Shown here in pieces: positions 1 to 33,611 of a stretch of 33,611 nt of DNA. The stretch is from contig JAUSCR010000002.1 in the NCBI GenBank assembly GCA_030651175.1, forward strand, positions 1 to 33,611, read 5' to 3'. The notes under the pieces were generated by a model. It saw nothing but the letters and a program-made list of their open reading frames with translations. It was not told the origin of the DNA and made no database searches. This DNA comes from Dehalococcoidia bacterium (GTDB taxonomy: Bacteria; Chloroflexota; Dehalococcoidia; Lucifugimonadales; SHYF01). The first letter of the stretch is position 1. The number at the start of each line of letters is the position of its first letter. Both the position numbers and the translations under genes were made by a program.

Positions 1-2
1 CG

Positions 3-212
3 ACTGGCGGCGCTATCACCACGCCCACGGCCACTCCAACTCCGTCTCTGCCGCCAACGCCTACCTTCACGCCAACAGCGACGGCCACTTTCACGCCGAC
101 GCCCACTCCCACGGCAACGGCCACGCCAACGCCTACCTTCACGCCGACAGCGACCTTCACACCAACGGCAACGGCCACGTTCACGCCCACACCTACGCCC
201 ACGCCGTCGCTT
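3..212 (+). repeat. Degenerate ACGCC(A/C/G)AC... low-complexity tract encoding a (TP/TA/TF)n stalk
   Basis: Read directly; in-frame Thr-Pro repeat. Confidence 0.85.
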
Positions 213-1127
213 GAATCCATTGTCCCTCTGGTGAAGGACTCGGTGGTGAAAGTGATTTCCGGCGCCACCACAATCTCAGGCATGGTGGTGAAAGACCCGG
301 CCTCCCACGTCCTGACAGCCAGCAAGAATTTGGGCGCCGGGCCGCTGGTGACAATTCAAACGGGAGCTGGCCAAACTTACAATGGTTGGATTGTGGGGCG
401 GGACGACAACAAGAACCTGGCACTGATCAAGGTGGTGGGCGCTACCTTGCCAGGTATTGGGTGGGGAGACACCTTTGCCTTGGAGACGGGGAGCGAGATG
501 CTGTCCTTGGGATACCCCCTGTCCTCAGAGGGGAAGCTGCTTGCCGCGAACGCTAAACTTGCCGCCGCGCAACAGGATTTGAAGACTGGCTTGCGGTTCC
601 TGCCTCTGGATGTTCCGCATCGGACCGGAAACACTGGTGGACCTGCGGTCAACCGGCAGGGTCAAGCCATGGGCATCAGCATGGAGCCGCTGTTTGTGCA
701 GGGCTTGGGCATTCCTGTATCCGCTAGCGTTGTCTATCTCCTTAGCTCAGATTCTATTCTTGAGCTGCTTCCTCTGCTAAAACAGGGAGTGGTGGAAATG
801 GCGCGGCCTACTCCAACGCCAAACCCGGCGTTTGGGCCGCCGTCCTATACTACCTTCCAGGGCACCGTAAAGGTCGGTGGAAACGTGCCGCCTGCCGGGA
901 CGGTCCTCTATGCCCGAATGGTCAGCACAGGTTACGGTGATGTATGGGTTTCCACTAAAAGCGAAGAAGTGGTGAAAACGGCCGGCGCCTATTACCTGAC
1001 AGTAAACGCGATTGCCTCCCTGTACGGGGGTGTACCAATCGAGTTCTACATCAGTGGTGTGAAAGCCAACGAGACATCATCGTTCCAGCAGGGAGAGGCC
1101 GTTAACCTGAACTTGACATTCCCGTAG
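3..1127 (+). CDS. Trypsin-like (S1C/HtrA-type fold) protein with Thr/Pro-rich stalk, 5'-truncated by window edge; probable pseudoprotease
   Basis: Frame is open from base 3 through the listed GTG at 231 and encodes TPTPTFTPTATATF... before SVVKVISG...; GNTGGPAVN resembles the GNSGGPLVN motif; C-terminal beta-rich domain FQGTVKVGGNVPPAGTVLYARM. Stop TAG at 1125-1127. Confidence 0.8.
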   Translation, partial: TGGAITTPTATPTPSLPPTPTFTPTATATFTPTPTPTATATPTPTFTPTATFTPTATATFTPTPTPTPSLESIVPLVKDSVVKVISGATTISGMVVKDPASHVLTASKNLGAGPLVTIQTGAGQTYNGWIVGRDDNKNLALIKVVGATLPGIGWGDTFALETGSEMLSLGYPLSSEGKLLAANAKLAAAQQDLKTGLRFLPLDVPHRTGNTGGPAVNRQGQAMGISMEPLFVQGLGIPVSASVVYLLSSDSILELLPLLKQGVVEMARPTPTPNPAFGPPSYTTFQGTVKVGGNVPPAGTVLYARMVSTGYGDVWVSTKSEEVVKTAGAYYLTVNAIASLYGGVPIEFYISGVKANETSSFQQGEAVNLNLTFP

Positions 1128-1276
1128 CGGGTTGCCGAAAAAGGGGAGTCCAGAGGGGCGAAGCCCCCTCTGACGGGGGAGATGGGGGAACACCCCCATC
1201 TCTTCTCTCTTCTCACCCCCTTCCTTGAAGGAAGGGGGCAGGGGGATGGTCGAAAGAGTTCTTCGCCAGCCTGCTA
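1125..1276 (+). mobile_element. Three-hairpin MITE-like intergenic element, copy 1
   Basis: TAGCGGGTTGCCGAAAAAGGGGAGTCCAGAGGGGCGAAGCCCC...CCCCCTTCCTTGAAGGAAGGGGG...GGGGGATGGTCGAAAGAGTTCTTCGCCAGCCTGCTA; imperfect terminal inverted repeats. Confidence 0.75.
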
Positions 1277-2536
1277 CCGAGAGCTTCTTGCTTGAAGGTA
1301 GCCCAGCAGCCCCGCCGCGGGGACCTCTTCCTGGCTTCCGGCGTCCATATCCCGGACCACAACAGTGCCACGGGCCAGCTCATCTTCACCGAGGATGACA
1401 GTGAACCGCCCTTGCATTGCCGAGGCGTAGCGCATCTGGGAGCGGAGGCTCCGGTTGGCAGGTGGTATGACGACTGCTAGACCTGCCTTTCTAAGCTCCG
1501 CTGCTATTTGCAGCCCCTGGGCGTGCGCCTCTTCGCCAAGGCAAGCTATCAAAACGGGCGCGGAATACTCTTCCGGTACGCTGACCCCTTGTCGCTTCAA
1601 GTTAAGGATCAGCCGCTCTATGCCGGAGCCAAAGCCTATGCCGGGCGTGGGGCGTCCTCCTAAAGCCTCAATCAGGCCGTCGTAGCGTCCGCCGCCGACT
1701 ATGGTGCTCTGCCCGCCCTCCTCAGGGGGCTGAATCTCAAAGACGGTGCGTGTGTAGTAGTCCAGGCCCCGCACCAGCCTGTGGTTTATCCGGTAGGGGA
1801 TGTCCGCAAGCTTCAAGTAATCCTGGAGCCTGTTCCAATGCTCCTTGCATTCTGAGCACAGATAGTCGGTGGCGGTGGGGGCGCCGCCGATATACGGCTG
1901 GCACGTCTCCTGCTTGCAGTCCAGGAGGCGCAGTGGGTTGTTCTCGTAGCGGGTCCGGCAGTCAACACATACGTGCTCCAGGTGCTGTTGGTAGTAGGTT
2001 TTCAGCCTTCTCAGATATTCGGGCCGGCACTGAGCATCGCCGATGGAGTTGATTGAGAGGGAAAGGCCTTTCAGTCCAAGCTCCTGGGTAAGAAGCCATG
2101 CTATCTGGATAATCTCTGCGTCAACTGTGGGATCGGCCTCCCCAATGGCTTCGAGTCCGAACTGGTGATGTTGGCGGTAGCGGCCGGCCTGGGGGCGTTC
2201 GTACCGGAAGATGGGGCAGAAATAGTACAGGCGCACGGGCTGGGGCAGATTGGACATGCCATGCTCCAGGTAGGCACGGCATACAGGAGCGGTGCCCTCC
2301 GGGCGTAGGGTCAGCGGGTCGCCGCCCCTGTCTTCGAAGGTGTATGTCTCCTTCTGGACTATGTCTGTCTCCCCCCCCACCGTGCGTATAAATAGGCCCG
2401 CTGCTTCAAACATAGGGGTGTCTATGCGTTGGAATCCAAAACGCCGGCATAAGTCCACGGCATGGCGTTCAACGTAACGCCAGTATTTCTGCTCTTCGGG
2501 CAGCATATCTGCTGTGCCGCGGGGCGCTCGCTGCAT
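1274..2536 (-). CDS. hisS: Histidine--tRNA ligase
   Basis: MQRAPRGTADMLPEEQKYWRYVE..., RGLDYYTRTVFE, GGGRYDGLIEALGG, GFGSGIERL class II HisRS motifs. Confidence 0.97.
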   Translation of the reverse strand: MQRAPRGTADMLPEEQKYWRYVERHAVDLCRRFGFQRIDTPMFEAAGLFIRTVGGETDIVQKETYTFEDRGGDPLTLRPEGTAPVCRAYLEHGMSNLPQPVRLYYFCPIFRYERPQAGRYRQHHQFGLEAIGEADPTVDAEIIQIAWLLTQELGLKGLSLSINSIGDAQCRPEYLRRLKTYYQQHLEHVCVDCRTRYENNPLRLLDCKQETCQPYIGGAPTATDYLCSECKEHWNRLQDYLKLADIPYRINHRLVRGLDYYTRTVFEIQPPEEGGQSTIVGGGRYDGLIEALGGRPTPGIGFGSGIERLILNLKRQGVSVPEEYSAPVLIACLGEEAHAQGLQIAAELRKAGLAVVIPPANRSLRSQMRYASAMQGRFTVILGEDELARGTVVVRDMDAGSQEEVPAAGLLGYLQARSSR

Positions 2537-2696
2537 ATGGATACTCCCAGCTTAGTTCGTCACAGCTTATTCTACTTTAGCCTGACCGTAAAGGAGTTGT
2601 ACGAGGTAGTTCCTGGTTGCTTGGGGACAAGTCAAGGGCCAGGTCCACCCCATTCCTTCGGCGGGCTTTGAAGTTGGAGGCTGGTATGCGGTATAC

Positions 2697-4937
2697 TTGC
2701 TCATACAATGGGGTAAGATTGACCACTCAAGGGCGGGTGCTGTGCGCGACCTCATAGCCAAGATTGAAACCTATCTGCCGGACGACAGGGTTGCTTTCGT
2801 CCAGAAAGCCTACGAGTACGCTGCTCGGGCCCACGAGGGCCAGGTAAGGCTCTCAGGGGAGCCGTTTATCCAGCATCCCGTGGAGACGGCGCTCTATTTG
2901 GCAGACCTGCACCTGGACGCTACCACCCTGGCAGCCGCGCTGCTCCACGACGTTATGGAGGACTGTGGCGTAACCCAAGAGGAGCTGGAGGCCGAGTTTG
3001 GTAACGAGGTGGCGCGCTTCGTGGATGGCGTAACCAAGCTAAGCCGCCTGGACCGCGTTAGCACTGAGGGTGACGAAAGGGAACCGCGCAGTCGAGCGGA
3101 GGACCACGACCAGGCGGCCAGCCTGCGCAAGATGCTGGTAGCCATGGCCCGGGACCTACGGGTGGTGCTAATAAAGCTGGCCGACAGGCTGCACAACATG
3201 CGCACCCTGCAGGCCCATGGCCCCGAGCGGCGTCTTGCCATTGCCCAGGAGACCCTGGACATCTATGCTCCACTGGCCCATCGGCTGGGCATGTGGGACA
3301 TCAAATGGCGGCTGGAGGACCTGGCCTTTCAGTATCTTGAGCCGGACAGGTACAACCAGATATCCCGGCTGCTGGCCAGCGGCAGGGAGGAGAGAGAAGA
3401 GCACATCACCCGCGTGTCTGATATTCTCTCCAAGGCAATCCAGGAAGCGTCTATCAAGGCCCAGGTGACTGGCAGGGCCAAGAATATCTACAGCATTCAT
3501 ATGAAGATGCGGGCCTACGCAGCCCAGGGCAAGGATTTCAACGAGATACATGACCTTTTCGCCCTGCGCATCCTGGTACAGGAGAAGCAGGAGTGCTATG
3601 CCGCTCTGGGAGTGGTACACGCCCTATGGCCTCCCATCCCCGGCCTTTTTGATGACTATATAGGCAAACCCAAAGAGAATCTCTACCAGGCGCTGCACAC
3701 CACTGTAATGGGGCCCGAAGGAGTGCCGGTGGAGGTGCAGATCAAGACCAACGCCATGCATCAACTCTCGGAGTACGGAGTTGCAGCTCACTGGCGCTAC
3801 AAAGAAGGAAACGCTCCCGATACCCCCTTTGAGCAGAAGATGACTTGGCTCCGCCAGCTTCTGGAGTGGCAGAGGGATGTCAGTGGCGCTGAGGAGTTCC
3901 TGGAGAACGTCAAGACAGACATTTTCCCTGACCAGGTATTTGTCTATACCCCCAAAGGGGATATAAAAGAGCTGCCTGCGGGGTCCACCGCCATTGATTT
4001 CGCCTACCACGTCCACACCGATTTGGGACACAGATGCATTGGCGCGAAGGTCAATGGCAAGCTCATGGCCCTGGACTACGAGCTTCAGAACGGCGATACG
4101 ATAGAGATCCTGGCTAGCAAGGTGGCGCGAGGGCCTAGCCTGGACTGGCTAAACCCCAACGCAGGTTACGTAAGAAGCGCCACGGCCAAACACCGCATCC
4201 GTGCCTGGTTTCGACGGCAGGAGCGGAGCGCCAACATCCAGCGCGGCCATGAGCTTTTGGCGCGCGAGATGCGGCACCTTAACATGAACCCCTCGAATGA
4301 AGATCTGATGCGGCTTTTCAAGATGGATTCCATGGATGACTTCCTGGCTGCATTGGGCAACGGCAGCATCACCGTAAACCAGGTGGCCGCGCGATTAGCG
4401 CCCCAGCAGCCAGAGGAGCAGAACGCCCAGGAGCAAACCACCCCAGTGCCGGCGCCGGCATCCGGCGTCGAAGTGCTGGGCGTGGGCGACCTCCTAACAC
4501 ACCTGGCCCCCTGTTGCTCGCCTCTGCCCGGGGACGAGATCATTGGATTCATTACCAGGAACCGGGGGATCACAATCCACCGCAAGGAATGTCGAAATAT
4601 TCTCAATGAGGATGAAGCGGAGCGGTTGATCGGCGTGGACTGGGGCGTTACCAAGAACCTCCATCCTGTGCGGCTATCCATAGATGCGTGGGATAGGGTA
4701 GGGCTTTTGCGCGACATTACCACCCAAGTGTCTGCGGAGAAGGTCAACATTGCCGCTATGGTGACCAGGGAGAACGCCGATGGCACCGCCACAATTCAGC
4801 TAACCCTGTTTATCACGGGAGTGGACCAGCTCAGCCGCCTGTTCACCAAGCTGGAAGGAGTGCAAGGAGTTAACAACGTATCCCGCGTCACTGTTGATCA
4901 GGCCGCCTCGCCCGTGCAGGTGGGTGAGCGTGCCTGA
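2697..4937 (+). CDS. rel: Bifunctional (p)ppGpp synthetase/hydrolase, RelA/SpoT family
   Basis: HD motif HDVMED, synthetase domain (KPKENLYQALHTTV), TGS domain (VFVYTPKGDIKELPAGSTAIDFAYHVHTDLGHRCIGAKVNG), C-terminal ACT. TTG start is tentative. Confidence 0.95.
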   Translation: MLIQWGKIDHSRAGAVRDLIAKIETYLPDDRVAFVQKAYEYAARAHEGQVRLSGEPFIQHPVETALYLADLHLDATTLAAALLHDVMEDCGVTQEELEAEFGNEVARFVDGVTKLSRLDRVSTEGDEREPRSRAEDHDQAASLRKMLVAMARDLRVVLIKLADRLHNMRTLQAHGPERRLAIAQETLDIYAPLAHRLGMWDIKWRLEDLAFQYLEPDRYNQISRLLASGREEREEHITRVSDILSKAIQEASIKAQVTGRAKNIYSIHMKMRAYAAQGKDFNEIHDLFALRILVQEKQECYAALGVVHALWPPIPGLFDDYIGKPKENLYQALHTTVMGPEGVPVEVQIKTNAMHQLSEYGVAAHWRYKEGNAPDTPFEQKMTWLRQLLEWQRDVSGAEEFLENVKTDIFPDQVFVYTPKGDIKELPAGSTAIDFAYHVHTDLGHRCIGAKVNGKLMALDYELQNGDTIEILASKVARGPSLDWLNPNAGYVRSATAKHRIRAWFRRQERSANIQRGHELLAREMRHLNMNPSNEDLMRLFKMDSMDDFLAALGNGSITVNQVAARLAPQQPEEQNAQEQTTPVPAPASGVEVLGVGDLLTHLAPCCSPLPGDEIIGFITRNRGITIHRKECRNILNEDEAERLIGVDWGVTKNLHPVRLSIDAWDRVGLLRDITTQVSAEKVNIAAMVTRENADGTATIQLTLFITGVDQLSRLFTKLEGVQGVNNVSRVTVDQAASPVQVGERA

Positions 4938-5000
4938 TCATCTACATAGTGTAGTGCTTCTAACGCCTCGTTAGTCGTCGCTTGGTGGTGCTTGTCACAC

Positions 5001-5114
5001 GGGGGAGTCCAGAGGGGGTAACGACCCCCTCTGGAGGGGGAACTGGGGGGACACCCCCAGAACCTTTCCCCCCTTCCTCGAAGAAGGAAGGGGGGATTAA
5101 GGGGGATGGTTCGG
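5001..5114 (+). repeat. Divergent copy (copy 2) of the three-hairpin element, lacking recognisable terminal repeats
   Basis: GGGGGAGTCCAGAGGGGGTAACGACCCCCTCTGG / CTGGGGGGACACCCCCAG / CCCCCTTCCTCGAAGAAGGAAGGGGGG / GGGGGATGGTTCGG, same module order. Confidence 0.65.
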
Positions 5115-5186
5115 TACAGTGCAGATCGGCGGCGGTGCGGTGCAATCGCTAGAATAGGACTATTTGGACTTTAAGGAGAACACAAG

Positions 5187-5441
5187 ATGCCCAGTGAGAA
5201 ATCGGCGCGAGTTGCCTTGAAAAAGGCCGGGTATAATCGGCAGGTCAAGAGTGCCGCCAACACTGTTGTGGCTGCAACAAGGCGCACCATTGCTGCCGGC
5301 GACCCAGAGCAAGGTGTGGCTGCTGTGCGACGGGCTGCTGCGGCTTTGGACCGAGCGGCCAATGCAGGAGTCATCCACAAGAACAACGCCTCCCGGAGGA
5401 AGTCCCGTTTGGCCCGAAGTTTACCGGCAGTTGATAAGTAA
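5187..5441 (+). CDS. rpsT: 30S ribosomal protein S20
   Basis: 84 aa basic protein MPSEKSARVALKKAGYNRQVKSAANT...VIHKNNASRRKSRLAR; typical S20 C-terminus; AAGGAG upstream. Confidence 0.93.
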   Translation: MPSEKSARVALKKAGYNRQVKSAANTVVAATRRTIAAGDPEQGVAAVRRAAAALDRAANAGVIHKNNASRRKSRLARSLPAVDK

Positions 5442-5550
5442 GCAAGGCAGGTAGCCACCCAGGCATTCGGATGGGGCCGGGGCCTGAGGCAAGTCGTGCC
5501 TTGCTCATCGCGGATGCTTCCACGGCAAAACTGTTCTTAGCATTTTCTCA

Positions 5551-5579
5551 TTGACATGGGCTTCAGGGTGTGCTAACTT
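5551..5579 (+). promoter_or_regulatory. Sigma70-type promoter for lexA
   Basis: TTGACA (5551-5556), 17 nt spacer, TAACTT (5574-5579). Confidence 0.6.
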
Positions 5580-5594
5580 GTGGCTAGGCTGTCC

Positions 5595-5608
5595 AGAACA
5601 TGCGTACT
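5595..5608 (+). promoter_or_regulatory. Candidate LexA box
   Basis: AGAACATGCGTACT, close to the Gram-positive-type box CGAACRNRYGTTCG; lies just downstream of the predicted TSS. Confidence 0.5.
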
Positions 5609-5637
5609 ATGCAAAGTAGCACCCTTCGGAATAGGGG

Positions 5638-6285
5638 GTGACGGTGAAGAAGCTCTCGCCAAGACAAGAAAGCATACTTCAGTTCATAGGCGATTTCGTT
5701 GATGAGCATGGGTATCCGCCAACAGTCAGGGATATCCAGCAGGCGTGCAACATCAGCTCCACCTCCGTGGTGGACTATAATCTGAACATCCTGCAAAGGG
5801 AGAGCTACCTGCGCAGATCGCCCGAGATATCCCGAGGGATTGAAATCTTGAACGGCTCCAAGCGTCGCACCGGCACAGTTGCCGTTCCTCTGATGGGTTA
5901 CATCGCTGCGGGCCAGCCCCTGCCTGTTCTAACATCGGAGGATGGACGGCAGGGCGAGCCCCTGGAGATGCTGGAACTTCCCAGCGACCAGTTGAAGGGC
6001 GAAGGAAGCGTGTACGCCTTGCGCGTGCGTGGCACATCTATGATAGACGCCCTCATTGATGATGGCGATGTGGTGGTAATCAAGCCCACGGCCTCGGTGC
6101 GTAACGGGGACATGGTGGTGGCATGGCTGAAGAAGGAAAAAGAGGCCACTTTGAAGAAGATGTTCCACGAAGGTCATCGGGTGCGCTTACAGCCCGCAAA
6201 TAGCCAGATGAAGCCTATATTTGTTGCCCCATCGGACGTGGAGATACAGGGCAAGGTAGTAATGGTGATCCGGAAACTTTCCTGA
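5638..6285 (+). CDS. lexA: LexA repressor
   Basis: Winged HTH N-terminus (LSPRQESILQFIGDFVDEHGYPPTVRDIQQ), Ala-Gly cleavage site (GYIAAGQPL), catalytic Ser (RGTSM) and Lys (EATLKK). GTG start with upstream AGGGGG. Confidence 0.95.
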   Translation: MTVKKLSPRQESILQFIGDFVDEHGYPPTVRDIQQACNISSTSVVDYNLNILQRESYLRRSPEISRGIEILNGSKRRTGTVAVPLMGYIAAGQPLPVLTSEDGRQGEPLEMLELPSDQLKGEGSVYALRVRGTSMIDALIDDGDVVVIKPTASVRNGDMVVAWLKKEKEATLKKMFHEGHRVRLQPANSQMKPIFVAPSDVEIQGKVVMVIRKLS

Positions 6286-6430
6286 TCCGGTGGTGCGGGC
6301 CAAAGTAAGCCGTGGTCGGCAACAAAAAACCAGTAGGAGCTGCTTCCAAGGTTTCAATTGGAAACGGAACGAAGCCCCTGAGGCCCAAGGCCACCCTAAA
6401 TAGCCAGCAAGCTCGCTTTGGCTGCCGGCG

Positions 6431-6574
6431 TTAGTCGGAAGAGGGAAGTGTCCGCGCCTGCTGGAGGTCCATGTCCTTCTCATGGCACTGAATCGAGCCT
6501 TGGCTCGCCTTAGTGCAGAGAACCACAGTGCCACACACCGGACATTGATACCGTTTTCCTAGCTGGTTTGCCAT
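6431..6574 (-). CDS. Small zinc-ribbon protein (47 aa), missed by ORF track
   Basis: Manual translation MANQLGKRYQCPVCGTVVLCTKASQGSIQCHEKDMDLQQARTLPSSD; ATG with GGGAGGCAGGTTC upstream; CxxC...C pattern. Confidence 0.75.
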   Translation of the reverse strand: MANQLGKRYQCPVCGTVVLCTKASQGSIQCHEKDMDLQQARTLPSSD

Positions 6575-6629
6575 GAACCTGCCTCCCGTGCCGGCCCTGC
6601 GCATAACTTAGGGGTCAATGGAGAAGGGG

Positions 6630-6746
6630 CTATTTCTTGACGAGGGGCTTGCCGTGGCAGGCGATTGCCCCCTCGCCCCCCTTGGTAACAATGAACTCCG
6701 CGCCGCATGTGCCACAATAATACCGCTTTCCAGTCTCGTTGGCCAA
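6630..6746 (-). CDS. Small zinc-ribbon protein (38 aa), paralogue of the previous one, missed by ORF track
   Basis: Manual translation (TTG start) MANETGKRYYCGTCGAEFIVTKGGEGAIACHGKPLVKK; GGGGAT upstream; CxxC...CHG pattern resembling desulforedoxin-like zinc ribbons. Confidence 0.75.
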   Translation of the reverse strand: MANETGKRYYCGTCGAEFIVTKGGEGAIACHGKPLVKK

Positions 6747-6852
6747 ATTTCTATCCCCGTGTAAAGATTCTCTGGATGTGATTATATTCACGATGCCAGT
6801 GGGCGTCAACGGGTATGAGACCCTGTTTCTGTTTGCTATTGGGTGGTGGGGG

Positions 6853-6882
6853 CTTCTCCTGGCATTTTAGCGCCAGGAGAAG
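6853..6882. other. Perfect 11-bp stem hairpin in intergenic region
   Basis: CTTCTCCTGGC - ATTTTAGC - GCCAGGAGAAG. Confidence 0.6.
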
Positions 6883-7030
6883 GTCTAGCTAACCACCGAC
6901 TTGAGTCGGGGGACGGGAGGTCCCGCCGCAGCAAACGGAACCTTGCCGCCGGTGCCCTTGGCACAGATTCAAGGCCGTCGTATAATGAATAGTCTTTATT
7001 CTATTAGTCATCTCACGAGGGAGTGCTGAC

Positions 7031-8077
7031 ATGGCGCGTCCCAGGAACACTGCACCTAGGGAAACCCGCAGAACGGAGCCAAGCACTGGGCTTGAGGAGG
7101 TGACTCCTGAAGTCCTCTTGCGGTGGTACTCCAGCATGGTCTTGGTGCGCACCCTGGATGAGCGTGCCATGCTTCTGAACCGGCAGGGCAAGGCGGCTAT
7201 AGTTGCCTCCTGCCAGGGACACGAGGCAGCCCAGATGGGTGCCCTTTGGGCCGCCGTGCGGCATGCGCCCAGCCTCGCGATCTTTCCATACTACCGTGCC
7301 CTGGGCATGGCCATAGCCGCGGGAATAACACCCACTGAGGCGTTGCTGAGCATTCTGGCCAAGGTCGGGGATCCCACCAGTGGGGCGCGACAGTTTCCGT
7401 TGCACGGCGCCGTGCTGACCCCCAAGCTGAAGGTCATCAATACTTCCAACGTTGTTGCCGCCCAGATCCCTCATGCTGTTGGCTATGCCCTGGGGTGCAG
7501 AATGAGCGGCGATCCCACCGTGACCATTACCACCTTCGGGGATGGCGCTACCAGCCAGGGGGACTGGCACGAAGGGATGAACTACGCGGGGATCCACAAA
7601 CTGCCCGTGGTATTCATATGTGAAAACAACGGTTATGCTATTTCTGTGCCCCAGAGGAAACAGATGGCCATTGTCAATGTGGCCGACCGGGCAGCAGGTT
7701 ACGGCATGCCGGGGGTGGTGGTGGATGGGACCGATGTCATAGCGGTGTACGAGGTGGTCGGGGAGGCGGTCCGCCGTGCCGTCCAGGGTGGAGGCCCGAC
7801 ATTCATCGAAGCCAAGGTGGTGCGTCTTCTCCCTCATACCAGCGATGACGACGATAGGCGATACCGTACCTCGGAGGAGATAGAGGATCTGAAGAGGCGA
7901 GACCCTGTTAAGAAGTTCAAGGAGTACCTGCTTGAGCAGGGTATTTTGACGGCAGAGCTGGACGAACAGGTCCGCAAAGAGGCCAGGGAACAAGTGGACC
8001 GGGCCACAGCAGAAGCGGAAGCTGCCCCATTTCCAGATACGGGAGACTTCTATGAACATGTGTATGCCTCGGAATGA
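7031..8077 (+). CDS. pdhA: 2-oxoacid (pyruvate or branched-chain) dehydrogenase E1 alpha subunit
   Basis: TPP-binding motif GDGATSQGDWHEGMNYAGIHKLPVVFICENNGYAIS. Confidence 0.93.
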   Translation: MARPRNTAPRETRRTEPSTGLEEVTPEVLLRWYSSMVLVRTLDERAMLLNRQGKAAIVASCQGHEAAQMGALWAAVRHAPSLAIFPYYRALGMAIAAGITPTEALLSILAKVGDPTSGARQFPLHGAVLTPKLKVINTSNVVAAQIPHAVGYALGCRMSGDPTVTITTFGDGATSQGDWHEGMNYAGIHKLPVVFICENNGYAISVPQRKQMAIVNVADRAAGYGMPGVVVDGTDVIAVYEVVGEAVRRAVQGGGPTFIEAKVVRLLPHTSDDDDRRYRTSEEIEDLKRRDPVKKFKEYLLEQGILTAELDEQVRKEAREQVDRATAEAEAAPFPDTGDFYEHVYASE

Positions 8078-8121
8078 CACCCCCCGGAATTGAAAGTACC
8101 ATAGATTGAGGAGCTCCGCAT

Positions 8122-9105
8122 ATGGCAGTGAAATCCGTTATCGAGGCCATCCACGAGGCCATTTACGAAGAGATGAAGAGGGACCCCAACGTCTTCATCA
8201 TGGGTGAAGACGTTGGCAAGAGAGGTGGCGTCTTCCTGGCTACCAGGGGGCTCATAGAGGAGTTTGGCGAGGAGCGGGTCATAGATACGCCCCTGGCGGA
8301 ATCTTCTATTGCTGGGATAGCCCTTGGGGCGGCCATGCAGGGAAGGCGTCCCATTGCAGAGATCCAGTTCGCCGATTTCATCTGGCCCGCAGTGAACCAG
8401 ATCATTGGCGAGGCCGCACGGGTGCGCTATGGCACCAAGGGCGTACTGCACGCTCCCATGGTGGTGCGTAGCCCCTACGGCGGCGGCGTTCGGGGCGGAC
8501 TATTCCATTCGCAAAGTCCGGAAGCCTACTTCGCCCACACCCCTGGATTGAAGGTTGTATGTCCCTCTACCCCATACGACGCCAAGGGACTCCTGAAGGC
8601 CGCCATCCGTGACGAAGACCCGGTGGTATTCTTCGAACACAAGCGGACGTACCGATTGGTCCGCGGCGAGGTCCCGGATGAAGAGTATGTTCTGCCCATT
8701 GGCGTGGCCGACATCAAGCGGGCAGGGTCTGACATAACATGCATCTCCTATGGCTTGATGGTGCACTACTGCCTGGAGGCGGCGGAAACCCTGGCCAAGG
8801 AGGGCATCAATGTGGAGGTGCTGGACCTGAGAACCGTGCGCCCGCTGGACAAGGAGGCCATATTGGAATCCGTCCGCAAGACCGCACGAGTCCTGATTGT
8901 TCACGAGGACAACAGGACCGGTGGTATAGGCGCCGAGGTAGCCGCCACTATAGCTGAGGAAGGTTTCGCCTATCTGGATGCGCCTATCACCCGCGTGACC
9001 GGGCCCGACGTTCCAGCCATGCCCTTCAGCCCGCCGCTGGAAGATATGTTCATGCCCAATGCCGAGAAGATCGCGGCCGGCTTGCGCAGGGTGGCCTCGT
9101 ACTGA
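8122..9105 (+). CDS. pdhB: 2-oxoacid dehydrogenase E1 beta subunit
   Basis: MAVKSVIEAIHEAIYEEMKRDPNVFIMGEDVGKRGGVF..., RTVRPLDKEAILESVRKT. Confidence 0.94.
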   Translation: MAVKSVIEAIHEAIYEEMKRDPNVFIMGEDVGKRGGVFLATRGLIEEFGEERVIDTPLAESSIAGIALGAAMQGRRPIAEIQFADFIWPAVNQIIGEAARVRYGTKGVLHAPMVVRSPYGGGVRGGLFHSQSPEAYFAHTPGLKVVCPSTPYDAKGLLKAAIRDEDPVVFFEHKRTYRLVRGEVPDEEYVLPIGVADIKRAGSDITCISYGLMVHYCLEAAETLAKEGINVEVLDLRTVRPLDKEAILESVRKTARVLIVHEDNRTGGIGAEVAATIAEEGFAYLDAPITRVTGPDVPAMPFSPPLEDMFMPNAEKIAAGLRRVASY

Positions 9106-9181
9106 TTGCGGGCTGCTAGATTGCCGGTGGGCTGGCCCTCACTTGTATTAGATGAACTCCAAAAGGAGTGCTGGTTAGAAA

Positions 9182-10525
9182 ATGCCCGTAAAGATCAACC
9201 TTCCCCAAGTTGGCGAGTCGGTCACCGAAGGCATAATTGGCAAGTGGCTCAAAAAGGTCGGCGACACCGTAGACAGATATGAGCCGCTGGTGGAGGTTAC
9301 CACCGACAAGGTGAACATGGAGTTCCCTTCCCCCTACAACGGCAAACTGACAGCTCTGCTGGTCAAAGAGGGCGATACTGTTGCCATGGGCGCACCCATT
9401 GCGGAGATGGAGACGGCGGAAGCCGTAGTAGAGGAGGCGCCGCCCCGGACGGAGCGGGCAGCAACGCCCGTGGCCCGCACCGGCGTCCTCTTGAAAGACA
9501 CAAGGCCCGTGGGCCCCACAGGTTCAGGAGTGGAGAGTCCCGTCTCTGAACCGGCGGTGGCAATCCCGCCTTCGGCCCCCGCCGTTCCCAGTGCACCCAC
9601 GCCTTCGTCTCCCGTGCCCGCAGCAGAGTCGGCGAGGGGTGGCCAGCGGTATTCGCCCATAGTTCGCAGGCTGGCGGAGGAGCATGGCGTAGACCTGGCG
9701 CAAGTCAAGGGTACGGGACTGGATGGCCGCGTGACCAGAGAGGACGTTGCGAAATACGTGGAGCAGAGGGCAGCCGCTCCCGCGCCGGCAGCGCCCGCTG
9801 CACCAGCCGCTCAGGCCGCCGGGCCTGACGAAGAGGCTGTGCCGCTGACCCCCATACGGCGGATCATCGCCGACAACATGATGAAGAGCGCCACGCAGAT
9901 TCCCCAGGCCTGGTCAGCCCTGGAGGTGGATGTCACCTCCCTTGTGGCGCGCAGGGAGAGCGTAAAAGACGAGTTCCTGCGGCGGGAGGGTGTGCCCCTT
10001 ACTTACCTTCCCTTCGCCTTCAAAGCTGTTGCCGAGGCTCTCAAGGAAAATCCGCGCGTTAACTCCACCTGGGGTGGCGACAAGGTCATTCTGAAAAAGC
10101 GTATCCACATAGGAATTGCGGTAGCTACGTCCCAGGGATTGGTTGTGCCGGTCATCCACAATGCCGATTCCATGAGCATTGCCGGGCTGGCAAAGGCCTC
10201 CAACGAAATCATCCAGCGTGCCCGCGAAGGCAAGCTGCGTCTGGAGGATGTCCACGGCGGCACATTCACTCTGAACAACACCGGGGTCCTGGGGGCTGTT
10301 TTGACTCAGCCCTTGATCAACTGGCCCCAGGCAGCCATTCTCACTACCGAGGCCATTGTCAAACGGCCTGTGGTGCTGCCCGGCGACGCCATTGCAGTCC
10401 GCTCCATGATGTACATAGGCCTCACCTTTGACCATCGCATCCTGGACGGCGCCGACGCCGGAGCTTTCATGATCAGCGTCAAGCGCCGCCTGGAGGCCAT
10501 AAGCAAGGACACACCCATCTACTAA
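9182..10525 (+). CDS. pdhC: 2-oxoacid dehydrogenase E2 (dihydrolipoyl acyltransferase)
   Basis: Lipoyl domain VEVTTDKVNMEFPSP, peripheral subunit-binding domain, Ala/Pro linkers, catalytic TFDHRILDGADAG. Confidence 0.94.
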   Translation: MPVKINLPQVGESVTEGIIGKWLKKVGDTVDRYEPLVEVTTDKVNMEFPSPYNGKLTALLVKEGDTVAMGAPIAEMETAEAVVEEAPPRTERAATPVARTGVLLKDTRPVGPTGSGVESPVSEPAVAIPPSAPAVPSAPTPSSPVPAAESARGGQRYSPIVRRLAEEHGVDLAQVKGTGLDGRVTREDVAKYVEQRAAAPAPAAPAAPAAQAAGPDEEAVPLTPIRRIIADNMMKSATQIPQAWSALEVDVTSLVARRESVKDEFLRREGVPLTYLPFAFKAVAEALKENPRVNSTWGGDKVILKKRIHIGIAVATSQGLVVPVIHNADSMSIAGLAKASNEIIQRAREGKLRLEDVHGGTFTLNNTGVLGAVLTQPLINWPQAAILTTEAIVKRPVVLPGDAIAVRSMMYIGLTFDHRILDGADAGAFMISVKRRLEAISKDTPIY

Positions 10526-10696
10526 CAGGTTGCTGAAAAAGGGAAGTCCAGAGGGGCGAAGCCCCTTTGGTGGGGGTCTGGGGGTATCCCCCAGATATCT
10601 CTTACACCCCCCCCTTCCTGGCCAGAGCCTGTCCTGAGTAGGCCGTAGGAAAGGGGGATAGGGGGATGGTCGAAGGCGTTGTTCATCACCCTGCCA
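10523..10696 (+). mobile_element. Three-hairpin MITE-like element, copy 3 (with nested insertion in hairpin 3)
   Basis: TAACAGGTTGCTGAAAAAGGGAAGTCCAGAGGGGCGAAGCCCCTTTGGTGGGGGTCTGGGGGTATCCCCCAGA...GGGGGATGGTCGAAGGCGTTGTTCATCACCCTGCCA. Confidence 0.8.
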
Positions 10697-11385
10697 CAGT
10701 CTGCCGCTGGGCCTTCCTGGGCCGGTGGGAATACAAGCGGGCCTGGGACTTTCAGCGCTCCCTGGCCCAGGCCAGAGCCGAGGACATGGTAGGGGACATC
10801 ATGCTCCTTCTGGAGCACCCACCCGTCTACACCCTGGGGCGTCGCAGCAAGCCGTCGGACCTGCTGCTCCCACGAGAGGCACTGGAGGCCAAAGGTGCCC
10901 AGGTGGTTGACGTTGACCGGGGTGGGGAGATCACATTTCACGGCCCGGGCCAGTTGGTGGGGTATCCCATCATCTCTCTTCGGGCCTGGGGTGGCCCTCT
11001 CCAGTACGTGCGCGCCCTGGAAGAGGCGCTTATCCGTACCTTAGATGCCTACGGTATTTCCGCTGGACGCATAGAGGGCCTGACGGGCGTATGGGCTGGC
11101 GGCGCCAAGATAGCCGCCATAGGTGTGAAGGTCAGCCGGGGAGTCACCACTCACGGCTTTGCCCTCAACGTAGCCACCGACCTTTCCTGGTTCCAGAACA
11201 TTGTCCCCTGCGGCATCCGTGACCGGGATGTGACATCCATGGAGCGCCTGCTGGGGCGTCCCGTTCCGCTGCCGGAGGTGGCTTCCGTTGTGGCGGAACA
11301 GTTTGGCCAGGCCCTTGGATTCCAGATGGCGGCAGAGGCGACAGAGTCAGTGGTTGGCGACAAGCTACTGGCGTCCACTGTATAA
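10666..11385 (+). CDS. lipB: Octanoyl-[acyl-carrier-protein]:protein N-octanoyltransferase
   Basis: GGEITFHGPGQLVGYPI, KIAAIGVKVSRGVTTHGFALNV, FQNIVPCGI. Confidence 0.94.
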   Translation: MVEGVVHHPATVCRWAFLGRWEYKRAWDFQRSLAQARAEDMVGDIMLLLEHPPVYTLGRRSKPSDLLLPREALEAKGAQVVDVDRGGEITFHGPGQLVGYPIISLRAWGGPLQYVRALEEALIRTLDAYGISAGRIEGLTGVWAGGAKIAAIGVKVSRGVTTHGFALNVATDLSWFQNIVPCGIRDRDVTSMERLLGRPVPLPEVASVVAEQFGQALGFQMAAEATESVVGDKLLASTV

Positions 11386-11529
11386 CAGGCTGCTGAAAAA
11401 AGGAGAGTCCAGAGGGGCTTTGCCCCTCTGGTGGGGGTCTGGGGGTATCCCCCAGATTCGATCTTCACCCCCTTCCTGGCAGGAAGGGGGCAGGGGGATG
11501 GTCGAAGAGGGTTTTTCATCACCCTGCTA
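11383..11529 (+). mobile_element. Three-hairpin MITE-like element, copy 4 (most complete)
   Basis: TAACAGGCTGCTGAAAAAAGGAGAGTCCAGAGGGGCTTTGCCCCTCTGGTGGGGGTCTGGGGGTATCCCCCAGA...CCCCCTTCCTGGCAGGAAGGGGG...GTTTTTCATCACCCTGCTA. Confidence 0.85.
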
Positions 11530-11556
11530 ACAATTCAACGCTTGGAGGGGTGTGCT

Positions 11557-12564
11557 ATGGCAAAGCTACCAGTTGTCGCCATCACCATTGGGGACCCGTG
11601 TGGCATAGGGCCAGAGGTGGTGGCCAAGGCCCTGGCCAAGCAGGATGTCCGTGACCTGTGCATACCCCTGGTGGTGGGCAGCATTGCGGTAATGAGCCAG
11701 GCTCTAGCCCTGGTTCGCTCCCCTCTGCGCATACTGGAGGCCGCCGACGCCAAGGATGTCCACCCTTCACCGGATGGCATTTCTATACTGGACCCTCACA
11801 ACCTGAATGCAGAGGACGTTGTGCCGGGTCAGGTCTCCGCTGCGGCGGGAAAGGCAAGCATGGAGTGGGTGGAGCTGGTGGTGAAGCTATGTCTAAATGG
11901 GGCTGTGCAGGCCATGGCCACTGCCCCAGTGAACAAAGAGGCCGCTTCGGCGGCGGGCTACAAGGTGATTGGCCATACGGAGCTTCTACAAAAAATGACC
12001 GGCGCCACCAACGTGGCGACAATGCTGATGTCCGGAGGGCTGCGCGTGGTGCATCTCACAACCCATCGCTCTCTGCGCCGCGCGTGCGACGCCGTTACCA
12101 GGGAGAACATCCTGGCCAAGATAAGGCTGACCCATGACTATTTCAGGCAGTATGGATTCCCAAGCCCGCGCATCGGCGTGGCGGCGCTGAACCCCCACGC
12201 CTCAGATGGAGGTCTCCTGGGCGATGAAGAGGCCACAGCCATTGAGCCGGCGGTGGCTGAGGCTCGTGCCGGCGGAATAGATGCTACGGGGCCGGTGCCC
12301 GCGGACTCGGTGTTTCACCAGGCCATCAATGGGAAATACGATGCTGTGCTTTGCATGTACCATGACCAGGGGCACATACCCATCAAGGTCTATGGCTTTG
12401 AGCGCAGCGTCAGCGTGAACCTGGGCCTGCCCCTGGTCCGCACCTCCGTGGACCACGGCACCGCCTTTGACATAGCCGGGCAGGGAGTTGCCCAGGCGGT
12501 GAGCATGGCCGAGGCAATCAAGCTGGCGGCGTATCTGGCTTCTGGCCGCGGACTTCCCAGGTAG
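11557..12564 (+). CDS. pdxA: 4-hydroxythreonine-4-phosphate dehydrogenase
   Basis: MAKLPVVAITIGDPCGIGPEVVAKAL, TAPVNKEAASAAGYKVIGHTELL, MYHDQGHIPIKVYGF, DHGTAFDIAGQG. Start reset from 11431 to the ATG behind GGAGGGG. Confidence 0.95.
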   Translation: MAKLPVVAITIGDPCGIGPEVVAKALAKQDVRDLCIPLVVGSIAVMSQALALVRSPLRILEAADAKDVHPSPDGISILDPHNLNAEDVVPGQVSAAAGKASMEWVELVVKLCLNGAVQAMATAPVNKEAASAAGYKVIGHTELLQKMTGATNVATMLMSGGLRVVHLTTHRSLRRACDAVTRENILAKIRLTHDYFRQYGFPSPRIGVAALNPHASDGGLLGDEEATAIEPAVAEARAGGIDATGPVPADSVFHQAINGKYDAVLCMYHDQGHIPIKVYGFERSVSVNLGLPLVRTSVDHGTAFDIAGQGVAQAVSMAEAIKLAAYLASGRGLPR

Positions 12565-12593
12565 ATTGGATGGTATAATGAGCGACGCATTTC

Positions 12594-12717
12594 TAGTAGG
12601 CTGCTGAAAAAGGAGAGTCCAGAGGGGCAAAGCCCCTTTGGTGGGGGTCTGGGGGTATCCCTCAGATATACTTCCCACCCCCTTCCTGCCCAGGAAGGGG
12701 GCCAGGGGGATGGCCGC
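12594..12717 (+). mobile_element. Three-hairpin MITE-like element, copy 5 (right terminus missing, abuts proC start)
   Basis: TAGTAGGCTGCTGAAAAAGGAGAGTCCAGAGGGGCAAAGCCCCTTTGGTGGGGGTCTGGGGGTATCCCTCAGA...CCCCCTTCCTGCCCAGGAAGGGGGCCAGGGGGATGGCCGC. Confidence 0.8.
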
Positions 12718-13524
12718 ATGAAAATCGCTTTTATCGGTGGCGGCGTGATGGCTGAGGCCATAATCGAGGGCATTCTGCGCGGACGAGTGGCCCAGCCTGG
12801 GGATATATTCGTTGGCGAGCCAATAGAGGCCAGGCGTCAGCAGCTTGCCCAGCGCTACGGCATCGCCACCACTCAAGCGAACCTGGAAGCGTGCCAGCGG
12901 GGCGATCTGGTCATCCTTTCAGTCAAGCCGCAGAATCTTCCCGATGTGCTGGCGGAGCTCCGTGGGTCGCTGAGAAGAGAGCAGACTGTGGTCTCCATCG
13001 TTGCGGGGGCGCGCATGGAAACCATTACCTCAGGACTCCGACATGATAAGTTGATTCGAGTCATGCCCAATACGCCGGCCCAGATAGGGGCTGGAATGAG
13101 CCTGTGGCTGGCCTCCCCTTCGGTAAGCCAGGAGATCCGCGAAGCTGTCCGTGCTATTCTCAGCACCCTTGGCGAAGAGCTAGCGGTTGCGGAGGAGAAG
13201 TACCTGGATATGGCCACGGCCCTGAGCGCCAGTGGGCCTGCCTACGTCTTCCTATTCATCGAGAGCCTGATAGATGCTGGCGTATACATGGGAATGTCAC
13301 GAGACATGGCTAGAAAGCTGGCCGTGCAAACGGTGCTGGGCAGCGCCAGGTTTGTGCAAACGTCGGGCAAGCCGCCGGCGGAGCTGAGGGACATGGTCAC
13401 CTCGCCGGGTGGCACCACGGCGGAGGCTCTCAAAGTCCTGGAGGAGGGTCGCTTCCGGGCCACGGTGATCAACGCCGTGGCAGCCGCCTATGAAAAGGCC
13501 AAGAGTCTTGGAGGGCAAAAGTGA
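12718..13524 (+). CDS. proC: Pyrroline-5-carboxylate reductase
   Basis: MKIAFIGGGVMAEAIIEGIL; SGPAYVFLFIESLIDAGV; VTSPGGTTAEAL. Confidence 0.95.
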   Translation: MKIAFIGGGVMAEAIIEGILRGRVAQPGDIFVGEPIEARRQQLAQRYGIATTQANLEACQRGDLVILSVKPQNLPDVLAELRGSLRREQTVVSIVAGARMETITSGLRHDKLIRVMPNTPAQIGAGMSLWLASPSVSQEIREAVRAILSTLGEELAVAEEKYLDMATALSASGPAYVFLFIESLIDAGVYMGMSRDMARKLAVQTVLGSARFVQTSGKPPAELRDMVTSPGGTTAEALKVLEEGRFRATVINAVAAAYEKAKSLGGQK

Positions 13525-13775
13525 GCATTGGCCAGTTGATCAACGCCATAGGCACGTTCTTTTACATCGCTATCTTTGCCAGGGTGCTCCTATCCTGGTT
13601 CCCCCAGGTATCCACGACCAATCCACTGGTCCAGTTCGTCTTCACAGTCACGGAACCCATTCTGTCGCCTATCCGGAGGCTCTTGCCACGAATGGGTATG
13701 TTTGACCTCAGCCCCATGATAGCTCTCATCATGGTAGGTGTTATTCAGAGCGTCCTGCTGAAGGCGTTGGGTTAG
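13521..13775 (+). CDS. YggT family membrane protein
   Basis: 84 aa; FARVLLSWFPQVSTTNPLVQFVFTVTEPILSPIRRLLP and second hydrophobic segment; overlaps proC stop (GTGA). Confidence 0.88.
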   Translation: MSIGQLINAIGTFFYIAIFARVLLSWFPQVSTTNPLVQFVFTVTEPILSPIRRLLPRMGMFDLSPMIALIMVGVIQSVLLKALG

Positions 13776-13937
13776 AGGTTATTCGGAAAACCCTCACCCC
13801 CTTTGTCCCCCTCTCCCGCCTCAGGCGGGAGAGGGGGAGATGAAAGAAGCTGCGGGATACCCCCAGACCCCCAGCAGAAGGGGCTTTGCCCCGCTGCACG
13901 GGGAGTGCAGCGGAACAGGATTTCGAGAGAGCTTCTA
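13773..13937 (-). repeat. Divergent/chimeric copy (copy 6) of the three-hairpin element, minus orientation
   Basis: Minus-strand AGCGGGGCAAAGCCCCTTCTGCTGGGGGTCTGGGGGTATCCC followed by CCCTCTCCCGCCTGAGGCGGGAGAGGG replacing hairpin 3; termini TAGAGGTTATTCGGAAAACC and (minus) TAGAAGCTCTCTCGAAATCC resemble degraded terminal repeats. Confidence 0.5.
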
Positions 13938-14240
13938 GCGGGCCAGCAATCGCTCCATGGCCTCTTCCTGGCTCAGCCCTTGCACCGCCACAACCTTGTT
14001 TCTGGCCGTGAGACCTCGTAGGATTCGTATCCGCGTCTTGGGTACGCCCAGCAGGCTGGACAAGAACTCTATCAGTGCCTCATTGGCTCTGCCCTCTTTT
14101 GCAAGGGCCGCAACCCGCACCCGCACCACTCCGTTCGCCAGTCCCAGAATTTCACTGCGCTTGGCATTGGGCTGAACATGCAGGGCAAGACGCGTCTCTG
14201 TTGGGGACGTTTTCTTTGGTTGATTTTCTTGACGAGCCAT
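13935..14240 (-). CDS. DUF167 (YggU) family protein
   Basis: RLALHVQPNAKRSEILGLANGVVRVRVAALAKEGRANEALIEFLSSLLGVPKTRIRILRGLTARNKVV. Confidence 0.9.
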   Translation of the reverse strand: MARQENQPKKTSPTETRLALHVQPNAKRSEILGLANGVVRVRVAALAKEGRANEALIEFLSSLLGVPKTRIRILRGLTARNKVVAVQGLSQEEAMERLLAR

Positions 14241-14383
14241 AGCTTAACCACCATAATACGCCACGCCGGAGTTGGGTGTCTCCTTTGCCGATTCCGATGG
14301 CAAGCATGAGAGATGTACACACCCACCCGCCGATTGGATTGACTGGGTTGCGATATTCGTCGTCAATGCTCTTGGGCGTGGCC

Positions 14384-14558
14384 TAGCGGGCTATCGAAAA
14401 GGAGAGTCCAGAGGGGCGAAGCCCTTTTGACGGGGGTATGGGGGTGTCCCCCAGATTCAATCTTCACCCCCTTCCTGGCCAGAGCCTGTCCTTGAGCGTA
14501 GCGAAGGAAAGGGGGCCAGGGGGATGGTCGAAAGAGTTTTTCCGCACTCTGTCTGTTA
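14384..14558 (+). mobile_element. Three-hairpin MITE-like element, copy 7 (with nested insertion in hairpin 3)
   Basis: TAGCGGGCTATCGAAAAGGAGAGTCCAGAGGGGCGAAGCCC...GGGGGTATGGGGGTGTCCCCCAGA...CCTGGCCAGAGCCTGTCCTTGAGCGTAGCGAAGGAAAGGGGG...GTTTTTCCGCACTCTGTCTGTTA. Confidence 0.75.
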
Positions 14559-14629
14559 GGTGTGCGGTGCTTGCATCTTGACATAAGGCATCGCATAGCG
14601 CATAGATAGATAGAAGGGGGTAACGGCAG

Positions 14630-15613
14630 ATGAAGATCGGTCTGGTAATGCCCATCTACGGCCAGTGGGTTCACGGAGAGGAGGTGTGGGCCGTATGTGA
14701 GAAGGCCAAAGAGATTGGCGTGGACTCCCTCTATTTCGTAGACCACATCATAATCACCCCTCAGCAGGCCATCGGCCAGCAGGGCGGGTACATGGATATA
14801 TGGACTGCCATGTCTTACGTTGCGGCAGTGACTAACGTGCAGGGGTGGGCTCCCACCCTGGGGCAGTGCGCCGCCGTGGTCCCGTATCGCCCGCCTATCC
14901 AACAGGCGAAGATAGCGGCCACAGTAGACTCCCTTTCCGGCGGCCGGCTCTTGATTGGGGCCGGCACCGGATATCTAGAAACCGAGTTCCAGGCGCTTGG
15001 CCTCAACATCCTGGAGCGAAGCGATATGGCGGATGAGTACATCAAAGCCATGATCGAGCTGTGGACCCATCCTGTGGCCTCCTTCCACGGCAAGTATGTC
15101 AACTTCGATGAAATGACTATATCCGTGCGCCCGGCGCAGCAGCCCCATCCTCGCATCTTATGGGTGGCCCGGGGCGAGCGAGCCTACCGGCGCATCGCTC
15201 AGTTCTGTCAAGGGTGGGGGGACTCGCCCGGCCGGGGAGACTCCGAGGCTCTCAAAGGGACCGAGGCGGCATGGAGCGAGGTGTGCCGCTTCTGGAAAGA
15301 GTATGGGCGCACCGGCGAGCCGTATTTCGCTCTGGGCCCCAGGCCGTGCCACCTGACCACCCGACGCAGCCGGTCTGGCGAAGCCGTGGTGGTGGACGCT
15401 GCGCCTGGAACTCAGCCCTCAACCACGCTTTTCCCTGTCACTCACGTGGATGACCTGGTGGACCAGATACGGTCGTTCGAAGCCATTGGCGCCCACGAGT
15501 TCGCTGTGCGCCCGGCGTCGTACCGCTGGGGTGAGTTCGATAGTCTGACGATGCTGCTGAACCAGATGGATTTGCTGGCGGAGCACGTGCTGCCAAAGTT
15601 CCGCCGGGGCTAG
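14630..15613 (+). CDS. LLM class (F420-dependent-type) flavin oxidoreductase
   Basis: MKIGLVMPIYGQWVHGEEVWAVCEKAKEIGVDSLYFVDH..., GRLLIGAGTGYLETEFQALG. Confidence 0.88.
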   Translation: MKIGLVMPIYGQWVHGEEVWAVCEKAKEIGVDSLYFVDHIIITPQQAIGQQGGYMDIWTAMSYVAAVTNVQGWAPTLGQCAAVVPYRPPIQQAKIAATVDSLSGGRLLIGAGTGYLETEFQALGLNILERSDMADEYIKAMIELWTHPVASFHGKYVNFDEMTISVRPAQQPHPRILWVARGERAYRRIAQFCQGWGDSPGRGDSEALKGTEAAWSEVCRFWKEYGRTGEPYFALGPRPCHLTTRRSRSGEAVVVDAAPGTQPSTTLFPVTHVDDLVDQIRSFEAIGAHEFAVRPASYRWGEFDSLTMLLNQMDLLAEHVLPKFRRG

Positions 15614-15628
15614 GTGAGCATGGCGATA

Positions 15629-15666
15629 GAAATAGGGCCACGGGCAATAGCCCGTGGCCCTATTTC
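15629..15666. terminator. Bidirectional terminator-like hairpin between convergent genes
   Basis: GAAATAGGGCCACGGGC-AATA-GCCCGTGGCCCTATTTC, perfect 17-bp stem. Confidence 0.85.
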
Positions 15667-15696
15667 CCTTTACTTCCACCTGCTCGCCTGGCTGTT

Positions 15697-16605
15697 CTAC
15701 CGACCGCGCAGCCTTGGGTCCCAGAGGTCCCGCAGGGCGTCCCCGAATAGGTTGAACCCCAGGACTAGGACTGATATTGCAATACCTGGGGCGAACACCA
15801 TCCAGGGCGCTACCGCCGCGTACTGCGAGGCGTTGCCCGATAGCATGCGGCCCCAGGATGGATAGGGAGGCGGTACGCCCAGCCCAAGGAAGCTCAAGGA
15901 CGCTTCTATCAGGATGGCATTCCCCAAGGCCGCTGACGCCACCACCAGGAAGGGGGCAAGGACATTGGGAAGTATGTGGCGCAACATTATGCGGAGAGGA
16001 GAGGCCCCTATCACCCTGGACGCGTCCACGTAGACGTTCTCCTTGGCGGATAGCACAGTTCCCCGGGTGATCCGCAGAGCACCTGGAATAAAGACGATGC
16101 CTATAGCTATTATCACCGCCTTGAACCCGCCCCCAAAGACAGCTACCAGGGTCAACGCGAGCAGGATCCCAGGGAAGGCCAGCATGCTATCAACTATTCG
16201 CTGTAGGATCATATCCACCCAGCCGCCGAAGTACCCGCTGACGATACCCAGCAGGAAGCCCGAGATGCTGCCAATGCCGATAGCAAAGAAAGCCACCTTG
16301 AGGGAGACGCGGGTGCCGTCTACGATGCGGGAGTAGACGTCCCGTCCCTGCTCGTCGGTGCCGAAGAAGTGGCTGGTGCTTGGAGCCTGGAGGGCGTTTA
16401 CGTAGTTGCCGCCAAAGTTGGGATCCTCTGTAGTAAAAACGCCAGGGAGCAGACCAAGGACGAGAGCTACAAAGCAGATGGCCAGCCCCAAGAACCCCAA
16501 TGGCTTCCTGCGTGCGAACCGCATCGTTTTGAATAACCCGCGGTTGGTCATTTGGGCCAGCTTGGCTACAGGTGAAGCCTGCTGAAGAGCAACTTGCGTC
16601 TGCAT
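15697..16605 (-). CDS. ABC transporter permease (DppC/OppC type)
   Basis: HFFGTDEQGRDVYSRIVDGTRVSL, EASLSFLGLGVPPPYPSWGRML. Confidence 0.93.
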   Translation of the reverse strand: MQTQVALQQASPVAKLAQMTNRGLFKTMRFARRKPLGFLGLAICFVALVLGLLPGVFTTEDPNFGGNYVNALQAPSTSHFFGTDEQGRDVYSRIVDGTRVSLKVAFFAIGIGSISGFLLGIVSGYFGGWVDMILQRIVDSMLAFPGILLALTLVAVFGGGFKAVIIAIGIVFIPGALRITRGTVLSAKENVYVDASRVIGASPLRIMLRHILPNVLAPFLVVASAALGNAILIEASLSFLGLGVPPPYPSWGRMLSGNASQYAAVAPWMVFAPGIAISVLVLGFNLFGDALRDLWDPRLRGR

Positions 16606-16641
16606 GCCACCACTCTGCCTTTCACTCTCTGGTTACTTGAG

Positions 16642-17616
16642 TTAACCGCTTCCGTAGCTAATGCGCGGGTCAAGCCATCCGTACAGCAGGTCAACTATCA
16701 GGTTGACAAACACGAAGGAGATGGCTATGACTAAGACTATTCCCTGGATTATGGGATAGTCTCTTCTGGTGATGCTGTTGATGAATAGAGTTCCCATCCC
16801 AGGGATAGTGAACACCCTCTCCAGAATCACCGTGCCTGCAAGCAGACCTCCAAACGCCAGGCCAGCTATGGTCACTACGGGGATGAGGGCGTTTTTCAAG
16901 GCGTGGCGTACTATGACCACCTGTTCCGCCAGCCCCTTGGCCCTGGCAGTGCGTATGTAGTCCTCTCTCAGCACCTCCAGCATTGTGGAGCGGGTCATGC
17001 GTGCAATGACGGCAGTGGAGTGGGACGCCAGGATCAGCGATGGCCAAATGCTTTGCCTCAAGCTCTCCAAGGGGCCTTCCCAAAACACGTTTCTTCCCAC
17101 CGGCGGCATCCAGTTGAAGAGGGTGGCGCCAACTAGCAGCACCACCAACCCCAACCAGAAGGAGGGGATTGCCAGGAACATGATGCTGAAGAAGCGCAGG
17201 ACGTAGTCCGGCAACGAGTCTTGCTTGATGGCTGTGATAACGCCGATGGGTATGCCGAAGAACAGGCCCAGGAACAGCGCCATGATGGAGATCTGCAAGG
17301 TTATGGGGGCGCGCTGCCCAATGTAATTCCACACGGTTTCGTTGGAGTACAGGGACTTTCCCAAGTCCCCTCGAACAACGCCCCAAATGAACTGGGCAAG
17401 CTGCACAGGGATGGGCTTGTCCAGACCCAGGTCCTTCACAAGGGCATCGTGCACCTCTTTGGGGATGATCATTCCGGCGTTGCCACTGGCGCCTCCGAGT
17501 AGCATGGTCTCCGCTACGTCCCCCGGTAATATCCGGAGCATAAGGAAGATGAGTATGAGGGTCATCAGGACGGCGGGTATGCTGAAAAGCAGGCGGCGGA
17601 TTATGTATGCTCGCAT
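16642..17616 (-). CDS. ABC transporter permease (DppB/OppB type)
   Basis: MRAYIIRRLLFSIPAVLMTLILIFLMLRILPGDVAE..., RTARAKGLAEQVVIVRHALKNALIPVVT. Start reset from 17817. Confidence 0.92.
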   Translation of the reverse strand: MRAYIIRRLLFSIPAVLMTLILIFLMLRILPGDVAETMLLGGASGNAGMIIPKEVHDALVKDLGLDKPIPVQLAQFIWGVVRGDLGKSLYSNETVWNYIGQRAPITLQISIMALFLGLFFGIPIGVITAIKQDSLPDYVLRFFSIMFLAIPSFWLGLVVLLVGATLFNWMPPVGRNVFWEGPLESLRQSIWPSLILASHSTAVIARMTRSTMLEVLREDYIRTARAKGLAEQVVIVRHALKNALIPVVTIAGLAFGGLLAGTVILERVFTIPGMGTLFINSITRRDYPIIQGIVLVIAISFVFVNLIVDLLYGWLDPRISYGSG

Positions 17617-17847
17617 GGTCTTTCCCTTCCTATAAGGTCGTAGAAATGGCCACGTGGAATGCGAGCCATTGTAGCTAGTGCTCGGAGCAGTGTCAACCCT
17701 CTGCGTATTTGTTAATCTTGGCCAAGAAAGTCTCCGAAAAGCGTAGACTTGCCCCACTGGCTGCCAGCCTCCCAAACATTCAGACCCACGGTTATCCCGC
17801 GGCCCACGCAAAAGCAAACGGAAACTCCGCTAGCAGCTAGTTGACAT

Positions 17848-17887
17848 AAAAGAGCGGGGCCTCTATGTGAGGAGACCCCGCTCTTTT
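17848..17887. terminator. Rho-independent terminator for the acyl-CoA dehydrogenase gene (bidirectional form)
   Basis: AAAAGAGCGGGG-CCTCTATGTGAGGAGA-CCCCGCTCTTTT, flanked by A-run/T-run. Confidence 0.85.
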
Positions 17888-17903
17888 TGTTTGCGTTTGC
17901 AGG

Positions 17904-19142
17904 TTATTCGGTTGCGGCGGCAGTCCTACCTGCCGTCATTGGCGTTGCGGCGGCCCGCTCCCTTGTGCGGCTGATACCTATGCGCCTGGCAATCACCACC
18001 TTGGCGATGTTAAGGCTGCCGGCGCCGTGCTGCAGTATGAAGCTGGTTCGCTGGTTTACTTCCTGCCTTCCACCATGGGGGGCTAGTTGGTCTCCAGTGC
18101 CCAGCAGGGCGTACATCCCCATGACATCTCGAACCCTCCCGACCTGGCGCAAACCACTCTCTCGGGAGTAGAACTGAGTATTGGCGCCCTCCCAGTTGAT
18201 CTCCTGCCCGGCGTGGTACATCCAGGCGGTGCGCTTGTTCAAGACGTCAGCAATGCGCTCTTCTATGTGCGCTTCCGCGATCTTCTGCTGCAGGACAAGG
18301 TTTCCTCCAGGGCTTACTCCTTGTCGCCGCCTCTCCTGCACGTAGCTTACCAAGTTTTCTATTGGGCCTTCGCTGCGGAAGATAGAACCTTCGCCTCCAT
18401 GCTCCTTCTCGGAGCTGGTCATGGCCACCTGCCACCCCTGGTGGTCGCCGCCGATAAGGTGGTCTCCCGGTACGCGCACGTTGTCCATGAACACGAAGTT
18501 CTGGCCGCTGCCACTCACCAGGTTCATCTTTCGAATCGTGACGCCTGGCGCTTGGGCAGGGATCAAGAAGTAACCAAGGTTCCTGTGCCGTGGCGCATCC
18601 CGGTCCGTGAGCATAGGGCCATAGAGATAGTCCGGGCGGTCGGCAGGGTTGCCGCTTACGAACACGTTGGACCCGTTCATGATCCAATCATCGCCGTCTT
18701 TGACAGCACTACTCTGGTAGCTGGCCAGGTCTGACCCCGACTTGGGTTCCGTGAACTTCTGCCAGGCTATCTTCTCCCCCTTCAAGATAGGAACCAGGAA
18801 CTTCTGCTTCTGCTCCTCTGTCGCCCACACCAATATGGCGGGGGTGATGAAGTCTATGGTGAAAGGCCCCTGGGCCCTGAAGCGGCTGAGCTCATCCGTA
18901 AGGACAATGGCAAGCTCTGGTGAAAGGCCGCCACCTCCGTACTGCTTGGGAAGGGTGGGGAAGAGCCACCCCCTGGCGGCCATCTCCTTGTGCTTCTCCC
19001 GCCAGAACAAATACATCTCCTCGGTGAAGTCATCCTCATCAAGAGGCATCTTCATCTTCTCTGGGACGTTCGCTTCCAGCCAGGTGCGGACTTCCTTCCG
19101 GAATTGCTCCTGTTCTTTGGTGTAAGTGTGCTCAAAGTCCAT
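17904..19142 (-). CDS. Acyl-CoA dehydrogenase family protein
   Basis: MDFEHTYTKEQEQFRKEVRTWLEANVPEKM, KFTEPKSGSDLASYQSSAVKDGDDWIMNG. Confidence 0.92.
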   Translation of the reverse strand: MDFEHTYTKEQEQFRKEVRTWLEANVPEKMKMPLDEDDFTEEMYLFWREKHKEMAARGWLFPTLPKQYGGGGLSPELAIVLTDELSRFRAQGPFTIDFITPAILVWATEEQKQKFLVPILKGEKIAWQKFTEPKSGSDLASYQSSAVKDGDDWIMNGSNVFVSGNPADRPDYLYGPMLTDRDAPRHRNLGYFLIPAQAPGVTIRKMNLVSGSGQNFVFMDNVRVPGDHLIGGDHQGWQVAMTSSEKEHGGEGSIFRSEGPIENLVSYVQERRRQGVSPGGNLVLQQKIAEAHIEERIADVLNKRTAWMYHAGQEINWEGANTQFYSRESGLRQVGRVRDVMGMYALLGTGDQLAPHGGRQEVNQRTSFILQHGAGSLNIAKVVIARRIGISRTRERAAATPMTAGRTAAATE

Positions 19143-19160
19143 GGCCGCTCCTTTCCATGC

Positions 19161-19307
19161 TAGCAGGGTGCGGAAGAACTCTTCCGGCTATCCCCCTGGC
19201 CCCCTTCCTGGCCAGGAAGGGGGTATAAGATATATCTGGGGGATACCCCCAGACCCCCACCAGAGGGGCTTTGCCCCTCTGGACTCCCCTTTTTCAGCAG
19301 CCTGCTA
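19161..19307 (-). mobile_element. Three-hairpin MITE-like element, copy 8 (minus orientation)
   Basis: Minus strand TAGCAGGCTGCTGAAAAAGGGGAGTCCAGAGGGGCAAAGCCCCTCTGGTGGGGGTCTGGGGGTATCCCCCAGATATATCTTATACCCCCTTCCTGGCCAGGAAGGGGG...CGGAAGAGTTCTTCCGCACCCTGCTA. Confidence 0.85.
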
Positions 19308-19335
19308 GTAGGGCCTGTTTGCTCGGTGGTTTGCA

Positions 19336-20073
19336 TTACCCATTGATTATGCCGTGCTCGCGGCAGAAGTCCAGCACCAGCTTCCTGAACTCATCTCGTT
19401 TTTCGACGTGAAGTGTGTGCCCGCCGTCCTGGAATATGTGGAGGCGGCAGTTTGGTATGTTCCTGGACATAATAACGGAGGGGCCTGCACCCCTATTCAT
19501 ATCGTCTTTGGCCCCCGCCGTCACCAGCACAGGGCACGTTATGTGCTTCAACCGAGGGGTCAATGGGTGTTCCCGCAGTCCAGCCACCACCCTTGAAGCG
19601 GCTACAACGGAGTCCATGTGCTGAGGCTCGATTTGCTGTGCTCCGGGCTTCCCTTGGCGCATTGCCTCCGCTGCCTGATACCAGTACTCCGAGGCGGCTA
19701 CATTAACCTCGCTGGTGCCAGACTCCAGAACCACGGCGGCGCACCTGTCGGTGTAGTCAATGGCGAACTGCTGTGCTACGGTGGAGCCCCAGGAGAACCC
19801 CAGCACCACAGGCTTGTCTATGTGGAGGCCGTCCAGCAACCGGGCCAGGTCCGAGGCGTAGAGGGGCAGCGAATACTTGGCTGCTTGGGATGAATGACCC
19901 ATGCCCCGGACATCCCACGAGATCACCCTACCGAAATGGTTCTTCCAGAAGGCGAACTCCTCCGTGAAAGTGTCGCCGCCACCGTAAAGTCCGTGGCAAA
20001 ACACAAAGGCCAGTGGGCCCTGGCCAGCCTCCTCATAGTGGATGGTGACGTCTCCCAAGCTCATGTCAGGCAT
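19336..20073 (-). CDS. Alpha/beta hydrolase
   Basis: MPDMSLGDVTIHYEEAGQGPLAFVFCHGLYGGG; nucleophile elbow GFSWGS; C-terminal DGGHTLHVEK. Start reset from 20205. Confidence 0.88.
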   Translation of the reverse strand: MPDMSLGDVTIHYEEAGQGPLAFVFCHGLYGGGDTFTEEFAFWKNHFGRVISWDVRGMGHSSQAAKYSLPLYASDLARLLDGLHIDKPVVLGFSWGSTVAQQFAIDYTDRCAAVVLESGTSEVNVAASEYWYQAAEAMRQGKPGAQQIEPQHMDSVVAASRVVAGLREHPLTPRLKHITCPVLVTAGAKDDMNRGAGPSVIMSRNIPNCRLHIFQDGGHTLHVEKRDEFRKLVLDFCREHGIING

Positions 20074-20307
20074 CGTTGTTTTCCCCGTTGATCTTGCTTG
20101 ACGCCTTGGATAGCCTCGTTGCCGAAGGCCTGGGTGCTGGCAGGATGTTAGCAGACAGCCCAGTCCCTCGCAATGGCGGCCCCAATTTACCAGCGAGCGC
20201 ACCACATTGACTTCCCCATCCTGGACACATATACTCCAAAAAATCAGGCTCTAGCCTGCGCGGCACCACATTAAGGGTATCAAGGGTATGGTATAAGGAG
20301 GAGCCGT

Positions 20308-21666
20308 ATGGGAACCACCGAGCAGCTTGCCCGTTTCCTTGCGGAGACAAAGTCGTCCAATGTCCCCAATGAAGCGCTGGACGCAGCCACCACGGGCCTC
20401 ATGGACGCCGTAGGCACCGCCATCGTGGCCAACACCCACGAGATCGGAAAGATCATCACCCAGTACACCGAAGAGATTGGCGGGACACCCACGTGCCGGG
20501 TCATTGGCACCGCCATCAAGACATCGGCGCCCAATGCGGCCCTGGCCAACGGGACGCTGGGCCACGCCGACGACTACGATGACGTTGGTGCCTTTGGACA
20601 TCCCGCCGTCACCCTGATGCCAACCGTCCTTGCCATCGGAGAGCAGATGCACAAGTCCGGCCGGGAGGTACTGGAGGCCTACGCACTGGGGTTCGAAGTG
20701 GGCGCACGCATAGGCATGAACATCGGCGGCGACCATTACGGCCGTGGCTGGCATAGCACCTCCACCATAGGCACCTTGGCCTCGGCAGCCGCGGCATCCA
20801 GGCTCATGGGGCTGGACGTGGCACACACCCGCACCGCCCTGGGCATCGCCGCCTCCCTTGCCAGTGGCGTCCAGGCCAATTTCGGCACCATGACCAAGCC
20901 CCTCCACCCGGGCAACGCTGCCCGCAGCGGCTTGCTGGCTGCCAATCTCGCCAGCAAGGGTTACACCGCCAACCAGGATGTTATCGAGGCACCCCTGGGC
21001 TACGTGGCGGTCTTCGGCGATCAGCAGGTCAACCTGGCCGCAATGACCCGCCAACTGGGGACGGCCCCCTATCTGATCGTCAACCCCGGCGCCGGCATCA
21101 AAGAGTGGCCCTGCTGCTACGGCAACCACGGCGCCATCCCTCTGGCCACAGGCCTGGTCGCCAAGTACGAAATCACGCCCAACCACGTGGAGAGTGTCGA
21201 GTTCATCGGCGCCTTCGCCAGGGGTTTCCTGAACCGCCCGGATGCTCACACCTATTTCGGCGGCAAGTTCAGCCTTCAGTTCAACATCGCCGCGGCCATT
21301 GTGGATGGTGGCTTGACCTACGAGACCTTTACCGACGAGAAGGTCAACGATCCCGCCATTCAGGCTATGATGAAGAAGGTGACGCTGAGCGAGGACCCCA
21401 TGAGGGCTGGGCTCCCCGCACGCCTGCTTACAGCCGGCGAGCGGGCTCAAACGATGGTAATTCACCTGAAAGATGGCCGCGAGGTGAGGGACAGCCTTGA
21501 TGGAATCACCAACAGCCTGCGTGGGCACCAGGTGGACGTCAAGTTTGAGGCCAACGCCGTTCAGGTGCTGCCCAGAGACCAGGCCAAGAAGGCCCTGGGG
21601 CTGCTGCGCAACCTCAAGAACATCAAGGACGTGTCTGAGGTGATGGACGCCGTAGCTTTCAAGTAG
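20308..21666 (+). CDS. MmgE/PrpD family protein
   Basis: ALDAATTGLMDAVGTAIVA; NGTLGHADDYDDVGAFGHPAVTLMPTVLAIGEQ; GAGIKEWPCCYGNHGAI. Confidence 0.92.
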   Translation: MGTTEQLARFLAETKSSNVPNEALDAATTGLMDAVGTAIVANTHEIGKIITQYTEEIGGTPTCRVIGTAIKTSAPNAALANGTLGHADDYDDVGAFGHPAVTLMPTVLAIGEQMHKSGREVLEAYALGFEVGARIGMNIGGDHYGRGWHSTSTIGTLASAAAASRLMGLDVAHTRTALGIAASLASGVQANFGTMTKPLHPGNAARSGLLAANLASKGYTANQDVIEAPLGYVAVFGDQQVNLAAMTRQLGTAPYLIVNPGAGIKEWPCCYGNHGAIPLATGLVAKYEITPNHVESVEFIGAFARGFLNRPDAHTYFGGKFSLQFNIAAAIVDGGLTYETFTDEKVNDPAIQAMMKKVTLSEDPMRAGLPARLLTAGERAQTMVIHLKDGREVRDSLDGITNSLRGHQVDVKFEANAVQVLPRDQAKKALGLLRNLKNIKDVSEVMDAVAFK

Positions 21667-22696
21667 GCCGGCAGGCCCTCAACGTTGCCAGCACTTGCTC
21701 CACTCCCGGGCGTGCCGCCACCACACGCACAACGGCTATGTCCAGGCCCTTTGCCAGCGACCTGAATGCTTTCGCCGCTCCGGCTGCCCGTCCGAAGTAG
21801 CCTACCCGCAGGGCCATCTCTGCGGGGAAGGCGTCGGCCAGTTGCGGAAGAGATGCGCCGCCGCTCCGCATCTCATCCAGGTGGCTCAACTCCTGGGTGA
21901 AACCCATGCGCTCGAAGTGGGCGCGATAACCTAGATTACGATCCCTGGCTCCAGCACCATGCCGGCCCAGGGCGTAGCCCAGCATGTTCCTCACGAAGGT
22001 CCGCCGGGCCAGTTCCACGTCATCGTCCACGCAGACGCGTATATACTCGGCAACTGTGACTGACGAGGGGTCACGTCCTGTCCTTGCTGCGCCCTCGGCA
22101 ACGCACTCTCTGCTCCAGGCTATCTGATCGGGAGTGCACCAGTTCAGGTCCACGCCATCGGCCCGCTCGCCACCCAGGCGCAGCATCTGGGGTCCCAATG
22201 CTCCCAGGTGCACTGGAGTGCGCGGCGGAGGCTCAATGGCCAGATGTGCTCCCCGAAGCGTCAGCGCCGTACCTTCATATGTCACCGTCTCTCCGGCCAC
22301 CAGCGCCCGGACGGTGGTGAGATAGTCGCGCATCAGCCCAATGGTGGAACCCTTTATGCCCAGGGCTCGCCGCTCCTCTTCTCGATAGAGGCCGCCAGAC
22401 CCGATGCCCAGGATGAAGCGGCCACCGGTTCTGGCACTTACCGTGCCGCCGCCCATGGCCAGGGACATGGGAGTGCGCAGTGCCACGGGCGAGACTGCGA
22501 TGCCTGTGGTCAGGCCGCCTGGGACCACCTGGCGGGTGGCTTCCCAACGAACAGCGCATGTCTGGAAAGAGTCATAGCCCGTGGTTTCCGGGGTCCAGAT
22601 GCTGGTGTATCCCAGGCGCGCTGCTTCCTGGGCTAGTTGTGCCTGCTCCTCAAAGGTCAGGTTCAGCGTCGCATCCAGGCCTATGCCTATTTCCAT
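21659..22696 (-). CDS. LLM class flavin-dependent oxidoreductase
   Basis: MEIGIGLDATLNLTFEEQAQLAQEAARLGYTSIWTPETTGYDSFQ; GGRFILGIGSGG. Confidence 0.88.
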   Translation of the reverse strand: MEIGIGLDATLNLTFEEQAQLAQEAARLGYTSIWTPETTGYDSFQTCAVRWEATRQVVPGGLTTGIAVSPVALRTPMSLAMGGGTVSARTGGRFILGIGSGGLYREEERRALGIKGSTIGLMRDYLTTVRALVAGETVTYEGTALTLRGAHLAIEPPPRTPVHLGALGPQMLRLGGERADGVDLNWCTPDQIAWSRECVAEGAARTGRDPSSVTVAEYIRVCVDDDVELARRTFVRNMLGYALGRHGAGARDRNLGYRAHFERMGFTQELSHLDEMRSGGASLPQLADAFPAEMALRVGYFGRAAGAAKAFRSLAKGLDIAVVRVVAARPGVEQVLATLRACRPT

Positions 22697-22980
22697 TCCA
22701 TACTCCTTTTACACAGGGGTTGATCATATGGTGGCCTAGCTTATCTTACCAGAAGTAACTTGCCGTGGTAGTGTTTTGGTATTGGATAGACAATCCTTGG
22801 TAGCCTTTCGAGACCAGTAAAGGAGAACAGCTATATTGAACTTACGCGTCGAGAAATCTTGGCTAGATGGCTACACCATCACCTTTTGTGGGAGTAGAAT
22901 GCTCGGAGGTGGAGTGCCCGCCCAAACAAGGCAAGATGCTGGAAGGGTCGCGGCAGGCTGGATAGTAGAGGAGACACTGA

Positions 22981-24339
22981 ATGAAGCCCAGGCGGATATT
23001 CTACGGCTGGTGGATTGTGGCCGCTGGCCTTGGAGTGAACTCTCTCAGTTCCACCCTGTATGTGTACGGTTTTGGCGCCTTTTTCATTCCCTGGCAAGAA
23101 GCCTTCGGATGGTCTCGGGCGGCCCTGGGCGGGCTGATAGGGATGGCCAGACTGGAAGGCGGACTGATGGCGCCCATAGCGGGCTGGTTGATAGACAAGT
23201 ACGGGCCGCGGCGGATGATGTTCTTGGGAATCAGCCTGATGGGTGTGGGATTTCTTGCCCTAAGCCAGATCAGATCCCTAACAATGCTCTATGTAGTCTT
23301 TATCGGTCTGCTGGCCACCGGTTCTAGCCTGGGGACTGGGCGAGCCGTACAGGTGGCAGTGGTCAACTGGTTCGTAAGGCGACGCGGTCGGGCCATTGGG
23401 CTGCTGATGACGGGGTTCGGCGTGGGGGGAAGTTTCGTCTTCTTGCTAGGGATGGCCATCGAAAAATTGGGATGGCAGGGTGGGGCCATTCTAGCCGGAA
23501 TAATTACCTTGGTCGTAGGATACCCTCTGGCGTGGATCGTGCGGCACAAGCCGGAGCAGATGGGGCTTCTCCCCGACGGTGATAAGGCCCCTGTGCTCAC
23601 CCCAGACGATCCCAGCCTGGAGAGGGAGACCCCTGCGTCTTATACGGTGGGGTCTGGCAGCCCCACGGCCACCCTGTCGCAGGCCGCTAAGCCACCTCGC
23701 TTTTGGCAACGCGACCCGCGACCTGAGATCGATTTCACCGTGCGGCAGGCGGTCAGAACCCCCGCCTTCTGGATGCTAGCCGTTATGCAGGCCATATGGG
23801 CGGCTGCTCCCGCAATAAACACAGTTCACCTGGCTCCTTTCCTTTCGCAGGAGCTGGGAGTGACGTATGCGGTAGCTCTGGCAGCCCTTTCCTTCTTTGC
23901 ATTTATGACCACCCCCGGACGTCTGGGCTTTGGGTTCATCGCTGACTATGTGAACATCCGTCTTCTCATGGCAGCCCTTCTGATAATCGAAGGTATAGGT
24001 ATATTGCTATTTTCCACCGTTCGCACCATGGGCCAGGTCCCTTTCTACATCATTATTTTCGCCGTGGCCCACGGAGGCGTTGTCTCCTTGCAGGCCGTGC
24101 TTCTGGGCTATTTCTTTGGCAGGAAGAGCTTCGGCACCATAAGCGGCGTCATCTCCATGTTCTCCCTGCCCATGGCCGTAGGTGCTCCTATTTGGATTGG
24201 GTGGATGGCCGATACCCAGCAGGGCGGGTACCGTATTGCCTTTAGGGTCATGGCCGTTTTGCTGGCCGTGGCCGCGACCAGCGTATTGCTGGCCCGCCGG
24301 CCTCGCCTGCGTATGCCGGAAGGCCAACTGGTGTCCTAG
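22981..24339 (+). CDS. MFS transporter
   Basis: RRIFYGWWIVAAGLGVNSLSSTLYVYGFGAFFIPWQEAFGWSRAALGGLIG...GWLIDKYGPRRMMFLG; about 12 hydrophobic segments. Confidence 0.92.
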   Translation: MKPRRIFYGWWIVAAGLGVNSLSSTLYVYGFGAFFIPWQEAFGWSRAALGGLIGMARLEGGLMAPIAGWLIDKYGPRRMMFLGISLMGVGFLALSQIRSLTMLYVVFIGLLATGSSLGTGRAVQVAVVNWFVRRRGRAIGLLMTGFGVGGSFVFLLGMAIEKLGWQGGAILAGIITLVVGYPLAWIVRHKPEQMGLLPDGDKAPVLTPDDPSLERETPASYTVGSGSPTATLSQAAKPPRFWQRDPRPEIDFTVRQAVRTPAFWMLAVMQAIWAAAPAINTVHLAPFLSQELGVTYAVALAALSFFAFMTTPGRLGFGFIADYVNIRLLMAALLIIEGIGILLFSTVRTMGQVPFYIIIFAVAHGGVVSLQAVLLGYFFGRKSFGTISGVISMFSLPMAVGAPIWIGWMADTQQGGYRIAFRVMAVLLAVAATSVLLARRPRLRMPEGQLVS

Positions 24340-24351
24340 GAGTGGTTTCAA

Positions 24352-24390
24352 CAATAACTAACCCCCCGATGCAAGTCGGGGGGTTGGTTA
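24352..24390. terminator. Strong palindrome/terminator downstream of MFS gene
   Basis: AATAACTAACCCCCCGA-TGCAAG-TCGGGGGGTTGGTTATT, 17-bp stem with one G:T. Confidence 0.75.
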
Positions 24391-24731
24391 TTGTCCATGC
24401 CTCCCTTTGGCCGCTCCCAACAGCCGTGTCGCAGGCTTCCGGTGGTACCAGGTCGCACGGGTAAACTCCTCCAGCATCCACCATCCCGCTGTGTGGGGAC
24501 CTCTTCTCATGCTCGCTCCGGTGACATGTATTATGAGTCAATACGGGTGCTTGACGGGGCTCCGAGGTGTCTGTACCATCAAACTCATTCAGAATGATCT
24601 GGTCTTTCGATGTCCGTACCTTGAAGTTGGAGATCTCGGCTAATGCATCATCCAGGCCATGTCGGACCAGAAGAATCCAGCCGGCTGCAAGGCGCGGTCC
24701 ATCGAAACGGTCTGTCTAAAGGTATGTACCT

Positions 24732-25391
24732 GTGACAGAGCAGCTATACATCAACGGCAGGCCTCTGCCGGTAACGCCGGGGCAAACTCTCCTGGGATCC
24801 CTGGAGATGGCAGGGGTAAACGTGCCGTCTCTCTGCTATGAGCCACGCCTGTCCCCTCAGGGTACGTGCCGCCTATGCCTCGTTGAGGTTGATGGCCTGG
24901 CAAAGCCAGTGGCTGCATGCACAACAATCGCCGAGCCAGGTATGCGTGTCACCACTGAATCCGATGGTTTGACCGAATACCGTAGGCTCATCCTGGAGCT
25001 TCTGCTTTCGGAGACACCGCCCACCCAGGGATGCCCCCGATGCTCCACCCTTGGCCCCTGCCAGCTTCACGCCGCCGCCGGCAGGTACGGTGCGCAGGAA
25101 GACAGATTCCCTCGACTATCGCAGCGGAAGCCCAGCCAAGACCCCAACCCGTTCATCCGGAGAGACTACCAGTGGTGCATAGCCTGCTTCCGCTGTACCA
25201 GGATATGCGAGGAGCTGGAAATGGCCAGAGCCATAGTTCCTTCGGGGAGAGGCCAGTCAACTTGCATTACCAGCTTCCCAGGAGACCGCCTTCTGGAAAG
25301 CCCATGCACTTTCTGTGGCCAGTGCATCCACACCTGCCCCACCGGGGCACTGATGGATAGAAAGGTGGTACACCAACTTGGCTATGAATGA
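24732..25391 (+). CDS. 2Fe-2S/4Fe-4S electron-transfer subunit of formate dehydrogenase (NuoG N-terminal-like)
   Basis: 2Fe-2S motif CYEPRLSPQGTCRLCLVEVDG...C; His-Cys3-like region; ferredoxin motifs CIACFRCTRIC and CTFCGQCIHTCPTGAL. Confidence 0.9.
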   Translation: MTEQLYINGRPLPVTPGQTLLGSLEMAGVNVPSLCYEPRLSPQGTCRLCLVEVDGLAKPVAACTTIAEPGMRVTTESDGLTEYRRLILELLLSETPPTQGCPRCSTLGPCQLHAAAGRYGAQEDRFPRLSQRKPSQDPNPFIRRDYQWCIACFRCTRICEELEMARAIVPSGRGQSTCITSFPGDRLLESPCTFCGQCIHTCPTGALMDRKVVHQLGYE

Positions 25392-27447
25392 AGTCAGTCG
25401 TGTAGCTACCATATGTCCCTACTGTGGCACTGGATGTGGCCTGCAGCTACTGGTTCGCAATGGTCGCCTCATTGGCGCTGAGCCCGACTTCGCCAATCCA
25501 GTGAGCCAAGGGTCACTGTGCGTGAAGGGCCAGTTCGCCGCATGTGACTTTGTGGCAAGCGAAGACAGGCTGACCCATCCGCTCATTGCTGAGAACGGCT
25601 CTTTCCGGCGGGCCACATGGGACGAGGCATACAATCTTATCGCCAAACGCTTTTCCGATGTGCGTGACGAGTTCGGCCCAGACGCCCTCGCTTTCTGGAG
25701 CTCCGCCCGCGCTACCAACGAGGCCAACTACCTCATGCAGAAGCTTGCGCGGGCGGTCATAGGCACCAACAACATAGACAACTGCGCTCGTACCTGACAC
25801 GCCCCAACAGTCGCCGGTCTGGCGATAATGGTCGGGCGAGGGGCAATGAGCAACTCAATCAACGAGTTGAAAGGGGCAGACTTCCTGCTGGTTGCAGGCA
25901 GCAACACCACAGAGACCCACCCTGTAATCGCTCTCCGTATCAAAGAAGCTGTGCGGCATGGCGCGCGGCTTGTTGTGGTGGACCCCCGCAGGATTGAGAT
26001 GACTCGCCTTGCGCACAGGTGGCTCCCGCTTACCATCGGCACGGACATACCGCTATTCAACGCAATGGCTCACGTGATTATTCGCGAGCGCTTGTACGAC
26101 GCATCCTATGTAAGCGAAAAGACAGAAGGGTTTGAGGAGCTTGCGAGGCACCTGGAGCGCTATACTCCGGAGCTTGCGGAGAGTATTACCGGCGTGCCAG
26201 CCGACGACATAGTGCAAACGGCCAGGGAGTACGCGACATCGCCTAGGGCGTCCATCGTGTACACCCTGGGGATCACAGAGCACTCGTGCGGCACACACAA
26301 CGTGCAGTCCCTGGCAAACCTGGCCCTCCTCTGCGGCAACTTCGGCAAGCCTTACGCGGGAGTAAACCCGCTACGTGGGCAGAACAATGTTCAGGGCGCC
26401 GGGGACATGGGATGCATCCCCACGGACTTTCCTGGATACCAGAAAGCGGATAACCCAGCGGTGCGCGCCAGATTTGAGAAGGCATGGGGTCGGCCCCTGC
26501 CTGAGACAAGGGGCACCACCAAGATAACTGCGCTGAACCAGATCCTCAGAGACCGCCTCAAATGTGTGTACATCATGGGTGAGAATACCGTTGTGTCGGA
26601 CGCCCACGCCTCCCACACCCGGGCTGCCCTGGAGCACCTTGACTTCCTGGTAGTCCAGGACATCTTCATGACCGAGACGGCCCGCCTGGCCGATGTGGTG
26701 CTCCCAGCGGCCTGCTACGCCGAGGTGGACGGCACGTTCACCAACACGGAACGCCGCGTCCAACGGGTGCGGAAGGCAGTGGAGCCTCCGGGAGAAGCCA
26801 AGCCCGACTGGCTCATTGTCAGCGAGCTATCCTCCCGCTTGGGCTACCCCATGCCATACGTACACCCTTCAGAGATATGGGACGAGGTGGCCAGCCTGGT
26901 CCCTACCCTCAGCGGCATCTCCTACCAGCGGCTGGACCGGGAAGGAGGGCTTCAGTGGCCGTGCCCCACGCCGGACCACCCCGGCACCACTTACCTCCAT
27001 TCTGGTAGACCAGACTCAGGGACTGGTTATTTTGGCCTGGTGGACCATATACCGCCTGCCGAGCCCCCTGACATAGACTACCCACTTGTGCTTACCACAG
27101 GCCGGCGTCGCCCTGCGTACCATACCGGCACTATGACCCGGCGCGCATCCGGTTTCGACCTTCTTGCGCCCCACGAACTGGCGGAGATTAACCCTGCGGA
27201 CGCCGCTGCCCTGGGGGTGAGGGATGGAGAAGAGGTGATGGTGGTGTCACGACGTGGCCGGGTGGCAGTGAAGGCAAAGGTTACCGATCGTTCGCCTCTG
27301 GGAGCGGTTTTCATGAGCTTCCACTTCCCTGACGAAACGTACACCAACCTGCTCACAACCGATGCATGCGATTTCATCACCGAGACGCCGGAGTTCAAGG
27401 CGTGCGCCGTGCGAGTGGAGAAGTTGCCTGTTGCCCATCATCAATGA
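25378..27447 (+). CDS. fdhA: Formate dehydrogenase catalytic subunit, selenocysteine-containing (TGA at 25795-25797 read as Sec)
   Basis: N-terminal 4Fe-4S motif CPYCGTGCGLQL; DNCART-TGA-HAPTVAGLAIMVGRGAMSNSINE matches the Cys/Sec site of FdhA/FdhF; both listed ORFs are in the same frame (25795 and 25828 are 417 and 450 nt from 25378). Confidence 0.95.
25795..25838 (+). promoter_or_regulatory. Bacterial SECIS element immediately after the UGA
   Basis: UGA-CACGCCCCAACAGUCGCC-GGUCU-GGCGAUAAUGGUCGGGCG: apical stem UCGCC/GGCGA with GGUCU loop 18 nt after UGA, outer pairing CGCCC/GGGCG. Confidence 0.9.
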
Positions 27448-27677
27448 CAAGATGGCTGGCAGGGTGTTCCCTGGACAGAGTTCGAGGTTCCACAAGTCCG
27501 ATTTTATCGAGAACTTCCCGACCTTTGGTCGGAGCTCACCCCATGAGCGCCATGGCCAACAGTGCCCGTATGCCCCTATGCCCCTACCCCAATGCCCGTA
27601 TGCCCATCTAGCAAGACTCGCCCCAGACCTTAGCAGGCCACAGCTTGCGTCATGGTGAGCTGATTGGTAGGGAGACG

Positions 27678-28670
27678 TTAGTACAGATGGCAAGCCACCT
27701 TACGGCCCAGACGTACCTCCCTCAGTGCGGGGACAACCTCTGAGCAGCGGTCAAAGGCCAAAGGACAGCGAGGGTGGAAGGCACACCCGGAAGGTAGATT
27801 CAAGGGCGAAGGGATCTCTCCCGCAAGGACGATCTCTTCCCGTCCGACATCTGGGCGAGCCGGGAGGGAGGCGGAGATAAGGGCCTTGGTATAAGGATGC
27901 AGAGGATCGGTGAACAAGTCGTGGCTATCTGCCTCTTCTACTAGTTCCCCCAAGTACATTACCCCCACCCGGTGACTCATATAGCGCACCGTGGCCAAGT
28001 TGTGGGCAATAAGGAGGTAGGCAATGCCGTACTCTTTTTGGATGACCTTGAGGAGGTTCATGACTTGGGCCCTTATTGAGACATCTAGGGCTGAAACAGG
28101 CTCGTCAAGAACTATCAGCTTGGGGCGCAGGGCAATGGCACGAGCGATGGCGATGCGTTGCCTCTGCCCGCCGCTAAATTCGTGGGGATAAAAGTCCGCC
28201 TGGGATGGGTGCAGCCCCACCTCCTCTAACAATTTCTTTACCTCTGCCTTGAGTTCCATGTTAGTAAGGCGTTTATGGGTCATCAGAGGCTCGGCGATGA
28301 TGGATTGGACCCGCACCCGTGGGTTGAAGGAGCTCCAGGGGTCTTGGAAAACGACGCTTACTGAAGCACGGTACTGCCTCAACTGCTCACGACTAGCGTT
28401 AAGGATGTCGACGCCTTGGAACAGAATCTCTCCCTCGCTGGGCTTTTCCACAAGAAGGATTAACTTACCGGTGGTCGTCTTGCCACAGCCCGATTCGCCT
28501 ACCAAGCCGTAGGTCTGCCCTTGAGAGATACCAAGAGACACACCGTCCACCGCCTTAACAGTGCCGATGCGTCGCCTCATAAGGACACCCTTGGTTATTG
28601 GGAAGTGCTTTTTGACGTTCTTGAGCGTCAAAAGATCGCCGGGGCTTTGCATAGCTTCAATCCTTTCCAC
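27678..28670 (-). CDS. Peptide/nickel-type ABC transporter ATP-binding protein (OppF/DppF-like)
   Basis: GLVGESGCGKTTTGKLIL Walker A, EFSGGQRQRIAIARAIALRPKLIVLDEPVSALDVS signature/Walker B. Confidence 0.95.
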   Translation of the reverse strand: MERIEAMQSPGDLLTLKNVKKHFPITKGVLMRRRIGTVKAVDGVSLGISQGQTYGLVGESGCGKTTTGKLILLVEKPSEGEILFQGVDILNASREQLRQYRASVSVVFQDPWSSFNPRVRVQSIIAEPLMTHKRLTNMELKAEVKKLLEEVGLHPSQADFYPHEFSGGQRQRIAIARAIALRPKLIVLDEPVSALDVSIRAQVMNLLKVIQKEYGIAYLLIAHNLATVRYMSHRVGVMYLGELVEEADSHDLFTDPLHPYTKALISASLPARPDVGREEIVLAGEIPSPLNLPSGCAFHPRCPLAFDRCSEVVPALREVRLGRKVACHLY

Positions 28671-29640
28671 TCAGCATCCAGCATCGGGCACTATGTCCTG
28701 GGGCTACAGTGAACTCCGGAGGATACTCGACTCGGCAGCGGTCAAAAGCCAAGGGGCAACGAGGCTCAAAGCTACACCCTATCGGCAGGTTCTCCGGTCT
28801 TGGCGGCTGGCCTTCTATTGCAGGCAGGAACTCTACCTCCTGCTCCAGGTCAGGCACCGACCGGAGGAGAGCCACGGTGTATGGGTGGGCGGGCTCCGAG
28901 AAAAGCCGCCTTACATCTGCAATTTCCACTATCCTGCCCGCATACATTACCGCCACTCGGTCGCACATCCTGGCCACAATGCCAAAATCATGGGTGATAA
29001 AGATGATGGATACCCCAGTTTCTGCCTGGATCTCCTTCAGCAATCGAAGGTACTGTAGCTGGATCGTGGCATCCAGGGAGGTGGTGGGCTCATCGGCGAT
29101 AAGTACCTTGGGCCTGCGTGAGATAGCGATGGCCCCCACCACCCGCTGCCGCATACCGCCGCTCATCTGGTGAGGGTAGTTACCCATTCTAGCCTCTGGA
29201 GCGGATATTCCGACCCTCTCCAGGAGTTCTAACGCCCTTTGCCGGGCAGACTTCGGCTCCATCTTATCTTCCGTGCGCAGCGCTTCGGTAGTCTGGTCAC
29301 CAATGCTGAGCACAGGATTCAGAGAGGTCATGGGGTCCTGCTGGATCATGCAGATCTTCTTACCCCTAATCTTCGTCATCTCGGCGCTGCTCTTCTTTAG
29401 CAGGTCCTCTCCCTCCAGGAGTATCTCGCCGCCAACAATCCGGCCTGCCGGATGGGGAACCAAGCGAAGGATAGACAATGCCGTCACACTCTTCCCACTC
29501 GCCGACTCGCCTACAACACCCAAGGTCTCCCCCTCCACCAGGTCAAAGCTCACCCCGTCCACGGCCTTGACGACGCCGGAGCGCGGGAAGAAGTAGGTCC
29601 TCAGATCCTTGACTTCAAGTACAACCTTGTGTGCCAACAA
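28657..29640 (-). CDS. Peptide/nickel-type ABC transporter ATP-binding protein (OppD/DppD-like)
   Basis: GVVGESASGKSVTALSIL, HQMSGGMRQRVVGAIAISRRPKVLIADEPTTSLDATIQ. Confidence 0.95.
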   Translation of the reverse strand: MLAHKVVLEVKDLRTYFFPRSGVVKAVDGVSFDLVEGETLGVVGESASGKSVTALSILRLVPHPAGRIVGGEILLEGEDLLKKSSAEMTKIRGKKICMIQQDPMTSLNPVLSIGDQTTEALRTEDKMEPKSARQRALELLERVGISAPEARMGNYPHQMSGGMRQRVVGAIAISRRPKVLIADEPTTSLDATIQLQYLRLLKEIQAETGVSIIFITHDFGIVARMCDRVAVMYAGRIVEIADVRRLFSEPAHPYTVALLRSVPDLEQEVEFLPAIEGQPPRPENLPIGCSFEPRCPLAFDRCRVEYPPEFTVAPGHSARCWMLSGKD

Positions 29641-29659
29641 AGCCCCCTTTAGCCAGTGC

Positions 29660-30541
29660 CTAGAGCCGCCGCAACTTGGGGTCCAGGGTATCTCTAAGCC
29701 AATCGCCGAGATAATTGAAGGCCATGACTACGGCCATAATGACCAGGCCGGGCAAGAGGGCGAGCCACCATGCGGTGAGTATCACCTGCCGCCCCTCGGC
29801 CACCATGATGCCCCAGGCCGGTGCACCGGGAGGAAAACCCAGGCCCAGGAAGCTGAGAGACGCCTCCAGAAGGATGACCTGAGCTACCATAATGCTTGCA
29901 ATGACCATCACGATGTTGGCAACACTGCTGAAGATGTGGCGACGCACGATCACGTGGGGTGGCACCCCCATGATCCTGGCTATAATGACGTAGTCCCTTT
30001 CCTTGGCTGACAGGGCCTCTCCTCTAACCATGCGTGCGAACCGGGGCCATGTGGTGGCCGCCACAGCCACGACGATATTCTGTATTCCTGAACCCATCAA
30101 GGTTACGATGATCATGGCCACCAGTATGGAAGGGAACCCAAGCAGACCGTCGGTGATGCGCATGATGATGGTATCAACCCACTTGCCGGCGTAGCCGGAA
30201 ATAAGGCCCAACGTAGTTCCCAGTGTCACCCCGACCGCCAGCGCCGACAAGCTGATGGTGGCTGAGTTACGAGCACCAAAGATAAGCCGACTGAGGATGT
30301 CTCTGCCCAGCATGTCCGTGCCCAAGGGATGGGTGAACGTCTTGAAGGGAGCGATCCTCGCGTCCATGAGCGAGATTTCCGTGGGGTCGTAGGGAGCCAG
30401 TAAGGGAGCAAAGATAGCGCTTACCATCAGGGTCGTCAGAATTACAATGGGTATCCACGGCAGCCTCAGCCTTTTCGCCTGAAGAACCGTCCTTCCCAGC
30501 CGTCCATAGCGACCAAGCACAACAGCAGTTGAGACAGCCAT
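29660..30541 (-). CDS. ABC transporter permease (DppC/OppC type)
   Basis: HPLGTDMLGRDILSRLIFGARNS, EASLSFLGLGFPPGAPAWG. Confidence 0.94.
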   Translation of the reverse strand: MAVSTAVVLGRYGRLGRTVLQAKRLRLPWIPIVILTTLMVSAIFAPLLAPYDPTEISLMDARIAPFKTFTHPLGTDMLGRDILSRLIFGARNSATISLSALAVGVTLGTTLGLISGYAGKWVDTIIMRITDGLLGFPSILVAMIIVTLMGSGIQNIVVAVAATTWPRFARMVRGEALSAKERDYVIIARIMGVPPHVIVRRHIFSSVANIVMVIASIMVAQVILLEASLSFLGLGFPPGAPAWGIMVAEGRQVILTAWWLALLPGLVIMAVVMAFNYLGDWLRDTLDPKLRRL

Positions 30542-30556
30542 TTCAACCCTTTTTCA

Positions 30557-31483
30557 TCAGCCGACCCTAATCCTTGGGTCGGCGTAGCCATACAGTACGT
30601 CGACGATGAAAGATGTGACAATGAAGAAGAAAGCGGAGACCAGAATCGTCCCCTCCACCAGTGGGAAGTTCCGCTGAACAACCCCTTCCAGCATGAGCCG
30701 ACCAACCCCCGGCCAAGCGAAGATCACCTCTACCACAATCGAGCCGTTCAACAACCCCGCCAGGGACAGGCCTCCAAAGGTGAGCAAGGGGTTCACAGCG
30801 TTCCTGGCGGCATGCTTCCAGATCACCTGCCGTTCACGCAGCCCCTTAATCCGCGCAAACCTCACATACTCGCTGTCCAAGACCTCTAGCATGCTTGAGC
30901 GCGCCAACCTCATGTAGGCAGCCGCGAGGCTCAGGCCTAGCGATAAGGCCGGTAGGACAAGGTTGCTTAAATCTCCCTTGCCATAGGTGGGCAGCCACTT
31001 TAAGGTGGCCCCGAATAGCAGGATCAACATAATGGCCAGCCAGAACTGCGGCGCCGCCATGCCAGCAACGGCAAACAGCTTGCCGGCTTTATCAAATATG
31101 GAATCCCTTTTTACAGCCGACAGAATCCCTAAAGGCACCCCCAAAAGGATCCCCAATAGCAGACCAGCACCGGCCAATTGCAGGGTATTCGGGATACGCT
31201 CCATCATCATCGTGCGGACGGACCGCTGGTGGTATGTCGACTGCCCGAAGTCGAGCTTAGTAACCACCCTCTTCAGGAAAATGTAGTACTGCACAATAAA
31301 GGGCTTGTCCAGGCCCAGTTGCTTTCTCACCATTGCGTATATCTCCGGGGTGACATCCTCGCTTCCGCGGATCAGGAAGTACTCAGGACTCCCCGTCAGA
31401 TGGACGCTGCCGAACACCAAAAGGCTCAGCGCGAGCAGTGTCACCACCCCCTCAGCGAGCCTCCGGGCAACATACCTGTACAT
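30557..31483 (-). CDS. ABC transporter permease (DppB/OppB type)
   Basis: MYRYVARRLAEGVVTLLALSLLVFGSVHLTGSP..., RFARIKGLRERQVIWKHAARNAVNPLLT. Confidence 0.94.
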   Translation of the reverse strand: MYRYVARRLAEGVVTLLALSLLVFGSVHLTGSPEYFLIRGSEDVTPEIYAMVRKQLGLDKPFIVQYYIFLKRVVTKLDFGQSTYHQRSVRTMMMERIPNTLQLAGAGLLLGILLGVPLGILSAVKRDSIFDKAGKLFAVAGMAAPQFWLAIMLILLFGATLKWLPTYGKGDLSNLVLPALSLGLSLAAAYMRLARSSMLEVLDSEYVRFARIKGLRERQVIWKHAARNAVNPLLTFGGLSLAGLLNGSIVVEVIFAWPGVGRLMLEGVVQRNFPLVEGTILVSAFFFIVTSFIVDVLYGYADPRIRVG

Positions 31484-31726
31484 GCCTTAAACCTCGCATC
31501 CTATTCAGACAGGAGTGAAGCCCTTCCCTGTCCACAGTCAGATAGGGAAGACCCTTCAGACAGCCTCTTGAGATCCCTTGTACCAGCCCTCGCACCACAG
31601 CCGCCTGCTGGCAATGCGAGGAAGCCCAGTGGCTTGTTATACCCCAACTCCCTAGAATTGCCCCATACTAAGTCACAGGAGTCACAGCCTTACCTGTAGC
31701 TTCTGTGGCAATAGGCACGCAATGCG

Positions 31727-33457
31727 CTACTTAAGTTCCAATGTCCAGATGGCGGTGGTGTAGGACATCAGTGGCCACGGCTTGTAGTCTTTGACCCGCG
31801 GGCCCAGGCCCCACGGCGTGTTCACGTAAAAAAGGCTGCCATTGCGACTATTATCCCGAAGGACTGTATAGACCTCCTGGTAGTTCTTGAACAGGGTGGC
31901 CGGGTCGGCAGGCTGCAACATTCTCTCTCCCACCAACTTGGCCATCTCTACACAGTCAGGGGCAACCGGATCACAGACGCGGCTCACTGAGGTTGGGGAA
32001 AAGTATTGGCTTCGAGTAATGCCAAGGCCGTTATAGCGGGCTTCATTGGGGCGGAACTCTATAATGCCTGGGAGCTGCCTGGCATTAGAGCGCGCGCCGA
32101 AAGAGGTAGCGTCACTCACCACCACCTCTATCTGCAAGCCCAGTTGTTTCCTCCACCCAGAAGCTACTGCCGACGCCAGCTCGACCACAAGGGGCAGCTC
32201 GTCTGCTTGAAAGGTGTACATCTTGATGACAGGCAGACCCTTTCCCTCAGGGAAGCCTGCTTGGGCCAGAAGCTCCTTGGCCTTCTTAACGTCATATGGG
32301 AATGGGTCCGTCACACCAGGCAAGTAGCCCATGGCATTAGGGGTCACATGGGCCCAGCCCTTTACGACAGCTATCTTCGGTCCATAAAGCTGTTGTACGA
32401 GGGTCTCCTTATCAATGGCGTACTCCAGGGCCTGACGCACCTCTTTCTTGTAGCACCACATATCAGGGGTCCAGCAGTCCCGGAAGATGAACCGAAGGTA
32501 ATTTGTCTCCTCTGTATAAACCACTTTGCCGCCAGCCTTCTCGATATCCGTCAACATAAACAGGTTGGCCTGAATCAGGTCCGCCTGCCCTGCTTGCAGT
32601 GCGGCAGAGCGGGTGGCAGCCTCAGGCACAATCCTCTGTATCAACCTGGTGAACTTGGGCCTACGGTCTTCAGGGAACCCGTTCTTCGGCTGGTAGTAAT
32701 AGTCGTCGAAGCGCTCAAATACTATCTCCTGCTGAGGGATGAAGGAGACGACCTTAAAGGGGCCAACGCCAACGGGCTTGGCCTCGTACCCGTCCTTGCC
32801 GACCTGATTCCAGTAGTCCATAGGTATGATGAACCCGTATGGGCCGTACCCTGCGCTAGAAAGGAAGTAAGCCAGGTCAGGCCGAGGCTCTTTCATGGTT
32901 ATGCGCACCTTATCGGGGTCAACCTTCTCCACGCTCTGGGTTCCCTGCGCAGTGGTCAGTGTCGTCGACGTCAGTTCACCTGCAGCAATACGAACTTTGG
33001 CTACCGCTCCAAAGCGACTATCCAGGCTTCCAAAGACGTCATCCACATTTATCGCCTCACCGTTGTGGGCCTTCACCCCGTCCCTGATGGTGAAGGTCCA
33101 GGCTTTGCCGTCAGGGCTCATTTCCCAGCTTTTGGCGATGCCGGGGGTTATCCCTCCGCTTTTGCCTGTCTCCTCCATCAAGGAGGTTTGAAACATCCGC
33201 CCGTATTGGAGGCCTATCTCGTCGATCCTGGTCGGGTCAAAGAGGCCGTTACCCGCCGTGTTGATCAGCTCGGTGACAGTCGCGCTCCGCACGCCTGTCG
33301 CCGGAGGCGGGGTTGTCACAGGGGTGGGAGTGGCAACAACCCCGGGTTTTGTCGGAGTAGGAGTCGCTTCTTCGCCCCCACAACCCACCACCCAACCAAA
33401 TACCAACAGAACCATACCAAGTAGCACGAAGTGCATCCAATCAGTTTTTTTTCTCAT
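31727..33457 (-). CDS. ABC transporter substrate-binding lipoprotein (SBP family 5)
   Basis: Signal peptide with lipobox VVGCGG, Thr/Pro linker, SBP_bac_5 features (MSPDGKAWTFTIRDGVKAHNGEAINVDDV, YAIDKETLVQQLYG). Confidence 0.94.
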   Translation of the reverse strand: MRKKTDWMHFVLLGMVLLVFGWVVGCGGEEATPTPTKPGVVATPTPVTTPPPATGVRSATVTELINTAGNGLFDPTRIDEIGLQYGRMFQTSLMEETGKSGGITPGIAKSWEMSPDGKAWTFTIRDGVKAHNGEAINVDDVFGSLDSRFGAVAKVRIAAGELTSTTLTTAQGTQSVEKVDPDKVRITMKEPRPDLAYFLSSAGYGPYGFIIPMDYWNQVGKDGYEAKPVGVGPFKVVSFIPQQEIVFERFDDYYYQPKNGFPEDRRPKFTRLIQRIVPEAATRSAALQAGQADLIQANLFMLTDIEKAGGKVVYTEETNYLRFIFRDCWTPDMWCYKKEVRQALEYAIDKETLVQQLYGPKIAVVKGWAHVTPNAMGYLPGVTDPFPYDVKKAKELLAQAGFPEGKGLPVIKMYTFQADELPLVVELASAVASGWRKQLGLQIEVVVSDATSFGARSNARQLPGIIEFRPNEARYNGLGITRSQYFSPTSVSRVCDPVAPDCVEMAKLVGERMLQPADPATLFKNYQEVYTVLRDNSRNGSLFYVNTPWGLGPRVKDYKPWPLMSYTTAIWTLELK

Positions 33458-33523
33458 GACAATATTCCTCCTTCATACTATGGCACTCCGTGCTCGCTCT
33501 TGCTGAATCCGTGGAACGCCCCG

Positions 33524-33611
33524 CTACTTAAGTTCCAAGGTCCAGATGGCGGTGGTGTAAGGTGTCAGTGCCCACGGCTTGTAGTCTTTGACCCGCGGGC
33601 CCAGGCCCCAC
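33524..33611 (-). CDS. C-terminal end of a second, near-identical substrate-binding protein (truncated by window edge)
   Basis: Minus-strand translation WGLGPRVKDYKPWALTPYTTAIWTLELK*, matching WGLGPRVKDYKPWPLMSYTTAIWTLELK* of the upstream-listed gene. Confidence 0.9.
   Translation of the reverse strand, partial: WGLGPRVKDYKPWALTPYTTAIWTLELK

Follow-up and report, generated by a model that had tools for sequence, protein, structure and literature searches.

In Escherichia coli, IS5 inserts into a 4-bp target with the consensus C(A/T)A(G/A), for example CTAA or CTAG (PMC11677980). IS711 of Brucella, an autonomous element of 842 bp, has the target consensus YTAR and is reported to duplicate only TA; its many intergenic copies were read by the authors as insertions into neutral sites, and no report of an overlap with stop codons was found in these papers (PMC2266754, PMC3163539). 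Among the MITEs, the Correia/NEMIS, RUP and ERIC elements are 100 to 200 bp long, carry terminal inverted repeats and a palindromic interior, and are mostly intergenic (PMC2229807), and the high-copy Chunjie MITE of Geobacter uraniireducens (178 to 235 bp), also mostly intergenic, is known for its insertion into an operon (PMC10969869). A limited literature search found no paper that states a link between an insertion target and stop codons.

The window analyzed here, a stretch of 33,611 nucleotides from a Dehalococcoidia bacterium (contig JAUSCR010000002.1), contains copies of a repeat whose ends repeatedly coincide with the stop codons of the flanking genes. We hold it probable, at about 0.8, that this small mobile repeat is a non-autonomous MITE related to the IS5 family and mobilized by an IS5-type transposase into YTAR targets, and that the overlap of this tetramer with stop codons, together with the scarcity of insertions within genes, gives most of the coincidence. 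The repeat is ~147 bp long, some variants reaching ~250 bp, and has no transposase gene; its interior is palindromic, its terminal inverted repeats are CAGGCTGCTGAAAAA / CAGGGTGCGGAAGAA, and its insertions take the form NNY-TAR, CAGGCTGCTGAAAAA ... CACCCTG, YTAR. There are about 200 copies in the 2.5-Mb genome, and the left terminus (up to 2 mismatches) gives 226 matches in the assembly versus 15 in the control. Copies were located and scored by nhmmer with a 147-bp family profile, genes were called with a home-made caller based on codon statistics, and the genome sample consisted of 100 stretches around copies, which together with the window cover ~553 kb of the 2.48-Mb assembly.

Two genomes of the same order contain autonomous elements that share this terminus, G004 (1,338 bp, with the duplications CTAG/CTAG and CTAA/CTAA) and G005 (CTAG/CTAG), and further such elements are found in Bradyrhizobium (CTAG/CTAG) and Sphingopyxis (CTAA/CTAA). 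The termini of the G005 element, CAGGGTGCGGAAGAA / CAGGGTGCGGAAAAA, and of the G004 element, CAGGCTGCGGAAGAA / CAGAGTGCGGAAAAA, show that the MITE shares its terminal inverted repeats with autonomous IS5-family elements. The transposases of these relatives score 260 to 270 bits against the NCBIfam IS5 model NF033581 (transpos_IS5_4; cut-off, 140), and their scores against the IS1182 model, 203.4 and 221.2 bits, stay under its cut-off of 270, leaving them outside IS1182. The IS5-type partners thus sit in relatives and in other phyla; a query with such a transposase gave no match in the window's own assembly, so the MITE would be mobilized in trans by a related IS5-family transposase, as judged from the sequences of these relatives. 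DDE_Tnp_1 matches in nine genomes were rejected as the partner transposase since their termini do not correspond, and an IS1182-like element in G020 (L140/L271) was rejected for its different termini.

The length of the target duplication matters when empty sites and gene ends are reconstructed. Comparison of the left and right tetramers gives a duplication of 4 bp, YTAR, mostly CTAG, as in IS5-family MITEs: the two outer positions agree beyond chance in this genome (p 0.0007 and 0.0017), and in a multi-phylum set of elements sharing this terminus the tetramers are identical in 45 of 53 pairs, against 15.9 expected, a count reached in none of 5,000 shuffles. The R is therefore duplicated target DNA and does not belong to the element, and a stop codon inside the duplication is copied intact. 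The preliminary description had instead proposed a TA target with the stop regenerated by the first base of the element, as for an element of the IS630/Tc1 or Correia and RUP type whose first base would complete a new TAA or TAG at each end. TA is indeed central in every case, and copy 1 in its present state (GTAG/CTAC) fits this scheme without mutations; nevertheless, matched pairs such as CTAA/CTAA, TTAG/TTAG and TTAA/TTAA are impossible with fixed element ends, and the right end of copy 1 reads CTAG in the congener G001. The matched outer bases at both ends rule out a duplication of TA alone, and we regard a TA-duplicating element as highly improbable.

Table 1. Copies of the MITE and their flanking tetramers in the window
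Feature	Position	Strand	Remarks
Copy 1, left tetramer GTAG	1124..1127	+	TAG 1125-1127 is the stop of a trypsin-like protease gene; GTAG also in the G001 orthologue
Copy 1, core	1128..1273	+	Profile 1-147 matches 1125-1276; nhmmer 101.7 bits; 40 scored genomic relatives
Copy 1, right tetramer CTAC	1274..1277	-	CTAG in congener G001; hisS stop TAG 1274-1276 on minus strand
Copy 2, partial	5002..5111	+	Profile 19-122; no usable termini
Copy 3, left tetramer CTAA	10522..10525	+	TAA 10523-10525 is the stop of a pdhC-type E2 gene
Copy 3, core	10526..10693	+	135.8 bits; right tetramer 10694-10697 degraded to CCAC
Copy 4, left tetramer ATAA	11382..11385	+	TAA 11383-11385 is the lipB stop
Copy 4, core	11386..11526	+	132.0 bits; right tetramer CTAA 11527-11530
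Copy 5	12593..12723	+	Left tetramer CTAG 12593-12596; profile 1-130, lacking the right end; extends into proC
Copy 6, divergent relative	13772..13938	-	Tetramers TTAG 13772-13775 (yggT stop TAG 13773-13775) and CTAG 13935-13938 (DUF167 stop TAG 13935-13937, minus strand)
Copy 7	14383..14551	+	CTAG 14383-14386 on the left, degraded tetramer on the right; no called gene's stop there
Copy 8	19160..19308	-	CTAG intact on both sides (19160-19163, 19305-19308); 150.7 bits; does not coincide with a stop

All six coincidences of a stop codon with an element terminus reported in the preliminary description are present (Table 1), and the names of the six genes are backed by Pfam; the coincidences thus stand, while their reading as TA plus a base of the element gives way to the 4-bp YTAR. 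Copy 6 resembles the family in its interior only (13786-13899, profile 24-134, reversed, 42.5 bits), and both of its tetramers are YTAR. It was rejected as an ordinary full copy because its outer ends differ from the profile, and no pairs turned up when its termini were used to look for a second family. For copy 1, the empty site had been reconstructed as TAC, with the element supplying new stops to both genes. This is contradicted by the orthologous insertion in G001, whose right end reads CTAG where ours reads CTAC, so that the ancestral target was likely a CTAG in which both convergent genes already had their stop. The insertion of copy 3 is also present in G001, with CTAG as the left tetramer. 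At copy 4, the suggestion that lipB kept its native stop holds, as lipB ends in ACT GCA TAA at the same codon in G001, where the element is absent; its regeneration by the first base of the element does not. The tetramers of copy 4 are mismatched (ATAA/CTAA) and the downstream spacer of G001 is longer and unlike the one here, so DNA next to this element may have been deleted later.

Across the 100 stretches and the window, 45 of 176 TAR-bearing element ends (31 left, 14 right) serve as a called gene's stop. Insertions per site class were counted after excision of the clean copies, and unoccupied stop YTARs adjoining partial elements were removed from the final background count. Of the non-coding insertions, 22 of 47 in this genome lie on a stop, as do 11 of 21 in G029, another genome of the order, and 19 of 48 in the multi-phylum set; pooled, this amounts to 52 of 116, whereas the remaining non-coding YTAR sites lead one to expect 19.2 (Mantel-Haenszel odds ratio 4.9, z 8.6). 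The check set beforehand, that stop overlap exceeds random TA insertion in the same gaps, was borne out with 46 observed versus 25.4 expected (gaps up to 400 nt, p about 1e-9). The expectation rises to 37.5 when the null is drawn from YTAR sites (p 6e-4) and to 43.9 when the same tetramer is required (p 0.16; 10 informative gaps, little power). Since no excess is left at the same tetramer, the main cause appears to be an ordinary tetramer target that contains stops. The earlier suggestions of a preference for stop-codon TA or of selection for harmless insertions each hold some truth, and neither is the main cause. Motif overlap does not account for all of the stop excess over non-coding YTAR sites as a whole and in convergent gaps, and the residual 3'-end bias would come from selection or targeting.

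Selection alone could also produce the pattern, and we put it at somewhat under even odds that insertion is random over YTAR and that copies at stops simply survive best, sparing coding sequence, ribosome binding site, promoter and terminator. Coding insertions are nearly absent (1 of 117 clean insertions), while 369 of the 747 CTAG sites in the stretches of this genome, about half, fall within genes, and few copies lie upstream of genes. Between co-directional genes of this genome, 79 copies have the same orientation and 18 the opposite (p 3e-10), a bias that argues for selection acting on transcriptional effects. On the other hand, the stop share does not rise with copy age (33, 26 and 41% from the most to the least conserved third), though harmful copies may vanish quickly, and convergent spacers, expected to be nearly neutral, are little used away from stops. 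Between convergent genes no more than 400 nt apart, occupancy is 15:36 for stop CTAG versus 1:25 for non-stop CTAG (p 0.008).

A further alternative is active targeting, in which the transposition complex would favor stops or gene 3' ends beyond the tetramer, guided by DNA structure, by the termination of transcription or by a host factor. The farther a non-coding YTAR site lies from the nearest 3' end, the less often it is occupied, with 15.4% at the stop, 7.8% at 1 to 25 nt, 4.5% at 26 to 100, 3.4% at 101 to 300 and 1.2% beyond; occupancy also declines between convergent genes, a setting free of promoters (20, 8, 2, 1 and 0%), and the 3'-end pattern appears independently in this genome, in G029 and in the multi-phylum set. 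However, stop and non-stop CTAG are equally used in gaps up to 100 nt (odds ratio 1.24, p 0.8), the excess is gone once tetramer and gap are fixed, and distal sites may belong to promoters, terminators or genes that the caller missed, in which case selection could yield the same gradient. We find it unlikely that targeting is at work, and just as unlikely that IS5-type machinery prefers gene 3' ends or stop YTARs as a safe-site strategy across phyla; if true, such a preference would let IS5-type elements multiply in compact genomes with genes unbroken. Recruitment of the copies as terminators or protective mRNA 3' hairpins that add stops agrees with the palindromic interior, the position at gene ends and the orientation bias. 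Even so, degraded copies are common, the overlap is accounted for without function, and terminator-like sites in the window show no clear excess (20 versus 15.4 +/- 3.6 in shuffles); Rfam gave no match. We consider such a role improbable.

The favored account, YTAR targeting by an IS5-mobilized MITE, would run as follows. An IS5-family transposase would insert the element into 4-bp YTAR sites, preferably CTAG, and duplicate them; as this class of tetramers is its own complement and contains TAR, that is, the stop TAA or TAG, any stop that follows a pyrimidine, whichever strand it is on, becomes a ready target. The element thus frequently lands exactly at gene ends and leaves the genes unharmed, the last codon and stop being unaltered since the stop is part of the tetramer that is copied. 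Where two convergent genes have one stop YTAR in common, insertion would part them with each retaining its stop, as reconstructed for copies 1 and 6. We infer that selection removed insertions within genes, and this scarcity, with the stop often the sole YTAR or one of few in short gaps, would produce most of the coincidence, so that special recognition of stop codons is for the most part unnecessary to explain the overlap. A self-complementary target containing TAA or TAG would by its nature offer a place to insert without harm in genomes packed with genes, including at a stop tetramer shared by convergent genes, and is a simple, testable reason for the ~200 copies.

Compared with known systems, the element is like the IS5 family, of which E. 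coli IS5 is the type, in its 4-bp target duplication and in autonomous relatives that score above the IS5 cut-off, with only a partial match to IS1182 (203 to 221 bits, cut-off 270); unlike IS5, it is ~147 bp long and gene-free, and its termini, CAGGCTGCTGAAAAA, presumably differ from those of E. coli IS5. It shares the YTAR target and intergenic copies with IS711, which differs in its reported TA duplication and its autonomy. The Correia/NEMIS, RUP and ERIC elements are alike in size, inverted repeats, palindromic interior and location, whereas they have TA-type termini, with RUP linked to IS630, in place of the YTAR duplication and IS5-type transposase found here. Chunjie, as described, is similar in high copy number and mostly intergenic location.

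All six coincidences between gene stops and element termini named in the preliminary description are present in the window sequence, and Pfam assigns the flanking genes to a trypsin-like protease, hisS, a pdhC-type E2, lipB, yggT and DUF167. The purine at the terminus had been taken for a base of the element, completing the stop; it is instead target DNA, since a 4-bp YTAR tetramer is duplicated on either side of this IS5-related MITE. In the 58 copies whose two termini both show TA, left and right ends agree in the base before TA (42 versus 33.2 expected, p = 0.0007) and after it (48 versus 42.0, p = 0.0017), p values from an analysis in which many significance tests were run. In the multi-phylum set, among the matches listed, 45 of 53 clean pairs are identical, compared with 15.9 expected (0/5000 shuffles): CTAG 19, TTAG 13, CTAA 10 and TTAA 3. 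This agreement shows that the target duplication is 4 bp, YTAR.

The left terminus, CRGGYTGCTGAAAAA, has 226 matches in the 2.48-Mb assembly at ≤2 mismatches, against 15 for the control, and a 147-position profile built from 100 stretches fetched around copies has 178 non-overlapping matches in ~553 kb. Among the matches listed in a pattern scan, the same terminus occurs in other public genomes of at least Nitrospirae, Deltaproteobacteria, Alphaproteobacteria, Acidobacteria, Planctomycetes, Chloroflexi and others. The YTAR-CAGGSTGYTGAAAAAG terminus recurs in 110- to 210-bp MITEs of many phyla (L141 to L256), and in several of these an inverted CAGGCTGCTCAAAAAG-type repeat lies inside, ~125 bp from one of the ends. 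Bradyrhizobium and Sphingopyxis harbour autonomous elements that share the MITE termini and are flanked by identical YTAR duplications, as do two genomes of the window's order, G004 (1338 bp; CTAG/CTAG and CTAA/CTAA) and G005 (1363 bp; CTAG/CTAG); the transposases of Sphingopyxis and G004 exceed the NCBIfam IS5 cut-off (NF033581). The window's own assembly yielded no such transposase, so that mobilisation of the MITE in trans is inferred from these relatives.

With a home-made codon-statistics gene caller, applied to loci selected for holding elements, stops of called genes lie at 45 of 176 TAR ends; of these 45, around the copies of the window's genome (L001 to L100), 31 are left and 14 right termini. 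After excision of clean copies (both tetramers YTAR) and removal of background sites adjoining other termini, stops hold 52 of 116 non-coding insertions versus 19.2 expected from other non-coding YTARs, with strata defined by data set and tetramer (odds ratio 4.9, z = 8.6; multi-phylum part among the matches listed), and a single clean insertion is coding. The comparison with TA sites proposed in the preliminary description, made within the same gap (≤400 nt), upholds an excess, 46 versus 25.4. The expectation rises to 37.5 for any YTAR and to 43.9 for the same tetramer, the latter from few informative gaps, and stop and non-stop CTAGs are equally occupied in gaps of ≤100 nt. Thus, the target motif and confinement to gaps account for most of the coincidence. 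The farther a YTAR lies from the closest gene 3' end, the lower its occupancy (15.4, 7.8, 4.5, 3.4 and 1.2%), also in convergent gaps; this residual bias could stem from selection or targeting, as the same data fit both, and stop overlap did not vary systematically with how conserved the copies are. In gaps between co-directional genes, the element shares the genes' strand in 79 of 97 cases in L001 to L100 (opposite in 18, p = 3e-10) and in 19 of 30 in G029, of the same order (not significant), suggestive of selection on transcription effects.

Individual sites were compared with the congener G001. Copy 1 is the same insertion there, with GTAG left and CTAG right; its right tetramer in the window is CTAC, from which an empty site reading TAC had been reconstructed. 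The simplest ancestral target, judged from these sequences, would be one CTAG serving as stop of both convergent genes. The protease would have ended CCC TAG and hisS CGC TAG, with later synonymous changes to CCG and CGG. Copy 6 (TTAG/CTAG) fits the same shared-stop origin, and shared double-stop tetramers make up 4 of 116 clean insertions versus 8 of 2602 background sites (p = 0.001). Copy 3 is also shared, with TAG in G001 in place of TAA. For copy 4, G001 has no element and its lipB ends ACT GCA TAA; this stop is therefore native, as proposed, although any reconstruction of the exact empty site is tentative, the downstream spacer of G001 being different.

Copy 2 is a fragment. Copy 6 appears to be either a chimera or a member of a second family that has YTAR tetramers, and the copy 5 remnant, holding the proC start, may furnish part of the proC leader. 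The D4 repeats suggest that a gene has been duplicated in tandem and that the end of the window interrupts the duplication.

Features of the window with their coordinates
Feature	Position	Description
Repeat family D1	34-213	18-bp periodic Thr/Pro-rich tract at start of protease-like gene
Copy 5	12594-12740	right end lost
proC start	12718	within copy 5 remnant
Copy 6	13772-13938	family match confined to interior, reversed; outer ends differ, AGGTTATTCGGAAAA / AAGCTCTCTCGAAAT
D4 repeats	31725-31814, 33522-33611	two direct 90-nt copies, 93% identical, within or beside the large gene
Large gene	31727-33457	minus strand

No statement on stop codons within YTAR targets was found in the open-licence literature searched. 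Like the MITE, IS5 of E. coli uses a 4-bp target, with sites including CTAA and CTAG (PMC11677980). IS711 shares the YTAR target, but its duplication is reported as TA (PMC2266754), whereas that of the MITE is 4 bp.
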